Part shown: piece by piece, positions 1 to 64,000 of the stretch
Numbering within the stretch: the first letter of the stretch is position 1
Layout of the letters: each line of letters opens with the position of its first letter
Made by a program: the position numbers and the translations under genes
Source of the DNA: Clostridium ljungdahlii DSM 13528
Lineage (GTDB): Bacteria; Bacillota; Clostridia; Clostridiales; Clostridiaceae
Length of the DNA stretch: 64,000 nucleotides
Assembly: GCF_000143685.1 (NCBI RefSeq)
Contig: NC_014328.1
Location: 4,092,001 to 4,156,000 of the forward strand
Direction of reading: 5' to 3'
Notes under the pieces: generated by a model
What the model was told of the DNA's origin: nothing
Seen by the model: only the letters and a program-made list of their open reading frames with translations
Databases searched by the model: none

Positions 1-1338
1 TGCAGCACCTCTTAATACTCCTGATACTAAAACATCTGCCAAAGGTTTTACAGTTTGCATTGGTCCTATTTGTGTATTTACAACCTTGTCTAATTTATTT
101 ATAATTTCTTCAACACTATATCCCAAAATTGCCTTTGATTTCAATTCAGGAATCATTACTTTACTCTGATCTCTATTTTTAAAGTTTAATATTGCTTCCT
201 TTAAAATCTTTTTAGCTGAATCAAGTGGGTTTTCTTCATCAAATTCCATATAAATTGAATCTGTGATGTGTGCCTTTGGTGAAGTTGTTATAAACTTAGT
301 ATGATATGACTTGGACAATTTTGCTAGTGCTGGCATAATACACTGTACATCAACTATAAGTCCATCTACTGCTCCTGTAACTACAGCCAATTCCTGCTGC
401 ATAAAGTTTCCTGCTATTTTAATTCCATGTCTCATAGAAACTTCATTTCCAGTACAGCACATTCCACATAAGTTTATTCCATCAGCACCTACTGATTTAG
501 CAAGTTCAATTAGTTCTGGATCTGATGCTGCTTCTACTATCATTTCTGAAAGAAGTTGTTCATGTCCGTGTAAAACTACATTTACAGAATTCTTTTCAAG
601 TACTCCAAGATTTGCCTCTGTATCAACGGAATGAGGTGTTCCAAACATTATATCACTGAATTCTGTTCCCATGAATGAACCCATCCATCCATCAGTTAGT
701 GAACATCTCATAGACATTTTAATCATAGCTTCTGCATCTGCATTACATCCTATGTGTGTTGAATGCATAACTCCAGCTATTTCTCTATCAACTGCTCTTG
801 GAAATACACCTAATTTTCTCCACAATTCTTTTCTCTTCTCTGGTAAGGAAGGTGGTAAATTAACTTCTCCAATCTGCTTACCATAATTACTTAATCCTTC
901 TTTAGCTACATCATGAGCTATATCATATATGTCTCTGCCTTCAGTTTCAACATTAAATCTTTTTGCAGATTTTTTTAATTTATCTTCATCTTTAACTTTT
1001 ATATCTCCATCTTTACTAGTGTGATACAAACTAAGTGCTATACTTCTACCATGATCTGAATGTGCTGCAGTACCTGCTGCAACCATTCTTGCAAAATTCC
1101 TAGATACAATTACATCTGCTGTCGCACCACATATACCTCTTTCTACACCTTTTCCTGGCACTGGACTTACTCTACATGGGCCCATACTACAATTTCTACA
1201 GCAAACTCCTGCTGATCCAAATCCACACTGTACCTTCATGTCTGCTTTTCTATCCCAAACTGTTTCGACCCCATCTTGTTTTGCCTTGTCCAATAATTGT
1301 AAAGTAGCCTGATCAATTGATTTTGCTTTTTCTTCCAT
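1..1338 (-). CDS. cooS: Carbon monoxide dehydrogenase, monofunctional catalytic subunit (C-terminus cut by window edge)
   Basis: Oxidises CO to CO2 (or the reverse) at a Ni-Fe-S cluster in the cytoplasm. The frame is open for 446 codons from the ATG at 1338 to the window edge with no stop, so the C-terminus is missing. The start begins MEEKAKSIDQATLQLLDKAK and has a GGAGGG-type ribosome site about 10 bases upstream. Residues ~38-70 hold the CGFGSAGVCCRNCSMGPC cysteine cluster typical of the B/D-cluster region of CooS, followed by RGICGATADVIVSRN. LHGHEQLLSEMI and NLCGMCCTGNEV further on are also CooS hallmarks. No acetyl-CoA synthase gene is visible in the window, so whether it serves CO oxidation or another role cannot be told. 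A CooC-like ATPase lies 11 kb away. Confidence 0.95.
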   Translation of the reverse strand, partial: MEEKAKSIDQATLQLLDKAKQDGVETVWDRKADMKVQCGFGSAGVCCRNCSMGPCRVSPVPGKGVERGICGATADVIVSRNFARMVAAGTAAHSDHGRSIALSLYHTSKDGDIKVKDEDKLKKSAKRFNVETEGRDIYDIAHDVAKEGLSNYGKQIGEVNLPPSLPEKRKELWRKLGVFPRAVDREIAGVMHSTHIGCNADAEAMIKMSMRCSLTDGWMGSFMGTEFSDIMFGTPHSVDTEANLGVLEKNSVNVVLHGHEQLLSEMIVEAASDPELIELAKSVGADGINLCGMCCTGNEVSMRHGIKIAGNFMQQELAVVTGAVDGLIVDVQCIMPALAKLSKSYHTKFITTSPKAHITDSIYMEFDEENPLDSAKKILKEAILNFKNRDQSKVMIPELKSKAILGYSVEEIINKLDKVVNTQIGPMQTVKPLADVLVSGVLRGAA

Positions 1339-1872
1339 TTTAATAATTCCCTCCTTAAAGAAATAACTTCAATTTTTGTTGTAATTACTTCTTAAAATAA
1401 CTTAATTTTACCTAAAACCCTATTTTTTTATTTTAATTAATTGTAATAAATACAATTATAATTATAACCTTTTTACTACATAAAATAAATATATTTACTA
1501 TAAAAAATGTTAAAAAATAAACATCCATTTAAGTATAATCTTGGTTATTGATATTATTAATAAATTATTTGTGAATTTAACGAGAAAATAAATATTATTG
1601 TTTGAAATATGCAATTGCGTGTGACATATTTTGGTTTTTTAAGCACTACATGGATGAAAATAAATTAAGAAACGTTTACAATATTACTACACAACTTCTT
1701 CAATTACATATTACCATAATAATGTACAACTTGAAAAGGACTTTTTTAAAAAAATCAAAAAATTTTTTTACGTAAATTACTACTGTTTAAGTACAGTATT
1801 TTAAAAATATCTATACTAGTTTGGTATATATTTAACAAACATATGGGAATTTAATCCAAATGCTAAATTAAA
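1339..1872. other. Intergenic leader/promoter region of cooS
   Basis: About 530 bases of very A/T-rich DNA without a credible coding frame. It separates cooS from the usp gene, both on the minus strand, so it should hold the cooS promoter. A TATAAT hexamer on the minus strand at 1461-1466 is a possible -10 element, though no convincing -35 sits 16-18 bases upstream. A TTGTTAA-N4-ATACCAA sequence at ~1821-1838 is a partial match to Rex-type operators but is nearly 500 bases from cooS. I assign neither firmly. Confidence 0.35.
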
Positions 1873-2283
1873 CTATTCTGGAACTATTATGACTATCTTT
1901 GGTGAATTTTTAACAACTTTACTAGTAACAGAACCGACCATTCTAGCTAAACCCTTTTTAGTGGACTTAGTCATTATTATAATGTCGAAATTATCCTGGG
2001 AAGCTTTTTTTAATATTTCATCTCCAGCATATCCAAAATCAAAAAACTTGTTTACAGTATATCCCTGGAGTTCTTTTTCTGCCCTATCTAAAACAAGTTC
2101 CCCTGTTTCACGTGCTCTATCAACTTTATCTGTAATCACCATATCATTTACTATAACTATTTCTGAAATATTCATGAGTGTAACTTCTACTTCATCTTTC
2201 TTAAACATTTTTTTTAATAAGTCAAGAGAATGCATACTCCTGTCAGTTCCATCTAAAGGTATTAATATTTTAGTTTTTGCCAT
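1873..2283 (-). CDS. Universal stress protein family (UspA-like)
   Basis: Small cytoplasmic nucleotide-binding fold protein of about 137 residues, the usual length for a single Usp domain. The N-terminal strand KILIPLDGTDRSMHSLD and the C-terminal GSVTSKVVKNSPKIVIIVPE correspond to the ATP-binding G-x2-G-x9-G(S/T)-type region of the family. A GTG three codons upstream could also be read as a start, but it lies inside the AGAGGTG ribosome site, so the ATG at 2283 is preferred. Single gene, not obviously in an operon. Its physiological role is not predictable from sequence. Confidence 0.85.
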   Translation of the reverse strand: MAKTKILIPLDGTDRSMHSLDLLKKMFKKDEVEVTLMNISEIVIVNDMVITDKVDRARETGELVLDRAEKELQGYTVNKFFDFGYAGDEILKKASQDNFDIIIMTKSTKKGLARMVGSVTSKVVKNSPKIVIIVPE

Positions 2284-2431
2284 ACCAAACACCTCTTTCT
2301 ACATCTTAGTAAATATTTATATTTATGTTATTCTATATTAGAACCCATCTTTCCTGCTTTTATAAAACTTTATTTGAATTTTACTGTTGTATCTGCTACT
2401 GGATAGACTATTCCTCAATTTTTTCTTAAAA

Positions 2432-2490
2432 AGTCTCTAAACAAAAGATCAACTTATACTCTAGATAAGTTGATCTTTTGTTTAGAGACT
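2432..2490. terminator. Perfect 25-bp hairpin downstream of the NifX-like gene
   Basis: Arms 2432-2456 and 2466-2490 are perfectly complementary with a 9-nt loop. The element starts ~10 bases after the stop of the minus-strand gene ending at 2501, and the minus strand is followed by a TTTTT run, so it can terminate that transcript. The arm sequence (core CTAAAC...ATCAACTTATAC) recurs at the ends of the much larger palindrome at 52478-52699, so this looks like a member of a repeat family adopted as a terminator. Confidence 0.7.
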
Positions 2491-2500
2491 CTATTTTTGT

Positions 2501-2848
2501 TTAGTGTTCGCAATGATGATTGCAAAGCTCATTTTTATCTTCTAATTTTCCATCAATATAACTTTGAACAACATCTCTGTATTCTCCAGATGCTCCTTTT
2601 ATTACTTTGAGACCACACTGCTGTAATCCCATCAAAGCTCCTCCACCAATGCCTCCAGTTATTACTAAATCAACATTATGTTTTACTAGTAAATTTGCAA
2701 GGCCCTCATGTTGATGAGCTAACTGAACTGTAGATACTTCTTCAACATTTCCAATTTTATTGTTCTCAACAGTCACAATTACAAAACTCTGACTCATACC
2801 AAAATGTTGGTTAACCATATTTCCGTTATTAGGTAATGCTATTTTCAT
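2501..2848 (-). CDS. NifX/NifB-type dinitrogenase iron-molybdenum cofactor domain protein
   Basis: Single-domain protein (115 residues) of the NifX/NifB C-terminal family (PF02579; the MTH1175/orange-protein group). Members bind Fe-Mo or Mo-Cu-S clusters in an RNase H-like fold. Visible landmarks are MKIALPNNGNMVNQHFGMSQ (the HFG is conserved in the family), VITGGIGGGALMGLQQCG and a His/Cys-rich tail CNHHCEH that may bind metal. The start is the ATG at 2848; an in-frame TTG upstream overlaps the GGAGG ribosome site. It has its own promoter with an operator-like palindrome (2868-2890) related to those of other genes in the cluster. Confidence 0.88.
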   Translation of the reverse strand: MKIALPNNGNMVNQHFGMSQSFVIVTVENNKIGNVEEVSTVQLAHQHEGLANLLVKHNVDLVITGGIGGGALMGLQQCGLKVIKGASGEYRDVVQSYIDGKLEDKNELCNHHCEH

Positions 2849-2867
2849 AAACTTTTCCTCCAATTTT

Positions 2868-2913
2868 TGTCATATGCTATTTTAATTATAGCATTTTTAA
2901 TCTTATTTGCAAT
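2868..2913 (-). promoter_or_regulatory. Promoter with TAGCATATGACA operator upstream of NifX-like gene
   Basis: On the minus strand a perfect TATAAT -10 lies at 2885-2890 with TTGCAA at 2907-2912 as a possible -35 (16-bp spacing). Five bases downstream of the -10 is TAGCATATGACA (2868-2879), a TRGCA-NN-TGNYA imperfect palindrome. The same motif sits at exactly the same 5-base offset in the promoters at 6405, 8432 and 11848. The upstream partner operator found in those three is not seen here. Confidence 0.5.
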
Positions 2914-2936
2914 ACTTTCAAATAGTTTTTCCATAA

Positions 2937-3392
2937 TTAGACGTTATTATCACTCTTCATATTTCTACACCATTTTCCACAGAATTTCGCCTTTTTATTG
3001 CATATAACTTTTTCTGAACCACAAATAGGACAAGTATATCTATCTTGCTCATATTTTATTTCATATACGTTACCGCAATGTAAACACTTAAATTTACAGT
3101 AGGTTGTAGTATAGTTACCTCCATTTATTCTTATGGCATTTCCCTCTGTTAATGCTACAGCTACTTTTTTTCTGGCACTATCTATGATATTTTGAAATGT
3201 TTGCCTGGATACCTGCATTTTTTGAGCACATTCTTCTTGATTTAATTCTTCAATATCCTTTAACCTCATCGCCTCAAGTTCTTCTACCTTTAAAACAATT
3301 TCCTCAATTTCACACTTATGTTTTCCCCAGGGTACAAAATAAGTATTTTCCGGGAAAAACTCTACTCTTCTAAACTTTGTTGGCCTTGGCAT
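2937..3392 (-). CDS. DUF134 (UPF0251) DNA-binding protein with C-terminal zinc ribbon
   Basis: N-terminal ~95 residues match the DUF134 family: PRPTKFRRVEF at the start, then a sigma-like helix-turn-helix (EELNQEECAQKMQVSRQTF). After residue ~100 there are two CxxC pairs (CLHCGNVYE and CPICGSE) and further cysteines (CGKWC), which look like a zinc ribbon or Fe-S site. DUF134 proteins recur next to NifX-like and MinD-ATPase genes in anaerobes and are presumed regulators. The start at 3392 is set by a GGAGGAG site; an upstream in-frame ATG overlaps that site. The 5' end overlaps the Fur-like gene by 31 bases, implying co-transcription. Confidence 0.85.
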   Translation of the reverse strand: MPRPTKFRRVEFFPENTYFVPWGKHKCEIEEIVLKVEELEAMRLKDIEELNQEECAQKMQVSRQTFQNIIDSARKKVAVALTEGNAIRINGGNYTTTYCKFKCLHCGNVYEIKYEQDRYTCPICGSEKVICNKKAKFCGKWCRNMKSDNNV

Positions 3393-3835
3393 TTTAACTC
3401 CTCCCTGCATTTACTACATAATCCTATAAACATAATATTTAAATCATATATTTCTAAATCATTTTCTGCTTCTATTTTTTTATTTAGTCTCAAATAGTCA
3501 AAGTCTAAACTTTGACTATTTATATCTATTATACTATTACAATTAAAACATTTAAAATGCATATGCAGGGGTTTTCTACTAAATATTTTCATTTCATAGT
3601 AACTTATTCCATTGATATTTATTTCTTTTACTATTCCTAATTCATTAAATAATCGTAAAGCTCTATACACTGTAGCAGATCCTATATGCTTTCCTTTTAC
3701 TTTTTCATATATTTCTTTTACATTTAAATGTGTATTACTATCTAAGATGACTTCCAGTATTTTGCTTCTGCCTGCGGTAAATCTATATCCTCTCTTCTCT
3801 ATAATTTTTTTTAAAGACATTAAATCATTATTCAT
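3362..3835 (-). CDS. Fur/PerR-family transcriptional repressor
   Basis: 157 residues with the Fur-family layout. The N-terminal winged helix contains GYRFTAGRSKILEVIL and GSATVYRALRLFNELGIV. The C-terminal dimerisation/metal domain has the H-M-H-F-K-C-x2-C site and a second CSKC pair, giving the four-cysteine structural zinc site. This favours a PerR/Zur-like member over classical Fur, but the sensed metal or oxidant cannot be decided. Start ATG at 3835 behind AAAGGATG. It lies between NifX-like and DUF134 genes and its 3' end overlaps the latter, so it is probably part of the same transcript. Confidence 0.85.
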   Translation of the reverse strand: MNNDLMSLKKIIEKRGYRFTAGRSKILEVILDSNTHLNVKEIYEKVKGKHIGSATVYRALRLFNELGIVKEININGISYYEMKIFSRKPLHMHFKCFNCNSIIDINSQSLDFDYLRLNKKIEAENDLEIYDLNIMFIGLCSKCREELKCQGQQSLEE

Positions 3836-3852
3836 TAAAACATCCTTTAAAA

Positions 3853-4209
3853 TTATTCGTTACAATGTCCTTCGTATTTATGTTCCTCACAAATACTTCC
3901 TGTTGATTTTAATTCACCCTTAATGTATTTTTGTACCATATCATCACATAAACCTTGTGCACCAACTATTACCTTAATTTCATTTTCATTAAATAACTGT
4001 TGTGCTGTTTCTCCCATACCTCCTGCAATAATTACATTTACATTTAACCCTTTTAAAAAAACTGGAAGATATCCTGGTCTATGTCCTGGATTTGCAGTAA
4101 ATTGTCCCTGAGATGCCTTTCCATTCTCTACATCATATATTGTAAAACCTTCACAATGTCCAAAATGTCCACTTACATACTTTCCATCACTTGCAATTGC
4201 TATTTTCAT
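3853..4209 (-). CDS. NifX/NifB-type iron-molybdenum cofactor domain protein
   Basis: Second PF02579 single-domain protein (118 residues). MKIAIASDGKYVSGHFGHCE carries the conserved HFG and a neighbouring cysteine; VIIAGGMGETAQQLF and the tail EEHKYEGHCNE supply further potential ligands. Start ATG at 4209 with AAGGAGG upstream. It sits between the MinD-like ATPase gene (61 bases upstream) and the Fur-like gene (17 bases downstream), the arrangement expected for a cluster-carrier serviced by those ATPases. Confidence 0.87.
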   Translation of the reverse strand: MKIAIASDGKYVSGHFGHCEGFTIYDVENGKASQGQFTANPGHRPGYLPVFLKGLNVNVIIAGGMGETAQQLFNENEIKVIVGAQGLCDDMVQKYIKGELKSTGSICEEHKYEGHCNE

Positions 4210-4269
4210 TTAAACTTCCTCCTTATATTTTAATTGATAATTTATAATTTTATACTTAACGCTAACAAT

Positions 4270-5115
4270 TTAGAAAAAGCTTTTTATAGTATTCCACATA
4301 TCTTCAATAGCTTTTTCTGCCATACTTTCCTTATAAAAAGTTATAGGTTTTAATTCATTTATGGACTTCATAACAGTATCATCATAAGGAATTTTACCTA
4401 CTAACTCTAAATTTTCCAAAAATACAAAGTTTTCTATTTTTTTAGCTATTTCTTCATTTATATCATATTTATTTATACATACCATAGTAAAAATTTCAAA
4501 ATGTTTACATAAATTTACTACTCTTGTTAAATCTTCAAGGCCTGATTTTGTAGGCTCTGTAACGACTAACACTGCATCACTACCTGCTACAGAAGATATT
4601 ACAGGACATCCAATACCAGGTGATCCATCTACTATAGTTAGCTTATTATTACAATTAAACTTTTTCCCATTTTTTCTTAAATAGTTTACTAATTTTCCTG
4701 ACCCATCAGCCCCTATTTTCATTTCTGATCTTGAAATTATTCCTTTATCTAACTCAGTAATAAAAGTATTTGCTACATTTTGATCTTTTAATTCTACAGC
4801 ATTATGAGGACATACTAATGTACATGCACCACAACCTTCACATTCAAATAAATCTACTTTAAAGTCTATTATAGCTTGAAATTTACATACGGTTTCACAT
4901 TTGCCACATTTTTTACACATAGATTCATTTATAGAAGCCTTTTTTCCACCTATAAAACCTTTTTTTTCTATATCTTTTCCTTTATAAAACATGTAAAGAT
5001 TTGGGGCATCTACATCGCAATCTATCCTTATTACATCTTTTGCAATTTCAGCTAATGCTGTTGCAATAGTAGTTTTTCCTGTTCCACCTTTTCCACTTAC
5101 AACTACTAATTCCAA
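4270..5115 (-). CDS. MinD/ParA-type P-loop ATPase with 2[4Fe-4S] ferredoxin insert (second of pair)
   Basis: 281 residues. The deviant Walker A KGGTGKTT is at residues ~9-16. A ferredoxin domain (CKKCGKCETVCKFQAI and CEGCGACTLVCPHNAV) is inserted at ~66-110 after the switch I region, and the DGSPGIGCPVISS switch II motif and VTEPTKSGLEDL follow. This is the architecture of the Orp3/Orp4-type ATPases that accompany orange-protein genes in Desulfovibrio. The TTG start at 5115 is supported by GGGAGGTG; it overlaps the upstream paralogue by 10 bases, showing translational coupling. Inferred role: ATP-driven handling of metal-sulfur clusters. Confidence 0.88.
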   Translation of the reverse strand: MELVVVSGKGGTGKTTIATALAEIAKDVIRIDCDVDAPNLYMFYKGKDIEKKGFIGGKKASINESMCKKCGKCETVCKFQAIIDFKVDLFECEGCGACTLVCPHNAVELKDQNVANTFITELDKGIISRSEMKIGADGSGKLVNYLRKNGKKFNCNNKLTIVDGSPGIGCPVISSVAGSDAVLVVTEPTKSGLEDLTRVVNLCKHFEIFTMVCINKYDINEEIAKKIENFVFLENLELVGKIPYDDTVMKSINELKPITFYKESMAEKAIEDMWNTIKSFF

Positions 5116-5936
5116 GCTAACACCTCCCTTATCTTCTGTGAGAGTTTATCAAATATTGATTTGTGATGTAAATCATCATATAATATTTGGCCCTTAGAAT
5201 AAAGTATTGCTATATCTTTACTATAGTCAATAGTACCTAGCAACATAATCTTTTGTTCTTTACAATATTTTTTTATTATATTGTCCTTTTTATCATCTTT
5301 ATTTATAACTATACCAAAAGGTATGTTATACATTTTTACAAGTTCTACCGCCATTTTTAAATCATGAAGTCCAAACTCTGAAGGTTCTGTAACGAGCACT
5401 GCAGCATCAGCATATTTTAAAGTATTTATTACATTACAGGAAGTTCCAGGTGGACAATCAATTAAATTAACTTCTCCTGACAAATTCTCAAGTAACTCTT
5501 TAATAACAGGTACTGCCATAGGTTCACTTATATTTAAAATTCCTCTACTGCATTTTATATCTCTTGATGTTCCTTTTTCAATTTTCCCTATTTCTCTTTT
5601 ACCATAAGTTACAGCATTGTATTTACATACAATTTCACAAGCACCACAGCCATGACACAACTTTTGGAAAAGGAAAAGATCATCTTTCACTTTTGCAAGG
5701 GCATTAAATTGACATGCATTTGCACAAGCACCACAGGCAGTGCATTTACAAGCATCTATTATTGGATATTCTACTTTCACTGATTTTACTACATCTACTT
5801 TAGGTTTTAAGAACAGAAAACCATTTGGTTCTTCTACATCACAATCTACATAGTTTGCCTTTAAAGCAAGAGCAAGATTAGTAGATACTGTAGTTTTTCC
5901 TGTTCCTCCTTTTCCACTAAGTACTGCTATATTCAC
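5106..5936 (-). CDS. MinD/ParA-type P-loop ATPase with 2[4Fe-4S] ferredoxin insert (first of pair)
   Basis: 276 residues, paralogue of the following gene with the same order: Walker A SGKGGTGKTTVS at residues 7-18, ferredoxin motifs CKCTACGACANACQFNAL and CHGCGACEIVCKYNAV at ~63-110, then LIDCPPGTSCNVINT and VTEPSEFGLHDLK. Such ATPases occur as adjacent pairs and are thought to act as heterodimers. GTG start at 5936 with GGAG 11 bases upstream, somewhat long but the only fit before the Walker motif. It lies 30 bases downstream of a NifX-like gene, whose regulated promoter probably drives the set. Confidence 0.88.
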   Translation of the reverse strand: MNIAVLSGKGGTGKTTVSTNLALALKANYVDCDVEEPNGFLFLKPKVDVVKSVKVEYPIIDACKCTACGACANACQFNALAKVKDDLFLFQKLCHGCGACEIVCKYNAVTYGKREIGKIEKGTSRDIKCSRGILNISEPMAVPVIKELLENLSGEVNLIDCPPGTSCNVINTLKYADAAVLVTEPSEFGLHDLKMAVELVKMYNIPFGIVINKDDKKDNIIKKYCKEQKIMLLGTIDYSKDIAILYSKGQILYDDLHHKSIFDKLSQKIREVLAWN

Positions 5937-5966
5937 TATACACTCATCTCCAACTTAATAAATTCT

Positions 5967-6320
5967 TCAATGGTGTGCTGGACCAGAAGTTTTTATTTCT
6001 TCAAGTTCATTATTTTTATACTTCTGAAGAACTGAGTTTATATCTATACTACTGCACTTATAAGCTTTGATTCCTGATTTTTCAACAAGCTCAAATGCAT
6101 TAGGACCAAGATTACCCGTAATAATAGCATTTACTTTCTCATCTATTAATTGATTAGATGCAGCAATACCTGCTCCTCCGCTTGAACTTTGACCTTTGTT
6201 TTCTATGATTTTAACTTCTCCACTTTCAGTGTCATGAATTTGAAAGTACTTGCACCTTCCAAACCTACTATCAAGTAAATCTTCAGCATTTTTTCCTGCT
6301 GATGAAATTGCTATTTTCAT
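5967..6320 (-). CDS. NifX/NifB-type iron-molybdenum cofactor domain protein (lead gene of ORP-like operon)
   Basis: Third PF02579 protein (117 residues): MKIAISSAGKNAEDLLDSRF, then GRCKYFQIHD, GGAGIAASNQL and ITGNLGPNAFELVE. The segment DSRFGRC takes the place of the HFG loop, as in orange-protein homologues. A GTG one codon upstream is possible but closer than ideal to the GGAGGG site, so the ATG at 6320 is chosen. It is the first gene of the minus-strand run leading through both MinD-like ATPases, and its promoter at 6405-6456 has the paired-operator module found at mrp and at a flavin reductase. Confidence 0.88.
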   Translation of the reverse strand: MKIAISSAGKNAEDLLDSRFGRCKYFQIHDTESGEVKIIENKGQSSSGGAGIAASNQLIDEKVNAIITGNLGPNAFELVEKSGIKAYKCSSIDINSVLQKYKNNELEEIKTSGPAHH

Positions 6321-6400
6321 CACTATCCCTCCAAATCTTCAATTATACTTTTGCTATAGATATGAACTATATTGTAAAATAAACTCATATCTCAGTTATG

Positions 6401-6460
6401 TTATTGGCATTTGCTATTTTCATAGTATCACTAATATTTATTATTGTCAAATGCCAATAA
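6401..6460 (-). promoter_or_regulatory. Paired-operator promoter, copy A
   Basis: On the minus strand, TTGACA (6445-6450) and TACTAT (6422-6427) are separated by 17 bp. A palindrome-like TGGCATTTGACA (6445-6456, minus reading) covers the -35, and TAGCAAATGCCA (6405-6416) lies 5 bases beyond the -10, over the expected start site. Their centres are 40 bp apart. The whole is bounded by a perfect 13-bp inverted repeat (6401-6413 / 6448-6460). Copies B and C have identical geometry. The module faces the NifX-like gene at 6320. Confidence 0.75.
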
Positions 6461-6480
6461 CCTATATTTTTATAAATTAA

Positions 6481-6849
6481 TTATTTAATATCATTTTTAT
6501 TGTCTAAAGATTCACATTGCTTACATTTAAAACATTTAATAGGATGAACAACATCGTTATTGAGTGACCAATCTCTCATTGCCTTCAATATATCCAACAT
6601 GCTTGTACCCATTTCGCTTAAACTATATTCAACACGGGATGGAATTTCTGCATATACTTTACGTACTATAAGACCATCTTGCTCCATTTCCCTCAATTCC
6701 TGAGTTAAAACTTTAGCACTTATACCTGAGATTTTTCTATTTAACAATCCATAACGTACAGGTCCTTTTATTAATTCTTTTAGTATGAGTATTTTCCACT
6801 TTCCACTTATTAATGATAATGTAGTCTCAATAGGGCATCTATATTTCAT
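6481..6849 (-). CDS. HxlR-family winged-helix transcriptional regulator
   Basis: 122 residues. CPIETTLSLISGKWKILILK is the family signature (conserved Cys near the N-terminus and GKWK), followed by RYGLLNRKISGISAKVLTQELREMEQDGLI of the winged helix. HxlR/YodB members sense electrophiles or redox through the N-terminal cysteine. The tail has an extra CFKCKQC cluster. The ATG at 6849 follows GGGAGG; an upstream in-frame start overlaps that site. It is divergent from the PPOX-type gene at 7033, the usual arrangement for a regulator and its target. The spacer contains GTTACAA...TTGTAAC half-sites (about 6890-6935). Confidence 0.85.
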   Translation of the reverse strand: MKYRCPIETTLSLISGKWKILILKELIKGPVRYGLLNRKISGISAKVLTQELREMEQDGLIVRKVYAEIPSRVEYSLSEMGTSMLDILKAMRDWSLNNDVVHPIKCFKCKQCESLDNKNDIK

Positions 6850-7032
6850 GTAAAAACCTCCCTTCAATGGTTACTTTTATGTTAGTATTGTTACAAAAAA
6901 GTGCATACTTGATAAATATAATAATTGTTGTAACATATTAGTTGAATAATTTATATAAATTTTTAGTAAGTATTTAAATTACTGGAATAAGAATATAAAT
7001 TAATTACAATTTTTAGATGTGAGGTGTATATT

Positions 7033-7422
7033 ATGAACAAACTTGATGAAAACGTAAAAAAATTATTAAACGAATCAAAAGCATGGATTATGTCTACAAT
7101 GGACACAACCCCTAATGCAGTACCTATTCTTTTTAAAAAGATGGATAATGAAGACAACCTTATCCTTTTCGATGTTTTTATGAAAAAGTCCATTGAAAAT
7201 ATTAAAAAGAATTCACAAATTGCAATTACTATATACAATGACGAAACATTGGAAGGATATCAATTGAAAGGTACAGCAACATATTCAATTGATTCAAAGC
7301 TTTTAGAAGAAGGAAATTCAATAACATCTAAAATAAACCTAACAACCAAAGGTGCTGTCATTGTAAATGTAAAAGAAACATTCATTTTAACTCCTGGTCC
7401 TAATAATGGGCATATTCTCTAA
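7033..7422 (+). CDS. Pyridoxamine 5'-phosphate oxidase-like FMN-binding protein
   Basis: 129 residues with the split-barrel PPOX fold: LLNESKAWIMSTMDTTPNAV at the start, NLILFDVFMKKSIENIKKNS in the middle and IAITIYNDETLEGYQLKGTA later. This class binds FMN or F420 and performs small redox reactions; the substrate is unknown. The start is the ATG at 7033 because the upstream GTG lies inside the GAGGTG ribosome site. Divergent from an HxlR regulator, which probably controls it. Confidence 0.8.
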   Translation: MNKLDENVKKLLNESKAWIMSTMDTTPNAVPILFKKMDNEDNLILFDVFMKKSIENIKKNSQIAITIYNDETLEGYQLKGTATYSIDSKLLEEGNSITSKINLTTKGAVIVNVKETFILTPGPNNGHIL

Positions 7423-7519
7423 TGCCTTTTACTAAAATAGATTTATTCTCAAATACCCATAACTCCCTTTAAACTATTGTGTTTTAAATTACCCCCATCA
7501 GAATATACTTAAAAAATCT

Positions 7520-7546
7520 ACCCGTAACTACAAAACGGTTACGGGT
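7520..7546 (-). terminator. Terminator of the mrp gene
   Basis: Perfect 9-bp stem (ACCCGTAAC, 7520-7528, with GTTACGGGT, 7538-7546). Read on the minus strand it is followed by TAGATTTTTT, so it terminates the mrp transcript 30 bases past its stop codon. Confidence 0.75.
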
Positions 7547-7576
7547 AATTTATAATTCATTTATAAGTATTTGTCT

Positions 7577-8407
7577 TTATTTGTCTAAACTCTTCATTAC
7601 GTTATCAACGATAGGATAAAAAACCTTTTCAAGGTCTTCATCTTCATTTTTATATGTAGGATCTGATAAATTACCTACGCTATTTAAAACAGGAATTTCT
7701 CCTAAAAGCTTCAAATTCATTTCTTCTAAAAACTTAGTTGTGCTTTCTCCATTAAATAGTTTTATTTTTTTACTACAATCCGGGCAAGTTATATAGCTCA
7801 TATTTTCAATAACACCTAATACATCAATATTAATTGCCCTTGCCATATTTACAGCTTTTGAAACTATCATTGAAACTAGATCCTGGGGAACAGATACCAT
7901 AACTATTCCATTTATAGGAATAGACTGCATAACTGTCAGTGCAACATCACTTGTTCCTGGAGGCATATCAATAACTAAATAATCAAGTTCTCCCCATAGT
8001 ACATCTGTCCAAAATTGTTTAACTACGCCCCCAATCATCGGTCCTCTCCAAATGACAGGATCATTTTCATTGTCCACTAATAAGTTTAAAGACATAACCT
8101 TTATGCCATCATCTGTATCTACAGGATGCATTAGTTCTCCATCTGAAATAACTTTTTTATCCTTTAGTCCAACAAGCCTTGGTACACTTGGCCCTGTTAT
8201 ATCTGCATCTAAGATACCTGTGCTATATCCCAGTTCCTTTAAACGTTTTGCAATAAGAACTGAAATTGAAGATTTCCCTACTCCACCCTTTCCACTCATA
8301 ACGCCAATAATTTTTTTCACTTTGTTTAAAGGATTATTTTCAATCATACATTTCTGCTTATCCTTATCACATCCCCCATTAGATGGGCATGAATTACATT
8401 CTGACAT
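7577..8407 (-). CDS. mrp: Mrp/ApbC (NBP35-type) Fe-S carrier ATPase
   Basis: About 276 residues. An N-terminal cysteine-rich leader (MSECNSCPSNGGCDKDKQKC) is followed by the P-loop SGKGGVGKSS, ILDADITGPSVPRL, DMPPGTSDVALT and the C-terminal CPDC metal-bridging motif (YITCPDCSKK). These proteins carry [4Fe-4S] clusters to apo-targets. In Desulfovibrio an Mrp gene accompanies the orange protein. The ATG at 8407 has AGGAG upstream; an earlier in-frame start at 8437 lies inside the regulatory module and is rejected. Its promoter carries operator module copy B, linking it to the NifX/MinD operon. Confidence 0.92.
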   Translation of the reverse strand: MSECNSCPSNGGCDKDKQKCMIENNPLNKVKKIIGVMSGKGGVGKSSISVLIAKRLKELGYSTGILDADITGPSVPRLVGLKDKKVISDGELMHPVDTDDGIKVMSLNLLVDNENDPVIWRGPMIGGVVKQFWTDVLWGELDYLVIDMPPGTSDVALTVMQSIPINGIVMVSVPQDLVSMIVSKAVNMARAINIDVLGVIENMSYITCPDCSKKIKLFNGESTTKFLEEMNLKLLGEIPVLNSVGNLSDPTYKNEDEDLEKVFYPIVDNVMKSLDK

Positions 8408-8429
8408 GAAATCATCTCCTAAATTTGTA

Positions 8430-8485
8430 ATTAGCATTTGCTACTTATATAATAACTCCATTTATAATTATTATCAAATGCCAAT
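8430..8485 (-). promoter_or_regulatory. Paired-operator promoter, copy B (mrp)
   Basis: On the minus strand TTGATA (8472-8477) and TATTAT (8449-8454) have a 17-bp spacer. TGGCATTTGATA (8472-8483) overlaps the -35 and the perfect palindrome TAGCAAATGCTA (8432-8443) sits 5 bases after the -10; centres are 40 bp apart. An 11-bp inverted repeat (one mismatch) bounds it. Same layout as copies A and C. Confidence 0.75.
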
Positions 8486-8518
8486 TATAATAATCATTTT
8501 TCTATTTAAAACAAAATA

Positions 8519-8740
8519 TCAATCACAGCGTTTTTTCCGCAATAATTCTTCTAACTCATTAATGCGTTTATTTATTTGTTCTATCTCAGCTTCATATTTT
8601 CCTACTGTAGCACTAGATAAATGAATGCCTCTCTGTCCTAGTACAAGTGATCTTTCTTCTTCTATATCTTCAAGAGAGTCTTTAAGTTCTGCAAGTTTTT
8701 TTTCTAATTCAGGAATACTCATTTTTTCAAAATCATACAT
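8519..8740 (-). CDS. Small coiled-coil protein of unknown function
   Basis: 73 residues, almost entirely heptad-like charged helix (MSIPELEKKLAELKDSLEDIE, then KYEAEIEQINKRINELEELL), ending KKRCD with a single cysteine. GIHLSSATVGKYE forms a conserved-looking turn between two helices, so it probably folds as a helical hairpin. GGAGTG is 9 bases before the ATG. It is encoded just upstream of mrp but is separated from it by the regulated promoter. Proteins of this type accompany Mrp and NifX-like genes in other clostridia as far as I recall, but no function is known. Confidence 0.65.
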   Translation of the reverse strand: MYDFEKMSIPELEKKLAELKDSLEDIEEERSLVLGQRGIHLSSATVGKYEAEIEQINKRINELEELLRKKRCD

Positions 8741-8833
8741 TATAATCTACACTCCATTTCTTTTTATTACTCAAATTTCGAATATATAAGATTTTAACAA
8801 TTACGATATAAATGAATTCATAATTCACAGTTC

Positions 8834-8858
8834 ACAATGCACAATTATGGTGCATTGT
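8834..8858. terminator. Stem-loop downstream of LysR gene
   Basis: Perfect 9-bp stem (ACAATGCAC with GTGCATTGT) and a 7-nt loop, located 17 bases past the stop of the LysR gene. There is no T-tract, and the surrounding AATTCATAATTCACAG repeats resemble common clostridial intergenic filler. A weak terminator or RNA-end structure. Confidence 0.4.
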
Positions 8859-8874
8859 AAATTCATTAATATCT

Positions 8875-9750
8875 TTACTTCTTTATTGTACATAAATCTA
8901 TAAAACGTTTCATTATCTTTGTTAAATATTTATTTTTGTGATATATGATTTTAAACTTTCTCTTAAATTTAATACCTTTAACAGGTATTTCGCAAAGGGT
9001 ACCAGAGGATAATTCATTTATCACTGAATTTCTAGAAATAACTGACACTCCTAATCCTTCTGCAACTGCAATTTTTATAGTATCAGTATTGTTACATATC
9101 CAGGAAGCCTTCCATGTTAATTCATTTTCTATCATTTTATCTTCAAATGTCTTACGAGTTCCACTTCCTTTTTCACGAATAATAAATTTTTCTTTTTGAA
9201 GTTCGCAAGGTTCCACATAAGGAAGTTTTGCAAATCTGTGGCAAGCTCCACAAATAAGTATCAATTCATCATCCATAAATGGTTTGTTTAAAATATCCAA
9301 ATTTGTCGTTTCTCCTTCTACAAGACCTATGTCAATTTCATCGTGAAGAAGCATTTTTTCAATTTCTGTAGTATTTTCTTCATACACTTGTATATCAGTT
9401 TCTGGATATACTTTTTGAAAATGTGAAACAAATTTAGGTAAAACATAAGCTCCAACAGTAACACTTGCACCAATGCGTATAGCACCATTTTTATACAAAG
9501 TTTTCATGTCATTTTCTAATTCTGTATTTAATTTGATAATATACCTAGCATAACTCATCAGTTTTTCTCCTGCCTGAGTCAGATAAAGTTTTCTTGAAAG
9601 CCGTTCAAAAAGTCGTATACCATAGTGACTCTCAAGTTCAGAAATTGCCTGACTAACTGCTGACTGAGACATAAAAAGTGTTTCAGAAGCCTTAGTCATA
9701 TTCATTTTGTCACATACAGCAACAAATATTTTAAAATGTCTTAAAGTCAT
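8875..9750 (-). CDS. LysR-family transcriptional regulator (CysL/YeiE-like)
   Basis: 291 residues. N-terminal helix-turn-helix MTLRHFKIFVAVCDKMNMTK with SQSAVSQAISELE; effector domain typical of LysR with EKGSGTRKTFED. The YeiE/CysL-type subgroup is commonly divergent from YeiH genes, as here (9858, plus strand), and responds to sulfur or sulfite status. The ATG at 9750 follows AAGGAG; an upstream in-frame start is less well placed. A second LysR of the same subgroup is at 19242. Confidence 0.85.
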   Translation of the reverse strand: MTLRHFKIFVAVCDKMNMTKASETLFMSQSAVSQAISELESHYGIRLFERLSRKLYLTQAGEKLMSYARYIIKLNTELENDMKTLYKNGAIRIGASVTVGAYVLPKFVSHFQKVYPETDIQVYEENTTEIEKMLLHDEIDIGLVEGETTNLDILNKPFMDDELILICGACHRFAKLPYVEPCELQKEKFIIREKGSGTRKTFEDKMIENELTWKASWICNNTDTIKIAVAEGLGVSVISRNSVINELSSGTLCEIPVKGIKFKRKFKIIYHKNKYLTKIMKRFIDLCTIKK

Positions 9751-9857
9751 AATATTCTCCTTACACATTAGTATATACTTATTACATTCATTAAATAATA
9801 ATATTTTACTTATATAATGTCAAGGTGTATTATGAATTGCAGATAGGGGGAAATCTT

Positions 9858-10853
9858 ATGAAAACAATAACTAATAAAGTATCAGGAATTATACTTGCAC
9901 TAATTATAGCTATTCCAGCATGGCTACTTGGAAATGCTTTTCCTATTATAGGAAGCCCTGTGCTTGGAATTTTATTTGGAATGATTTTAGCATTTTGGAA
10001 AAGACCAAACTGTTTTAATGAAGGTATAACCTATACTGCAAAAAAATTACTACAATACTCCATTATCCTTATGGGTTTTGGCATGAATCTTTTTAATGTT
10101 TTTAAAATAGGAAAACAAACAATTCTTTTAATGACTTTCACACTAACAGCAGCATTTATTACTGCTTATATTGTAGGTAAATTATTAAAGATAAATGGGA
10201 AAACGGCAACCTTAATTGGCGTTGGTTCTTCCATATGTGGTGGTTCAGCTATTGCAGCAACAGCTCCTGTTATTAACGCAAATGAACAAGAAGTTGCCCA
10301 TTCTATATCAACCATATTTCTTTTTAATGCCATTGCAGCCTTTTTATTTCCATTTCTCGGGCATTTACTTGGCATGAGTAATCAATGCTTTGGTCTTTGG
10401 GCTGGGACAGCTGTTAATGATACTTCATCTGTAGTAGCTGCTGGCTATTCTTACAGTAATGCAGCAGGTAATCTTGCAGTTATAGTAAAACTTACAAGAA
10501 CACTGGCCATTGTTCCAGTTACATTGGTACTTGCTATTTATACTTCTAAAAAAGAATTAAAAGGTAAAAAGGGATCTTACAGCATTAGCAAAATATTCCC
10601 TTGGTTTGTACTTGGATTTGTAGCTGCCTCTATAATTAACACATTTATTCCTCTGCCAGCTGCACTTACTAATTTTTTATGCGAAGCTGGAAAATTTGTA
10701 ATTGTAATGGCAATGGTGTCTGTAGGATTAAATAGTAATATTGTGGAACTTGTTAAAAATGGTGTAAGACCAATTGTGTTAGGCTTTACATGCTGGGTAG
10801 TTTTAGCATTTATTTCTCTTGGCGTTCAACATTTTATAATGGGTATTTTTTAG
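9858..10853 (+). CDS. YeiH/UPF0324 family putative sulfate/anion exporter
   Basis: 331 residues, about ten predicted transmembrane helices, matching the YeiH family (PF03601). Landmarks are GNAFPIIGSPVLGILFGM, GVGSSICGGSAIAATAPVI and GTAVNDTSSVVAAGY. The start is the ATG at 9858 behind AGGGGG, not the upstream alternative. The family is annotated as putative sulfate exporter; the transported ion is not proven. It is divergent from its LysR regulator and followed by a terminator at 10923. Confidence 0.85.
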   Translation: MKTITNKVSGIILALIIAIPAWLLGNAFPIIGSPVLGILFGMILAFWKRPNCFNEGITYTAKKLLQYSIILMGFGMNLFNVFKIGKQTILLMTFTLTAAFITAYIVGKLLKINGKTATLIGVGSSICGGSAIAATAPVINANEQEVAHSISTIFLFNAIAAFLFPFLGHLLGMSNQCFGLWAGTAVNDTSSVVAAGYSYSNAAGNLAVIVKLTRTLAIVPVTLVLAIYTSKKELKGKKGSYSISKIFPWFVLGFVAASIINTFIPLPAALTNFLCEAGKFVIVMAMVSVGLNSNIVELVKNGVRPIVLGFTCWVVLAFISLGVQHFIMGIF

Positions 10854-10922
10854 AGAAAGAAATTTGATTAACATTGATGTCTAAAACATCATAATAAAAA
10901 TCTTTAAAAGCAATTTTTTAGA

Positions 10923-10974
10923 GACAATGTACAACTTTTTAGTAAAAAACTTTTGCTAAAAAGTTGTATATTGT
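10923..10974 (+). terminator. Terminator-like 20-bp hairpin after yeiH-like gene
   Basis: Arms 10923-10942 and 10955-10974 pair over 20 bp with a single G-T wobble, 70 bases after the stop codon. The plus strand continues CTTTAATATTTT, so termination is plausible. It also separates yeiH from the decayed gene on the opposite strand. Confidence 0.6.
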
Positions 10975-10998
10975 CCTTTAATATTTTTAATATTAAAT

Positions 10999-11218
10999 CT
11001 AGATAATTACATTTCCTGTGTTGTTATATAAGAATCTTTTTTTAAATTGAAGTTTCATTTCTTTAATGGATTTTTCTCCTGTACAGTGACACATTTCCAG
11101 TATCAAACAAAATTTTAAATTCATCTACTTCTATGTAAAGTGATACTCCATGTTCATTATATAATTTTGGATCAACACCAGGGTTATTTTCTATGAGAGT
11201 TACTATTTTAAAATTCAT
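10999..11218 (-). pseudogene. Metallo-beta-lactamase-fold protein, internally deleted and frameshifted
   Basis: The minus strand encodes MNFKIVTLIENNPGVDPKLY, then EHGVSLYIEVDEFKILFDTGN: the N-terminus of the MBL-fold family related to dihydropterin-forming/ribofuranosylaminobenzene phosphate synthases. Immediately afterwards the frame changes. The next frame gives CHCTGEKSIKEMKLQFKKRF followed by LYNNTGNVII and a stop, which is the C-terminal end of the same family. The middle (some 150-200 residues, including the HxHxDH zinc site) is missing. This is a remnant left by an internal deletion, not a functional small protein. Confidence 0.75.
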
Positions 11219-11253
11219 TTTAATCACCAACTCATTTAAATTAAAGAAGTAAA

Positions 11254-11745
11254 TTAAAGAAGTTGAATTTTAGAAAAATCAATATCTCCGTTATCTTTAA
11301 TCATTTCTTTATCAGCATGAACATATTCAATTTTTCCTGCAAACATTTCATGTGAACCAGTAACTATAGATCCCTCTACCTTACACTCTATGTTTATAGG
11401 ACAATCTGCTAATAAAGGAGCATTTACCTTTATTCCTTCGTCAACTTTAATATTAAGTTTTGAAAATTTATCTTCATTTCTGCCGCTATGACTACCTAAA
11501 TATTCAAACATTTCTTTTTGTTCTTTTGTAACAATATTTACTACAAAAACACCTGTTTCTTTTATCATTTTATAAGAATATCTAGATGGAACAATACCTA
11601 CCATAATCATTGGTGGGTCATAACTGCAGTTACAACAGTATGCTACTGCTAGTGCATTATTCTTACCATTTACATCCCTACAAGAAACTAATATTTTGGG
11701 CATAGGTTGAAGACATGACTTCATATTTCCTTGAATTTTTTCCAT
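11254..11745 (-). CDS. Flavin reductase-like FMN-binding protein
   Basis: 163 residues of the flavin reductase domain family (PF01613): PKILVSCRDVNGKNNALAVA, DPPMIMVGIVPSRYSYKMI and ETGVFVVNI with PLLADCPINIECKVEG. It binds FMN and resembles the flavoredoxin type of anaerobes. Conserved cysteines at CCNCSY may be redox or metal-related. ATG at 11745 after GGAGGAATGTT. Its promoter contains operator module copy C, shared with the NifX-like gene and mrp, so it is likely in the same regulon. Confidence 0.85.
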   Translation of the reverse strand: MEKIQGNMKSCLQPMPKILVSCRDVNGKNNALAVAYCCNCSYDPPMIMVGIVPSRYSYKMIKETGVFVVNIVTKEQKEMFEYLGSHSGRNEDKFSKLNIKVDEGIKVNAPLLADCPINIECKVEGSIVTGSHEMFAGKIEYVHADKEMIKDNGDIDFSKIQLL

Positions 11746-11845
11746 AATAACATTCCTCCATTATTATTTATAGTGTTGCCAAAAATTTTAATGTAATTTC
11801 TGGCTTAATTTTTTTATTTGTAACAAATTTAATTACTGTTTATAT

Positions 11846-11901
11846 ATTGGCATTTGCCATTTTCATAATACATCTATGCATAATTATTGTCAAATGCCAA
11901 T
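11846..11901 (-). promoter_or_regulatory. Paired-operator promoter, copy C (flavin reductase)
   Basis: On the minus strand TTGACA (11888-11893) and TATTAT (11865-11870) are 17 bp apart. TGGCATTTGACA (11888-11899) covers the -35; the perfect palindrome TGGCAAATGCCA (11848-11859) lies 5 bases beyond the -10. Centres are 40 bp apart and an 11-bp perfect inverted repeat bounds the module. This copy shows the operator palindrome most clearly. Confidence 0.78.
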
Positions 11902-12232
11902 GTGAAAACATCTATAGATTTATTTCTTCTCATTTATAGACAATATATCAAGATGAAACTTATTAATTTCAAAATGATAAATAATTATATTATTTTTTAT
12001 AAAATACTATAATTATTTAATTTAAATATATTTATTAATAACTAATTCTGTAGATTTTTAAGTAAATATATATAATTTTTTAAAAAATTGGAATGAATAT
12101 TGCTTATTTAAAATAATAAACAAAAATATCACATAATTTATCTATATAATTTATCATTTTTTATCTATTCATATAAGTATACATTACAAAATTAAATTTA
12201 CAAAAAAACTTAAGTTTAAGGAGGAATTGTAT
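11902..12232. other. A/T-rich intergenic region upstream of the CooC-like gene
   Basis: About 330 bases, extremely A/T-rich, with no coding frame worth reporting. It should contain the plus-strand promoter of the 12233 operon, but the many TATAAT-like strings make a single choice unsafe. No operator palindrome like those at 11848 is present. Confidence 0.4.
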
Positions 12233-13024
12233 ATGCCAAAAATAATCATAAGCGGTAAAGGTGGTTGTGGTAAAAGTACATTAACCACTTTATTATCAAA
12301 ACAAATAAGTGCTAACTGTAATAAAGTTTTAGTTGTTGATGTAGATGAATCAAATCTTAGTTTAGCAACAATGTTGGGACTAGAAACCCCAAATATAAGT
12401 TTACTTGATTACTTAGGCGGAAGAACAAAAATAGTAGAAGAATTAATGAATGCAATGAGAAATAACACAAAAGGCGCTGTACCCATATTTGATAAAAAAT
12501 TAAACTTATCTAACTTACCACCACAATGTTCTTATTGGAATGGTAATATTGGATTAGTTCGTGTAGGAAAAATTCAACATAGTATGGAAGGTTGTGCTTG
12601 CCCTATGGGTGCAGTTGCACGTTCATTTTTAAATGAACTTGTAATCGAAGATAATCAGTGGGTTTTAGTGGACACTGATGCTGGAGTTGAACATTTTGGC
12701 AGAGGGGTATTAGAAGGTGCTGATCTAATAATAATGGTAGTAGATACTTCATATGAGTCAATTTTATTAGCTGAAAAAGGGAAAAAGTTAGCAGAAGAAG
12801 CACAAAAAAACTTCAAAGTAGTTTTAAATAAAGTAAATGATAAGACAAAACCAATTTTATATAAGGAACTAACACATCGTAATATACCAATTATAGGCTG
12901 TTTAAATTATTCTCATGATATTATTTGGACTAACCTTATAGGAAAATCATCAGAATTAGGAGAATTAGAAGATGAAATAAGTAATATATTTTCTGAAGTA
13001 TCTAATTCTTTTAATTTAGTATAA
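12233..13024 (+). CDS. CooC-like nickel-insertion ATPase (MinD/ArsA-type)
   Basis: 263 residues. Deviant Walker A SGKGGCGKSTL (7-17), VVDVDESNLSLATMLG switch I and DTDAGVEHFGRG switch II match CooC, the ATPase that matures the Ni-Fe-S cluster of CO dehydrogenase. EGCACP at ~119-124 supplies the CxC pair that in CooC1 forms a metal site at the dimer interface. The ATG at 12233 follows AAGGAGG; an earlier TTG is closer than ideal. It leads a three-gene plus-strand cassette with a cupin and a flavin reductase rather than lying next to cooS, so its client may be another metalloenzyme. Confidence 0.82.
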   Translation: MPKIIISGKGGCGKSTLTTLLSKQISANCNKVLVVDVDESNLSLATMLGLETPNISLLDYLGGRTKIVEELMNAMRNNTKGAVPIFDKKLNLSNLPPQCSYWNGNIGLVRVGKIQHSMEGCACPMGAVARSFLNELVIEDNQWVLVDTDAGVEHFGRGVLEGADLIIMVVDTSYESILLAEKGKKLAEEAQKNFKVVLNKVNDKTKPILYKELTHRNIPIIGCLNYSHDIIWTNLIGKSSELGELEDEISNIFSEVSNSFNLV

Positions 13025-13084
13025 TTGCCAATTATATGAAAATTTTAAATAAATACTACTAAAAACTTAAAGGAGGCAAATGCT

Positions 13085-13600
13085 ATGGAAAAAACAAGAA
13101 CAAAAGTAATGAAAGAAGAGGGAATGTGGGTAGATAATATTATTGAAGGTGTAAAGTACAAAAGATTGAAGGTATATCCAGATGAAAGAGGCTCTTTAAT
13201 AGAAATCTTTAGAAATGATGATGAAGATTTTTTAGGTGGAAAATTTGGACAACTTATTACATCAATTTGTTATCCTGGTGTAGTAAAAGGTTGGCATATA
13301 CATTCTGTTCAGGTTGATAGATTAGCAGTAATTTCTGGCATGGCAAAAATAGTGCTTTATGATGCTAGAGAAAATTCTCCAACAAAAGGTGAAATAAATG
13401 AATTTTTTGTTGGAGAAAGAAATCCTTTATTTATACTTATACCACCAGGAGTTTACCATGGATTAAAAGCAATTGGAACACAACCATCAATTACACTAGG
13501 TCTTCCAACAGAACTTTATAAATATGATGAACCTGATGAATTTCGTGTACATCCTCATAATGATGAAATCCCATACAATTGGGATAGACAAGATGGTTAA
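13085..13600 (+). CDS. RmlC-like cupin (dTDP-4-dehydrorhamnose 3,5-epimerase family)
   Basis: 171 residues. The RmlC fold is indicated by KRLKVYPDERGSLIEIFRND, SICYPGVVKGWHIHSVQ, DRLAVISGMAKIVLYDAREN and FILIPPGVYHGLKAIG. These include the epimerase His and the cupin strand pattern. No other rhamnose or sugar-nucleotide genes are nearby, so a role in cell-surface sugar synthesis is not supported by context. ATG at 13085 behind AAGGAGG, 61 bases after the CooC-like gene. The true substrate is unknown. Confidence 0.8.
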   Translation: MEKTRTKVMKEEGMWVDNIIEGVKYKRLKVYPDERGSLIEIFRNDDEDFLGGKFGQLITSICYPGVVKGWHIHSVQVDRLAVISGMAKIVLYDARENSPTKGEINEFFVGERNPLFILIPPGVYHGLKAIGTQPSITLGLPTELYKYDEPDEFRVHPHNDEIPYNWDRQDG

Positions 13601-13627
13601 TATAAAAATTTTTTAGGAGGTACACTT

Positions 13628-14227
13628 ATGTTTTTAGCTGCTCATAAAAGAGAACAAATACTACCTCAACCAGTAGTATTAATTTCTACAAAAGATGAAA
13701 ATGAAATTTGCAATATTGCCCCATGGTCTAATATTACTTCTATTTTAAGACCTTTAGATGAAATTGTATTAGCTTCATGGATTAAACGTGATACATTAGA
13801 AAACATTAGAGAAACTCAAGAATTTGTGGTTAATATTCCATCTACAAATATGATTGAAGAAGTAATGACTTGTTCGAAAAATTATCCTCCTCAAGTAGAT
13901 GAATTTGAATGTTCAAAACTAAAAGTACATGCATCTAAGGAAATTAAAGCTCCAGGTATTGAAGGTTGTTTAGCTTGGGCAGAATGTAAATTAGTCGAAG
14001 AAATAAAAAGGGAAAAGTACTCATTAATTATAGGCAAGGTAGTAAGTCTTGAAGTAAATGATAATTTCTTTAATGAAGATGGAGACATGGATTATGAAAA
14101 AGCTAAACCTTTAAGTATTATGCTTGGAAATAAGGGAATGTGGTTTACCCATCCAGTTTTTACGGGAAAGTATAACGAATACTCAGAGATGTTCATAGAA
14201 CAAAAAGATAAAGATCCTAATCTATAA
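13628..14227 (+). CDS. Flavin reductase family protein
   Basis: 199 residues of the FMN-binding flavin reductase/DIM6-NTAB family: QPVVLISTKDENEICNIAPW, LASWIKRDTLENIRETQEFV and VNIPSTNMIEEVMTCSKNYP, with EGCLAWAECKLVEE. Binds FMN and probably delivers electrons to an unknown partner. Preceded by TAGGAGG and 27 bases after the cupin gene, so it is third in the CooC-like operon, which ends at the terminator at 14262. Distantly related to the flavin reductase at 11254. Confidence 0.82.
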   Translation: MFLAAHKREQILPQPVVLISTKDENEICNIAPWSNITSILRPLDEIVLASWIKRDTLENIRETQEFVVNIPSTNMIEEVMTCSKNYPPQVDEFECSKLKVHASKEIKAPGIEGCLAWAECKLVEEIKREKYSLIIGKVVSLEVNDNFFNEDGDMDYEKAKPLSIMLGNKGMWFTHPVFTGKYNEYSEMFIEQKDKDPNL

Positions 14228-14261
14228 AAGGAAACATATATTTTACAATTTATTATAGTAT

Positions 14262-14297
14262 AAAAGCCCATGCATTATAAAATGTATAGGCTTTTTT
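14262..14297 (+). terminator. Rho-independent terminator of the CooC-like/cupin/flavin reductase operon
   Basis: AAAAGCC...GGCTTTTTT hairpin with a 15-base stem (one mismatch, one wobble), 4-nt loop and T-run, 35 bases after the last stop codon. It may also serve the converging minus-strand gene ending at 14323. Confidence 0.75.
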
Positions 14298-14322
14298 ATT
14301 ACTTCTCTTCCTTGTATTAAAG

Positions 14323-15084
14323 TTATTCTGGATATATATATTGATTTTGTGGCTTTTGAGCTGGATCTACATATTCAACTCTTATAACAGGAGTACTGGA
14401 CTTTTCACCGTTAATATTTTCAGTTTCTACATCAATTTTTCCTGTGATTTTAACCCATTTGTTATTTTTTAATGTAGAAGCTTTATTCCAATTACATACT
14501 AATCCTGTAACCTCTGTATCAGCAGCACAGCAAACCATCATTAATCTTGCAATTAGAAATTTATCTTTAGAATTTGTACCATCCCTAAACACAAAACCTG
14601 TTATAACTATATCTTTACCTTTATATTTGTTTGGATTATTATAACAAATATCATCTGCTATATGAGTAAAATTTTTTCCATCAACAACTAAAATATTATC
14701 TTTTGGAGTATCTTTCTGAATACTTTTCGATTGAGTTTTAGAAATTGAGATGTTTTTACTTATGCTATTTTTCATTACTACTTCACCCTTTTTTGAAATA
14801 AGTTCATCATTTAATCCCTTCGGATTTATGTAAATACCTAAAAACAATGGAACTAAAAACACACAAAAATAAACCTTTCTTTTATTCATTTGTGTAGGTA
14901 TAAAAAGTCTTCTTAGTTGAAAAACAGTGAGTATAAGAAAAATAATGAAAGAAAAACGAACATATTTTATCATTTTAGGATTAAGATAAAGATAAATTTT
15001 CCCGGATGAAAGTAAGTTGTAAACATAATAAGTAAAGCATATAAGTATTACAAACCATTTAAATTCACTTTTGTTCAATTTCAC
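14323..15084 (-). CDS. TIGR03943/DUF1980 family permease partner protein
   Basis: 253 residues: an N-terminal region with about four hydrophobic helices (FKWFVILICFTYYVYNLL and later segments to residue ~85), a linker, then a soluble domain with NNPNKYKGKDIVITGFVFRD and ARLMMVCCAADTEVTGLVC. The CC pair and the nearby Cys are conserved in the family and may bind metal. Such proteins are encoded next to PF03773 permeases, as here: its start overlaps the permease stop by 4 bases. It has a paralogue at 18463. Transport of a metal or small ligand is inferred from context only. Confidence 0.8.
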   Translation of the reverse strand: MKLNKSEFKWFVILICFTYYVYNLLSSGKIYLYLNPKMIKYVRFSFIIFLILTVFQLRRLFIPTQMNKRKVYFCVFLVPLFLGIYINPKGLNDELISKKGEVVMKNSISKNISISKTQSKSIQKDTPKDNILVVDGKNFTHIADDICYNNPNKYKGKDIVITGFVFRDGTNSKDKFLIARLMMVCCAADTEVTGLVCNWNKASTLKNNKWVKITGKIDVETENINGEKSSTPVIRVEYVDPAQKPQNQYIYPE

Positions 15085-16202
15085 AATATCAATCCCCCAT
15101 TAAAAGGCAAGTAATTAACTAATGCTCCTATAATAAAACAAACTGTAAAAATTACAAAAATCAGTTTTATTATAAAGCTACTTTTAAAAGTTTCACTTAA
15201 CATAAGTGTATTTTTTATATCAATCATTGGTCCAAATATAAGAAAAGCTATTATAGACCCTGTAGTAAATTGACCAATAAATGTTCTTGCAATAAATGCA
15301 TCAGTTTCAGAGCATACTGCTAATAAAAATGCTAAACCTATCATAACAAGTATAGAATATATTTTGTCATGTCCAACTAATAAAATATATTTTCTTGGTA
15401 CAACTGTTTGCATTAGTGAAGATAGAAATGCACCAATAATTACAAACTTTCCAACACCATTTAATTCTATATTTGTATGATCCACTACTTCCATAATTGT
15501 TAATCCTATATTATGTTTTTTACCTGAATTATAATGAGAATGTCCACATCCGCATTGACAAGTACTATCATGTTGATGATAATGCCTGTGATGATATTGG
15601 AGACCCATGTCTACTTTTTTTAATACAGAACTATTATCACATATAATGCTAATTACATTACCAATAATCATTGCCCCAATAATACCTAACCCACCGCGCA
15701 TAATAACTATGTAAATATTATTTGAAAATGCGTAGTAAGTTGAAGCAAGTACTACTGGATTTATTATAGGTACGGAAAGCATAAAAGTAATACCTATATG
15801 TAACGGCATACCTTTCTTTATTAATTTTCTTACAACAGGAACAATTGCACAATCACATATAGGAAATACTAATCCTATTAAAGCAGCACTTAATAATCCT
15901 AAAAACTTGTTTTTAGGTATTATCTTAGCTAAAGTTTCTTCTGTAACAAATATTTGAATTATAGATGCCAATATTGTTCCAACCATTATAAAAGGAAATG
16001 CCTCCAAGATTATACTTAAAAAAATTGTTGAAAATCCTTGTAACATTTTATTATCTGTTAAAGATTTAAATTGAATATTAGGCAGTGAAAAATGAAATGA
16101 TGGCATTAATACTGAAATGCTTGAAAACAAAATAGGAAAAATAAGCATAAAAATAATTATTATAAGAAAGTTTTTTCCCAATTTATCATTTTGAGTTATC
16201 AA
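15081..16202 (-). CDS. PF03773 (DUF318) permease with His/Cys-rich loop
   Basis: 373 residues, about eight to ten transmembrane segments. PICDCAIVPVVRKLIKKGMP and FMLSVPIINPVVLASTYYAF are the family hallmarks and repeat in degenerate form in the second half (CSETDAFIARTF, IFGPMIDIKN). Between the halves is a hydrophilic loop with YHHRHYHQHDSTCQCGCGHS, a strong candidate metal-binding sensor or chelator. It forms a pair with the downstream TIGR03943 protein and has a paralogue at 17396. A ZnuA-like gene sits between the pairs, suggesting zinc or a similar metal. Confidence 0.85.
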   Translation of the reverse strand: MITQNDKLGKNFLIIIIFMLIFPILFSSISVLMPSFHFSLPNIQFKSLTDNKMLQGFSTIFLSIILEAFPFIMVGTILASIIQIFVTEETLAKIIPKNKFLGLLSAALIGLVFPICDCAIVPVVRKLIKKGMPLHIGITFMLSVPIINPVVLASTYYAFSNNIYIVIMRGGLGIIGAMIIGNVISIICDNSSVLKKVDMGLQYHHRHYHQHDSTCQCGCGHSHYNSGKKHNIGLTIMEVVDHTNIELNGVGKFVIIGAFLSSLMQTVVPRKYILLVGHDKIYSILVMIGLAFLLAVCSETDAFIARTFIGQFTTGSIIAFLIFGPMIDIKNTLMLSETFKSSFIIKLIFVIFTVCFIIGALVNYLPFNGGLIL

Positions 16203-16277
16203 TTGTACTTTACCTCCCTCTATTACGTTTATACTAAATTATAATATTTATATTAAATGCATAATAGAACAAAAATA

Positions 16278-16312
16278 AGAGTTAGACACTAATTTCTTAG
16301 TTCATAACTCCT
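16278..16312 (-). terminator. Terminator of the ZnuA-like gene
   Basis: Hairpin with interrupted stem (GAGTTA/TAACTC and ACTAA/TTAGT blocks). On the minus strand it is followed by ATTTTTG, 30 bases past the stop at 16342. Confidence 0.6.
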
Positions 16313-16341
16313 ATTTTTAATTTCTTTGAAAATGCCTTAAC

Positions 16342-17271
16342 CTATTTTAAACTATTATATATTAATTCTAAATTGCTCTTCATGCTTTGAATATAATCTT
16401 TATTATCTTCCTTGCTTTCAATTGTATATATCTTTTGTACTTTCGCTCCAACTTCTTTAGCAAGGGTATCTGAAACCTTAGGACTTACCATATCTTCTAC
16501 AAATATAGTTTTTATTTTATTTTGCTTACAGTAATTAATTAACTCTTCCATCTTTTTAGTTGTTGGCTCACCTTCTGCAAATACATCTTCTACACTATTT
16601 TGTTTTAGTCCAAAATCTCTACAAAGATAAGCAAATGCTGCATGACCTGTAACAAAATTTTTATTAGTTACTGTATCAAACTTTTTCTTATAATCATTAT
16701 ATAAACTGTTAAGTTGAGTTGAAAAATCTTTATAATTTTTCTCATAATAATCTTTATTAGATGGATCAGCCTTTACTAAAGCTTCTTTTATGTTTTTTGC
16801 TTCAAATTCCGCACCCTTCAAACTTACCCAAGCGTGAGGATCATTTTGTCCATGTTCCTTAATTTCACCTTCATCAGTATTCTTTATTGACTCAAAACCC
16901 TTTGATGCTTCAACAACAACTAATTGTTTGTTATTTATAACTTTTAGAGACTTGTCCACCCACGACTCCATTCCAAGCCCATTATAAACAAATACTTTAG
17001 CTTTGTTTAAATCTTCAAGATCCTTCGCTTTAGGCTCATATTCATGAGGCTCAACCCCATTTGGAATTACTGTCTTAACTTCTACCTTATCCTTACCTAC
17101 TGCTTCAGCAAATTCTCTCATAGCATTAAAAGAAACTACAACTTGAATTTTTCCGTGAGATTCTTTTTTATCAGCAACCTTATTATTGCTGTTCACACTA
17201 GCATTACCACATGCCGAAAAAGTTACAAGACTACACATTAACATTAAAATTGAGATTATTCTTTTATACAT
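16342..17271 (-). CDS. ZnuA/AdcA-like metal ABC transporter substrate-binding lipoprotein
   Basis: 309 residues. A lipoprotein signal peptide (LMLMCSLVTFSAC, lipobox cysteine at ~21) is followed by the cluster A-I fold. Metal ligands are visible: GVEPHEYEPKAKDLEDL, NDPHAWVSLKGAE, VTGHAAFAYLCRDFGL and VEDMVSP with Asp/Glu. This set is typical of Zn/Mn binding proteins. The ATG at 17271 follows GAGGAGTG; in-frame upstream codons are less well supported. No ABC ATPase or permease of the ZnuBC type is adjacent. Instead two permease/TIGR03943 pairs flank it. Confidence 0.85.
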   Translation of the reverse strand: MYKRIISILMLMCSLVTFSACGNASVNSNNKVADKKESHGKIQVVVSFNAMREFAEAVGKDKVEVKTVIPNGVEPHEYEPKAKDLEDLNKAKVFVYNGLGMESWVDKSLKVINNKQLVVVEASKGFESIKNTDEGEIKEHGQNDPHAWVSLKGAEFEAKNIKEALVKADPSNKDYYEKNYKDFSTQLNSLYNDYKKKFDTVTNKNFVTGHAAFAYLCRDFGLKQNSVEDVFAEGEPTTKKMEELINYCKQNKIKTIFVEDMVSPKVSDTLAKEVGAKVQKIYTIESKEDNKDYIQSMKSNLELIYNSLK

Positions 17272-17296
17272 TTTTTCACTCCTCATATAAAGTTGT

Positions 17297-17349
17297 TGCA
17301 AATAGCTTGCATTTACATATATAATATACATATATACCTAAATTGTCAA
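17297..17349 (-). promoter_or_regulatory. Promoter and TGCAA-N5-TTGCA operator of the ZnuA-like gene
   Basis: Minus strand TTGACA (17344-17349) and TATTAT (17321-17326) with a 17-bp spacer. TGCAAATAGCTTGCA (17297-17311), a 5-bp-arm inverted repeat, lies just after the predicted start site, a good position for a repressor such as Zur. The regulator is not identified. The divergent permease gene at 17396 may be controlled from the same spacer. Confidence 0.55.
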
Positions 17350-17395
17350 CAGCTTCCACATTAGATATTATTTAATAATCAGTAAAGGAGTTAAA

Positions 17396-18460
17396 ATGGA
17401 AAAGAACGCTAAGTTTTATACAAACGACAAAAAACTGGCTATAATTATAATGTCAATGGTATTATTACTTTTTTTAATGAATATCTTAAGAAATATTTTT
17501 ATAATAAAGATTGATACTAATACATTAAATAATTTTTGCACAGTATTCATAAGCATGATACTAGAAGGACTGCCATTTATTATAATTGGATCACTGATTT
17601 CATCATTTATCCAAATCTTTATTTCAGAAGAAACTGTATTAAAAATTATACCTAAAAATAAAATTATAGGTTTATTTTGTGCAGCATCAATAGGCTTAGT
17701 TTTTCCAGTATGTGATTGTGCAATAATACCTGTTACCAGAAGGCTTATAAAGAAAGGAGTTCCTACAGGCATAGCTATTACTTTTATGCTTTCTGTACCC
17801 ATAATCAATCCTATAGTTTTGTTTTCCACTTACTATGCATTTACTGGTAAACTATACATACTAATTTCAAGATTTATATTTGGATTTATAAGTGCTATTT
17901 TAATAGGATATTTCATAGATTTAATGCATCCAGGAAATGTATTGAGATATGATATTCAAGTAAATAAATGCATCTGCAATTGCAATGGACATCATAGTCA
18001 TAGTCACAATAATACTATCCATAAACTTCATTTTTTCTGTGATATAATTTACCATACTAGCTCTGAAACCTATAATACAGGTAAGTTATTTATTATAGGT
18101 GCACTTATATCAGCCTTTGTTCAAACCTATATACCCAAAAAATATATACTTTCTATTGGACAGGGTAAAATGTACTCTATATTAATTATGCTTGTATTAG
18201 CTTATATATTATGTATTTGTTCTCAAACAGATGCTTTCATTGCTAGAACTTTTCTTGGACAATTTACTGTTGGTTCTGTAGTTGGATTCTTAATATTTGG
18301 CCCAATGCTTGATATAAAAAACACATTAATGCTTATGGGCACATTTAATAAAAAATTTGTAATAAAGCTTGTTTTTCTTATAGTTTCTATATGTTTCATT
18401 ATGGCTGCATCCGCAAATTATATAATTCCTCTTAGTTTGAAAATTATTGGGGGTATCTAA
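17396..18460 (+). CDS. PF03773 (DUF318) permease, paralogue of the 15081 gene
   Basis: 354 residues with the same order of motifs as the minus-strand paralogue: EGLPFIIIGSLISSFIQIFI, VCDCAIIPVTRRLIKKGVP, FMLSVPIINPIVLFSTYYAF, a shorter metal-type loop CICNCNGHHSHSHNN, then CSQTDAFIARTF and IFGPMLDIKN. Preceded by AAAGGAG and divergent from the ZnuA-like gene. Overall identity between the paralogues looks high, pointing to local duplication and inversion, or to a two-pore system. Confidence 0.85.
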   Translation: MEKNAKFYTNDKKLAIIIMSMVLLLFLMNILRNIFIIKIDTNTLNNFCTVFISMILEGLPFIIIGSLISSFIQIFISEETVLKIIPKNKIIGLFCAASIGLVFPVCDCAIIPVTRRLIKKGVPTGIAITFMLSVPIINPIVLFSTYYAFTGKLYILISRFIFGFISAILIGYFIDLMHPGNVLRYDIQVNKCICNCNGHHSHSHNNTIHKLHFFCDIIYHTSSETYNTGKLFIIGALISAFVQTYIPKKYILSIGQGKMYSILIMLVLAYILCICSQTDAFIARTFLGQFTVGSVVGFLIFGPMLDIKNTLMLMGTFNKKFVIKLVFLIVSICFIMAASANYIIPLSLKIIGGI

Positions 18461-18462
18461 AC

Positions 18463-19230
18463 ATGAATAGTAAAAAATTTAATTTTAACATAGGAGAATT
18501 TACATGGTGTATACTTCTTCTTGCAATTTCATTTTATTTCTATAAATTAGTTTCTTCAAAAAAGATTAATATGTTTATAACTCCTAATATGAGTAAGTAT
18601 GTTACGTTTGCTTCTATAGCTTTGCTGGTTTTGGGAATTTTTCAAATACCTAAAATAATAAGTACTCCAAATGACAAACCAAAGTTTGGCTACTTAATAT
18701 TTGGGATTCCAATAATCATTGGTATTTTAGTGAATCCAGGTGGATTAAATCAACAAATAGCAGATACAAAGGGAATGAATGTAACGCAAAATTCTACTCA
18801 AGCAAACACAAAAGCACTAAGAAAAAACTCTAGTATGACTAAAAATACGGAAATTGTTATGACTGAAAAAAATTTTTTTGCTTTTCTTAATGGAATCAGC
18901 GATGATCCAAATAAATTTAGAAATTGTAAAATAACATTAACCGGTTTTGTTTACAAAAACGATAACATAAAAGCCAATCAATTTGTTATTGCAAGATTGC
19001 TTATGGTATGCTGTGCAGCTGATACACAGACTGTTGGATTCTTATGTAATTACAACGGACAAAATTTAGACAAAAACACATGGGTACAAGTAACAGGAAT
19101 TCTTGATACTACAAATTACATTGATAATAATTCAAAACAAGTTTCTTTAATTCCCCTAATAAAAATTCAAAGTATTAAAAAAGTAGATCCGCCTACTTCA
19201 AAATATATTTACATTAATAGCACTGATTAA
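18463..19230 (+). CDS. TIGR03943/DUF1980 family permease partner, paralogue of the 14323 gene
   Basis: 255 residues. Four hydrophobic helices at the N-terminus (FTWCILLLAISFYFYKLV onwards), a polar linker, then NKFRNCKITLTGFVYKNDN and ARLLMVCCAADTQTVGFLC with the same CC pair. It starts 3 bases after the permease stop, so the two are co-translated. The region from 14.3 to 19.2 kb thus holds two divergent copies of the same pair around a metal-binding lipoprotein. Confidence 0.8.
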   Translation: MNSKKFNFNIGEFTWCILLLAISFYFYKLVSSKKINMFITPNMSKYVTFASIALLVLGIFQIPKIISTPNDKPKFGYLIFGIPIIIGILVNPGGLNQQIADTKGMNVTQNSTQANTKALRKNSSMTKNTEIVMTEKNFFAFLNGISDDPNKFRNCKITLTGFVYKNDNIKANQFVIARLLMVCCAADTQTVGFLCNYNGQNLDKNTWVQVTGILDTTNYIDNNSKQVSLIPLIKIQSIKKVDPPTSKYIYINSTD

Positions 19231-19241
19231 ATTTAAAAACA

Positions 19242-20162
19242 TTATATGTCCATTAAGGTTCCAGTAGAAATTCCACTTAAGATATCTTTGTCCTTATATT
19301 CCTCCAATAGATACATCAAGCTCTTCATATTATCATTAACAAATTTGTTCTTATAATATACCAAACTAAAATATCTATTCAAAGCTTGCCCACTGTCTTT
19401 TATCACATACAGCAGACCTTTTTTTGCTTCTTCTTCAACTAACCTTGCAGATATAGCTGCAAAACAATTATTCATAATTACTACTTTCTTCATCATATCT
19501 GGACAAGTTACTTCCCACTTAATATTTATATTTGCTCCACACCTGGAAATATAATTCTCAAAAAGTTCCCTCGTACCGCTTCCTTCTTCACGCATTACAA
19601 AATATTCTTCTTCCAAATCCTTAACAGAAATACTACTGCATCCTGAAAATCTATGGTTTTTACTGCATATTATTACAAGATAATCATTTATCATTGGAAT
19701 AGCAACTAAATCTCGGCTTTTAATTTTACCTTCCACAATACCAATATCTAATTCAGATTTTAGCAACTTTTCTTCTATAGACTTAGTATTATTAATATAA
19801 ACGAAGGTCTCAACCTGAGGCTTTATTTTGCAGTATTGATTTATAAGTTGAGGCATAATACAGGAACCCACAGTTATGGTACCACCAATCCGAAGTTTTT
19901 CTGAAAATCCCTTCAGCATATTATCCTCTAATTCATCAAACTGATTTACTACCATTCTAGCATAGGCAAATAAGTTCTTTCCTGCTTCTGTAATACATAA
20001 TTTTTTACCAATTCGTTCAAATAACAATACACCATAATGCCCCTCTAATTCTTTAATTGCCTGGCTGACAGTTGGTTCCGAGATATAACATCGAGCTGCA
20101 GCAGTACTCATTTTGCCTGTTTCTACTACAGCAATAAAAATTTTTAAATGTCGAATTGTCAT
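19242..20162 (-). CDS. LysR-family transcriptional regulator
   Basis: 306 residues: MTIRHLKIFIAVVETGKMST with EPTVSQAIKELEGHYGVLLF for the helix-turn-helix, and a LysR effector domain with REEGSGTRELFENY. It resembles the LysR at 8875, so both probably belong to the CysL/YeiE subgroup that responds to sulfur compounds. It is divergent from a siroheme sulfite-reductase-like gene at 20415, which fits such a role. ATG at 20162 after AGAGGTT. Confidence 0.85.
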   Translation of the reverse strand: MTIRHLKIFIAVVETGKMSTAAARCYISEPTVSQAIKELEGHYGVLLFERIGKKLCITEAGKNLFAYARMVVNQFDELEDNMLKGFSEKLRIGGTITVGSCIMPQLINQYCKIKPQVETFVYINNTKSIEEKLLKSELDIGIVEGKIKSRDLVAIPMINDYLVIICSKNHRFSGCSSISVKDLEEEYFVMREEGSGTRELFENYISRCGANINIKWEVTCPDMMKKVVIMNNCFAAISARLVEEEAKKGLLYVIKDSGQALNRYFSLVYYKNKFVNDNMKSLMYLLEEYKDKDILSGISTGTLMDI

Positions 20163-20414
20163 ATTAGTAACCTCTTTTTATTATTCCGCCCTATTGCATT
20201 TATACTATTAAAAATTCTTAATAGGTTTTACCTATCATTATTATAACATAATATATATTTCCTTATTTAGTCACAAGTGATATCATGAAAGCAAGTAATA
20301 TTGATAAATAAAACACAAAGATAAGGCATTTCTTGTTTAGAATATGGATTTTCTTATTATTATAGCAAACTTATTAAAAATGAATGATAACTTTAAAGGA
20401 GATGTATAATCACT

Positions 20415-21275
20415 ATGGTTAGTGCAAAAAGACAAAAAGAAATGAAAGCATTAGGATTTTTGTTACAAAATGACAAAGAACATTATTCAGTTAGGTTTTT
20501 AAGTAAAGCCGGCAATTTTACAGTAGAAGAATTAAACAACATTAATAAAATTGCGGAAAAATATGGACGAGGGTATTCGGGACTTACAACAAGACTTCAA
20601 ATTGAAGTTCCATGGATCAAGGATGAAGATGCAGAAAAAGTAATTCAAGAAGCTAAAGCTTTAGGATTACGCCACGGCGGTACAGGCCAAAAAGTAAGAC
20701 CTTTAGTTTCCTGTAAAGGAACTGTATGCCTCCATGGCAATATTGACACCCAAGCAATTTGCAGAGAATTAGACCGCAAATACTTTGGAACTGATACTCC
20801 ACATAAATGTAAAATAGGAATAGTTGGGTGTGCTAATAACTGTGGAAAAGCTAATATAAATGATATCGGAGTTATGGGAAGATGTGTACCTAAATTTGAT
20901 TCAGATAATTGTGTTGGCTGCGGACTTTGCGTAACAAATTGCCGACAAAAAGCGTTACAGTTAGTAGACAAAAAAATAGTTCATAATAAAAATTTATGTG
21001 TAGAATGTGGTGAATGTGTACGAGTATGCAACAGTAATGCTGTTACTGTTAAAGAAAAAGGTGCAGAAATATTTGTTGGTGGAAGATTTGGAAGAGGAAT
21101 GAGAATCGGAGACTCACTTGGAAAAATATTCAAAGAAGAAGAAATAGTATCAATTGTCGATACCATTATGGAGTATTATAGACAAACTGGCAATAAAGGT
21201 GAAAGAATTTCAGGAGTTATGGATAGGATTGGAAAAGAAAAATTTATAGCTGATGTATTAAACAAAATTGATTAA
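20415..21275 (+). CDS. Compact siroheme sulfite/nitrite reductase-like protein with 2[4Fe-4S] ferredoxin domain
   Basis: 286 residues. The N-terminal ferredoxin-like half (GYSGLTTRLQIEVPWI) is followed by siroheme-[4Fe-4S] ligands CKGTVCLHGN and CANNCGKAN (C-x4-C ... C-x3-C), then two ferredoxin motifs CVGCGLCVTNC and CVECGECVRVC and a C-terminal helical stretch. This is a single small protein combining half a sulfite reductase with a ferredoxin, similar to the small Fsr-like or AsrC-like proteins of anaerobes. Substrate (sulfite, nitrite or other) is unproven. AAAGGAG is 13 bases before the ATG, longer than usual; a six-codon frame (MYNHYG) fills the gap and may be a leader. Confidence 0.82.
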   Translation: MVSAKRQKEMKALGFLLQNDKEHYSVRFLSKAGNFTVEELNNINKIAEKYGRGYSGLTTRLQIEVPWIKDEDAEKVIQEAKALGLRHGGTGQKVRPLVSCKGTVCLHGNIDTQAICRELDRKYFGTDTPHKCKIGIVGCANNCGKANINDIGVMGRCVPKFDSDNCVGCGLCVTNCRQKALQLVDKKIVHNKNLCVECGECVRVCNSNAVTVKEKGAEIFVGGRFGRGMRIGDSLGKIFKEEEIVSIVDTIMEYYRQTGNKGERISGVMDRIGKEKFIADVLNKID

Positions 21276-21306
21276 TTATTCTACATAATAATCAGTAAAA
21301 TTATGA

Positions 21307-21356
21307 AGCATGTTAAAAATATCTTTAAAAAAGGATATTTTTAACATGCTATTTTT
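21307..21356 (+). terminator. Terminator of the sulfite-reductase-like gene
   Basis: Perfect 17-bp stem (21307-21323 with 21334-21350) with a 10-nt loop and ATTTTT on the plus strand, 30 bases past the stop codon. Confidence 0.85.
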
Positions 21357-21367
21357 ACATCTTTGGG

Positions 21368-22288
21368 CTATTTAAGAAATCCTTTTAATATAGTATCTTC
21401 AGCTTCTTTTTCAGAAAGTCCTAATGACATAAGTTTTATAAGTTGATCACTAGCAATTTTTCCTATAGCAGCTTCATGTATAAGTTGTGAATCTGAATGA
21501 AATGCTGATATTTTAGGTATAGATTGTACCGTTGCTTTGTCCATTATTATGGAATCACATTGAATATGACCTCTGCATCTCTCATATCCAGACATATTTA
21601 AATGAAATAGTTGTTTTGACTCATCTCGTGCTACAGAACGAGAAATTATTCGTGCAGAAGAATCTTTTCCTACCATTTCCACATTTATCTTCGACTCTGC
21701 ATCTTGATTTTTATATGTAAGAAGTCTCTCTGATACTACAGCTCTAGCATTTTTATGAAGTTTTATTTCTGTATCCCTTTTAGTACTGCTTACTCCTTTT
21801 ATTTGGACTAGCTCTAATTCAGCATATCCTCCTTCTTCAACTTCTATTATTGTTTTAGGATTCAATACTCTTTCACCATTTCCACTGCCTTCTCCAAAAT
21901 GTCTCTCTACATATTTTATGCGAGCACCTTTCCTGACAAAGAATTCATGGACTCCATCATGCTGAGATTTTTTATCACCTGGATTATGTATACCACAACC
22001 TGCCACTATAAGTACATCTGACCCCTCACCAATTTCAAAAGTATTATACACAACATCATTTAACCCTTCTTGTGTTAAAATTACAGGTATATGTACACTC
22101 TCGCCTTTAGTGCCGGGTTTTACTATTATGTCTATGCCAGGCTTATCCTTTTTTGTAACTATATCTATATGAGCTGTAGTATTTCTTGCAGCCTTTTCTC
22201 CGTTCTTTCTTATATTATAAGCGCCAATTGGCAATTCATGAAGTCCTGACATTTGACTTAACATACTTTTATCCAATTCATTCAGCAT
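21368..22288 (-). CDS. sufB: Minimal SufB-type Fe-S cluster assembly scaffold
   Basis: 306 residues, clearly shorter than the ~470 of E. coli SufB and matching the minimal two-gene SUF (SMS) type of anaerobes. The SufBD core is visible: VVYNTFEIGEGSDVLIVAGC, HDGVHEFFVRKGARIKYVER, HIQCDSIIMDKATVQSIPKI and HSDSQLIHEAAIGKIASDQL. The last contains the conserved His and Glu of the scaffold. It follows sufC directly with no spacer; GGAGG lies inside the sufC end. No sufS, sufU or sufD is nearby, so sulfur supply must come from elsewhere. Confidence 0.9.
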   Translation of the reverse strand: MLNELDKSMLSQMSGLHELPIGAYNIRKNGEKAARNTTAHIDIVTKKDKPGIDIIVKPGTKGESVHIPVILTQEGLNDVVYNTFEIGEGSDVLIVAGCGIHNPGDKKSQHDGVHEFFVRKGARIKYVERHFGEGSGNGERVLNPKTIIEVEEGGYAELELVQIKGVSSTKRDTEIKLHKNARAVVSERLLTYKNQDAESKINVEMVGKDSSARIISRSVARDESKQLFHLNMSGYERCRGHIQCDSIIMDKATVQSIPKISAFHSDSQLIHEAAIGKIASDQLIKLMSLGLSEKEAEDTILKGFLK

Positions 22289-23020
22289 CTAAAAAGTACC
22301 TCCTTTTTGACAAATCTCGCCGCATTTACAATTATCATTCTTTTTTATTTTATCAAGTATATTCTCTTTTGAAGTTATTTCCTTAATTTGACCATCTGCA
22401 AGTATGATAACCTCATCTGCTAAATTCAAAATTCTCTCTTGGTGAGATATTATAATTATAGTCGTTTCTTTATTTTTATTCATAGCTTCAAAAGTTTCAA
22501 CTAACTTGTTAAAACTCCATAAATCTATTCCTGCTTCAGGCTCATCAAACAATGCAACTTCGAGGTCTCTAGCAAGTATAGTTGCTATTTCTATTCTCTT
22601 AAGTTCACCACCGGAAAGACTTGAATCAACATCCCTATTTATATAATCTTGAGCACAAAGTCCTACGTCCTGAAGTAATTTACATGTATTTACCTTATTA
22701 TCCCCTGCAGCTAGGTTTAGCAACTCATTTACTTTTATACCTTTAAATCTTGCAGGCTGTTGGAATGCAAATCCTATACCCTTTTTAGCTCTTTCGGTAA
22801 TATCCAAATCTGAGATATTTTCTTCATCTAATAGTATATCTCCAGAAGAAGCTTTATATATTCCCATTATTGTTTTGGCTAAAGATGATTTACCACCACC
22901 ATTTGGACCAGTAATTACATATATTTTATTCTTCTTAAACTTTAAGTTTATATCTTTTAAAATATTGATTTTTCCATTATCATTTTCTATTTCAAGACAT
23001 AAATTTTTTAATTCTAACAT
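22289..23020 (-). CDS. sufC: SufC Fe-S cluster assembly ATPase
   Basis: 243 residues, soluble ABC ATPase. Walker A GPNGGGKSSLAKTI, Q-loop FAFQQPARFKGI, signature SLSGGELKRIEIA, Walker B LEVALFDEPEAGID and the SHQERIL switch match SufC. The C-terminus has an extra cysteine-containing tail (CKCGEICQKGG). GGAGG precedes the ATG. It forms a two-gene operon with sufB. Upstream, a TAGCATTATGCCA string at ~23140-23153 is a near match to the operators of the ORP-like set but with 3 rather than 2 central bases. Confidence 0.9.
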   Translation of the reverse strand: MLELKNLCLEIENDNGKINILKDINLKFKKNKIYVITGPNGGGKSSLAKTIMGIYKASSGDILLDEENISDLDITERAKKGIGFAFQQPARFKGIKVNELLNLAAGDNKVNTCKLLQDVGLCAQDYINRDVDSSLSGGELKRIEIATILARDLEVALFDEPEAGIDLWSFNKLVETFEAMNKNKETTIIIISHQERILNLADEVIILADGQIKEITSKENILDKIKKNDNCKCGEICQKGGTF

Positions 23021-23333
23021 CTATCTAATCCTCCTTATTATATTAAAATTATTTTATATTTCTTCCTAATAAATATATTGTATCATCCTTGGCAATCATT
23101 ATATCATCTATTTTATGAAATTTTTAGATAGTGACTTTAATATTGGCATAATGCTATTTCTAAAATAACAAATATTTACCCGATGGCTGAAAAAAACACT
23201 CCTCAGCACAAATAATTGTAAATTCATTATCCAAAATTATTGTTAAGAAAGAGTGCTTTTATTCACTTAATATAAAATTTTCATCTCATGTAAAAAATAT
23301 CCCATTTGAAAGGTGTTCTTGATATGAATATGA
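23021..23333. other. Intergenic region between sufC and the NifX-like gene
   Basis: About 310 bases. The minus strand reads first the terminator of the upstream NifX-like gene (23190-23256), then about 170 A/T-rich bases that should hold the sufCB promoter; TATAAT and TACAAT strings near 23087-23105 are candidate -10 sites. No small gene is seen. Confidence 0.45.
23190..23256 (-). terminator. Terminator of the NifX-like gene at 23334
   Basis: Long interrupted stem-loop: CACTC/GAGTG and ACAATAATT/AATTATTTGT blocks pair across about 67 bases, and the minus strand ends in a T7 run. About 80 bases past the stop codon. Confidence 0.65.
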
Positions 23334-23702
23334 CTAGTGGTGATTACCACTACAGCTATCTGTCCCATTACAGTTTCTAATTAATTTTAATGATCTTTTA
23401 TCCATTAGCTCAAGAGTTTTTTCAACTGAATAACCTGCACCAAAAAACCTTGTTACTCCCTCATCTGCCAGAATATCAAATGCCGTCAATTGTATATCAC
23501 CTGTAATCAATGCCTCACAATCATACTTTAATATCTCATCAGCAAGGTTTTTTTGAGATAAACCTTTACATGGTTTCTCATTTTTTATAGTCTTAATACT
23601 TAAATCATTCATATTAACAATCAACAAATATAAACATTTTTCAAACTTGTCAGATACTATACTATTTAAATTTTCACCCTCCGCTGCCACTGCAATATTC
23701 AT
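23334..23702 (-). CDS. NifX/NifB-type iron-molybdenum cofactor domain protein (fourth copy)
   Basis: 122 residues, the fourth PF02579 protein in the window and the most divergent. MNIAVAAEGENLNSIVSDKF and KCLYLLIVNMNDLSIK replace the usual HFG region with DKFEKC. EALITGDIQLTAFDILADEG and a His/Cys tail (CNGTDSCSGNHH) are family features. ATG at 23702 after GAGGG. It lies downstream of DUF364 and DUF1847 genes and upstream of sufCB, so it may take part in cluster assembly. Confidence 0.8.
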   Translation of the reverse strand: MNIAVAAEGENLNSIVSDKFEKCLYLLIVNMNDLSIKTIKNEKPCKGLSQKNLADEILKYDCEALITGDIQLTAFDILADEGVTRFFGAGYSVEKTLELMDKRSLKLIRNCNGTDSCSGNHH

Positions 23703-23771
23703 CCTTTTCCCTCACTTTATATATATTTAATCTAAAAATGAATATAAAATTTCACTAATTATTGTTCTTCA

Positions 23772-24506
23772 TTACTTTGAACAAGCACAAAATCTTTCAA
23801 GTTTCATCAAAGCTGCCGTGCCTGCAAGGGTAGTTCCAAAAAATATAGTTGGTTTATCTATTAAAACACTTGTTATTGTTTTGTTAGCTACAGTACTACC
23901 TGTAGCAACTACAATATCACACCAATTCAATAAATCTTCAATTGGTTTACTTCCATCCTCAACCATTACACCATATTTAACTTTTCCTATATTATTGGCA
24001 TCCAAATCTACAATCCTAACTTTATAATTTTTGTTTAAATTTTCTAACATAGCTGGTTGAAATCCTATCAACGCAATTTTGGGATTCCCATATTTATTTT
24101 TTATATATTCCACTAACTCTAAAGCACATTTTTCTGGTTCCCCATCTTTACAATGCACTGTCTTATATGTCATTCCTAAATATCTACATACAGCATTTAA
24201 AGTAGCAATATATACAGCTGTATCAAAATTTGTCCGTAGAGGCATTTCAATTATTTGTTTTAAATTTCCGTGAAAATTATTAGGCATATCTGTAAAAGCC
24301 TGACCTTTAGCACCTTTAAAATCTGCTTGAAGTAATTTTTCTTTTCCTTTTATAATAGGAAAATCTTTTCTCTCAGTATTTCCTATGGCTTCTTCTACAG
24401 TTAATGCTCTTCCTGTTATTTTTACTTCATCATTTAAAAGTCCATTGTCCTCTACAAGTTTTCTAAAATTGTGAAATAAATCAGCATAAAACTCATTTTT
24501 ATTCAT
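23772..24506 (-). CDS. DUF364/DUF4213 family protein (putative heavy-metal chelation domain)
   Basis: 244 residues. The N-terminal part (LTVEEAIGNTERKDFPIIKG, KGQAFTDMPNNFHG) matches DUF4213, and the C-terminal part (GNPKIALIGFQPAMLENLNK, CDIVVATGSTVANKTITSVL) matches the Rossmann-like DUF364, which the family databases label as putative heavy-metal chelation. It ends in CACSK. These genes often sit with molybdenum or other metal-handling genes in anaerobes. GGGGG precedes the ATG. The reaction is unknown. Confidence 0.78.
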   Translation of the reverse strand: MNKNEFYADLFHNFRKLVEDNGLLNDEVKITGRALTVEEAIGNTERKDFPIIKGKEKLLQADFKGAKGQAFTDMPNNFHGNLKQIIEMPLRTNFDTAVYIATLNAVCRYLGMTYKTVHCKDGEPEKCALELVEYIKNKYGNPKIALIGFQPAMLENLNKNYKVRIVDLDANNIGKVKYGVMVEDGSKPIEDLLNWCDIVVATGSTVANKTITSVLIDKPTIFFGTTLAGTAALMKLERFCACSK

Positions 24507-24619
24507 TTCTATTCCCCCAAAATATTAATCTAATTCTCAAACTCAATAAACTACTATATTATACATTGTGAAGATAAACCCTATTTAAAATTTTGCTATA
24601 TATCATTAACTTTTATTAA

Positions 24620-25243
24620 TTATTTATACAACTTATTTTTATAGTATCCATCTGAAAGATATAAGGCCCCTAAAGGATTGTGTGCAAGTACTCTATCTTT
24701 AACTGCAAAAACGGTTATGGGTGCATTAGAATGTTTTATAAACAATGAATCATGTCCTACACATAAGCCTAAAATAATATTCAAATCCGTTTTAGCATTA
24801 TTTAATAAAATAGCTTGTCCTATAGGATTGCACATTGCTTCATAAGTACCTGGTCTTACCTTCTGACTATCTTTTATATTTAAAAATTCTTTAGGTATAC
24901 TTCCATTTTTACAAATAACCGAATCAACTTCAAATCCATTATGTTTTAATATTTTACATAACATTTTTGCTTCTTTACTTAACCCTACACAAAAAGCCAC
25001 TCCTAATTTTTTAAAATTACATTTATTTGCAAAATCCATTATCTCTTCGAGTCTTGTTTTTTTGCAATATCCTTCTGCTTCAACTAATGCTGAATTATGT
25101 GCCAATTTATAATTTTCATCTTCAGAATATAGCTTTTTTATTTGCTCCTGTTCCTCTTTCTCATTGCATGGACAATTAAGATGCAATTTGTCAAGTTCTC
25201 CTTTTTTACAATAATGTTCACTGCACATAGCACAAGTATACAT
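24620..25243 (-). CDS. DUF1847 family cysteine-rich protein
   Basis: 207 residues. N-terminal metal-binding-like cysteines (MYTCAMCSEHYCKK, LNCPCNEKEEQ), then a conserved domain: YCKKTRLEEIMDFANKC, KLGVAFCVGLSKEAKMLCKI, MCNPIGQAILLNNAKTD, LGLCVGHDSLFIKHSNAPIT and DRVLAHNPLGALYLSDGY. This matches DUF1847, a probable metal-binding family with no assigned function, common in anaerobes. Start ATG at 25243 after GAGGTGG. Its promoter contains a TAGCATATGCTA palindrome similar to the operators upstream of the NifX-like genes. Confidence 0.8.
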   Translation of the reverse strand: MYTCAMCSEHYCKKGELDKLHLNCPCNEKEEQEQIKKLYSEDENYKLAHNSALVEAEGYCKKTRLEEIMDFANKCNFKKLGVAFCVGLSKEAKMLCKILKHNGFEVDSVICKNGSIPKEFLNIKDSQKVRPGTYEAMCNPIGQAILLNNAKTDLNIILGLCVGHDSLFIKHSNAPITVFAVKDRVLAHNPLGALYLSDGYYKNKLYK

Positions 25244-25301
25244 ATTTCCACCTCAAGCTTTCTCCATTATATTTTTAAAATTATTTTTGTACCTATGTAT
25301 A

Positions 25302-25329
25302 ATTATAGCATATGCTAATTATATATCAA
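25302..25329 (-). promoter_or_regulatory. Promoter of DUF1847 gene with TAGCATATGCTA palindrome
   Basis: Minus strand TTGATA (25324-25329) and TATAAT (25302-25307) with a 16-bp spacer. The perfect palindrome TAGCATATGCTA (25306-25317) lies within the spacer and overlaps the first -10 bases. It resembles the TRGCA-NN-TGYYA operators of the ORP-like set but sits at a different offset, so common regulation is only possible. Confidence 0.5.
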
Positions 25330-25454
25330 TTCCAACTTAAGTCTTTCATACATCCCATTTTATCTTTGGAGGCTATATACTTAATAGAATTTCTTATTTG
25401 GTATATTATACAATTTTGAATACTAACATCCCAAAGTACTGATTTTATAAATAT

Positions 25455-26183
25455 TTAATTATATACAGGCATTATTTTACTCTTATCATTCATATAATTT
25501 TTCGGTGAAACATGCAGTTCTTTTTTCATATTTACTGAAGCAAAGAAAATCTCTTCTACACTATTCATACCGATAATTTCTAACCGTTTTTTTAACCAGT
25601 CCTCAGAAAGATTCAATTTTTTCAATGTTTCACTATATACTATCCCATCAACTATTACTGGATATGATATAGAAGGATCTTTTTTAATTAAATTTATATC
25701 TTCAATAGTTACCTCGGTTTTATATGGTTTTTTAAGTACTGAAACATTGCCGTTTGGCTCCACAATTGCTAAATATACATCTTTAATATCAAATACTTCC
25801 TTTTCCCTCAGCATTTGAAGAACATTATCAATTGAATAATGTATCTTTGTAAGGTTTGATACTATAAACTTTCCATCTTGAATAACAATTGTAGGCTCAA
25901 ATGTCACTATGTGCCCGAACTTTCTATATTTTATCTTTAATTTTGAAATCAGTTTCTGCAAGAGCCCAATTAGAATAATTGCTACTGCAGTATGTATATG
26001 TTCAATTTTTGGATCTGCTATATCAGCACCTACTACAGCTTCTAACGTTATTACTACTATAAAGTCAAAAATCGGAAGTTCTCCAACAGAGCGTTTCCCC
26101 ATATATATAGTTATTCCTAGTGCTAAAGGTAGGATAGTTACTATTCTGCCGCCTACTATTAAAAATTCCTTAATTAAATGCAT
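25455..26183 (-). CDS. DUF421 (YetF-type) membrane protein
   Basis: 242 residues. Three N-terminal transmembrane helices, then the cytoplasmic DUF421 domain (YRKFGHIVTFEPTIVIQDGK and the following region). It belongs to the YetF family of small membrane proteins widespread in spore-formers. The conserved arginine pair usually found in the GxRSxxxL motif appears as GKRSVGELPIFDF. Start ATG at 26183 after AAAGGAG. It is 56 bases downstream of another DUF421 gene, so they are probably one operon. Confidence 0.8.
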   Translation of the reverse strand: MHLIKEFLIVGGRIVTILPLALGITIYMGKRSVGELPIFDFIVVITLEAVVGADIADPKIEHIHTAVAIILIGLLQKLISKLKIKYRKFGHIVTFEPTIVIQDGKFIVSNLTKIHYSIDNVLQMLREKEVFDIKDVYLAIVEPNGNVSVLKKPYKTEVTIEDINLIKKDPSISYPVIVDGIVYSETLKKLNLSEDWLKKRLEIIGMNSVEEIFFASVNMKKELHVSPKNYMNDKSKIMPVYN

Positions 26184-26239
26184 ATAAATACAGCTCCTTT
26201 AACAATGTTATTTACCAAATTAGTATATATTAGATAATT

Positions 26240-26848
26240 TTATGGTTCTTTTTTATTTCCTTCAAACTTCCTACTACTAATCTCTTGAAAAATATTATTT
26301 TGTTCATTATTGTTACTTTGAGATATTATATTGCTTCCTATCATTTTTTTCATTTGTGATATTTCTACCATTAAAGTCATAAAATCTTCCTTTGTTAAAG
26401 GCTTCTTGTTATCCTTCAGCTCATATCCCAGTTGACCACTTACCTCAATGGTTGCATATTTGACATCCTCTATTGAGGATATTCCAACTTGCCTCAAACG
26501 GGTTTCCAGCCTATCAATAGATAACCTCAATTTCCTCAAATTTTTTATATTAGGTACCCCATTCTGAATAACTATAACAGCTTTACCTGAAAATAAACTT
26601 TCTAAAAAGTCTACTTTTACCTCTATATACTCTGTAATTATCATTAATATCGCCAACACAAGTGCCACTAGAAAGGTAATAAATAATCCATTTCCAGTTA
26701 CAGGCTGAATTAGCAGCGACCCTAAACCTATCATTACAATAGTTTGAGATATTGTCATTTGTGATATAGATTTTCTTCCTCCTATTCTCAATATAAATGT
26801 TCCTACAAAAAAAATAAGTATTGACTGCCAAATCCAATCGAGTTTCAT
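26240..26848 (-). CDS. DUF421 (YetF-type) membrane protein
   Basis: 202 residues. Transmembrane segments WIWQSILIFFVGTFILRIGG and further hydrophobic stretches to ~80, with the family motif GGRKSISQMTISQTIV, then VIVQNGVPNIKNLRKLRLSI in the soluble domain. It ends in a hydrophilic, asparagine-rich tail. The ATG at 26848 has AAGGAG 9 bases upstream; a TTG three codons earlier is inside the spacing region. Related to the following gene but not a recent duplicate. Confidence 0.82.
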   Translation of the reverse strand: MKLDWIWQSILIFFVGTFILRIGGRKSISQMTISQTIVMIGLGSLLIQPVTGNGLFITFLVALVLAILMIITEYIEVKVDFLESLFSGKAVIVIQNGVPNIKNLRKLRLSIDRLETRLRQVGISSIEDVKYATIEVSGQLGYELKDNKKPLTKEDFMTLMVEISQMKKMIGSNIISQSNNNEQNNIFQEISSRKFEGNKKEP

Positions 26849-27161
26849 TCTTTTCAACTCCTTAAAAAGTAATCTGTCTTTTTTTATTATTTTCTATTAC
26901 TATTAAATTCATTCGTTAATATCTTATAAGACTTTTTAAACATATGATCATAATAAAGCCCTTAATATCACGCTGTTTGTACTAAAAAACTCCAAGCATA
27001 CTTAGTACACCTGAAGTTGTATTTTTTAGATTTATTAGATTATCAGTGCACTACAAAGTTGTACTTCCACTACAGTTTAAAAATACTGCGTCACAATATT
27101 TTTATATTAAGTCAAAATTTTATATGTGCAAAAGTTTACTTTTAACTTACAACAAACCCTA
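26849..27161. other. Intergenic region between DUF421 operon and binding-protein gene
   Basis: About 310 bases, A/T-rich, holding the promoter of the DUF421 pair at its high end and the 3' end of the binding-protein gene transcript at its low end. Repeated short strings (AAAAAACTCCAAG, GAAGTTGTATTTTTT, AAAGTTGTACTTCC) near 26985-27080 suggest weak stem-loops. No coding frame stands out. Confidence 0.4.
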
Positions 27162-28271
27162 TTATTTTAAAGTTATTTTTTTAAATCCACCAAAGTTGTT
27201 TGCCATTTGTGAATAAACTTCTTTTCCAAGAATAAACTTATAAATTTCATCGGCTTTCTTTACTGGATCCACATCCTTAAATTTTTCAGGGTATAGAACT
27301 TTGCCTAAATAATAGGCATCTGCCATGGCGGTTTCAATATTTGTATCATAAAAATTGTAAGGCATCTGTGAGTACACTTCACCATTTTTTACTGCAGAAA
27401 GATTATTATAATAATCAGGATTCTTTTTATAATCTTCCTGTACTACCTGAAGCCCTCCCTCATCTATAAAAACTTTTTCTGGATTCCATTTAAGAAGTTT
27501 TTCTTTATCTATCATGACTGTGCCTGTTTTTCCTGTTTCGTCCACTACATTTTTTCCGTTTACAGCCTTAAGCAGTGAGTAATTTCCCTGAGTACTTTCA
27601 ATACCATGAGAACCTTTCATGCTTACAGCTCCGATATATGTACTTGGCATTTTATTTTCAGGAACATCTCTAGTCCTTTTATATAAGTCATTTTTACAAT
27701 TTTTCATATAGTCAACTACTTGCTGTGCTCTATTTTCATTGTTAGTAACTTTGCCAATAATTTGTAAAGAATTATACACATCAGGGTCAAAAGTAGATTG
27801 TTTTCCATAACTTACAACTACAACAGGTATATTAGTTTTAGATTGTAACTCATCAGCAGAGGATTTATCTGAGGAATAAGTAGAAAAAATTACATCTGGC
27901 TTAACAGAAAGTATTTTTTCAGCATCTGGTGAATTATTAGGTCCACCTTGACCTATAGCTGTAAGTTTTTTAATTTCAGGATTTACCATCATATATGGTT
28001 TTCCTACAGCCTTACCTTTTTCCATCTGTTCCACGCCTACTAATTTTTTTGAACCATTTATATAACAGTAAAGTCTCAATGCCCCTGGTCCAATGGCTAC
28101 AACTTTATTTGCCTTTGCATTTAATGTAACCTTTCTCCCAACTAAATCTGTTACAGTTATCTTTTCAGATTTTGAACCTGAAGTTTCAGCTGATTTAGAA
28201 GAACATCCTGCAAATAGAAATGTTATTATAAATACGCTTACAAGCAATAAGCTTGAAATTTTCCTATGCAT
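27162..28271 (-). CDS. FecB/BtuF-like ABC substrate-binding lipoprotein
   Basis: 369 residues. Lipoprotein signal ending LFAGCSSKS, then the helical-backbone (class III) binding-protein fold: VTDLVGRKVTLNAKANKVVA, AEKILSVKPDVIFSTYSS, ELQSKTNIPVVVVSYG and WNPEKVFIDEGG. It has a close paralogue at 29193 and is next to a MOSC gene. The ligand is undecided; the surroundings (ModABC, MOSC, FmdE) argue for a molybdenum/tungsten compound over siderophore or B12. A structured leader RNA precedes it. ATG at 28271 after AAGGGG. Confidence 0.82.
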   Translation of the reverse strand: MHRKISSLLLVSVFIITFLFAGCSSKSAETSGSKSEKITVTDLVGRKVTLNAKANKVVAIGPGALRLYCYINGSKKLVGVEQMEKGKAVGKPYMMVNPEIKKLTAIGQGGPNNSPDAEKILSVKPDVIFSTYSSDKSSADELQSKTNIPVVVVSYGKQSTFDPDVYNSLQIIGKVTNNENRAQQVVDYMKNCKNDLYKRTRDVPENKMPSTYIGAVSMKGSHGIESTQGNYSLLKAVNGKNVVDETGKTGTVMIDKEKLLKWNPEKVFIDEGGLQVVQEDYKKNPDYYNNLSAVKNGEVYSQMPYNFYDTNIETAMADAYYLGKVLYPEKFKDVDPVKKADEIYKFILGKEVYSQMANNFGGFKKITLK

Positions 28272-28288
28272 AATTTATCCCCTTCTCT

Positions 28289-28405
28289 AAGGCATCTTCA
28301 AAAAACAACTAGTCATCATATTGCATCGGCAGAACCCTTTGATAGAACAACTATCAGCGGAACCTATCTCCACATCTTTGACTTGTCATTTCTTTTCAAA
28401 TGCCT
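28289..28405 (-). ncRNA. Structured leader RNA, candidate molybdenum-cofactor-type riboswitch
   Basis: On the minus strand, between the MOSC terminator and the binding-protein gene, a ~117-base element is closed by AGGCAT (28399-28404) pairing with ATGCCT (28290-28295), continued by imperfect pairing AAATGACAAGTC with GACTAGTTGTTTT. Inside are a TGATAG-N5-CTATCA hairpin and two conserved-looking strings, AGGTTCCGCTGA and AAAGGGTTCTGCCGA. Those strings resemble what I remember of the Moco RNA consensus, but I cannot run the covariance model. The location upstream of a metal-uptake gene next to MOSC and mod genes supports the idea. Identity as a riboswitch is inference. Confidence 0.5.
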
Positions 28406-28542
28406 AATTTAATATATTATTTAAATAAATTAGCAATTTTTGTACCAATTCTTCAATTAATATATATATAAATAAAGTGCACTGTAATATTAGAGCAGGC
28501 AACTATCAAATAAAGTAATTTTGTAAATAAAAATGCATATAA

Positions 28543-28578
28543 AAAATGATATTGTCCTTTTTTAAACAATATCATTTT
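28543..28578 (-). terminator. Terminator of the MOSC gene
   Basis: Perfect 13-bp stem (28543-28555 with 28566-28578) and a 10-nt loop; minus strand ends in a T6 run. It is 46 bases past the MOSC stop and isolates it from the following leader RNA and binding-protein gene. Confidence 0.8.
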
Positions 28579-28623
28579 GATAAAATATATATTTCATTTT
28601 GAGAACATTTTATCATTTTAAAA

Positions 28624-29040
28624 CTAAATAACTTCTACAGGATCACCAACATTTATTTTTCCACCTTTAACTACTATGCCAAATCTACCTTCTCTACTAA
28701 CTATATAAGGCCTACCACATTCTTTGTATTTATCTTTTCCTATATAAAGTATTTTAATTACAACTTCTCCAATTCGAATTGAACTATCAACACCAAGATT
28801 GTTAAGAGGAATACCTGATATAGTAATATTTTCAGTAAATCCACCTTTTTTAACTTCCTCAATTTTATCAGAAGGAACCTTTTCTAAAGCCTCTATAGGT
28901 AATATACTTATCTGCCTATCCCAATTTCCTGCATGTGCATCCCCTTCAATACCAAATTTTTCAATAACATTAACTGAGGGAACTTGAATTTTTTCAGTTC
29001 CTCTTTTTTCACTAATATTTAAAGAAACTACTTTTCCCAT
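28624..29040 (-). CDS. MOSC domain protein
   Basis: 138 residues: a stand-alone MOSC domain (MOCO sulfurase C-terminal). GKVVSLNISEKRGTEKIQVP, EKFGIEGDAHAGNWDRQISI, GGFTENITISGIPLNN and RIGEVVIKILYIGKDKYKEC, with the conserved cysteine in KYKECGRPY. MOSC proteins carry persulfide sulfur to molybdenum cofactors. It lies between two paralogous binding-protein genes, which strengthens the molybdenum/tungsten interpretation of this region. ATG at 29040; own terminator at 28543. Confidence 0.88.
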   Translation of the reverse strand: MGKVVSLNISEKRGTEKIQVPSVNVIEKFGIEGDAHAGNWDRQISILPIEALEKVPSDKIEEVKKGGFTENITISGIPLNNLGVDSSIRIGEVVIKILYIGKDKYKECGRPYIVSREGRFGIVVKGGKINVGDPVEVI

Positions 29041-29192
29041 TAAACTCTGCCTCCATATTTAAATTTTATTTAATATGTTTTACATAGTATTTAATTTAAT
29101 ATTACTTATCTAAATTATCTTAAGCAGTATATGTTTTGTTTACCTATATATAACAATATCAAAAAAATTCTAACAAATCAATTAATTTAAGC

Positions 29193-30323
29193 TTATTTTT
29201 TGTTTATGAACTTATTCAATTGTTTAAGCGTTATCTTTTTAAATCCTCCATAATCTTTTGCCATTTGAGAATAAAGTTCTTTTCCAAGAAGGAACTTATA
29301 AATTTCATCGGCCTTTTTCTCTGGATTAATATCCTTAAATTTTTCAGGATAGAGAACTTTACCAAGATAATATGTATCTGCTAATGCAGTATCTATATTG
29401 TTATAATAGGCAACATAGGGTAATTGGCCATATAATTCTCCATTTTTTACTGCAGAAAGGGAATTATAGAAGTTGGAGTTTTTCCCATAATCTTGCTGTA
29501 CTAAAGTATATCCACCCTCGTCAATAATTATTTTTTGAGGATTCCATGTTAAAAGTTTTTCTTTGTCAATCATAACTGATCCACTTTTCCCAGTTTCATC
29601 TGCCACATTCTTAGCATTTAATATTTCAAGTTGAGGATAATTGGCTGATGTACTTTCAATGCCATGAGTTCCTTTCATGGAAAGTGCACCAACATACACA
29701 CTCTGTTTTTCCTCATTTGATATGTCTTTGGTTCGCTTGCTTAAATCATTCTTACAATTTTCCATATAATCTACTATATCATTAGCTCTTTTTTCTTTTC
29801 CTATAACCTTACCTATAAGTTTCAATGCAGTATACATTTTTTGATCAAATACTACATTATTTCCACAGGTAAGATTTACTACAGGAATTCCTGTCTTATT
29901 TTGCAGTTCTTCAGCCCCTGATTTATCAACAATATCTCCAGCAATAATTACATCAGGTTTTACATTAAGGATTAATTCAGGATTAGGATCTGCCGGAAAT
30001 CCAGGTCCTATTACAGGTAATTTCTTAAGTCCAGGATTTGCAAGCATGTAAGGTCGTCCGTCAGAACTTGTCTGCTGTGCCTTTTCTACACCAACAAGTT
30101 CATTTATACCATTAACATAACAATATAATCTCATTGCCGATCCAATAGCCACTACACGCCTAATATTTGCAGGAATAGTAACTTTCCTTCCATCCATATC
30201 AGTTAAATTTATTTTTTCTGGTTTCTCAGATGATTTAGATATTCCCTTATTGCCACAGCCACTAAATACACATGTAATTAAGAATAACATGGCAACCATC
30301 ATGCATGAAAATTTTTTATACAT
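29193..30323 (-). CDS. FecB/BtuF-like ABC substrate-binding lipoprotein (paralogue)
   Basis: 376 residues, with lipobox LITCVFSGCGNKG and the same fold and motifs as the gene at 27162 (LTDMDGRKVTIPANIRRVVA, NPELILNVKPDVIIAGDI, ELQNKTGIPVVNLTCGNN, WNPQKIIIDEGGYT). The C-terminal 60 residues are nearly identical between the two. It heads toward the ABC ATPase gene (15 bases upstream), so this copy is the operon's binding protein and the 27162 copy an independently controlled version. ATG at 30323 after GGGAGAGG. Confidence 0.84.
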   Translation of the reverse strand: MYKKFSCMMVAMLFLITCVFSGCGNKGISKSSEKPEKINLTDMDGRKVTIPANIRRVVAIGSAMRLYCYVNGINELVGVEKAQQTSSDGRPYMLANPGLKKLPVIGPGFPADPNPELILNVKPDVIIAGDIVDKSGAEELQNKTGIPVVNLTCGNNVVFDQKMYTALKLIGKVIGKEKRANDIVDYMENCKNDLSKRTKDISNEEKQSVYVGALSMKGTHGIESTSANYPQLEILNAKNVADETGKSGSVMIDKEKLLTWNPQKIIIDEGGYTLVQQDYGKNSNFYNSLSAVKNGELYGQLPYVAYYNNIDTALADTYYLGKVLYPEKFKDINPEKKADEIYKFLLGKELYSQMAKDYGGFKKITLKQLNKFINKK

Positions 30324-30337
30324 AATAACCTCTCCCT

Positions 30338-31090
30338 TTATAGTGGTACAACTACAGGAGTATTTCTATATTTTTCAATAGCTACTGAAACAGAATAAAC
30401 GCTTTCAATGTTTTCAGGCGTCATTACTTCCCTTCCACCTGCAGCAAAAATACTCCCATCTTTTAATAGAACAAATTTATCTGCAAATCTTATAGCAAGA
30501 TTTAGATCATGTACTATCATTACGGCGGCAATTTGCTGAGTCTTAACTATTTCCCTAATAATTCTTATGACTTCAAGTTGATTTTTTAAATCCAAATTAC
30601 TTGTAGGTTCATCTAAAAGAAGCACCTCTGGCTTCTGGGCAAGTGCCCTTGCAATTACAACCTTTTGTAATTCACCGCCACTTAATTCATCCAAATATCT
30701 TAAAGAATAATCTTCAAGTCCAAGCGCTTTAACAGCCTTATTCACTATTTCAATATCCTCTTTTGAAATATTCCATTTTATATATGGTTTTCTCCCTAAA
30801 AGCACCGAATCAAAAACAGTAGTCCTAACACTTATCTGCTGCTGGGAAACATAGCCTATCCTTTGAGCAAGCTTCATGGGACTAAGCTTAAAAATTTCAT
30901 CACCTTCGATTAATACAGTACCGGACTGTGCCTTTAATATATGATTTATACATTTAAGGAGGGTGGATTTTCCTGCTCCATTTGTCCCCAAGATCACAAG
31001 ACATTCCCCTTTTTTTACTGAAAAATTAATATCTTTAAGAACAGATCTACTTGGATACTTAAAAGTAAGCCCCTTTACAGATAAAATCAT
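30338..31090 (-). CDS. FecE/BtuD-type ABC transporter ATPase
   Basis: 250 residues. Walker A GTNGAGKSTLLKC, Q-loop IGYVSQQQISVRTTVFDSVL (with LGRKP), signature LSGGELQKVVIARALA, Walker B PEVLLLDEPTSNLDLKNQ and the HDLNLAIRFAD switch. This is the class that energises iron-siderophore, B12 and molybdate (MolC) importers. Its start overlaps the permease stop by 4 bases. Substrate follows the binding protein and is inferred to be Mo/W-related. Confidence 0.88.
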   Translation of the reverse strand: MILSVKGLTFKYPSRSVLKDINFSVKKGECLVILGTNGAGKSTLLKCINHILKAQSGTVLIEGDEIFKLSPMKLAQRIGYVSQQQISVRTTVFDSVLLGRKPYIKWNISKEDIEIVNKAVKALGLEDYSLRYLDELSGGELQKVVIARALAQKPEVLLLDEPTSNLDLKNQLEVIRIIREIVKTQQIAAVMIVHDLNLAIRFADKFVLLKDGSIFAAGGREVMTPENIESVYSVSVAIEKYRNTPVVVPL

Positions 31091-32154
31091 TTTCTCTTAT
31101 ACCCCCTCATAAGCAAATATAAAAACATAGGTGCTCCCATAAAAGATGTAATAGCACCAACAGGAAGTATTATAGGTGAAATTATGGTCCTTGCAAAGGT
31201 GTCAGAAACAAGAAGTAAAAGTGATCCCATAAGTGCAGATGCAGGAATCAAGAAACGGTGATCCCCTCCAATAATTCTTCTCATTATCTGAGGTCCTATA
31301 AGTCCTATAAATCCTATAATACCTAGAAAAGAAACTGCTGCTGCAGTGATTAAAGAAGAAACAAACATTCCGCCAAACCGTACTCTTTCTACACTCACTC
31401 CAAGACTCTTGGCTGCTTCTTCTCCACTGTCCATAGCATTATAATCCCACTGCCTTATAACAAAATAAATCATTGATGCTATGATAAGAATTGCCATTAT
31501 AATTACTTCTTTCCAAGAAGCACGTCCAAGATCACCAAATGTCCAAAATACAACAGCTGCTACCTGAACATCCTGGGCAAAATACTGAATGAGTGTAATA
31601 CCAGCAGAAAAAAGTGACCCTATAGCTACTCCGGCAAGGAGTACTGCTTCTGAGGAAAGAGCTCTGAGTTTTGCAATCATTAAAATAACAACAGCAGCTA
31701 GCATGGAAAAGGAAAATGCACAAATAGTAACTATGTATGGATTATTTATAAGCACTGCATCACTACCGGTACTTTTAACGCTTCCTGCTCCAAATACTAT
31801 AATAGCAATATTTGCACCAAAAGCTGCAGCACTGGATATTCCTAAAGTTGACGGTGATGCAAGAGGGTTTCTTAAATTACTTTGCATTACACATCCCGCA
31901 ACAGATAGACCTGCACCTGCTATAATAGCAGCTAAAACTCTTGGGAGACGTATATTCCAAATTACAACGTTGGATAACCCATCCCCATTTTGAAAAATAG
32001 TCATTAAAATTTGGTACGGTTTAATATTTGATGAACCAGCACATATAGAAAATAAGGAAAATATTATGATTAGCAATAGTACAAATAAAATTACAATTTT
32101 TTTTCTTCCTGTATACTTTTCGTAATTTTCATGTATCTCTTCTTTCAATTTCAT
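31087..32154 (-). CDS. FecCD/BtuC-type ABC transporter permease
   Basis: 355 residues, about ten transmembrane helices. Conserved LRNPLASPSTLGISSAAAFG, GVAIGSLFSAGITLIQYFA and FIGLIGPQIMRRIIGGDHRF are the FecCD hallmarks. A single permease gene suggests a homodimeric channel as in BtuC or MolB. The ATG at 32154 is chosen over the preceding TTG; AAAGGAA is upstream. It follows a methyltransferase gene by 27 bases, indicating one operon from the FmdE-like gene downwards. Confidence 0.88.
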   Translation of the reverse strand: MKLKEEIHENYEKYTGRKKIVILFVLLLIIIFSLFSICAGSSNIKPYQILMTIFQNGDGLSNVVIWNIRLPRVLAAIIAGAGLSVAGCVMQSNLRNPLASPSTLGISSAAAFGANIAIIVFGAGSVKSTGSDAVLINNPYIVTICAFSFSMLAAVVILMIAKLRALSSEAVLLAGVAIGSLFSAGITLIQYFAQDVQVAAVVFWTFGDLGRASWKEVIIMAILIIASMIYFVIRQWDYNAMDSGEEAAKSLGVSVERVRFGGMFVSSLITAAAVSFLGIIGFIGLIGPQIMRRIIGGDHRFLIPASALMGSLLLLVSDTFARTIISPIILPVGAITSFMGAPMFLYLLMRGYKRK

Positions 32155-32183
32155 CAATTCCTTTGCTTATTTTTTATATGCTT

Positions 32184-33002
32184 CTACTTTTTCCAACAAA
32201 ACCATGCCACTTTAGAAGTTACCTTTTCTTCTACAATTCCATTTATTGCCTTGCTTTCTATGTAATCTCTAATTAAAACTTTATCTTCTTCTGTTAAAGG
32301 CTTTTTTCTTCCAAAATTAAGCAAGCATTTTTTGTAAAATTGATCTACAGGCTGATTTTTACTCCAATTTGAATCTACATAAGTTATCTTTGGATAATAA
32401 CCCATATTCCATAGTATATTAAGGGCACTATACATTTTATTCCCATAGGGCTTATCATTATGGCATCCTAAAATCATCTCAGAAATCTCATTTTTTAAGC
32501 TGTCTTTTCTCTCTACAAATCCACTTAAAAAGTACAAGTTTGTCCCACAATCAATCATTTTTATAAGATCTTCACAGCTATCTACAGCTGGCGTCATAGA
32601 TGCAAAAACCAAATCAAATTTTTCTTTCCATTTAAATTCTTCTAAACTTAAGTCTGGCCATGCCTTTTTTACAAATTTTACATTATTCCTGCATTCTTCC
32701 TTTAAATTTTTTTGGGCATACTTCAGCATATTTTCAGAAATATCTACAGCAGTAACACATTCAGATATTTCCGAAAACTTTCTACAATAAAATCCTGTAC
32801 CGCATCCTATATCCAATACGTTCTTAAATTTAATATTTTTATTTGCTTCAATAAATTCTAGTATAGAGATAAAATCTCTACTCTCTTTTTCCTCTATATC
32901 TTTGCTATTAAACTCTTCAGCCCTTTCATCCCAAAATTTTTCTTCCATATCATATGATTTCTTTGAAATATTCCACAAATTCGAAAAAAAGTTTATGTCC
33001 AT
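32184..33002 (-). CDS. Class I SAM-dependent methyltransferase
   Basis: 272 residues. Motif I VLDIGCGTGFYCRKF (~63-77), AVDISENMLKYAQ and FDLVFASMTPAVD place it in the class I (Rossmann) methyltransferases. Its methyl acceptor is unknown. It starts 3 bases after the FmdE-like gene and precedes the ABC permease. The same trio (FmdE-like, methyltransferase, FecBCD transporter) suggests modification or export/import of a metal-ligand compound; that is inference from context only. Confidence 0.82.
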   Translation of the reverse strand: MDINFFSNLWNISKKSYDMEEKFWDERAEEFNSKDIEEKESRDFISILEFIEANKNIKFKNVLDIGCGTGFYCRKFSEISECVTAVDISENMLKYAQKNLKEECRNNVKFVKKAWPDLSLEEFKWKEKFDLVFASMTPAVDSCEDLIKMIDCGTNLYFLSGFVERKDSLKNEISEMILGCHNDKPYGNKMYSALNILWNMGYYPKITYVDSNWSKNQPVDQFYKKCLLNFGRKKPLTEEDKVLIRDYIESKAINGIVEEKVTSKVAWFCWKK

Positions 33003-33005
33003 TCT

Positions 33006-33530
33006 TTACCACCCTCGTGTATATTCTTCAAAACAATCCAAGCAAAGTTTCTTTCCTTCACTCATTCTAATTTTATGCTCTGGAACACCTTCTCCACATT
33101 TATCGCAAATAACTGTATTAAACAATCTTGCAGTTTTGGGAACCTCAAACTTAGGTTTTTTTATTTCAAATACTTCATCTACCGGTGATTCTAAAATATA
33201 CCTTTCTCTTTCCTCTCTACTCATTTCACCCTTAAATTGTTTTAAAACTACCCTTATACTGTCTCCATTTTCTCTGTTAAAAAATGAAAATGCCATTTTA
33301 CCAGTACCCCTATATATTAGATTACCTTTTCCTAAAGTACATCCTGTTATAACTTGTACTGCATCAACACCACAAGCGTCATTTTCAGTAACACATACTA
33401 CTTCTTCATCAGATGAAAATTTTAAATTCATTTTCTCTACTGCCGCCTCACAGGCCTTAAATCCTATGGCAAGGCCTGGACATTCATGTCCATGAAATTG
33501 TATACATTTATTCCATAATTCTTTATTCAT
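33006..33530 (-). CDS. FmdE family protein with C-terminal zinc ribbon
   Basis: 174 residues. The N-terminal FmdE domain (PF02663) has CIQFHGHECPGLAIGFKACE with His/Cys metal ligands and TENDACGVDAVQVITGCTLG, followed by GKGNLIYRGTGKMAFSFFNR. The C-terminus adds CDKCGEGVPE and CLDCFEEYTRG, a zinc ribbon. FmdE proteins were named from formylmethanofuran dehydrogenase operons, and stand-alone copies often neighbour Mo/W or corrinoid-type transporters. The ATG at 33530 is chosen over the TTG before it because of GGGGAG spacing. First gene of its operon. Confidence 0.85.
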   Translation of the reverse strand: MNKELWNKCIQFHGHECPGLAIGFKACEAAVEKMNLKFSSDEEVVCVTENDACGVDAVQVITGCTLGKGNLIYRGTGKMAFSFFNRENGDSIRVVLKQFKGEMSREERERYILESPVDEVFEIKKPKFEVPKTARLFNTVICDKCGEGVPEHKIRMSEGKKLCLDCFEEYTRGW

Positions 33531-33740
33531 CAATAATCTCCCCTTTCACTTATTTAAATTATACAAGCAATTTTCAAGCCAAAATGTAATATATAAATTA
33601 AAAATGCATATATCGCAAGCAGAATTCTTGGCATAAGACAAAAATACTGCTTAAAACTAAGTTTTTTAAATTTTCTTCTAACAGGTTATAATTGAAGTTA
33701 GATAAAAATAAAAATTTAATTTTATTATAATGATACAGAA

Positions 33741-33780
33741 TTAGTCCCATAATGATATGGTAGCATCATTATGAGACTAA
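33741..33780. terminator. 16-bp stem-loop between FmdE-like and modD genes
   Basis: Arms 33741-33756 and 33765-33780 pair with one mismatch and an 8-nt loop. It lies 35 bases past the modD stop on the minus strand. Neither side has a T-tract, so it is either a weak terminator or a processing/stability structure. The rest of the 280-base spacer up to 33530 is A/T-rich and should carry the promoter for the FmdE operon. Confidence 0.5.
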
Positions 33781-33815
33781 TCTAAAACAGAAGTATAATC
33801 AATTCCAACAAATAT

Positions 33816-34661
33816 TTACATTATAGGTTCTATTTTGCATCCTATATCAATAGGTTTTGCATAATAAACACAGGTTGTTACAATAGCATCAATTCCTGTT
33901 TCAACATAATCCTCAATATTGCTTTCATTAATCCCACCAGCAGCTAATATAACCATAGATGGATTAATATCTTTCAAAATACTTACATTTACCTTTAATT
34001 TATCACAGGGAACCTTGTCAAATTGAATTCCATCAATTCCATTTTTACAAAGTTCAACTGCATCCTCCAGTGAATCAACTTCAGCTATTACTTTTTTTTC
34101 ACAAACCTTACCTTTAATTTTTTTAATTATCTTAGCTAATTCATGAATGCCTCCCAAAAAATTTAAATGCTGTTTAAAAATCAGTATAGTCTCCGATAAT
34201 CCTAATCTATGAGGGAAGCCTCCACCTGAAACAACTGCTTTTATAGCTAATTCTTTAGTACCAGGTATATTTTTCCTTGTAGTTATAACAGAAACATCTG
34301 AATTTATATTAGCTGCCTTATTAACTAATTTCCTTGTTTTAGTCGCAATGCCAGAACTGTAGTCAATAATATTTTGGCAGATTTTCCATGCCATATGTAA
34401 ATCACTAGCGCTGCCCTTTCCTTCAAGAAAGGCCTCATTTTTCTTTACTAAACTGCCGGAAGGTTTTATTTTTGTCAATTCTATATTTAATTTATCAAAT
34501 ATTCTTGCTGCTTCTTCTGTTCCACATAATACCCCATCTTCCCTTGAAAAAAATTGTATCTTGCCTTTTTTATTACCAATTTCTAAAACTAAAGTAGTTA
34601 AGTCAATATAAGGAACGTCTTCTTTAATAAATTTGTCAATGAGTTCATCTGATATATACAT
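33816..34661 (-). CDS. modD: ModD, molybdenum-transport-associated pyrophosphorylase-like protein
   Basis: 281 residues, homologous to quinolinate phosphoribosyltransferase (NadC): EDVPYIDLTTLVLEIG at the start, VITTRKNIPGTKELAIKAVV, SGGGFPHRLGLSETILIFKQ, EVDSLEDAVELCKNGIDGIQ and LAAGGINESNIEDYVETGID. This is the ModD family encoded in molybdate operons. Immediate upstream neighbours are molybdate ABC genes in the same direction, separating it from true NadC. ATG at 34661 after GGGGAG. Its catalytic role is not established. Confidence 0.88.
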   Translation of the reverse strand: MYISDELIDKFIKEDVPYIDLTTLVLEIGNKKGKIQFFSREDGVLCGTEEAARIFDKLNIELTKIKPSGSLVKKNEAFLEGKGSASDLHMAWKICQNIIDYSSGIATKTRKLVNKAANINSDVSVITTRKNIPGTKELAIKAVVSGGGFPHRLGLSETILIFKQHLNFLGGIHELAKIIKKIKGKVCEKKVIAEVDSLEDAVELCKNGIDGIQFDKVPCDKLKVNVSILKDINPSMVILAAGGINESNIEDYVETGIDAIVTTCVYYAKPIDIGCKIEPIM

Positions 34662-34694
34662 TTGTAATTTCTCCCCTCTGTTAAAACATTTTAA

Positions 34695-35402
34695 TCATAA
34701 ACCATGACCTATAAAATCTTCTACAAGCTTTGATTTAGGATGATTGAATATTTCATCAACAGTACCTATTTGATAAATTTGTCCATTCCCCATAATCGCT
34801 ATTCTATCTGCCAAATATACTGCTTCGTTAAAATCATGGGTTATTTGAATAGTAGTAGTATTTAATTCTCTATGCATTTTTTTTAAGTTATGTTGAAACT
34901 TTTTCTTAGTACCCGGATCCAAAGCGCTGCTTATTTCATCAAGGAGTAGTATCTTTGGTGAAGTCACAACAGCCCTTGCAAAGGCAACTCTCTGCTGTTC
35001 TCCACCGCTTAACGTAAGCGGCCTTCTGTCCAGTAAATGTTCTATATTTAACATTGAACTTATTTTCTGTAAAATTTCATCCATAATATTTTTACTCATT
35101 TTCTTCGTCTTTAATCCAAATAATATATTTTCTCTAACTGACAAATGGGGAAATAGCAAATAATCCTGATATACAAATCCAATATTTCTACTTTCCGGCG
35201 GAATATTATTTATATTAACATCATTTATATATATATTTCCTCTATCAATATCATAACCACCTGCAATAGCTTCTAAAACAACACTCTTTCCACTTCCTGT
35301 AGACCCTAGTATTACAAAATACTCTCCATCCAATACTTCAAAACTTATATTACAAATTTCAAAATCACCAAGTTTTTTATAAATATGCTCTACTCTAAGC
35401 AT
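34695..35402 (-). CDS. modC: Molybdate/tungstate ABC transporter ATPase
   Basis: 235 residues. Walker A GSTGSGKSVVLEAI, Q-loop IGFVYQDYLLFPHLSV, signature LTLSGGEQQRVAFARAVV, Walker B PKILLLDEISSALDPG and the THDFNEAVYLAD switch. It lacks the C-terminal regulatory MOP domain of long ModC, as in the shorter tungstate/molybdate (WtpC/TupC-type) ATPases. Encoded 20 bases after the permease. Whether it prefers Mo or W cannot be read from sequence. Confidence 0.85.
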   Translation of the reverse strand: MLRVEHIYKKLGDFEICNISFEVLDGEYFVILGSTGSGKSVVLEAIAGGYDIDRGNIYINDVNINNIPPESRNIGFVYQDYLLFPHLSVRENILFGLKTKKMSKNIMDEILQKISSMLNIEHLLDRRPLTLSGGEQQRVAFARAVVTSPKILLLDEISSALDPGTKKKFQHNLKKMHRELNTTTIQITHDFNEAVYLADRIAIMGNGQIYQIGTVDEIFNHPKSKLVEDFIGHGL

Positions 35403-35422
35403 ATTAGCCTCCTTATAAAATT

Positions 35423-36232
35423 CTAGTAGTTAACTTTTTTTGTACTGCATTTTTGCACACATTCAAATGCAAATAAACAAATTATAGATATAATTATAAG
35501 TATAGTGGCAGCAGCTAAAGCCTTATCCAGGTTTCCTGCTGACAAATTTAAAAATATAGCTACTGGCAGAGTTTCCGTTTTCATTCTAATAGCACCTGCC
35601 AGCATAAGTGCAGTTCCAAATTCCCCAAGTGCATTTATCCACGTAATTATTATAGCTGAGATCAATCCGTTTTTAGCTAAAGGAATTGTTATTTTAAAAA
35701 ATGATCCCCATACACTGCATCCAAGAGTTCTTCCTACAAATTCAAGTTTGGGATTCACATCTTCAAAAGTTCCCTTTAAAATTCTTATCATATATGGAGC
35801 ATTGATAAAAAAGTTAGCTAGTATAATTCCTTTAACCGAAAATACGGGATCTAATCCCAACCTATTTATTATATCTTCAACCTGCTTTGTACTAAATAAC
35901 ATAAGCAAAGCAATTCCTGCTGCAATTGGAGGAATAGAATTTGATATCTGTATTACAGAGTTTATAATCATTTTGCCAAAGAAATCATATCTGGCAAGTC
36001 CATAAGCTATAGGTACCGCAAATATCAAACAAATTATAGTAGATATTGTAGATGTATATAATGTTAATTTAATTGCAAATTGTATCTCCTTGTCCATAAT
36101 AATGGATGCTAAGTTAGAAAAACTTTTTTGAAAAACCACAAATATAGTTAAAATTATAAAAATCATAAAGATACTTATAAAAATAAATATATAAATTTTA
36201 AAAAGAATGTCTTTATAATTATTTTTTGACAT
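35423..36232 (-). CDS. modB: Molybdate/tungstate ABC transporter permease
   Basis: 269 residues, five to six transmembrane helices with the binding-protein-dependent permease loop (INALGEFGTALMLAGAIRMK, the EAA-type motif of molybdate permeases). VPIAYGLARYDFFGKMI and PPIAAGIALLMLFS are typical ModB features. The ATG at 36232 follows GAGGT; the TTG two codons earlier is rejected on spacing. Encoded between modA and modC. Confidence 0.87.
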   Translation of the reverse strand: MSKNNYKDILFKIYIFIFISIFMIFIILTIFVVFQKSFSNLASIIMDKEIQFAIKLTLYTSTISTIICLIFAVPIAYGLARYDFFGKMIINSVIQISNSIPPIAAGIALLMLFSTKQVEDIINRLGLDPVFSVKGIILANFFINAPYMIRILKGTFEDVNPKLEFVGRTLGCSVWGSFFKITIPLAKNGLISAIIITWINALGEFGTALMLAGAIRMKTETLPVAIFLNLSAGNLDKALAAATILIIISIICLFAFECVQKCSTKKVNY

Positions 36233-36250
36233 ACTCAAGACCTCTAGTTT

Positions 36251-37057
36251 CTATTTAATAGGCTTCAAATTATACTTGATGAATATTGATTTTGCTTGAT
36301 CTGATACAGCAAAACTTATAAATTTATTGCATAATTCTTTATCTTTAGAACTCTTTAATGCAGCTATAGGTACTGTCTTAATCAAATTTTGATCTTTAGG
36401 AATCTGCACTAAATCTATGCTTTTAGACGCATTTAAAGCATTATCTTCCCACATAATAGATGCATCTGCTTTTTTCATGGAAACAAACGTTACCATTTCA
36501 TTTACTGTAGTAACTGTAGAAACTACATTATTTTTTACCTGACTCTCTATACCCTGTTTTTGAAATAACTTAGATGCAAGTTTTCCTAATGGAGAAGTTT
36601 TGGAATCTCCTAAAATCACCTTAACTCCAGGTTTTTTAAAATCATTTAAAGTTTTAATACCTACAGGGTTTCCTTTTGGTACAGCAATTACAGGTACATG
36701 GTATACTAAATCTTTTCTAGCTAAAACTAAACCTTTTTTATTTGCTGTTTCATAATCTTCATTAGATGCTAGTACACAAAGATCTCCCTTTTTAGAAACT
36801 TCCATCTGGCTTATAAGTTCTGAAGAATTAGCATAGGTATACTGAACTTTCGCCCCATATTTCTTTTCAAATTCTTTGGCTATTTCCTCCATTGGTTTAT
36901 TTACTCCTGCAGCGCAATAAATAAGTAATGTCTTTTTATCTGTGTCATTATTCGTAGTAGTGCTCTGCTGTTTCTGTCCACAGCCTATAAATGCAACGCA
37001 TACTAGTAATAAGCTTAAAACTAACATTAACATTTTCTTTTTTTTCAAAAATTTCAT
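36251..37057 (-). CDS. modA: Molybdate/tungstate-binding lipoprotein
   Basis: About 268 residues. A lipoprotein signal (MLVLSLLLVCVAFIGCGQKQ) and the ModA fold follow: LLIYCAAGVNKPMEEIAKEF, AKVQYTYANSSELISQMEVS with the Ser residues that bind oxyanion, GDSKTSPLGKLASKLFQKQG and ADASIMWEDNALNA. The start is uncertain: GGGGG touches the ATG at 37057, so the TTG at 37048 (9 bases after GGGGG) is an equally good choice; in-frame codons further upstream have no ribosome site. Leads modA-modB-modC-modD. Confidence 0.87.
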   Translation of the reverse strand: MKFLKKKKMLMLVLSLLLVCVAFIGCGQKQQSTTTNNDTDKKTLLIYCAAGVNKPMEEIAKEFEKKYGAKVQYTYANSSELISQMEVSKKGDLCVLASNEDYETANKKGLVLARKDLVYHVPVIAVPKGNPVGIKTLNDFKKPGVKVILGDSKTSPLGKLASKLFQKQGIESQVKNNVVSTVTTVNEMVTFVSMKKADASIMWEDNALNASKSIDLVQIPKDQNLIKTVPIAALKSSKDKELCNKFISFAVSDQAKSIFIKYNLKPIK

Positions 37058-37110
37058 CCCCCATACTATTTTATTTGTTTTAAGTAAACGCCAAAGTAAT
37101 TTCATGATAA

Positions 37111-37148
37111 AATTAATCAAAACTAATTAATACTTAATTTGATTAATT
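37111..37148 (-). promoter_or_regulatory. 11-bp inverted repeat upstream of modA
   Basis: AATTAATCAAA (37111-37121) and TTTGATTAATT (37138-37148) are perfectly complementary with a 16-base spacer, about 55-90 bases upstream of modA. This fits an operator for a ModE/TunR-type regulator of molybdate or tungstate uptake, but no such regulator gene is in the window and the site does not match the ModE consensus I know. Confidence 0.4.
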
Positions 37149-37232
37149 CATATTATTAGTTTTTGTCTTCTTATGTTGATTGTATCAAAAACATAGTACT
37201 AAATCAATTATGTTTAATATCTGCGTTAATAG

Positions 37233-37271
37233 AAAATAGCCCATACTTTAGCTTAAAATATGGACTATTTT
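37233..37271 (-). terminator. Terminator of the 37324 gene
   Basis: 13-bp stem (37233-37245 with 37259-37271, one G-T wobble), about 50 bases past the stop of the minus-strand gene ending at 37324, with a short T-rich continuation. Confidence 0.6.
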
Positions 37272-37323
37272 ATGTTCACTTTAAATAAAATTAGAATTGT
37301 ATACGAAAAAATTTTTTAAAACT

Positions 37324-38778
37324 TCATTGCTGTGTATAATCTTTGTAATCCGGTTTAAACCACTTTATAGATATACTTACTTTACCTGTTTCATCCTTAG
37401 GATTTACTTTTAAATTATCATTATCTATCTTAGATTTATTTATTAACAACACTGTATTTTTAGGATTATCACAATAAAAAGTAATTCCTCTTATATCATC
37501 AACTGTAGGAACGTATCTTCCAAATATAGGATCATTTATAGAAGTTATATTAATATAAGTTTTTCCGTTTTGAGATAATTTTTGATAAGTTAAATACTTA
37601 TGTATATCTGCATAGTTTAAAACTCTGGAAGTTTTCGCAACAAGTATTTTATTGTTGTCCTGATATTCTTTCAATAGCTTCAGTGAACTTATATTATCTT
37701 GTGTAAATAAATCTTCTGTGTCAATACCCAAGTGTTGTGCCACTATACTGTATTGCTTATTATTTACTATACTATCAAGATTGTCTTTCGTAAGCTGCCT
37801 GTGAATGTATTTCGGAGTCCAGATCCAATCTATTTTATTATTTGCTAAATCATTTGTATACCTATGAAATCCCCACACTTTTTTCCCATCTCTCAATGAA
37901 ATTTCATAGAGTGGATAATTATGTCCAAATTTATGATCTGACCATGAATCCCAAACATATTTAATACCACTTTTTAAAGTTATATCTGTATGATAGTAAG
38001 GTGATTTAGGGTTGTCCCCTTGTTGATAACTCATAAAATTTCCAGTACCATATGCACCAAAATTTTGTTTATTAGCTTTATTACCATGGTTTATCCATAC
38101 CGTTTGTTTTAAGTTTTCAGAATTCAAAACGTTCCATGCATTTTCAGCCAAATTTCTATTAAAAAGAGTACCTCTTTGATTTTCAGTTGAAAAATCTCCA
38201 AAAGTATGGATACAGTCTATCCATCCTGACTTAATATAGTGAGTTATCTCATCAGCATTATGTTTTTCAGTTTGACTTGTCCCATTGAAAAATGTCATTA
38301 TGCTTTTCACATTATGCCTTCCATGAACATCAACTACAGAGTTGCTGTTATCACCCATATACATCCAAAATGAATCTCCAATATCTAATCCCAGTCCTTG
38401 CCCATATGATGTCTCAGATTTGGTATTTAAAAACTTGTGATACGTTTTAAATTCCTCCAATGTTCCATCATCAATATCAGAACATATTGCAAGCATAGAA
38501 CTGTAAGGGTATGGAAACTTCCTCAAATCTTTATTCTGGGAATCAGTAGTTTCAGGAATTGAATTTAATGCATTTTTAGGTATAGCATCCTGAGTTTTTT
38601 TAGTTTTATGGGAATTTGCAGAAGCTGATACTTCTACAGAATTAGTTAATTTTTTTTGAAGGTGAAATTTATAGCTGCAAAAAGAAGCCACTATAATTAC
38701 TAGTGTAAAACAAATTAAAGTTGTAGTCTTAAATTTTTTATTTTTCTTAATTCTTTTTGTTCTTCTTGATCTTGACAT
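37324..38778 (-). CDS. Membrane-anchored extracytoplasmic protein, possible polysaccharide-deacetylase-like fold
   Basis: 484 residues. A basic N-terminus (MSRSRRTKRIKKNKKFK) and one transmembrane anchor (~19-36) are followed by a Ser/Thr/Lys-rich linker and a globular domain. SSMLAICSDIDDGTLEEFKT with Asp residues, WIDCIHTFGDFSTENQRGT and QTVWINHGNKANKQN resemble the metal-binding order (D-D ... H ... H) of carbohydrate esterase family 4/NodB-like enzymes, but this is a guess. No confident family assignment. Single gene with its own terminator. Confidence 0.6.
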   Translation of the reverse strand: MSRSRRTKRIKKNKKFKTTTLICFTLVIIVASFCSYKFHLQKKLTNSVEVSASANSHKTKKTQDAIPKNALNSIPETTDSQNKDLRKFPYPYSSMLAICSDIDDGTLEEFKTYHKFLNTKSETSYGQGLGLDIGDSFWMYMGDNSNSVVDVHGRHNVKSIMTFFNGTSQTEKHNADEITHYIKSGWIDCIHTFGDFSTENQRGTLFNRNLAENAWNVLNSENLKQTVWINHGNKANKQNFGAYGTGNFMSYQQGDNPKSPYYHTDITLKSGIKYVWDSWSDHKFGHNYPLYEISLRDGKKVWGFHRYTNDLANNKIDWIWTPKYIHRQLTKDNLDSIVNNKQYSIVAQHLGIDTEDLFTQDNISSLKLLKEYQDNNKILVAKTSRVLNYADIHKYLTYQKLSQNGKTYINITSINDPIFGRYVPTVDDIRGITFYCDNPKNTVLLINKSKIDNDNLKVNPKDETGKVSISIKWFKPDYKDYTQQ

Positions 38779-38965
38779 AAGTCACATCCTCATATAAATT
38801 ATTTGTTAATAAAAAGAGTACTATGTCTCTTTTCATTTTTCATAATTATCAAATTTAGTCTACATTATGTTAAAAATCCTATATAAGTATAAACTTTGCC
38901 AATGTGTATGTCAAACATTTAATATTTTCCTATATTGTGGAATATACTGAAGATAGTCAACTAAT

Positions 38966-39133
38966 TTATTTAGAAGAATTGTTCCAACACCTTCCACATC
39001 TTAAACAAGCTTTAGTAGAATAATCATTACAATGTCCAGGCTTACTCTGCTTAAATTCTTTTTCCACTTTTATTATTCTTTTTAACCAACTTTCCTTATT
39101 TGTGTCTTTAAGTTTTAATCTCATAAGGTCCAC
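38966..39133 (-). CDS. Small cysteine-containing protein of unknown function
   Basis: 55 residues, MDLMRLKLKDTNKESWLKRI at the start and CNDYSTKACLRCGRCW near the end, with four cysteines in the last 21 residues (C-x7-C-x2-C-x2-C). The pattern suggests a zinc or Fe-S site. A strong GGGAGGG lies 7 bases before the GTG start, which makes translation credible. An internal ATG three codons later is the alternative. Isolated gene; I do not recognise the family. Confidence 0.55.
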   Translation of the reverse strand: MDLMRLKLKDTNKESWLKRIIKVEKEFKQSKPGHCNDYSTKACLRCGRCWNNSSK

Positions 39134-39294
39134 AATTTAACCCTCCCTAAACATCACTAAATATCATATTGAATATAAGCATTATATTATAAAATACTTA
39201 TATAATCTGTGATAAATGTTACCCTCTTTTCTAAAGATTTGTTATTAGAATAAATATTTTTCATATTGGAATACTGATTAGAGAGGTGAAAGAT

Positions 39295-39441
39295 ATGTCT
39301 AAAAGTAAAAAAAATAAAAATATAAAATCTAAAAACGTACAAGAAAAACTAAGCAATGCCGTTAACTCTACTCATAGTGATAACCAAAATGAAAATCATA
39401 ACACAAAAAAAGAAGCATTAGGCTCAAACACTAAGAGATGA
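39295..39441 (+). CDS. Small hydrophilic lysine/asparagine-rich protein, coupled to the HD-domain gene
   Basis: 48 residues starting MSKSKKNKNIKSKNVQEKLS and rich in Lys, Asn and Ser, with no hydrophobic core. GAGAGGTG precedes the ATG by 6-7 bases. Its TGA stop overlaps the ATG of the following HD-domain gene (ATGA), and that gene lacks a good ribosome site of its own, so translation is probably coupled. Function unknown; could be a small DNA/RNA-binding or spore-associated peptide. Confidence 0.55.
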   Translation: MSKSKKNKNIKSKNVQEKLSNAVNSTHSDNQNENHNTKKEALGSNTKR

Positions 39442-40043
39442 TGAACTTGAATAGATTGTACCTCAATATTGAGTATCACTTGCTGAATGATTCGAAACCA
39501 TCAGATTATTTAAAAGAACTCTATAATGATCCATTATTTCAGCAGTATCCCTTTGATATGCTCTACAAATTGAATATTACGAAGCAATCTCCAAAATACC
39601 ACCCAGAAGGTACTGTTTGGAATCATACTCTACTTGTAGTAGACGAAGCAGCAAATGTAAAATCAAAAAGTAAAAATCAAAAAGTATTTATGTGGGCAGC
39701 ACTGCTTCATGATATTGGAAAACCTTCTACAACCAGGGACAGAAAGGGTAAAATAACTTCCTATGACCATGATAAGGTTGGATCAGCTCTATCAAAAGAA
39801 TTTTTGCTATTTTTTACACAAGATAAAGACTTCATTGAAGAAGTTTGTGAGCTTATCAGATACCATATGCAAATACTCTTTGTAGTAAATAATTTGCCCT
39901 TTGCAGACATACAGGGTATGAAAGAGCACACAGATATCCATGAAGTGGCTTTACTTGGCTTATGCGATAGAATTGGAAGATTAAATAGCGATAGAAAAAA
40001 AGAGAATCATACCCTTCATCAGTTTCTCCAAAAATGCAAATAA
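39438..40043 (+). CDS. HD-domain phosphohydrolase
   Basis: 201 residues with a classical HD domain: HPEGTVWNHTLLVVDEAANV, ALLHDIGKPSTTRDRKGKIT with SYDHDKVGSALSKEF, and LCDRIGRLNSDRKKEN. The H...HD...H...D ligand order is intact. This type resembles the HD modules of tRNA nucleotidyltransferase and multifunctional CCA enzymes but lacks the nucleotidyltransferase part. Substrate unknown. Translation is coupled to the small gene before it. Confidence 0.82.
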   Translation: MMNLNRLYLNIEYHLLNDSKPSDYLKELYNDPLFQQYPFDMLYKLNITKQSPKYHPEGTVWNHTLLVVDEAANVKSKSKNQKVFMWAALLHDIGKPSTTRDRKGKITSYDHDKVGSALSKEFLLFFTQDKDFIEEVCELIRYHMQILFVVNNLPFADIQGMKEHTDIHEVALLGLCDRIGRLNSDRKKENHTLHQFLQKCK

Positions 40044-40095
40044 ATTTACTTTTTTAATGTGTTATTTCAAATAAAAAAGCCGTAAAGTTTTTATT

Positions 40096-40153
40096 TGCTC
40101 CCCTTAAAGTAGACAGATTAAAAAATAAAAGTCTGTTTATGGATAAGGGAGCA
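40096..40153. mobile_element. IS end remnant (IS3-like terminal inverted repeats)
   Basis: TGCTCCCCTTA (from 40096) and TAAGGGAGCA (to 40153) are facing inverted repeats enclosing 37 bases with GTAGACAGA and GTCTGTT, which also pair. This looks like terminal inverted repeats of an IS3/IS150-type element brought together by internal deletion, or a solo-end miniature element. No transposase frame is present. Confidence 0.45.
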
Positions 40154-40245
40154 TATTAATATCTCCAATACGGTCTTTTATAAAATTATTTGCTGCAAAT
40201 CAATAAATTTTTTATGTATTTCTAAATTTAAACTGTTTATTAGTG

Positions 40246-41244
40246 TTATCCTTTGCCATTATTATCATTACTACCAGAACCAGCATTAGAAGTATTAATG
40301 TCTGTTGAAACTGGCTGAATATATGGCAATGTATAACTTACATTCACATCTTCACCATTAAATGCTACTGTATAGAGTAAATTTTGATCACTGTATCCTG
40401 TACCCTTTGTAAAGTTGGTGCTTAAATATTTAGAGAAGGATTGACCATTAATTTTATAAGTTAAAGTATAATTTTCCTGAACATTTCCTCCATTAGCATC
40501 ATTTCCAGTCCATCTAGAACTAATACTGCTGGGTTCTACTAAAACATCACTTACAACCGGAGTTGGTGCTGCTGGTGCAGTAAATGTAAAGTCTTGTGAA
40601 TAGTCTGGTGACCTACCATCCTTTGCAGTATAAGTATAGGTTGTTGAAGGATCTATTGATATAGATTCTTGATTTTCTTCAATTTGACCATTACTTAGGT
40701 TCTTAATAACAGTGAAACTCAAATTATATTTATTATCTGACCAACTCCAATCAGAATCAACTATCGGTTTTATCTCAAAACTTTTAATATTTACAGGTGG
40801 TATTTGGTTACCTACATTAGCAGGTCCACCATCATACGTTGGATCTTCCCCTAGAATTGAAACCGAGCCTTCGCCAGAAACAGTTCCTGTTACTCCTTTA
40901 GAAGTTTTTGTTCCATCATCCCAAACTTTTATTAAGTCATAAGAATAGGGATATTGATTTTGATTTCTGTCATAAGCTCCAAAAGTAAAATTGCTATACT
41001 CAAAACTATTAACATAAGCTACATGAATATTTTGTTTTTGATCAGGGGCAGATGTATGAGTTTGTCCAGCTGTTTTTCCATTTTTATAAATTGTTTTTAC
41101 ACTAAGTGTATAATTTACATTGCCTTTAAATGCAGATGGGTCTACTTTAACAGAATAAGTATAAGTTTTGTCGGCAACATTTGTAACTGTGATATTACTA
41201 TCAGGAATAAGGCTTCCATTAGGATCTGTAACGGTAAATACCAA
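40246..41244 (-). pseudogene. 5'-truncated fragment of an extracellular Ig-like repeat surface protein
   Basis: About 332 residues, all beta-rich: FTVTDPNGSLIPDSNITVTN, YTYSVKVDPSAFKGNVNYTL, FTFGAYDRNQNQYPYSYDLI and a C-terminal proline-rich YTLPYIQPVSTDINTSN tail ending in Gly/Asn. No signal peptide and no start codon with a ribosome site are present. The in-frame sequence continues upstream (HIIDGPQLV) to a TGA at ~41284 without an ATG. The N-terminal secretion part has therefore been lost. Probably the 3' end of a larger secreted protein gene; the degenerate start makes expression doubtful. Confidence 0.6.
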
Positions 41245-41321
41245 CTGAGGTCCATCAATAATATGTAGATAATATTTTTTAAGTCACATAATATAAATAA
41301 TCTGTACTACAAATTACTAAT

Positions 41322-41873
41322 TCATAAAGAATCCTGCTTCAAATATTCATGGACTATTATTTCAGCATTCTTATTTAAATCTTCATCCCCATTTAGTTGA
41401 AGTACTTTACATGGTAACGAATTAGCCCATTGTGCATGTGTGCGCATACATGGAGAACCATCTGTATCATATCTTGCTGAATTATCAAGAAAACGGCAAT
41501 GCTCTTCATACATATCGCCGCCCTCCATAATTCTCTCCCCATATACTTCATATTCTCTCTTATTAATCCTGGCAATTCTAGTATCAATGGACGCGGTAAT
41601 GTGTATCGCTAAATCAAATAACGGAACAAATGGTTTATTGAAGCTATCCATTGAGCCTGCCATCACAAAATGAGTTCCTTTTGATATATCTGTCATTAAT
41701 CTGTTGATTTTTTCCCCATGAGTATACATAATAGTAAAAGGTTTATCTGTATCTTTTCTCCAAATATAATCGTCTATATCAAAATACGGAAAATCAAGCT
41801 TTTTTGCAACCAATTTTCCCAATGTTGTTTTTCCAGAACCAGATGAACCAAAAATAATAATTCCTCTTGCCAT
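41322..41873 (-). CDS. P-loop kinase-like protein (adenylate/shikimate kinase fold)
   Basis: 183 residues. Walker A IFGSSGSGKTTLGKLVAKKL at residues 6-25, followed by DFPYFDIDDYIWR and the LID-like HCRFLDNSARYDTD. Small nucleotide or metabolite kinases of this fold are often annotated as AAA or shikimate-kinase-like; the substrate cannot be read. The start is the ATG at 41873 after AAGGAGG; in-frame codons upstream lie before the ribosome site. Isolated gene. Confidence 0.75.
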   Translation of the reverse strand: MARGIIIFGSSGSGKTTLGKLVAKKLDFPYFDIDDYIWRKDTDKPFTIMYTHGEKINRLMTDISKGTHFVMAGSMDSFNKPFVPLFDLAIHITASIDTRIARINKREYEVYGERIMEGGDMYEEHCRFLDNSARYDTDGSPCMRTHAQWANSLPCKVLQLNGDEDLNKNAEIIVHEYLKQDSL

Positions 41874-41942
41874 TTCTTTTAACCTCCTTAACCAAATTAT
41901 AATTTGTATTAACATTTTTATATACTAAATCATAGAAATAGA

Positions 41943-42146
41943 GCATTATTTATATTAGTACTTGGAACAGGTTTGAGGATATGGGAGGTAGTAGCTCTTA
42001 AGTGGTCTGACATAGATTTTGAAAATAATGAGCTTAAAGTTCAGAGAACCTTTAAAAGAGTATCTAAAATTAATATAGAAAATCCAGCGGAAAATAAAAC
42101 TGCAATACTAGCAGTTGATAGAATTAATCATTTATTTGCCCTATAG
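41943..42146 (+). pseudogene. Tyrosine-recombinase (phage-type integrase) fragment
   Basis: About 67 codons in frame ending at a TAG (42144): ALFILVLGTGLRIWEVVALK, WSDIDFENNELKVQRTFKRV and INIENPAENKTAI. The first segment is the conserved Box I (T-G-L-R-x-x-E) with the catalytic Arg present and the usual Gly changed to Trp; the catalytic HxxR and Tyr boxes are missing. It has no start codon and abuts tRNA-Trp, the usual target of such integrases. It is the relic of an excised or decayed integrative element. Confidence 0.8.
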
Positions 42147-42164
42147 TTTTAGGGCATTTTTTTT
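42137..42164 (+). terminator. Terminator of the integrase relic
   Basis: TGCCCTA-N6-TAGGGCA stem followed by T8 on the plus strand, overlapping the stop codon of the integrase fragment. This short hairpin is commonly seen after integrase genes. Confidence 0.75.
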
Positions 42165-42222
42165 ATTTGTGTTTATATATTTTTTTCTGGGTTGTGTTAC
42201 GGTTATGTTATTTCATATAAAA

Positions 42223-42250
42223 AATGCTTTCACGAAATCGTGAAAGCATT
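42223..42250 (-). terminator. Terminator of tRNA-Trp
   Basis: Perfect 12-bp stem (AATGCTTTCACG with CGTGAAAGCATT) and 4-nt loop, 6 bases past the tRNA 3' end on the minus strand, followed by TTTTTTATA. Confidence 0.85.
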
Positions 42251-42256
42251 GATATC

Positions 42257-42332
42257 TGGCAGGGGTAGTAGGTCTCGAACCTACAACCTACGGTTTTGGA
42301 GACCGGCACTCTACCAATTGAGCTATACCCCT
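42257..42332 (-). tRNA. tRNA-Trp (anticodon CCA)
   Basis: A complete cloverleaf can be folded on the minus strand: acceptor AGGGGTA paired with TACCCCT, T-arm GTAGG-TTCGAGA-CCTAC, anticodon loop CTCCAAA giving CCA, and an encoded 3' CCA after the discriminator G. The first base pair of the anticodon stem is C-T, a small irregularity. It lies next to an integrase relic and has its own terminator. The trpS T-box at 56457 would sense this tRNA. Confidence 0.95.
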
Positions 42333-42378
42333 AAGACGTTAATAATTATATAATATAAACTAATAAAATGCAAGCTTT

Positions 42379-43302
42379 TTATTTTTTATAAATATTTTCT
42401 AAACTATTTATATTATGTTTAAGGGTTTCTTCATAGTTAAAATCCCCATTATAAATTTCTATTTTAGAAGTTTTTATATTATAAATTTTTATCAACTCTT
42501 CATTACTTTTAACTACAGAATCATTATTATAAAGAAGAACTACCTTATTGTCTTTTAATTTTTGTTCTAAGTTCTTCTGCCCTGCTGAATCCAAAGGCAT
42601 TATGCTATTATCTTCCCTTGGACTTACATCTAAAAGTTTCAAATTATTATACCTTGCAAAATAACTAAGTTCATCTTCTATAACAATAAAAGTGTAATTA
42701 CTCAATTCTCCATCTACTGACTTTAAGTCTTTTTTATAACTATCTAATTTATTCAAAGTTTCAGAAAAATTTTTCTCATAAAAATCTCTACTTTTAGCAT
42801 CCCTATCCTCAAGTGCGTTTTTAATATTCATAAGTGCTATCCTATAATTATCAATATTGTTAACATAATAGGGATTATCTTTTAAAATTGTATTATTATA
42901 TTTTACTACTCTGTTATAAGATAAAAGATTTATTCCTCTTGAAACATTTATAACTCCAACCTTACTTTTATTTAATTTGTCCACAAAAGTATCTACCCAA
43001 GGCTCATAATCTGCACCTACATAAAAAAATAGATCTTTTTTAGATACATTATTTACACTGTCTTCAGTAAACTTAAAATTCATTTCACTTTTTCTATCAT
43101 TAAACATATATTCTACTACATGTCTGTTTCCTACTATAGACTTTACCATATTATATAGAAATTTATCTGTAGTAACTATATTTAATTGTACATTATTTCT
43201 TACCTGCAACTTGCTATTACTTTTATATTCTTCTTTACTATTGCATCCAACAACAATAAAAATTATTAAAAAAGACATAATTAAGCTCAATACTTTTTTC
43301 AA
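42379..43302 (-). CDS. ZnuA/TroA-fold lipoprotein with degenerate metal-binding site
   Basis: About 307 residues with lipobox IIFIVVGCNSKEE and the cluster A-I fold (LNIVTTDKFLYNMVKSIVGN, FFYVGADYEPWVDTFVDKLN, YFARYNNLKLLDVSPREDNS). The metal-ligand positions differ from the family: the DPHxYEP loop reads DRKSEMNFKFTEDS, the NPH position is NPYYVNNIDNY, and the second His region reads IEDELSYFARY. So no canonical His ligands remain. A TTG start at 43302 follows GGAAGGTG; no ABC partner is adjacent. It could be a neofunctionalised binding protein. Confidence 0.75.
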   Translation of the reverse strand: MKKVLSLIMSFLIIFIVVGCNSKEEYKSNSKLQVRNNVQLNIVTTDKFLYNMVKSIVGNRHVVEYMFNDRKSEMNFKFTEDSVNNVSKKDLFFYVGADYEPWVDTFVDKLNKSKVGVINVSRGINLLSYNRVVKYNNTILKDNPYYVNNIDNYRIALMNIKNALEDRDAKSRDFYEKNFSETLNKLDSYKKDLKSVDGELSNYTFIVIEDELSYFARYNNLKLLDVSPREDNSIMPLDSAGQKNLEQKLKDNKVVLLYNNDSVVKSNEELIKIYNIKTSKIEIYNGDFNYEETLKHNINSLENIYKK

Positions 43303-43536
43303 GTCTTTCACCTTCCTATCCAGAATGCAAATCAAAGTATATCATTTTATCTACCATTGATAAATTAACTCATAACAAATACATTTTACATAATGTATTT
43401 TAACATTGCAAATCACAATACCTGTTTTGCAAATAATTTTTATTTTTCACATTGCTTATTCATAAGTATTTATTGACACATTCCATTGTGATAAAATTAG
43501 GTGTACAGAGTATATTCTATTTAAGGGGGTTTATCC

Positions 43537-44847
43537 ATGAAGGTTAGTATGGACAAAACAATAAGGGCCATGTCAATTGCACTGGATTTAGCTCAAATGA
43601 GTTCCAAATATGATAGCTTTAATGGGAATGATCCAGTCATTGAAAATATAACAAATATAAACTATTCAGATCATCGATTTATCCATCATTCCCAGAGGAC
43701 TACCTATATAGCGCTTGAAATTGCAAATTATCTAAAATTAAGTGATGATTTTAAAAAACAACTTTATGTATCAGCTCTACTGCATGATATAGGAGCTGCT
43801 ACCTTTTTATCTCAGAGTCATTCTGCTAATCTATTTATAAAAGAACATTGTGAACTTGGTAATAAAATAACTAAATCTTTTCCCTACTTTCATGATATAT
43901 CAAAGATAATATTATATCATCATGAAAATTTTGATGGAAGTGGTGCCATGGGGCTAAAAGGAGATATGATCCCTCTAGAAAGTCAAATAATAAGAATTTC
44001 GGATTTAATAGAACTTATATATAATGAAAATATATCTAACTATCAGCAAAAAAATAATATTATCTTATGGATCAAACAAAATTCTAAAAAGATTTTTTCC
44101 AAAACAATTGCAAATGCTTTTTTAGGAAGTGCATCTTCTGATATGTTCTGGCTTAATCTTCAAAATATAGATTTTATTGACTTTATACTAGATGAAACTC
44201 ACCCCAAGTTAAATATGTTTATGGATCTCCATGAGTTTGAAGCAATATCTAAAATATTTGCAAACATAATAGATAATAAAAGTAAATTTACTGCAACTCA
44301 TTCTAAAGGTATAGCAAGCCTTGCCTATTTAGTTTCAAAATTCATTGGATATCCAGAGGAAAAGTGTCATGAAATGAAGATCGCAGGTCTCCTGCATGAT
44401 ATAGGCAAACTATCTATTCCTCTCTATATACTTGATAAAAATGGTTCTCTGTCAACTGAGGAATTCGGTATAATAAAATCTCATGCCTATTATACTAGAA
44501 TAATATTGAATAAAATAGGCGATATTCCTAATATAAGCAAATGGGCATCAAATCATCATGAAAAGTTAAATGGCAGAGGATACCCTCAAGGCTTAAAAGC
44601 AGATGAATTATCCGAAGAATGCAGGATTATGGCAGTGTGTGATATATACCAAGCCCTTACAGAAAATAGACCTTATAGAAATGGTATGAGTTCGGAAAAG
44701 GCCTTTAACATAATGGACGAAATGGTATCTGGAGGATTTATATGTGACCATGCACTAAACCATCTAAAGGAAGCAATAAGTAATCTTTCTAATCTAGGCT
44801 CTTATGAAGATTATATAACTGTTTCCTACAATCCTGAAATGAAATAA
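43537..44847 (+). CDS. Tandem HD-GYP-like domain protein
   Basis: 436 residues with two HD-type modules. The N-terminal one has HHSQRTTYIALEIANYL, LLHDIGA and HHENFDGSGAMGLKGDMIPL. The C-terminal one has THSKGIASLAYLVSKFIG, GLLHDIGKLSIPLYI and SNHHEKLNGRGYPQGL, ending with QALTENRPYR. The DGSG and NGRG strings correspond to the GYP loop, with the second closer to consensus (GYPxGL). Cyclic-di-GMP phosphodiesterase activity is likely for one module, but the loops vary. GGGGG precedes the ATG. Confidence 0.82.
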   Translation: MKVSMDKTIRAMSIALDLAQMSSKYDSFNGNDPVIENITNINYSDHRFIHHSQRTTYIALEIANYLKLSDDFKKQLYVSALLHDIGAATFLSQSHSANLFIKEHCELGNKITKSFPYFHDISKIILYHHENFDGSGAMGLKGDMIPLESQIIRISDLIELIYNENISNYQQKNNIILWIKQNSKKIFSKTIANAFLGSASSDMFWLNLQNIDFIDFILDETHPKLNMFMDLHEFEAISKIFANIIDNKSKFTATHSKGIASLAYLVSKFIGYPEEKCHEMKIAGLLHDIGKLSIPLYILDKNGSLSTEEFGIIKSHAYYTRIILNKIGDIPNISKWASNHHEKLNGRGYPQGLKADELSEECRIMAVCDIYQALTENRPYRNGMSSEKAFNIMDEMVSGGFICDHALNHLKEAISNLSNLGSYEDYITVSYNPEMK

Positions 44848-44904
44848 TATATTCCTTCACTTTTTAATACATTTTAGATACAATATTCTATGAGGTGAAT
44901 TGCT

Positions 44905-45360
44905 GTGGAATTTATTTTAAATAGTGTTGAAGATACCATTAATCTAGGCAAAAAAATAGGCAGCTTATTAAATGCCGGTGACATAATTTGTCTAAATGGT
45001 GACTTGGGTACAGGAAAGACCCATTTTACAAAAGGAATAGCAAAGGGTCTTAACATAGATGATCCTATAACAAGCCCTACATTTACCATAGTAAATGAGT
45101 ACTATGGAAGACTAAAATTATACCATTTTGATGTATACAGGGTTAATGATATAGATGAAATTGCTGAAATTGGATTTGATGAGTATATTTTCAGTGATGC
45201 TGTAAGTATTATAGAATGGGCAAATTATATTGAGGAATTAATACCTAAAGAATGCATATGGGTAAGTATTTATAAACTTCCAGAAAAAGGTCCAAATTAT
45301 AGAAAAATAATAATAAAATATCATGGTAATAGATATGATTACATAAAGGAGCTAAAATAA
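44905..45360 (+). CDS. tsaE: tRNA threonylcarbamoyladenosine biosynthesis ATPase TsaE
   Basis: 151 residues. Walker A CLNGDLGTGKTHFTKGIAKG, SPTFTIVNEYYGRLKLYHFD, VYRVNDIDEIAEIGFDEYIF and IIEWANYIEEL are all TsaE hallmarks. It acts with TsaB/TsaD in t6A37 modification of ANN-decoding tRNAs. GTG start at 44905 behind GAGGTG. First gene of the tsaE-tsaB-rimI operon, with 4 bases to tsaB. Confidence 0.93.
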   Translation: MEFILNSVEDTINLGKKIGSLLNAGDIICLNGDLGTGKTHFTKGIAKGLNIDDPITSPTFTIVNEYYGRLKLYHFDVYRVNDIDEIAEIGFDEYIFSDAVSIIEWANYIEELIPKECIWVSIYKLPEKGPNYRKIIIKYHGNRYDYIKELK

Positions 45361-45364
45361 GAAC

Positions 45365-46078
45365 ATGAAAATATTAAGTTTAGATTCTTCCACCGAATCA
45401 GCAACTTGTGCTGTAATAGACGACAATAAATTATTCGGTGAAATTACTTTTAATTATAAAAAACAGCATTCCACAGTATTAATGCCTATGATAGACACTC
45501 TTTTAAAAAACTTAAATATGGATATTCATTCTATAGACGGTTTTGTTGTTTCAAAGGGTCCTGGTTCTTTTACAGGACTTAGAATTGGAGCCGCTGTAGT
45601 AAAAGGATTAAGCCAAGGTACAGGCAAACCCTTTGTGGGAGTATCTTCCTTAGATGCGTTAGCCTATAATTTATGCTATACCTCTGGTATTATTTGTCCT
45701 ATATTAGATGCACTTAGGGGAAATGTATACACCGCCCTTTATAACTTTACAGATAATAAATTAAATATGCTAAGTGATCATATGCTCCTTTCCATAGAAG
45801 ATCTAATTAAAACATTGAACAACTATAATGAACCCGTGTGTTTCATAGGAGATGCTGTTCCAAAATTTAAGGATGATTTAATTTCAAATATAAAACAAGT
45901 TCGTTTCTCACCTGCAAATTTAAATTTGGCAAGAGCTTCTTCTTTGGGTGAATTAGGATTAAAACTTCTAAAATCCGGTATACAAGACGATTTATATAGT
46001 TTTGCACCTTTTTATCTAAGGAAATCCCAAGCTGAAAGGGAGTATGAAAAAAAACTGAGGTCCCAAGTCCATGAGTGA
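45365..46078 (+). CDS. tsaB: tRNA threonylcarbamoyladenosine biosynthesis protein TsaB
   Basis: 237 residues. MKILSLDSSTESATCAVIDD and VSKGPGSFTGLRIGAAVVKG are the family signatures; an ASKHA-fold partner of TsaD without its own catalysis. It starts 4 bases after tsaE and its 3' end overlaps rimI by 8 bases, so the three are co-translated. TsaD is not in the window. Confidence 0.93.
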   Translation: MKILSLDSSTESATCAVIDDNKLFGEITFNYKKQHSTVLMPMIDTLLKNLNMDIHSIDGFVVSKGPGSFTGLRIGAAVVKGLSQGTGKPFVGVSSLDALAYNLCYTSGIICPILDALRGNVYTALYNFTDNKLNMLSDHMLLSIEDLIKTLNNYNEPVCFIGDAVPKFKDDLISNIKQVRFSPANLNLARASSLGELGLKLLKSGIQDDLYSFAPFYLRKSQAEREYEKKLRSQVHE

Positions 46079-46520
46079 TATAGAAATTTGCCCTTTAAAA
46101 CTAGAACATATTGATAGGATTCTTGTAATAGATTCTTTATGTTTTCCTATGCCCTGGAGTAGAAAGTCTCTAGAGAAAGAAATTGAAAACAGTTCACTTA
46201 CAAAATATGTTGTAGCAAAAAAATCAGGCATAGTCATAGGTTATGCAGGCATGTGGGTTATACTAGATGAGGGGCATATAACAAATATAGCAGTTCATCC
46301 AGAATACAGGGGTATAGGTGTTGGAAGTTTACTCTTAGAAGCCCTTATAGAAATATGCAAAATTGAATTTATAAAAAGTATGACCTTAGAGGTTAGAAGA
46401 TCCAATATACGTGCTCAAAATTTATATAAAAAGTACGGATTTTTACAAAACGGTATACGGAAAGGATATTATAGAGACAATAAAGAGGATGCTCTAATAA
46501 TGTGGAAATATAATATTTAA
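46071..46520 (+). CDS. rimI: Ribosomal-protein-alanine N-acetyltransferase
   Basis: 149 residues, GNAT fold: LCFPMPWSRKSLEKEIENSS, GHITNIAVHPEYRGIGVGSL (acetyl-CoA loop) and MTLEVRRSNIRAQNLYKKYG, NGIRKGYYRDNKEDALIMWK. These match RimI, which acetylates ribosomal protein S18. It overlaps the 3' end of tsaB, the usual clostridial arrangement. Confidence 0.92.
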   Translation: MSDIEICPLKLEHIDRILVIDSLCFPMPWSRKSLEKEIENSSLTKYVVAKKSGIVIGYAGMWVILDEGHITNIAVHPEYRGIGVGSLLLEALIEICKIEFIKSMTLEVRRSNIRAQNLYKKYGFLQNGIRKGYYRDNKEDALIMWKYNI

Positions 46521-46540
46521 AGCATTTCAAAGAAAATGCC

Positions 46541-46587
46541 TAATAATGGCTTCTTTTATAGGCGATCTATAAAAGAAGCCATTATTA
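46541..46587 (+). terminator. Terminator of the tsaE-tsaB-rimI operon
   Basis: Perfect 20-bp stem (46541-46560 with 46568-46587) and 7-nt loop, 20 bases past the rimI stop. It lies between converging operons and may serve tyrS too. Confidence 0.75.
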
Positions 46588-46604
46588 GTTATATAAATTA
46601 CTTA

Positions 46605-47825
46605 CTATTTTAGTATAATCCTATTATACTTTTTCTTTCCTCTTCTTATAAGCATTTCTCCATCTTTAAAACTATCCTTTGTAATTAAAAGTTTTGGATC
46701 AGTTATTTTTTCGTCATTTACAGTGAGTCCATTTTGTTGTATTAACCTTCTTACCTCGCTTTTTGAAGGAAGTATTTGTAAATCAGCAAGTAATTCCACT
46801 ATGGAACATCCAAGTGAATTTTCACCTATCTCTACAGTAGGCACATTTTCCATATTCTGTCCACCAGAAAACAAAGCTTCTGCTGCTTCCTTAGCTTTTT
46901 CAGCTTCCTTTAGTCCGTGTACAATCTTCGTTACCTCATAAGCAAGCACTTTTTTAGCTTCATTTATCTCCTCACCTGGAAGTGAGCCAAGTCTTTTCAC
47001 TTCATCCATTGGAAGAAAAGTTAAAAGAGCCAGACATTTTTCCACATCAGCATCTCCTATATTCCTCCAGTACTGATAAAATTCATAAGGTGATGTTTTT
47101 TCAGGATCCAGCCATATAGCTCCCCCTTCTGTCTTACCCATTTTTTTACCATCACTTTTAGTTAAAAGAGTAAAAGTCATCCCAAAAGCAGGTTTCTGCT
47201 CTTTTTTTCTAATTAATTCTACTCCTGCTATTATATTTGACCACTGGTCATCTCCCCCTAATTCCAGCACACAGCCATATCTTCTATTTAACTCTAGGAA
47301 ATCATATCCCTGCATTAGCATGTAGTTAAATTCAAGGAAAGACAATCCCCTTTCTAATCTCTGTTTAAAGCACTCTGCTGTAAGCATTTTGTTTACGGAA
47401 AAATGAACTCCTATATCCCTCAAGAATTCAATATAATTCAAATTTAAAAGCCAATCTGCATTGTTGGCAAGGATAGCTTTATCATCTTTGAAATCCACAA
47501 GCCTTGAAAACTGCTTTTTAAAACACTCTGCATTATGTTGTATTTGTTCTTTAGATAACATCTTTCTCATATCAGTTTTTCCAGTAGGATCACCAACCAT
47601 TGTAGTACCACCACCAAGCAAAGCTATAGGTCTGTGTCCTGCTTCTTGCATATAATGCATAACCATCATTTGTAAAAAGTGTCCTACATGGAGGCTATCT
47701 GCTGTTGGGTCAAATCCTATATAAAATGTCACTTTTTCTTTTCCTAATAACTCTCTTATTTCTTCTTCATGTGTACTTTGTTTTATGTATCCACGTTCCA
47801 ATAATATGTCATAAACGTTAGGCAA
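46605..47825 (-). CDS. tyrS: Tyrosyl-tRNA synthetase
   Basis: 406 residues. [20 protein letters not shown] carries the HIGH-type motif, [20 protein letters not shown] the KMSKS equivalent (KMGKT), and the C-terminus is an S4 RNA-binding domain ([20 protein letters not shown]). TTG start at 47825, 7 bases after GGTAGGG. The upstream region shows no T-box antiterminator, so control differs from trpS. Confidence 0.93.
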
Positions 47826-48038
47826 CCTAAATCCCTACCTTTCAAATAGTCAGTACAATAGTACTCTTATATATTGTATAGTATATATTTAAAACCTATT
47901 TTTATCAACATTTAAATGATTTACCTATGTAATTTTAATTTAAAGTTATTTTAAAAATTTTAAGACTGAAGATACACTCTCCAGTCTTAACTATATAAAA
48001 ACCAGCATTATTTTCTCACAAACAAATTACTTCATTAA

Positions 48039-48449
48039 TCAGGCTACATACTTCATAATACACTCAGGTATCTCCTCTTTTTCTCCATTTACACTTATAT
48101 AGAAATTAACCTTGTATTCCTCCGACAGCTTTTCAATGGCATAAAATAAATGCGCCATATCCTGAAGATTTTCTTTTACAATATTAAACAATCCATCAAT
48201 AAAAATTGTATCAATATCATAATCTTCTGAAAGTACGCCGCACAAAAAACCATAAAACTCTTCTATTTTTTTTAATTTAAAATCACTTGTTACTATAAAT
48301 CTTACTCCTCTGTTCAATTGCCACAGTGGTCCCCTATCATCATCTATATAGACAACGTGCCCCCTCCCTATCATTGTCTTTTCATTAGCCAAATTAATCA
48401 GTTCTTTAGTTTTCCCAGATCCTCTTTTGCTGCAAAATACATGAATCAT
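48039..48449 (-). CDS. Small P-loop ATP-binding protein of unknown function
   Basis: 136 residues. Walker A FCSKRGSGKTKELINLA at residues 4-20, followed by VVYIDDDRGPLWQLNRGVRF and a DTIFIDGLFNIV Walker B-like strand. The fold looks like a minimal RecA/P-loop domain. Such small ATPases are common in Clostridium without assigned roles. The ATG at 48449 follows AAGGGG; the upstream GTG overlaps that site. Confidence 0.72.
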   Translation of the reverse strand: MIHVFCSKRGSGKTKELINLANEKTMIGRGHVVYIDDDRGPLWQLNRGVRFIVTSDFKLKKIEEFYGFLCGVLSEDYDIDTIFIDGLFNIVKENLQDMAHLFYAIEKLSEEYKVNFYISVNGEKEEIPECIMKYVA

Positions 48450-48587
48450 TTTTATCACCCCTTAATTTAATATTCAGGTGTCATCCTTATAGATAAATTA
48501 TATAATATTCAGAATATTTTTTCAATAACTTAGGTGTATTATTTTGGAAAATATTATTTTTATTTTTCTACCTTTGTTACTAGTATA

Positions 48588-49736
48588 TTAGTTACTCAAC
48601 TTCTTAGTACCAGGATATATAATCTTAAAATAATCATTTTTTATAGAATTTATAAATTTAACTCTTCCTACATTCTTAAACAGCTTTTGAATTCTACTAA
48701 AACTTGCTGCAGTTCCTGTAAATCTCTTTTTAGAATCCAGTGTAATTATTTTTTCATATATCCACATATTCCTTCTTGCATAATTATAGTAACTTGTATT
48801 TTCCCTATTTGATAACATTCCAGGGCTAGTTATTACTACACTATTATAGCTTACTATAACCTCTATTTCCCTAGAAAAATCAGAATAGTCCCTATACATT
48901 ACGGCATTTCTTATTCCTTCACTTATCCCCTCTGTGGGATATGATTTCACTGTTATAATATTCTCAATAGCCTCTTGTGCTTTATCCATAATTGACAGTA
49001 GATTTCCCTGAATTATACTCACCTTTCTAAAATCTTTATTTATCTTATTAACTATTTTTATCATATTATGGGGAATATATACATTGTTTGTATTAGAAAA
49101 AATTAGAAGCCCACCTAACGTTACCATATACTTACCTGAATCCTTATCTATATATATTATAGAAGCATCCTCCATTAAACCCAATCTATTTTCATCATTT
49201 ACTTTTATCCCTTGAGACAAAAAATACTTATCTACTATACAATTATCTATACAGTTTAATTTGCTATGTGGTATAGGACACAATTCCGTATTTAAATTTA
49301 AATTTTGCTGAAGAGCCGATATTATTTCCTGTTTACGCATCGTATCATTTGTTGAACCTCTTCTCGTGTAAAAGGCTCCATTTTCTCTCATTTGATATGG
49401 TTTTTGAGGTCCATCATATATATTTATAATAACTATATCTTTTCCCTTATACTTTAAAAGTTCTAGAGAAATTGGTATGGGAGGTTCTATTCTAGAGCTT
49501 ATTATCTGCTGTATTTGTTCTTCACTAAAATTTCTGTCTACTCCTACTATTTTCTTAGTCTTATCTTCAATTCCAATTATTATATATCCTCTTCCCCCTC
49601 TAGAATTTGCTATAGCACATATGTCCTTAGCTAATTCTTTTCTTCCACTATCAGTTTCAATATTTAGTAATTGTTTAAAATCTAATTTCGGTCCTTCCAT
49701 TTTCTTTAATAAATTAAAAAATTTTTTTATATCCAT
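48588..49736 (-). CDS. AlbA_2/Schlafen-type ATP-binding domain protein (putative regulator)
   Basis: 382 residues. The N-terminal AlbA_2 domain (PF04326; formerly AAA_4) shows LDFKQLLNIETDSGRKELAK, DICAIANSRGGRGYIIIGIE and GAFYTRRGSTNDTMRKQEII. The C-terminal part (EGIRNAVMYRDYSDFSREIE) matches the ATP-binding transcriptional-regulator group. These proteins are often called DNA-binding or helicase-related, but roles vary. Isolated gene. Confidence 0.8.
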   Translation of the reverse strand: MDIKKFFNLLKKMEGPKLDFKQLLNIETDSGRKELAKDICAIANSRGGRGYIIIGIEDKTKKIVGVDRNFSEEQIQQIISSRIEPPIPISLELLKYKGKDIVIINIYDGPQKPYQMRENGAFYTRRGSTNDTMRKQEIISALQQNLNLNTELCPIPHSKLNCIDNCIVDKYFLSQGIKVNDENRLGLMEDASIIYIDKDSGKYMVTLGGLLIFSNTNNVYIPHNMIKIVNKINKDFRKVSIIQGNLLSIMDKAQEAIENIITVKSYPTEGISEGIRNAVMYRDYSDFSREIEVIVSYNSVVITSPGMLSNRENTSYYNYARRNMWIYEKIITLDSKKRFTGTAASFSRIQKLFKNVGRVKFINSIKNDYFKIIYPGTKKLSN

Positions 49737-50083
49737 GAAAACAACCCCATTACTTTTTTGAGTTTAATATATAAAACCTAATTTAATTATACTCTATTAC
49801 TATTGTTATTTGACAGATTTTTAATTCATTCAACTTTAATTAAAATTAACATTTGCATTAATTAACATTTTCCCCTATGCTAGTTATACCAACGAATTGG
49901 TACAAGCCATAATTATTTAAAATATTGTTTTTTTATTAAAATATGGTATAATTAGCTTAGAGTTTTACTCTAATTATAATATTTATATTAGGTCAAATTT
50001 TTTCAAGGTGCTATATTCTCCTTTTAATCCTAGGAGGTAGGTTATCAAGAATAAAATTAGTCCTAGGTTAAGGAGGTTTTTTT
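49737..50083. promoter_or_regulatory. Long leader/promoter region of the small zinc-ribbon gene
   Basis: About 350 bases. A good plus-strand promoter is TTGTTT then TATAAT (near 49927-49954, 16-bp spacer), leaving a ~130-base untranslated leader. The leader has an AGAGTTTTACTCT hairpin just after the -10 and two CCTAGG copies (near 50030 and 50063) flanking the ribosome site region, which may pair. No riboswitch family was recognised. Confidence 0.45.
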
Positions 50084-50248
50084 ATGGCAGATAAAACAAT
50101 CGTATGTAAAGATTGCGGAAAAGAATTTGTATTTACAGAGGGTGAACAGGAATTTTACAAGGAAAAAGGATTTGAAAATGATCCTGTAAGATGTCCTGAA
50201 TGTAGAAGAAAAAGAAAAGCTGAAAAGAATAGAATGAGAGCTAGGTAA
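50084..50248 (+). CDS. Small zinc-ribbon (zinc-binding domain) protein
   Basis: 54 residues: MADKTIVCKDCGKEFVFTEG, then EQEFYKEKGFENDPVRCPEC and a basic tail RRKRKAEKNRMRAR. The two CxxC pairs match the probable zinc-ribbon family PF13451, small proteins widespread in clostridia and presumably nucleic-acid binding from the basic tail. An AAGGAGG site precedes the ATG. Followed by a short terminator at 50255. Confidence 0.85.
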   Translation: MADKTIVCKDCGKEFVFTEGEQEFYKEKGFENDPVRCPECRRKRKAEKNRMRAR

Positions 50249-50254
50249 ATAATT

Positions 50255-50276
50255 AGGAGAGGTGAAAACCTCTCCT
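50255..50276 (+). terminator. Terminator of the zinc-ribbon gene
   Basis: 9-bp stem AGGAGAGGT/ACCTCTCCT with a GAAA tetraloop and T-rich continuation, 6 bases after the stop codon. It also lies next to the stop of the converging ECF gene. Confidence 0.8.
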
Positions 50277-50279
50277 TTA

Positions 50280-50840
50280 TTATTTACCTAAATTAGCTCT
50301 CTTTAAAACTTTTGCTAGTGGAAGCGCTATAGCTATTCCTACAATACTCTGGGCTATATTTCCCGGGATTTCTGCTGCAGATAAAATGATGGCTTTTGAA
50401 AAAGCTATATTTGTGACAAAATGCATTATAACCACTCCTGCTGCATAATATGCAGATACCATCCAAATACAAGCTACAATAAATGCGATTATATTATTCC
50501 AAAACTTTTCACCATTATATTCTCCTCTGTAAGCAATAGTTGCTGCAATCCAAGCCATAATACCCTTTATAAGGAAAGTAAAAGGAGCCCAAATAACATA
50601 GGATGAAAGAACATCAAATAAACTCATTCCTATAGCTGCAGATAAAAACGCCTTTTTTCTTCCAATTAATATAGCTGCTAAAAGTACCATACTGTCTCCC
50701 ATATGTACAACACCTTTAACCAATACTCCTGTTGGTATATTAATTATAGCTGTAGCAATATAAGTTATTGCTGCCATAAGTGATACCTGAATAATGTCTC
50801 TGACTTTTAAGCCACTTACGCTTAATCTTTTTTGTTCCAT
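50280..50840 (-). CDS. ECF transporter S component (vitamin-type substrate-binding membrane protein)
   Basis: 186 residues with about six transmembrane helices. IIQVSLMAAITYIATAIINI, GVLVKGVVHMGDSMVLLAAI, GRKKAFLSAAIGMSLFDVLS and APFTFLIKGIMAWIAATIAY match the ECF S-component family (PF07155 type). It uses the shared EcfAAT module elsewhere. The vitamin cannot be decided; no riboswitch is evident upstream. ATG at 50840 with GGGGG upstream at long spacing. Confidence 0.82.
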   Translation of the reverse strand: MEQKRLSVSGLKVRDIIQVSLMAAITYIATAIINIPTGVLVKGVVHMGDSMVLLAAILIGRKKAFLSAAIGMSLFDVLSSYVIWAPFTFLIKGIMAWIAATIAYRGEYNGEKFWNNIIAFIVACIWMVSAYYAAGVVIMHFVTNIAFSKAIILSAAEIPGNIAQSIVGIAIALPLAKVLKRANLGK

Positions 50841-51000
50841 TATAATGATAACCCCCTTAAATTTGAATTAATAACATTATATTTTTTTTTATAAAAAACT
50901 CAAAATGTAACGATACACTTTTGTATTAATTCATATAAAAGAGGAAATACTACTTTATACATTTAATATTTTTATTTAATTATATAAGGGAGATTTTAAA

Positions 51001-51156
51001 ATGATTTTTTTTAAATGGCTCTGCAGCCTTTTTTTGATATTCCTATTTATAGGTGCAATATTTAAAATAGGATTAACTTTCATAAATATGCTGCTTTTAA
51101 TATGTGCTTTTGTTTTTATAATAGACACGGCATTTATGGGCAAAAAACGATTCTAA
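51001..51156 (+). CDS. Small hydrophobic membrane protein
   Basis: 51 residues: MIFFKWLCSLFLIFLFIGAI then two hydrophobic stretches (FKIGLTFINMLLLICAFVF) and a short basic tail KKRF. Probably two transmembrane helices. GGGAG is 8 bases before the ATG. Unknown function; it could be a small stress or holin-like peptide, but nothing specific supports that. Confidence 0.6.
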   Translation: MIFFKWLCSLFLIFLFIGAIFKIGLTFINMLLLICAFVFIIDTAFMGKKRF

Positions 51157-51342
51157 TATGCTGCATAAAATTAATATTTTATACTTGATTTTAGTTTATT
51201 CCTCCCTAATGACAAATAAATATAGAAAAGATAATTAGGTTATATTTATGTAAAATAAGATAAAATATTGTTAAATTTTTTTATATACTTACCCTTTTAC
51301 TAGTGATATAATTTATTTGTCCATAAGGGGGGTATAAATTTC

Positions 51343-52329
51343 ATGTATAAATTTGTAGAAAATAAAATGTGGAAAACTACGCAGCACACGTTTAAAATAT
51401 TATTCAATTTACTAAGTAAGTACTACTTTATTCTTATAGGTTTATATTTCTTGCATAAGACTTTATATCTAGTTCAATATCCATCTATTAGTTTGACTAG
51501 TAAAATATATCTGGGTATGCTTGCTTTAATGTGTTTCACAGTCTATTCAGATATTAGAAATGATATTAAAGTAATTCCTTTCTTAATATTATGTATTCCA
51601 TTTTTTGCGTTCATATTTTACATAGAACAGCACGGATATGCGTTTTGGGGGAAAATGCTAAGTTGGCAAATAAGTAGGAAAATAGTAGTAGATCTAAATC
51701 CTATATTTAGTAAAATACCATTTAATAATGGAAGTTTTGCAAGAATTTATAAAACAGAAACTTTAACCTGGTTTTTTAGAATGGTATATAATAACGGTTT
51801 TGTACTACCTGTTTTACTTGCAGTTTATAGATCTACCTTAGCCAAGGACTTTAAGAAAATGCTACGTTATATTTTATCTGCACATGTAGTACAGATATTT
51901 TTAATAACTCCGTTTTATCTTATTTTCCATTTACAGGAGGTATGGTTTGTACTTGGGCAACCTGATGGCCTTGATAGGCAATTAAGTCCAAGCGCTGCGG
52001 CAGGTGTTACTCTTAATTGTTTTCCATCTATGCATACATCTATATGCTTTGCCATGTTTTTATTAGTTCTTAGGGAACGGAACAAAATATGGAAATGTGT
52101 ATTTGGTTTTTTCTGTTTAAGTGTAATATTCTCAACTCTATATCTAGAGGTTCATTGGGTAATAGATGTTTTTGCTGGAATGATATTAGCTTACGTAACT
52201 GTAAAATTAGTAGACTTTATTTTGGCTAAAGGTAAAGTACTTGTCCAGAAGCCATTAGACATGCTTTATTACAAGAAGAAAAAGGCTATATATGTAAGTA
52301 ATTACTATTTAGAAACTATGAAAAATTAG
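51343..52329 (+). CDS. PAP2-family membrane phosphatase/phosphotransferase
   Basis: 328 residues. Several transmembrane helices and the PAP2 motifs CFPSMHTSICFAMFLLVLR (PSxxH) and YLEVHWVIDVFAGMILAY (H-x3-D), with the upstream R-rich motif position less clear (GLDRQLSPSAAAGVT). Related to the phosphatidate phosphatase/inositolphosphotransferase group. Lipid substrate unknown. GGGGG precedes the ATG; terminator at 52381. Confidence 0.85.
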   Translation: MYKFVENKMWKTTQHTFKILFNLLSKYYFILIGLYFLHKTLYLVQYPSISLTSKIYLGMLALMCFTVYSDIRNDIKVIPFLILCIPFFAFIFYIEQHGYAFWGKMLSWQISRKIVVDLNPIFSKIPFNNGSFARIYKTETLTWFFRMVYNNGFVLPVLLAVYRSTLAKDFKKMLRYILSAHVVQIFLITPFYLIFHLQEVWFVLGQPDGLDRQLSPSAAAGVTLNCFPSMHTSICFAMFLLVLRERNKIWKCVFGFFCLSVIFSTLYLEVHWVIDVFAGMILAYVTVKLVDFILAKGKVLVQKPLDMLYYKKKKAIYVSNYYLETMKN

Positions 52330-52380
52330 TTCTAACGCTAGCACGCTTATATTATACTAAGTTAAAAGTTAATAATTGAA

Positions 52381-52419
52381 AGTGGAGAGTGAATGATAAT
52401 TTTTCTCCAACTCTCCACT
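52381..52419 (+). terminator. Terminator-like hairpin after the PAP2 gene
   Basis: 10-bp perfect stem (AGTGGAGAGT with ACTCTCCACT) and a 19-nt loop, 50 bases past the stop, followed by ATATTT. Part of a common clostridial intergenic hairpin type. Confidence 0.55.
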
Positions 52420-52477
52420 ATATTTCATGTATAAGTTCAAACTTTAATTAGGATCAACGAATAAGCTTTCTAACTTA

Positions 52478-52699
52478 AAAATCAACTTATACGCAGGCAT
52501 ATTTTTACAACAATGAAGCTCATTTAAATATTTTGTATATAAGTCTTAGAAAAAAATTCGTAAAAGCTAAGAACTTTTGAATTGTCTGAGGTACGAGTTT
52601 TCAAAAGTTCTTAGCTTTTTTAGAATTTTTTACTTAGACTTATCAAAATATTTAACGAGTTGAATGTCGTAAAAAATATCCGAAGTATAAGTTGATTTT
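52478..52699. repeat. Large imperfect palindrome (~222 bp) with conserved terminal motif
   Basis: The outer 15 bp (52478-52492 with 52685-52699) and the inner 20 bp (52562-52581 with 52600-52619) pair perfectly; the arms in between pair imperfectly (roughly three quarters by eye) around an 18-nt loop. The terminal motif and flanking CTAAAC...ATCAACTTATAC are shared with the hairpin at 2432-2490. The element sits directly downstream of the HAD gene (stop at 52724). It is non-coding, and it looks like a MITE-like or long-hairpin repeat that also works as a terminator. Confidence 0.75.
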
Positions 52700-52723
52700 G
52701 GGTTTAGAAACTCTATGGAGATT

Positions 52724-53542
52724 CTATTTTACAGCACATTGTTCTAGTATAAATTTATTTATTACATGTGCCACTCCATTTTGCTCATTAGTTTTTGTAA
52801 TATAATCTGCAACTTTTTTTGTATCGGAAAAAGCATTTTCCATAGCAACGCCTAATCCTGCATATTTTATCATATGAATATCATTTCCAGCATCACCTAT
52901 GCACATTATTTCATCCCTACTTATATTTAGCTTCTCCTTTAAAACTTGTATACCGAATCCCTTATTTACATTTTTGTTTATAAACTCTAAAAAATATGGT
53001 TCACTTCTAAGAACGGTATATTTCTCATATACTGTTCTAGGTAAATTTTCTATGGCCTTTGAAAGCTTTTCTTCCTCATCTACAAACATAACTTTTACTA
53101 TAGGTACATAATCAGGAATTTGGTTCAAATCTAATATTTTAAGTGGTATCTTATTTAAAGAAGATTCCAATTTACTATATTTATTTAGCTTAGCTGCAGC
53201 ACAAAAATCAAAAGTAAGGATATGAATATTTACATTTAATTGCTTACTCAAACTATATAAGTACTTCAAATCTTCATGCTTAAGTAAATTTTCACTTATA
53301 ACTTTACCATTATTGTTTTTTTGAACTACTGCTCCATTAAATGCTACAGAATAATCTCCTTCTGAAGTAAGCTTTAATTGTTTTAAATACTTTTCAATTC
53401 CCTTTAATGGCCTTCCAGTAGCTAGTACAATTTTTACTCCAAGCTCTTTAGCCTTTTGAATAGCATTGTAATTTTCTTCTGAAATACTTTTGTCATCTCT
53501 AAGCAAAGTACCATCCATATCTATTCCTACTAGTTTATACAT
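52724..53542 (-). CDS. Cof-type HAD-superfamily phosphatase
   Basis: 272 residues, HAD type IIB. MYKLVGIDMDGTLLRDDKSI has the nucleophile DMDGT, VLATGRPLKGIEKYLKQL the second motif, KGFGIQVLKEKLNIS the lysine, and CIGDAGNDIHMIKYAGLGVA the GDxxND Asp pair. Sugar- or nucleotide-phosphate phosphatase of broad specificity. Isolated gene, ATG at 53542. Confidence 0.88.
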   Translation of the reverse strand: MYKLVGIDMDGTLLRDDKSISEENYNAIQKAKELGVKIVLATGRPLKGIEKYLKQLKLTSEGDYSVAFNGAVVQKNNNGKVISENLLKHEDLKYLYSLSKQLNVNIHILTFDFCAAAKLNKYSKLESSLNKIPLKILDLNQIPDYVPIVKVMFVDEEEKLSKAIENLPRTVYEKYTVLRSEPYFLEFINKNVNKGFGIQVLKEKLNISRDEIMCIGDAGNDIHMIKYAGLGVAMENAFSDTKKVADYITKTNEQNGVAHVINKFILEQCAVK

Positions 53543-53695
53543 AAATTCCCTCCATATATAGGTGCTATCTTATTCCCTTTAATAATATTTCATAATAATT
53601 ATATCATTTACAAAAAATAAGTTTAAATTGTAAAAGACCTTATATTAACCTGTAAGCATTAGAATTAAACGTTTAAATTTTACAAACAACACAAG

Positions 53696-53724
53696 TTGAC
53701 ATTAATATATAATAAAGTTAAAAT
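53696..53724 (+). promoter_or_regulatory. prfC promoter
   Basis: TTGACA (53696-53701) and TAAAAT (53719-53724) with a 17-bp spacer, about 40 bases before the GTG start of prfC. Confidence 0.65.
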
Positions 53725-53763
53725 CAGTGATGAAACTAATAAAAAAAGAGGAGAGAAAAGGTA

Positions 53764-55356
53764 GTGGCAGACTTAAAAAAAGAGATAGAAAAAAGAAGAA
53801 CTTTTGCAATAATATCTCACCCAGATGCAGGTAAAACAACTCTTACTGAAAAACTGTTATTATACGGAGGCGCCATAAGACTTGCTGGTTCTGTTAAGGC
53901 AAGAAAGGCTTCAAAACACGCAGTATCTGATTGGATGGAAATAGAAAAACAAAGAGGTATTTCTGTAACATCATCAGTAATGCAATTTAACTATAATAAT
54001 TTTTGTATAAATATATTAGACACACCAGGCCATCAGGATTTTAGTGAAGATACATATAGAACTTTAATGGCAGCAGATAGTGCAGTAATGGTAATAGATG
54101 CAGCAAAGGGAGTTGAAGCACAGACTAAAAAACTGTTTAATGTTTGCAGTTTACGTGGAATTCCCATATTTACATTTATAAATAAAATGGATAGGGAAAG
54201 TAAGGATCCTTTTGAATTAATGGATGATCTAGAAAATGTTTTAGGAATAAAATCCTACCCAATGAACTGGCCTATAGGATCTGGTAAGGACTTCAAGGGA
54301 ATATATGATAGAGAAAAAAGTCTAATAGAAGTATTTAATGGCGGAAACCACGGTCAAACAGCAGTAGAATCCATAGAAGGCTCTGTAGATGACAATGTTT
54401 TTAAAGACTTATTAGGTGAAGCTTTACATGAAAAACTAAAAGACGATATAGAGCTTTTAGATATTGCAGGAGACCAATTTGACATAAAAAAGGTTAGAGA
54501 AGGTTCACTTACTCCTGTATTTTTTGGAAGTGCCCTCACCAATTTCGGAGTAGAGCCTTTTTTAAAGGAATTTTTAAATTTAACTACACCACCTCTACCA
54601 AGAAAATCAGACAGTGGAGAAGTAGATCCCTTTAGTGATGATTTTTCTGCTTTTATATTTAAAATACAGGCAAATATGAATCCTGCACATAGGGATAGAA
54701 TTGCCTTTATGAGAATATGTTCCGGTAAGTTTAAGAAGGGTATGGAAGTATTTCATTTCCAGGGAGGAAATAAAGTAAGGCTTTCTCAGCCGCAGCAGTT
54801 CCTAGCTCAAGATAGGGAAATAGTGGAAGAAGCTTATGCAGGGGATATACTAGGTGTATTTGATCCTGGAATTTATAATATAGGAGATACATTATGTCCT
54901 GCAAATAAAAAATTCAAATTTGAAAGCATCCCGGTGTTTGCACCAGAACATTTCGCCAGAGTAAAAACCATAGATACCATGAAAAGAAAACAATTTATAA
55001 AAGGTATAAGTGAGATTTCAGAAGAAGGTGCAATTCAAGTATTTAAGCAGTTAAATATAGGGATTGAGGAAATCATCATAGGTGTGGTTGGCGTTCTTCA
55101 GTTTGAAGTGCTAGAGTACAGAATGAAAAATGAATACAATGTAGATATAAAAGTCGACATGCTTCCTTATAGAGCTATAAGGTGGATAGAAAGCTCTTCT
55201 ACAAAGGTAGAAGATCTTATTTTAACAAGTGATACTAAAAAAGTAAAAGACCTAAAAGGAAGAGACCTTTTAATATTTCAAAGTGAGTGGTCTATTAGTT
55301 GGGCACTTGAACACAATAAAGGCCTTGAGCTATCAGATATAGGTAAGACAGAATAA
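53764..55356 (+). CDS. prfC: Peptide chain release factor 3 (GTPase)
   Basis: 530 residues. G1 SHPDAGKTTLTEKLLLYGGA, RGISVTSSV switch I, DTPGHQDFSEDTYRTL (G3) and FINKMDRESKDPFEL (G4) followed by the RF3-specific region (DKVEDL-like end). It recycles RF1/RF2 after termination. GTG start at 53764 with GAGGAGA upstream; length agrees with the family. Confidence 0.93.
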   Translation: MADLKKEIEKRRTFAIISHPDAGKTTLTEKLLLYGGAIRLAGSVKARKASKHAVSDWMEIEKQRGISVTSSVMQFNYNNFCINILDTPGHQDFSEDTYRTLMAADSAVMVIDAAKGVEAQTKKLFNVCSLRGIPIFTFINKMDRESKDPFELMDDLENVLGIKSYPMNWPIGSGKDFKGIYDREKSLIEVFNGGNHGQTAVESIEGSVDDNVFKDLLGEALHEKLKDDIELLDIAGDQFDIKKVREGSLTPVFFGSALTNFGVEPFLKEFLNLTTPPLPRKSDSGEVDPFSDDFSAFIFKIQANMNPAHRDRIAFMRICSGKFKKGMEVFHFQGGNKVRLSQPQQFLAQDREIVEEAYAGDILGVFDPGIYNIGDTLCPANKKFKFESIPVFAPEHFARVKTIDTMKRKQFIKGISEISEEGAIQVFKQLNIGIEEIIIGVVGVLQFEVLEYRMKNEYNVDIKVDMLPYRAIRWIESSSTKVEDLILTSDTKKVKDLKGRDLLIFQSEWSISWALEHNKGLELSDIGKTE

Positions 55357-55401
55357 AATAAGCCAGCTTTAATTCTCTATTGAATTGAAGCTGGCTATTT
55401 T
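55355..55401. terminator. Bidirectional terminator between prfC and trpS
   Basis: AGCCAGCTT/AAGCTGGCT stem extended by A/T pairs on both sides, located at the end of prfC and 18 bases past the trpS stop, with A/T runs on both flanks. Confidence 0.8.
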
Positions 55402-55418
55402 CCTTATAAAAATTTTAT

Positions 55419-56429
55419 TTACTTTGAAACAGGAATAAATCCTATCTTTTTCTGCATTTTTCTAAGTACCTTGCTTGATACATAATAAGCCTTTTCTGCA
55501 CCTTTCTTATATATGTCCTCTAGATATTTCTTATCTTGAAGGAACGCATTGACTTTATCCTGTATTGGCTTTAGTTCACCTATTAAGGCTTCTGCAGTAT
55601 CATTTTTAAATTCAGCATATCCTTTGCCTTCATATTTTTTCTCTATCTCCTCATGGCTCATTCCAGTTACAGCACTCATTATATTTATAAGATTTTTAAC
55701 TCCCGGTTGGTCATCATTATATTTTACTTTTCCAATACTGTCAGTAACACACCTATTTATCTTTCTTTTTATATCTTCTGGTTTATCCATAATAAGTATG
55801 TAACTGTTAGGATTATCTGATGACTTAGACATTTTCTTTGTAGGATCTTGTAAATCCATTATTTTAGCTCCATCCTCTGGTATATATGCTTCTGGCATAG
55901 TAAATGTAGGACTATACAGATTGTTAAACCTCTCCGCTATATCTCTAGTTAATTCTACATGCTGTGTTTGATCTTTACCTACAGGAACAAGGTCTGCATT
56001 ATAAATCAATATATCTGCTGCCATAAGTACAGGATAGTTTAAAAGTCCTGCACTTATAGAACCACCATTTTCGTATTTTTTAGATTTACTCTTATACTGA
56101 GTCATTCTTTCCAATTCTCCTACATAAGTAAAACAATTTAAAAGCCATGCTGCTTCACAGTGAGTAGGAACATGAGATTGAATAAATATAGTATTTTTTT
56201 CTGGATCTATACCTGCTGCTAAATATATTGCAAGCACTTCCAGGGTTCTCCTTCTCAAATCTTTTGGTTCCTGCCTTACAGTTATTGCATGTAAATCTAC
56301 TACGCAAAAATAGCAGTCATATTTGTCTTGAAGCTTTACCCAATTTTTTAAAGCTCCAAAATAATTTCCTATAGTTAAATTTCCTGAAGGTTGAATGCCA
56401 CTAAATATTACTTTTTTCTTTTCTTCCAT
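55419..56429 (-). CDS. trpS: Tryptophanyl-tRNA synthetase
   Basis: 336 residues. FSGIQPSGNLTIGNYFGALK carries the HIGH-type motif (TIGN) and PTKKMSKSSDNPNSYILIMD the KMSKS loop; length fits bacterial TrpRS. Preceded by a T-box leader (56457-56720) with a UGG specifier, so expression responds to uncharged tRNA-Trp. ATG at 56429. Confidence 0.94.
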   Translation of the reverse strand: MEEKKKVIFSGIQPSGNLTIGNYFGALKNWVKLQDKYDCYFCVVDLHAITVRQEPKDLRRRTLEVLAIYLAAGIDPEKNTIFIQSHVPTHCEAAWLLNCFTYVGELERMTQYKSKSKKYENGGSISAGLLNYPVLMAADILIYNADLVPVGKDQTQHVELTRDIAERFNNLYSPTFTMPEAYIPEDGAKIMDLQDPTKKMSKSSDNPNSYILIMDKPEDIKRKINRCVTDSIGKVKYNDDQPGVKNLINIMSAVTGMSHEEIEKKYEGKGYAEFKNDTAEALIGELKPIQDKVNAFLQDKKYLEDIYKKGAEKAYYVSSKVLRKMQKKIGFIPVSK

Positions 56430-56456
56430 TATTATTGCCTCCCTTTAAGCATTTAT

Positions 56457-56720
56457 AAAAAAAATCCCTATGATATAAAAATCATAGGGCGTATTTACCG
56501 CTGTACCACCTAAATTCAAAAAGATAAAATTACATCTTTTTCTCATATGGATTACAAAATATCCTGTCTTTATAACGTAAGACTTACGGTTAAAACTACT
56601 AATTTAATTCATTTTTCTCCTCAAGAATCCATTCAATTCAAGCATAATTACTGTAATTTCACCTCATACAGCTCTCTAAAAATCTGTTTTCAAATTTACT
56701 TGCTTTCTTTCAAAGGATTT
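56457..56720 (-). promoter_or_regulatory. T-box leader of trpS (UGG specifier)
   Basis: On the minus strand the order is AGTA and AGAGAG stem I landmarks (near 56671-56710), GAATGGATTC with the UGG specifier (56629-56631), the T-box AGGTGGTACAGCGG (56498-56511) and a terminator hairpin CCCTATGAT/ATCATAGGG (56466-56489) followed by T8. This is the classical tRNA-sensing antitermination leader, and the specifier agrees with the downstream trpS and with the tRNA-Trp at 42257. Confidence 0.9.
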
Positions 56721-56791
56721 AAACTATATCGAATATTATCATATATTCTACTATAAACCTGTAAAAAATGCTATGGAAATTTTTACCTGGG
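56721..56791. other. Intergenic remainder between trpS leader and the glucan synthase gene
   Basis: About 70 bases. It holds the promoter end of the T-box leader on one side and the 3' end of the giant minus-strand gene on the other. A TATAGTAGAATATATG-like A/T stretch could be the trpS -10 region. Nothing else is seen. Confidence 0.35.
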
Positions 56792-59700
56792 TTACATATA
56801 TACTTTTACTTCATGCTCGCCCTCTCTTAAAAAAGGTATTATACCTTGTGAAACCTTGTTTCCATCTAACCATATTCCCTTTTCATTGTCTTTTAAAACC
56901 TGTATGTTATAAATACACTTTCCTCTCGTGTATTTCATACTAAAACCATTCCAACTGTCTGGTATACAAGGAGAAACTGTAAATCCTAATTTTTCTTTGA
57001 ATTTCATTCCAAGTATTGACTCTATTCCAGTTCTATACATCCATCCTGCCGCACCTGTATACCAGCTCCATCCTCCTCTGCCTGTATGAGGCTCAACTGC
57101 ATACACATCTGCTGCCATAACATAAGGTTCCACTTTATAAACCTGGCAATTTAAATATGTGTTACTGTGGTTTATAGGATTTATCATAGAAAATGCACTA
57201 TATGCCTTATTATTATATCCCATTTTAGATAGTGCCAAAATTGACCATATAGCAGCGTGGGTATACTGGCCTCCATTTTCCCTGACGCCAGGCACATATC
57301 CTTTAATATAACCTGGTTCTAAATCGGATTTATCAAAAGCCGGGCTTAAAAGCAATATAATTCCCTTATCTCTTCTTATGAGATTTCTTTCCAAAGCTTC
57401 CATAGCTTCTTTTGCTCTAGACTCTTTTGCGGCACCTGATATAACAGCCCAAGATTGAGAAATTGAATCAATTTGACACTCTTCATTCATTGCAGAACCA
57501 AGTGGAGTTCCATCATCAAAATAAGCTCTTCTATACCAGCCGCCATCCCACGCATTTTCTTCTATGTTTTCTCTTATAAATTCTTTTAGCTCTGAGTACT
57601 TATTTGAACTTTTCACATCTCCTTCAAATGTGCATATAGGTATGAATTTATCCAGTATATTATATAAAAACCATCCAAGCCATACACTTTCACCCTGTCC
57701 TTTATTTCCTACAGTGCTCATACCATCATTCCAATCTCCGGAACCAATAAGTGGTATATTGTGACTTCCAAATTTAAGGGATTTTTCAATTGCTTTTATA
57801 CAGTGTTCATATATCGTTCCGCTTTTTTCTGACACATTTGATATATTATATCTTTCATCTTCTCCATCTTGAAGGGCAGTGTCTTCTAAATACAAAGCTT
57901 TTTCAGACAATATGCTGTAATCGCCTGTATTTTGTATATAGTCTTCTACTACATAAGGAAGCCAAAGTAAATCGTCGGAAAATCTAGTTCTAATTCCACT
58001 TTCAACAAATGGATGCCACCAATGCTGTACATCTCCCTCAAGATACTGTCTTGAAGCACTGTATATTATGTGTTTTCTAGTTTCAGATGGATCTATATAG
58101 CAAATAGCCATTACATCTTGAAGCTGGTCTCTAAATCCATAGGCACCTCCAGATTGGTAAAAAGCTGTTCTTGCCCAGTATCTGCAAGCTATAATCTGAT
58201 ACATAAGCCATCCATTCAACATTATATTCATGGATTCATCTGGCGTATCCACTTGTATAGTTCCAAATAATTTTGACCAATACTCCTGAACTTTTTCTAA
58301 TTCCATATATGCATTTTTTATACTACTATATTTTTCAACTACCCTTCTCACTTCTTCAGAACTATCTTCTTCTCCAAATAAAATTAGTACCTCTTCTTCT
58401 GAATTTGTATCCAATTCTACTTTTACATTCTCAGCTAAACAAGGATCAAATCCTGCCCCTACTTTATTAGAAAATTGTTCACATTCCAGTGCTTTAGGTT
58501 TAGATATATCTCCTCCCCTACCTATAAATTCTTTTCTACTAGCAGTATAAGAAAGTTCTTCTCCTCCTAAAATTTTCATGTAACATATTCCTTGATTAAA
58601 GTGCTCACTATATGGATTTCTAGCATATATATATTCCGATTCCTTGTTAAATCCTGTACATATATACTGTGCTGTCTGCTCATGGCAAACTCCCAATACT
58701 AATTTTGCATAATAAGTTACTGAAATCTTTCTTCTCTTTCCACTTATATTCCTTAGCTTTATTTTAAACACTTTTACGCTTTCATTCATATCAGCAAAAA
58801 CATCCATTTCGCCTACTATCCCATTAGCCTCATGTTTAAAATTGGAATACCCAAATCCATGTTCTATTACATACTGTCCAGAATCTCTTATAGGTTCAGG
58901 AGATATACTCCATATCTGTCCTGTAACCTCGTCTCTTAGGTAAATGCTTTCAGACTCTCCATCCATAACTGGATCATTTGACCAGGTTGTAAGTTTATTT
59001 TCCCTACTATTTTTACTCCATGTATAAGAAGTACCACTTTCAGAAATATGGAATCCAAACTTTTTGTTTGAAATTACATTTATCCATGGAACCGGAGTAT
59101 GATTATGATCCTTTAGCACTATAATGTACGATTTTCCTTGTGAAGAAAATCCCCCTACCTCATTAAAATACTGAAGCTCTGGAAGTTGAAAATGATAAGA
59201 AGATTTGTTTTTAAAGGCTAAGCTTGTGTTTTCATCAATCTTCTCCATACTACCCTCTGGTAAATATATACTATCTTCAATCTGCTCAAACAGTTCTCCC
59301 TTATCTCCATCTATTACAAGTTTAGATATGCCTATAAGGAGTTCTATATCTTCTTTCTTCATAGTATCTTTATTATATAAAAATATTCCCCCATCAATAT
59401 TTTTCTTATATCTTGAAGCTTTAGAATTCACAGCATCCCCCAACTTATTTTGAAGAGGCTGCATATATGAGCTATCTTGTAAATTTATAAAAACTAAATC
59501 TACCGACAACCCTTTCCACATCCAGTACTCATGTGCACTTAAAAGCTGTCTCACAAGTGACATGTGATTTTCATTCCTTATAACGGCAAGTACTATAGGT
59601 AAATCACCTGAAATTCCATAAGCCCATAAAGCAGACTGTCCTTTTCTTATATTCATAATATATTCTTTTCTTTGCTCAAGGGAGCTATTTAAGAATAAAA

Positions 59701-62700
59701 TCCTTGAGGCCATTTTTTGATACATATTTATTTGATTGGATTTTATACCCAAATACTTCATTTCCATCTGAGATTCTGTCCAGGATAGTTTAAATATTCT
59801 ATTTACATTAAACATATCCCTATACTTATTTGCAATTTCGATTGCCTTTTCTCTGGAGCTTGTAATTGCAGTAGTATATGCTACCTTGCAGGTCTTTCCT
59901 GGATCTACAGCTATTCTTACCCTAATGCTTATTACAGGATCAATTACAGCTCCTACGGACTTAGTAAGCTGCACATCATTATCCATTGCCCTTGGGTTCC
60001 TTAGATTTCTATTTCTTCCTATAAACTTCACTCTGCTGGTCTCATACTGGATTGAACCTAATTGTTCTCCTTCCAATGCTATAGTCTGCACTAACCATGG
60101 TCTTTTTTCATCCTTTTTTCTAGGTCTTCTGCTTGCAAGTAAACATACAGGATTGTGTATAAATTCAGTCTCTATAAATAATTTTTGGAATGCAGGGTGA
60201 ACCAAATCCGCATTATAAGGTGACAAGGTTACTTCCATATAACTGGTTATTTCAACTTCTCTCCTCTTTTCACCTGTATTTGTAATAGAAATTCTTCTCA
60301 CTTCACCTTCTTCTTCTTGGCATACAGTAACTTCTGTATAAGTTCTTAAGTTTCCATCTTTTCTTCTAAATTCTGATTTATCAGGCGAAAATACTACTTC
60401 GTACTCCTCTCCTTCATGTTCACAAGGTTCATAAGCAGCACTCCAATATTCATTTGAATTTATATTCTTTATATAAAAAAACATTCCCGTATCATCTTTT
60501 GTGGCATCTTCACGCCATCTATAAATTGTCATGTTACCTCTTTTACTATATCCACTGCCGCTATTGGTTATCATCATAGAATAATTGTTACTAGAAATTA
60601 TATTCACTACTGGTATTTCTGTACATGCTCCCGTAAACTTTCTAGCAATTACATTTTCATTCTTTACTATAGGTTTTTCATTTGTACTATGTTCTTCATG
60701 ATTATAGATTATATTCTTAGGAATCTTCTCTTGAAGTAAAAGTTCTGCAGATTTTACCCTAGGAATTCTATGAAATCTTTCCTGAAGTACATTTTCCATA
60801 AGCACATTATCCAGTGACATAAAACTCATTCCCTGATGATGTATCATAAAGCATTTTACCAGAGCACACTTTTGCTTTCTTGCAAGTCTTTCCCTAGTAT
60901 AATCTATAGCTTCATAAAATCCATATCTGCCCTCAGCCTTAGATTTTATAAGATTTTTTACGTTATAAAATGCACTTTTAAAATCAACCTGAAGAGCCAT
61001 TAAGGATGCATAAGGTGCTATTACCAATTCATTAATAAGTCCTCTTTTTAATCCAGCTGCCGGTATTCCAAAAGCCTTATACTGATATATAGAATTTATG
61101 TCAAAGTCATAGTAAGCAGATTCTGAAATTCCCCAAGGGACTCTTCTTTTCTCACCATATTTTTTTTGAGCTTTAACCACATATTCATAGGTTTCACTCA
61201 ACAAAGTATTAGGGAAGCTTTTCATAATTATAAGTGGCATTAAATATTCAAACATAGTTCCAGACCAAGAAACTAATGCCTTTCCACCTCCCATAGAAGC
61301 CATGGATCTACCAAGGTTAAACCAGTGGTTTTGTTTAATCTCACCTTTAGCTATAGATACAAAGCTAGCCTGCCTTGCCTCAGATGCTAGAAGGTCATAA
61401 TAATTTTTGCCAATAGTATCCTTTTCAACATCATATCCTATAGCAAAAAGCTGTCTTTTTTTACTATAAAGCATATTAAAATTATGTTCTTCATCAATGG
61501 TTCTCAATTTTTCTATTACATTTTTTACATTAGATATAAAATTACATAAATTTAATTTACTGTCCAACAATAATTTTTTCAAATCATCTTTATGTCTATT
61601 TTCTTCTTCTGAAGAGTCTTTTTTATTACCTTTATCCATAAGATTAATCAATTTATCAAAAGCTTCTGGAAGTTCTCTTAAAGGAATTTTAGTTGCCAAT
61701 TCGTTCAATTCAGGCCTAAAATCATGAAATTCCTCATTTTCATTTATTAAATAAATCCAGGGGAAAAATTCATTTAATTCATCCATAAATTTACATGTCA
61801 TATTTTTAACTTTCTCATTCCAATATAAGTTCTTACCAGCCCCTATAAACTTCACACATTCTGTATTTAAATCCTGCAATAAACTTTCTAAGGAAAATAT
61901 AGTTAAATTATTCTTAGAAAGTTTATCTATAAAATTACCATAAGCATATTCAATTTTAAGTTTACTATATAATTCATTTTGCGCTAGCTTCAAAGTATCC
62001 TTAAATCCCTCTGGCAAATTTTTATTTATTATAGGATAGCTCATATATTCTTCCAGTGATTCTTCTGTAAGCCACATGTATGCCACTAAATTCCCGCTAT
62101 CAACTGTAGATATAAATCTAGGCCTTAGAGGAACTTTATTTTTTATGTCATACCAATTATAAAAATGTCCTCTATACCTTTCTAAGGATTCCATATTGGA
62201 TATTATATGGTGGAGTCTATATATGAGCTCTTTTATGCCTATATATCCTAAGTCGTAAGCAACTATATTAGAAGAAATCCCCATAGCCATGTTAGTAGGA
62301 GAAGTTCTGTAGGCTACTCCCTTATACGGTTCTTCCTGATAATTGTCCGGAGAAAGCCAATTACTTTCAGGTGATATAAAATCTTCAAAATAAGCCCAAG
62401 TTTCTCTTCCCAATCTTCTCAATATATCTTTTTCTTCCTTATGAATATCTTCCTCAGTATTTTTTCTCTCATTGCTTATATTAAATGCAATCCACGGTGA
62501 AAAAATCCAGATTATACAGGAAGGTACTACCAAAACAGCATCTTCTACAGAGCTTCTAAAGCCCAAAAAAGCTATAATAATACCTAATGCACTGCCTATC
62601 CACATAGACCTTAAATAACTTTCCAATCCCTTTTTACAAGTGGCCTCTGCATCTGCTGCAGTCTGCCATTGGAGCAAATTTTTTTTACTTATAAAAAGCC

Positions 62701-64000
62701 TGTAAAGAGTTCTAATTATAGCATCCAACATTAAATACGCCTGATAAGGTAGAAAACTTAGTATTAGAAAGAATTGTTCTACTACAGTTTTAAAATTACT
62801 TATTTTACCTGAAAGTCCATTTCCCCTTATAGGAGAAACTACTGTTTCAGATACGTCAAAAAGTATAGGTGAAAGTATTGAAACAAAGGCTACTACCAAA
62901 AAATCATTTAAATTTTTAAATAATGTCATAGACACTATAATTAACACCATTACGGAGGGTGCTATAATGCTTCTTCTTAAGTTATCTATTATCTTCCACT
63001 TTGATAACCTATTTAAAGAACTTTTTTTAAATAACCAGGGAAGCAGCTGCCAGTCTCCTCTTACCCACCTATGAAGTCTTTTACAACTGGTATTATAGTA
63101 AGCAGGATATCCATCTACAAGTTCTATATCAGTCACAAGAGCAGCTCTTGTATAAGATCCTTCTAAAAGATCATGGCTTAATACAGAGTTTTCGGGTATT
63201 TCACCTTTTAAAACACTGTTAAATACATCTACATCATAAATACCTTTACCCGTAAATATACCTTCGTCAAATAAATCTTCATACACATCAGAAATAGCAT
63301 TTGTATATACGTCTATTCCTGTTTCGCCTGAAAATATACTGGAATGAAGCGTTTTATTTGCACTTAATACACTGACACTTACTCTAGGCTGCATAAGGCC
63401 GTGTCCCCTTATTACTTTTTTACCGTCACGATTCAGATAAGGTATGTTTAGGGGATGAGCCATAGCTCCTATGAGAAATCTAGCTGTATCTTTAGGCAAT
63501 TTAGTATCTGCATCCAAAGTTATAACATACTTTACATCATATAAATTTTTTATGTCACCACTTATAACATCATAACTTGTATTATCACTTCCCCTTATAA
63601 GAGAGTTGAACTCCATAAGCTTTCCACGTTTTCTTTCCCATCCAATCCACTTTCCCTCTTTCTCATTATATTTCCTAAACCTGCTTAAAAAATAAAATTT
63701 GTCTTTTTGCCCTTGAGAATATTGCTTATTTAATTTTTCTATTTCATTTAAAGCTGTATCTACTATTAATTTATCATCTTTCTCTTCTCTTTCAAGGCTA
63801 TCCTTAAAATCACCTAATAGTGCAAAATACAAATTTTTTTCTTCATTTGCTAGATAATAAACCTCTATATCACCTATAAGTTTTTTAACCTGCTTAATAT
63901 CGTTTATAATAGCAGGTATTACTACTACCGTACTAAACTTTTCAGGTACACCATCTCTAAATTCAATTTTAGGTATAAACCTGGGTTTTACAAGCTTATT
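56792..64000 (-). CDS. Giant cyclic beta-1,2-glucan synthase-like protein (GT84 + glycoamylase + GH94 domains; 5' end cut)
   Basis: The frame is open from the window edge through 2402 codons to the stop at 56792; an internal TTG near 63832 is not its start. The order is a glycosyltransferase 84-type domain (VITLDADTKLPKDTARFLIG, QPRVSVSVLSANKTLHSSIF), several transmembrane helices (~340-520), a glycoamylase-like region (SPTNMAMGISSNIVAYDLGY, GKALVSWSGTMFEYLMPLII), then two GH94-related halves (AYGISGDLPIVLAVIRNENH; YGFRDQLQDVMAICYIDPSE). This is the NdvB architecture that makes and phosphorolyses cyclic or linear beta-1,2-glucans. The N-terminus is outside the window. Confidence 0.88.
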   Translation of the reverse strand, partial: NKLVKPRFIPKIEFRDGVPEKFSTVVVIPAIINDIKQVKKLIGDIEVYYLANEEKNLYFALLGDFKDSLEREEKDDKLIVDTALNEIEKLNKQYSQGQKDKFYFLSRFRKYNEKEGKWIGWERKRGKLMEFNSLIRGSDNTSYDVISGDIKNLYDVKYVITLDADTKLPKDTARFLIGAMAHPLNIPYLNRDGKKVIRGHGLMQPRVSVSVLSANKTLHSSIFSGETGIDVYTNAISDVYEDLFDEGIFTGKGIYDVDVFNSVLKGEIPENSVLSHDLLEGSYTRAALVTDIELVDGYPAYYNTSCKRLHRWVRGDWQLLPWLFKKSSLNRLSKWKIIDNLRRSIIAPSVMVLIIVSMTLFKNLNDFLVVAFVSILSPILFDVSETVVSPIRGNGLSGKISNFKTVVEQFFLILSFLPYQAYLMLDAIIRTLYRLFISKKNLLQWQTAADAEATCKKGLESYLRSMWIGSALGIIIAFLGFRSSVEDAVLVVPSCIIWIFSPWIAFNISNERKNTEEDIHKEEKDILRRLGRETWAYFEDFISPESNWLSPDNYQEEPYKGVAYRTSPTNMAMGISSNIVAYDLGYIGIKELIYRLHHIISNMESLERYRGHFYNWYDIKNKVPLRPRFISTVDSGNLVAYMWLTEESLEEYMSYPIINKNLPEGFKDTLKLAQNELYSKLKIEYAYGNFIDKLSKNNLTIFSLESLLQDLNTECVKFIGAGKNLYWNEKVKNMTCKFMDELNEFFPWIYLINENEEFHDFRPELNELATKIPLRELPEAFDKLINLMDKGNKKDSSEEENRHKDDLKKLLLDSKLNLCNFISNVKNVIEKLRTIDEEHNFNMLYSKKRQLFAIGYDVEKDTIGKNYYDLLASEARQASFVSIAKGEIKQNHWFNLGRSMASMGGGKALVSWSGTMFEYLMPLIIMKSFPNTLLSETYEYVVKAQKKYGEKRRVPWGISESAYYDFDINSIYQYKAFGIPAAGLKRGLINELVIAPYASLMALQVDFKSAFYNVKNLIKSKAEGRYGFYEAIDYTRERLARKQKCALVKCFMIHHQGMSFMSLDNVLMENVLQERFHRIPRVKSAELLLQEKIPKNIIYNHEEHSTNEKPIVKNENVIARKFTGACTEIPVVNIISSNNYSMMITNSGSGYSKRGNMTIYRWREDATKDDTGMFFYIKNINSNEYWSAAYEPCEHEGEEYEVVFSPDKSEFRRKDGNLRTYTEVTVCQEEEGEVRRISITNTGEKRREVEITSYMEVTLSPYNADLVHPAFQKLFIETEFIHNPVCLLASRRPRKKDEKRPWLVQTIALEGEQLGSIQYETSRVKFIGRNRNLRNPRAMDNDVQLTKSVGAVIDPVISIRVRIAVDPGKTCKVAYTTAITSSREKAIEIANKYRDMFNVNRIFKLSWTESQMEMKYLGIKSNQINMYQKMASRILFLNSSLEQRKEYIMNIRKGQSALWAYGISGDLPIVLAVIRNENHMSLVRQLLSAHEYWMWKGLSVDLVFINLQDSSYMQPLQNKLGDAVNSKASRYKKNIDGGIFLYNKDTMKKEDIELLIGISKLVIDGDKGELFEQIEDSIYLPEGSMEKIDENTSLAFKNKSSYHFQLPELQYFNEVGGFSSQGKSYIIVLKDHNHTPVPWINVISNKKFGFHISESGTSYTWSKNSRENKLTTWSNDPVMDGESESIYLRDEVTGQIWSISPEPIRDSGQYVIEHGFGYSNFKHEANGIVGEMDVFADMNESVKVFKIKLRNISGKRRKISVTYYAKLVLGVCHEQTAQYICTGFNKESEYIYARNPYSEHFNQGICYMKILGGEELSYTASRKEFIGRGGDISKPKALECEQFSNKVGAGFDPCLAENVKVELDTNSEEEVLILFGEEDSSEEVRRVVEKYSSIKNAYMELEKVQEYWSKLFGTIQVDTPDESMNIMLNGWLMYQIIACRYWARTAFYQSGGAYGFRDQLQDVMAICYIDPSETRKHIIYSASRQYLEGDVQHWWHPFVESGIRTRFSDDLLWLPYVVEDYIQNTGDYSILSEKALYLEDTALQDGEDERYNISNVSEKSGTIYEHCIKAIEKSLKFGSHNIPLIGSGDWNDGMSTVGNKGQGESVWLGWFLYNILDKFIPICTFEGDVKSSNKYSELKEFIRENIEENAWDGGWYRRAYFDDGTPLGSAMNEECQIDSISQSWAVISGAAKESRAKEAMEALERNLIRRDKGIILLLSPAFDKSDLEPGYIKGYVPGVRENGGQYTHAAIWSILALSKMGYNNKAYSAFSMINPINHSNTYLNCQVYKVEPYVMAADVYAVEPHTGRGGWSWYTGAAGWMYRTGIESILGMKFKEKLGFTVSPCIPDSWNGFSMKYTRGKCIYNIQVLKDNEKGIWLDGNKVSQGIIPFLREGEHEVKVYM

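Follow-up and report, generated by a model that had tools for sequence, protein, structure and literature searches.

The stretch of DNA analysed (the window) comprised 64,000 nucleotides of Clostridium ljungdahlii DSM 13528 (NC_014328.1, assembly GCF_000143685.1, positions 4,092,001-4,156,000), and positions below are window positions. The following genes and features were considered:

2501..2863, minus strand: NifXc, Nitro_FeMo-Co domain (PF02579)
2868..2890, minus strand: half module; TATAAT, then 5 bp, then operator TAGCATATGACA, without operator 1; precedes NifXc
2937..3392, minus strand: DUF134 protein, proposed regulator (PF02001, 79.5 bits, gathering cut-off 27)
3362..3835, minus strand: Fur-family protein (FurL; PF01475), rival regulator
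3853..4209, minus strand: NifXb, Nitro_FeMo-Co domain (PF02579), resembling the C-terminal (Di-Nase) part of MrpORP
4270..5115, minus strand: MinD2, MinD-type ATPase with inserted ferredoxin motifs (PF01656, Fer4)
5106..5936, minus strand: MinD1, MinD-type ATPase with inserted ferredoxin motifs (PF10609, Fer4)
5967..6323, minus strand: NifXa (PF02579), first gene behind module 1
6405..6456, minus strand: module 1; operator 1 at 6445-6456 including the -35 TTGACA (6445-6450), -10 TACTAT (6422-6427), operator 2 at 6405-6416
6481-6867: HxlR protein, adjoining module 1
7577..8407, minus strand: Mrp Fe-S carrier (PF10609, 298 bits)
8432..8483, minus strand: module 2, predicted to drive mrp; operator 1 at 8472-8483 with TTGATA, -10 TATTAT, operator 2 at 8432-8443
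11254..11745, minus strand: flavin reductase-like protein (PF01613), predicted target of module 3
11848..11899, minus strand: module 3, flavin reductase downstream; operator 1 at 11888-11899, -10 TATTAT, operator 2 at 11848-11859 with perfect TGGCAAATGCCA half-sites
25306..25317, strand unspecified: candidate single operator, a perfect TAGCATATGCTA over a promoter-like stretch, 5' of a DUF1847 gene

Each module spans 52 bp and consists of two TGGCA-type palindromes placed around a promoter, with 40 bp between the palindrome centres and a 17-bp promoter spacer in all three cases. Operator 1 (TGGCATTTGACA or TGGCATTTGATA) is an imperfect palindrome whose inner half, i.e., its final six bases, is the -35; operator 2 (TAGCAAATGCCA, TAGCAAATGCTA, and TGGCAAATGCCA) begins 5 bp beyond the -10, which reads TACTAT or TATTAT. 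The paired-operator promoters described in the initial annotation were thereby recovered at all three places. They had been called identical, which holds for their geometry and not for their sequences, as the mrp copy carries TTGATA and TAGCAAATGCTA. Behind module 1 the genes run NifXa-MinD1-MinD2-NifXb-FurL-DUF134-NifXc, and the layout of the module itself recurs upstream of orthologues. For mrp, the ATG at 8407 (after AGGAG) was preferred as the start because the first ATG of the open reading frame (8437) falls in operator 2.

A genome scan allowing up to three mismatches returned exactly three modules in 4,630,065 bp, all inside the window, and no match to the backwards pattern. The single palindrome, with up to two mismatches, matched 29 times in the window (15.4 expected) and 1465 times per strand genome-wide; among the matches listed, a perfect TGGCATATGCCA at C1:352510 sits within an ORF of 387 codons. 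Being this frequent in window and genome, a single palindrome is poor evidence by itself, and the weight therefore rests on the pairing. Mobile or repeat DNA was ruled out as the nature of the module, since the middles vary while promoter elements and operators are kept, and an RNA hairpin is not favoured, on the reasoning that the transcript would contain operator 2 alone. Two further sites were found beyond those first listed, namely the half module at 2868-2890 and the perfect TAGCATATGCTA at 25306-25317. In other genomes (e.g., G145) NifXc is preceded by full modules sharing the operator 2 of the half module, and TAGCATATGCTA also lies 5' of DUF1847 in three of seven fetched copies.

Across the family, the gapped module pattern was present in 76 of 206 genomes (control 0/206). 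Matches without a -10-like hexamer were dropped before counting (8/109 family matches and 4/14 outside matches), which left promoter-like modules in 72/206 family genomes, mostly 5' of mrp or NifX-like genes, and this supports the proposal of a conserved regulon under an apparent dimeric repressor. Conservation upstream of orthologues, on which the initial annotation had staked its reading, was looked for and is present. Outside the family, a class-wide search gave a control of 2/291, and four matched genomes had no promoter-like -10. In an all-contig scan, among the matches listed, many fell at chance places beyond Clostridia, and every promoter-like copy came from a record whose name gave Clostridia or Bacillota. 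The neighbourhood tally comprised 107 module readings, from regions of 71 of the 72 family module genomes (all but the window's own) and 10 outside genomes, with three sites readable as promoters both ways counted twice here and in the co-occurrence tallies; Mrp was the commonest first gene (48/107).

The promoter spacer was 17 bp in 98 of 101 family modules. Within a search that permitted spacings of 33-41 bp and cores of 45-53 bp, so that 53 bp lies at the edge of the range, the distance between operator centres in 113 distinct modules was 40 bp in 96, 37 bp in three, 39 bp in four, and 41 bp in ten. A wider pattern (cores of 40-58 bp, exact half-sites) gave promoter-like copies, among the matches listed, at 49, 51, 52, and 53 bp only. 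Thirteen paired promoters before DUF134 genes elsewhere had spacings of 28, 33, 34, 36, 38, 39, or 40 bp. Despite these changes, the position of the -35 within operator 1 and of operator 2 beyond the -10 was constant.

The initial annotation had named the HxlR, Fur-like, and DUF134 proteins as candidate regulators, and of these it was DUF134 that accompanied the modules. PF02001 scored above its cut-off in 70/72 family genomes with promoter-like modules versus 47/134 without (Fisher 2e-20), and in 10/10 module genomes outside the family versus 94/268 without a module (4e-5); without dropping any matches, DUF134 was present in 70/76 family and 11/14 outside genomes matching the pattern. A DUF134 gene lay within 12 kb of 93/107 module readings and was absent from that range in 14/107, and it was the first gene behind the module in G160, G161, G162, and G183. 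The two module genomes without DUF134 were G067, where a mere Mrp remnant stands behind the module, and G048, where the module is on a 16.5-kb contig of a genome that is 93% complete; conversely, 47 family genomes carried DUF134 without a module.

The upstream regions of DUF134 genes carry palindromes of their own. Twenty-eight DUF134 loci from beyond the family were picked by DUF134 score, several of them from one genus, and the perfect 10-bp palindromes that they shared most often, found de novo, were GACATATGTC (nine loci, 0.07 expected) and TGCATATGCA (seven, 0.1 expected). Perfect CATATG palindromes of at least 10 bp occurred within 150 bp upstream of 19/154 DUF134 genes (shuffle mean 0.83) and in 4/152, 0/149, and 0/155 of other windows; none was present within this distance for 135/154 DUF134 genes under the perfect 10-bp rule or 65/80 under a looser rule. 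Palindromes directly 5' of DUF134 genes were found in clostridial families, in a Psychrilyobacter MAG, and in the phylum of a Desulfovibrionaceae MAG.

The bases of these palindromes follow the recognition helix of the neighbouring DUF134 protein: SRGT pairs with GTGCATATGCAC, RTT with TGACATATGTC(A/G), SRQTFGR with GAGCATATGCTT, and SRQTFxN with T(G/A)GCATATG, the last in the window's family and in the phylum of the Desulfovibrionaceae MAG. Among 29 clustered proteins, none of 20,000 permutations reached the observed fit between outer operator bases and helix, bearing in mind that kin proteins inherit helix and operator together and that the SRQTFxN class comprises two clusters after clustering at 80%. 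The window protein (151 aa; HTH at about residues 39-76, Cys-rich C-terminus) has the helix SRQTFQNI and fits the rule (SRQTFxN with T(G/A)GCAT or T(G/A)GCAA), SRQTFQN occurring with TGGCAT/TAGCAA. The same pairing is repeated before DUF134 in L448, L450, L454, and L460, a set that falls into a single cluster when grouped at 80% identity. For held-out DUF134 genes, some of them from one genus, 12 of 14 operator predictions agreed with the sequence under a rule that was loose for the P class; the failures were L491 and L527. A palindrome is present at the held-out locus L528, for which the rule gave no prediction, and one of the two sites upstream of L440 misfits its helix class.

Pfam and NCBIfam assign no function to PF02001 (DUF134/UPF0251), of which the window protein is a member. 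The DUF134 HTH matches the DNA-binding domain of DeoR of B. subtilis (SorC family; 7bhy_A, 38 residues, E 2.2e-5). According to the available text of PMC11229326, the DeoR operator overlaps its promoter, comes as two halves, and holds TTGAACA and ACATATGTTCAA, close to the GAACATATGTTC of SRPTFSR DUF134 proteins; the whole operator is 39 bp, compared with DUF134 operators 40 bp apart around the promoter. DUF134 was not filed as SorC because the sugar-phosphate effector-binding domain of the DeoR type was not found in it by Pfam scans. Unlike DeoR, it has at its C-terminus a Cys-rich tail or, depending on the lineage, a NifX-like domain, and 10 of 11 long DUF134 proteins scanned were fused to NifX-like PF02579. 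The HTH also weakly matches Sigma70_r4_2 (E 0.0005, below the cut-off), and in TTGACATATGTCAA, the RTT-class operator, the -35 hexamer forms an inverted repeat; DUF134 was not taken for a sigma factor because other sigma domains were not found by Pfam scans and the operators are palindromic.

In encoding Mrp alongside NifX-like and MinD/ferredoxin proteins, the locus resembles the orange protein (ORP) operons of Desulfovibrio vulgaris, which in the available text of PMC6345978 share the Mrp/NBP35 ATPase, the Di-Nase domain of NifX-like type, and proteins that carry ferredoxin motifs in pairs. Unlike in the MrpORP fusion, each of the Mrp and Di-Nase domains has its own gene in the window, and the window Mrp scored 303 bits against the MrpORP NCBIfam model (cut-off 450), covering the P-loop half only. 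The regulator of the D. vulgaris orp operons is DVU2106. Control there is by sigma-54 and IHF, as stated in the available portions of PMC6345978 and PMC3897727, whereas the sequences of the window promoters suggest the sigma-70 type, with predicted DUF134 operators.

Several other readings of the modules were weighed. That the Fur-like protein is the regulator and DUF134 a mere target is very unlikely. Its gene shares the operon, lies near 46/107 module readings, and in G136 and G100 stands directly behind a module, and the protein is present in 37/72 family module genomes (32 by search at E <=1e-25, and G007, G111, G128, G133, and G177 by tblastn of fetched regions) and 5/10 outside. It was not found, however, in the remaining 35/72 and 5/10, against 70/72 and 10/10 for DUF134, so it does not accompany its operator everywhere as the regulator of a Fur regulon would, and some of the 37 matches are fragments or distant paralogues (35-36% identity). 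DUF134 occurred without a Fur-like gene within 12 kb in 48/107 readings and the converse once, and a Fur-like regulator would leave the CATATG operators before DUF134 genes of other groups unexplained. For the HxlR protein, whose gene adjoins module 1, a regulatory role is hardly credible: its gene turns the 3' end and not the promoter toward the module, and HxlR genes lie within 12 kb of just 5/107 readings, of which three belong to a single near relative and two to genomes with 46-48% identical copies. Its likelier target would be the divergent PNPOx-like gene at 7024. An unlinked, unnamed factor could also read the palindromes, with DUF134 as a conserved regulon member, because co-occurrence by itself does not distinguish regulator from target and DUF134 is a predicted reader of the operator. 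Such a factor would have to account for operator bases that track the DUF134 recognition helix and for palindromes right before DUF134 genes in several groups, and we consider it quite improbable.

The two remaining alternatives concern how the modules work. The rigid spacing had been taken as a sign of two dimers looping or stacking cooperatively over exactly four helical turns, which would agree with the 40 bp in 96/113 modules and with DeoR, a related HTH, binding two half-operators as a tetramer (PMC11229326, available text). This argument is weakened by modules of 37, 39, and 41 bp and by pairs at 28-40 bp elsewhere, given that a shift of at least 3 bp changes the helical face, and by single operators before DUF134 genes elsewhere and before NifXc in the window; cooperation of this strict kind now appears rather unlikely. 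Activation by DUF134, or action in both directions, is improbable, though the operator position was itself read from the DNA. With the -35 and -10 near consensus, a 17-bp spacer in 98/101 family modules, and operator 2 on the expected start site, the position suits blocking, and it is from this position that repression is predicted.

Very probably, then, the three modules, together with the half module before NifXc, are DUF134 operators through which DUF134 autorepresses an ORP-like cofactor regulon. The layout, its conservation, the co-occurrence with DUF134, and the covariation of helix and operator are computed results; binding, repression, autoregulation, and the signal are predictions. 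A DUF134 dimer would bind each palindrome via its DeoR-like helix-turn-helix, masking the -35 on operator 1 and the start site on operator 2, and with both covered the promoter is proposed to be off when DUF134 is bound. The system is also proposed to be self-repressing, since the DUF134 gene comes sixth in the row behind module 1. The regulon would comprise the Mrp carrier, two MinD/ferredoxin ATPases, NifX-like proteins, and the flavin reductase, which probably make or carry a metal-sulphur cofactor. This cofactor, or its metal, is the probable signal, sensed by the Cys-rich tail of DUF134 or by a NifX-like partner.

DUF134 (E <=1e-8) was present in 161/249 genomes of the window's phylum, 58/100 of the phylum of Methanococcoides vulcani, and 44/148 of the phylum of the Desulfovibrionaceae MAG. 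A literature search (DUF134, UPF0251, COG1342) found, in the text available to it, no publication assigning DUF134 a function; a UPF0251 gene is merely listed next to a mutation in the accessible part of PMC5886521, and TGGCA, palindrom-, NifX, and Mrp were not found in the available main text of the C. autoethanogenum promoter-motif paper (PMC6873888). New for the family would be an operator prediction, a set of targets, and a rule that relates helix to operator bases. As a tentative generalization, which we hold to be possible rather than probable, DUF134 proteins may be widespread one-component repressors of bacteria and archaea, whose DeoR-like helix in bacteria reads CATATG palindromes by a simple code and whose signal is a metal-sulphur cofactor or precursor, received via a fused or partner NifX-like (Nitro_FeMo-Co) domain. 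With a predicted binding site and a helix-to-base rule, the DUF134 family becomes testable across many organisms. NifX-like and ORP-type targets are hard to place in the physiology of an anaerobe, and identifying what lifts the repression would reveal the products of these proteins; if the reading is true, the window modules would be a read-out of the anaerobe's ORP-type cofactor pool.

The promoter layout proposed in the initial annotation was recovered by reading the minus-strand sequence, with two TGGCA-type palindromes (operators 1 and 2) around one promoter at each of three modules. These read TGGCATTTGA(C/T)A, 17 bp, TACTAT or TATTAT, 5 bp, and T(A/G)GCAAATGC(C/T)A, and in all three the −35 is formed by the final six bases of operator 1 (TGGCATTTGA(C/T)A). 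The modules, their target genes, and the candidate regulators are as follows:

2868–2890: fourth "−10, 5 bp, operator" site, upstream of the NifX-like gene NifXc
2937–3392, minus strand: DUF134 (PF02001), proposed regulator
3362–3835, minus strand: Fur-like, rival candidate
6405–6456, minus strand: module 1, ahead of seven closely packed minus-strand genes (NifXa, MinD1, MinD2, NifXb, the Fur-family gene, DUF134, NifXc)
6481–6867: HxlR, rival candidate
8432–8483, minus strand: module 2, ahead of mrp
11848–11899, minus strand: module 3, ahead of a flavin reductase gene

The window spans bases 4,092,001–4,156,000 of a single-contig genome (4,630,065 bases). Allowing up to three mismatches, the module was found three times in this genome, all inside 5.5 kb, and the backward-read pattern had no match in the same scan. 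In the 64-kb window, the "−10, 5 bp, operator" pattern matched the three modules and the fourth site, and nothing more. The first ATG of the mrp reading frame (8437) lies inside operator 2, and the ATG at 8407, preceded by AGGAG, is the more likely start codon. Elsewhere in the window, a perfect TAGCATATGCTA (25306–25317) lies approximately 63 bp upstream of a DUF1847 gene (run DUF1847, DUF364, NifXd), and also precedes DUF1847 in loci L326, L346, and L356. A zinc-type solute-binding lipoprotein gene is located between two similar two-gene sets (permease-like and membrane protein; 14323–19230, named by eye from translations). In Arthrobacter-type contigs (L047, L054, L065, L068, L138), copies of TGGCATTTG terminate a hairpin-like inverted repeat of 47 bp and are unrelated to the module.

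An equivalent of the window stretch is present at 90–99% protein identity in Clostridium ragsdalei (L090). Across the family, the module was detected in 85 of 206 genomes at up to three mismatches (backward control, 6/206), and a gapped pattern in 76 (control, 0/206) as well as in 18 of 291 genomes of the class sample (control, 2/291). Promoter-like copies, i.e., those with a −10-like TANNNT 16–18 bp after the −35, numbered 101 in 72 of the 206 family genomes, with a spacer of 17 bp in 98; outside the family they occurred in 10 genomes of the class sample. The 93 fetched regions gave 107 module readings, in which the first recognisable gene was Mrp (48), NifXa (28), NifXc (9), NifXb (6), DUF134 (4), Fur-like (2), flavin reductase (2), MinD2 (1), or none/other (7).

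The three local regulators named in the initial annotation fared differently. DUF134 was retained: of the 72 family genomes carrying promoter-like modules, 70 had it over the Pfam cut-off, vs. 47 of the 134 lacking such modules (Fisher, 2e-20), and outside the family the figures were 10/10 vs. 94/268 (4e-5). The two exceptions among the 72 were G067, where a broken Mrp remnant follows the module, and G048, which is 93% complete and carries the module on a 16.5-kb contig. The Fur-like protein was found at E ≤ 1e-25 in 37 of 206 family genomes, 32 of these among the 72 with promoter-like modules; with weaker or shorter hits from the fetched regions included, 37 of the 72 had it, as did 5 of the 10 genomes outside the family. 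Several Fur-like orthologues (e.g., in G138, G143, G129, and L327) were partial, were split between two reading frames, or gave matches that ran through in-frame stops, a count that in some rows a stop close to the C-terminal end could equally produce. HxlR was not supported, lying near only 5 of the 107 module readings (LysR, 4/107). It resembles RrpA/RrpB (below cut-off) and is the divergent neighbour of a PNPOx-like gene around 6868–7024, with which it likely forms a separate regulator–target pair.

Since co-occurrence alone does not separate a regulator from a target, DUF134 genes elsewhere were examined. Twenty-eight DUF134 loci of other families were picked by DUF134 score without any DNA motif; they are partly non-independent (three of genus g71, five of genus g98), and one, L232, holds a window-type module. 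Of the perfect 10-bp palindromes, those recurring in most loci were GACATATGTC, in nine (expected 0.07), and TGCATATGCA, in seven (expected 0.1). Sufficient upstream DNA was available for 154 DUF134 genes, and in 19 of them a perfect CATATG-centred palindrome, 10 bp or longer, lay within 150 bp upstream (shuffles, 0.83), compared to 4/152, 0/149, and 0/155 in control windows at −450 to −300, −750 to −600, and +150 to +300, respectively. In 13 cases, two CATATG-type sites flanked a promoter; the first site contained TTGACA, and a TANNNT lay between the two. Archaeal-phylum DUF134 genes (L371, L372, L375, L377, L379, L393, L394, L398) carried long perfect palindromes such as GTTATGAATATATATTCATAAC 10–12 bp before the start codon, with a core that differs from the bacterial CATATG.

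The operator bases followed the recognition helix of DUF134, in which the third and seventh letters vary (SR-Q-TFQ-N in the window, residues Q64 and N68). SRGT helices, from clostridial families as well as a Psychrilyobacter MAG, went with GTGCATATGCAC, SRTT or ARTT with TGACATATGTC, SRQTFGR with GAGCATATGCTT (one of the two upstream sites of locus L440 being off-class), and SRPTFSR with GAACATATGTTC; T(G/A)GCATATG went both with SRQTFQN, in the window's family, and with SRQTFGN, in four genomes of the phylum to which a Desulfovibrionaceae MAG belongs. Mutual information between helix and operator was 1.87 bits (29 proteins, 80% identity clusters), a value reached in 0 of 20,000 permutations and inflated by shared descent, the SRQTFxN class being two clusters. 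In 80 further held-out loci, some of which belong to the same genus as another held-out locus or a locus of the first set, a palindrome was present in 15; for 14 of these the helix allowed a prediction, and 12 matched on at least one half (RTT 9/10, SRGT 1/1, SRPT 2/2 under a loose rule, SRQTFGR 0/1).

A profile of 34 DUF134 proteins matched the DNA-binding domain of B. subtilis DeoR (7bhy, E 2.2e-5; 8r7y, E 0.0005) over residues 39–76, aligning the recognition helix with DeoR SRPTVSRLLQYAKEK; the single window DUF134 protein as query gave no DeoR-type match. According to PMC11229326, the DeoR operator contains TTGAACA, which is contacted, and, in its other half, ACATATGTTCAA, and a DeoR tetramer binds two half-operators of an operator that overlaps the promoter. 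ACATATGTTCAA is close to GAACATATGTTC of the SRPTFSR proteins. The DeoR arrangement offers a working model of how the operator pairs in the window may function. DUF134 lacks the DeoR effector domain and was therefore not filed as a SorC member.

From the position of operators and genes, we infer repression with feedback. Operator 1 overlaps the −35, and operator 2 the position where transcription is expected to begin; a DUF134 dimer on either should therefore block RNA polymerase, and the DUF134 gene behind module 1 would close a negative feedback loop. The initial annotation had read the exact operator spacing as looping or cooperativity. Of the 113 distinct modules, 96 had their operators 40 bp apart, 10 had 41 bp, four 39 bp, and three 37 bp, and the 13 pairs upstream of other families' DUF134 genes had 28–40 bp; exact looping is therefore not needed, and cooperative binding is possible.

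The window gene set is like that of the ORP (orange protein) operons of Desulfovibrio (PMC6345978); MrpORP matches Mrp of the window in its P-loop half and NifXb in its C-terminal half. Control in the window looks different, since the orp operons of D. vulgaris are under sigma-54 and IHF control (PMC3897727). No paper assigning a function to DUF134 (UPF0251, COG1342, PF02001) was found in the literature searched, which covered a minority of subscription journals. A one-component repressor with palindromic operators is a known kind, and such a role for DUF134 would, so far as that literature shows, be new.

Twelve of 235 DUF134 genes encode at least 200 aa, and 10 of the 11 long proteins scanned are fused to PF02579, the NifX-like (Nitro_FeMo-Co) domain (220–255 aa; L226, L229, L419, L443, L446, L453, L456, L462, L472, L525); the twelfth (L420) is a near-copy of a scanned one. 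The fusion-bearing genomes belong to the window's class, its phylum, and the phylum of the Desulfovibrionaceae MAG. The window's DUF134 protein ends in a cysteine-rich tail, not a NifX-like domain. Because of these fusions, and with NifX-like genes as main targets, the evidence points to a cofactor or metal as the signal to which DUF134 would respond.
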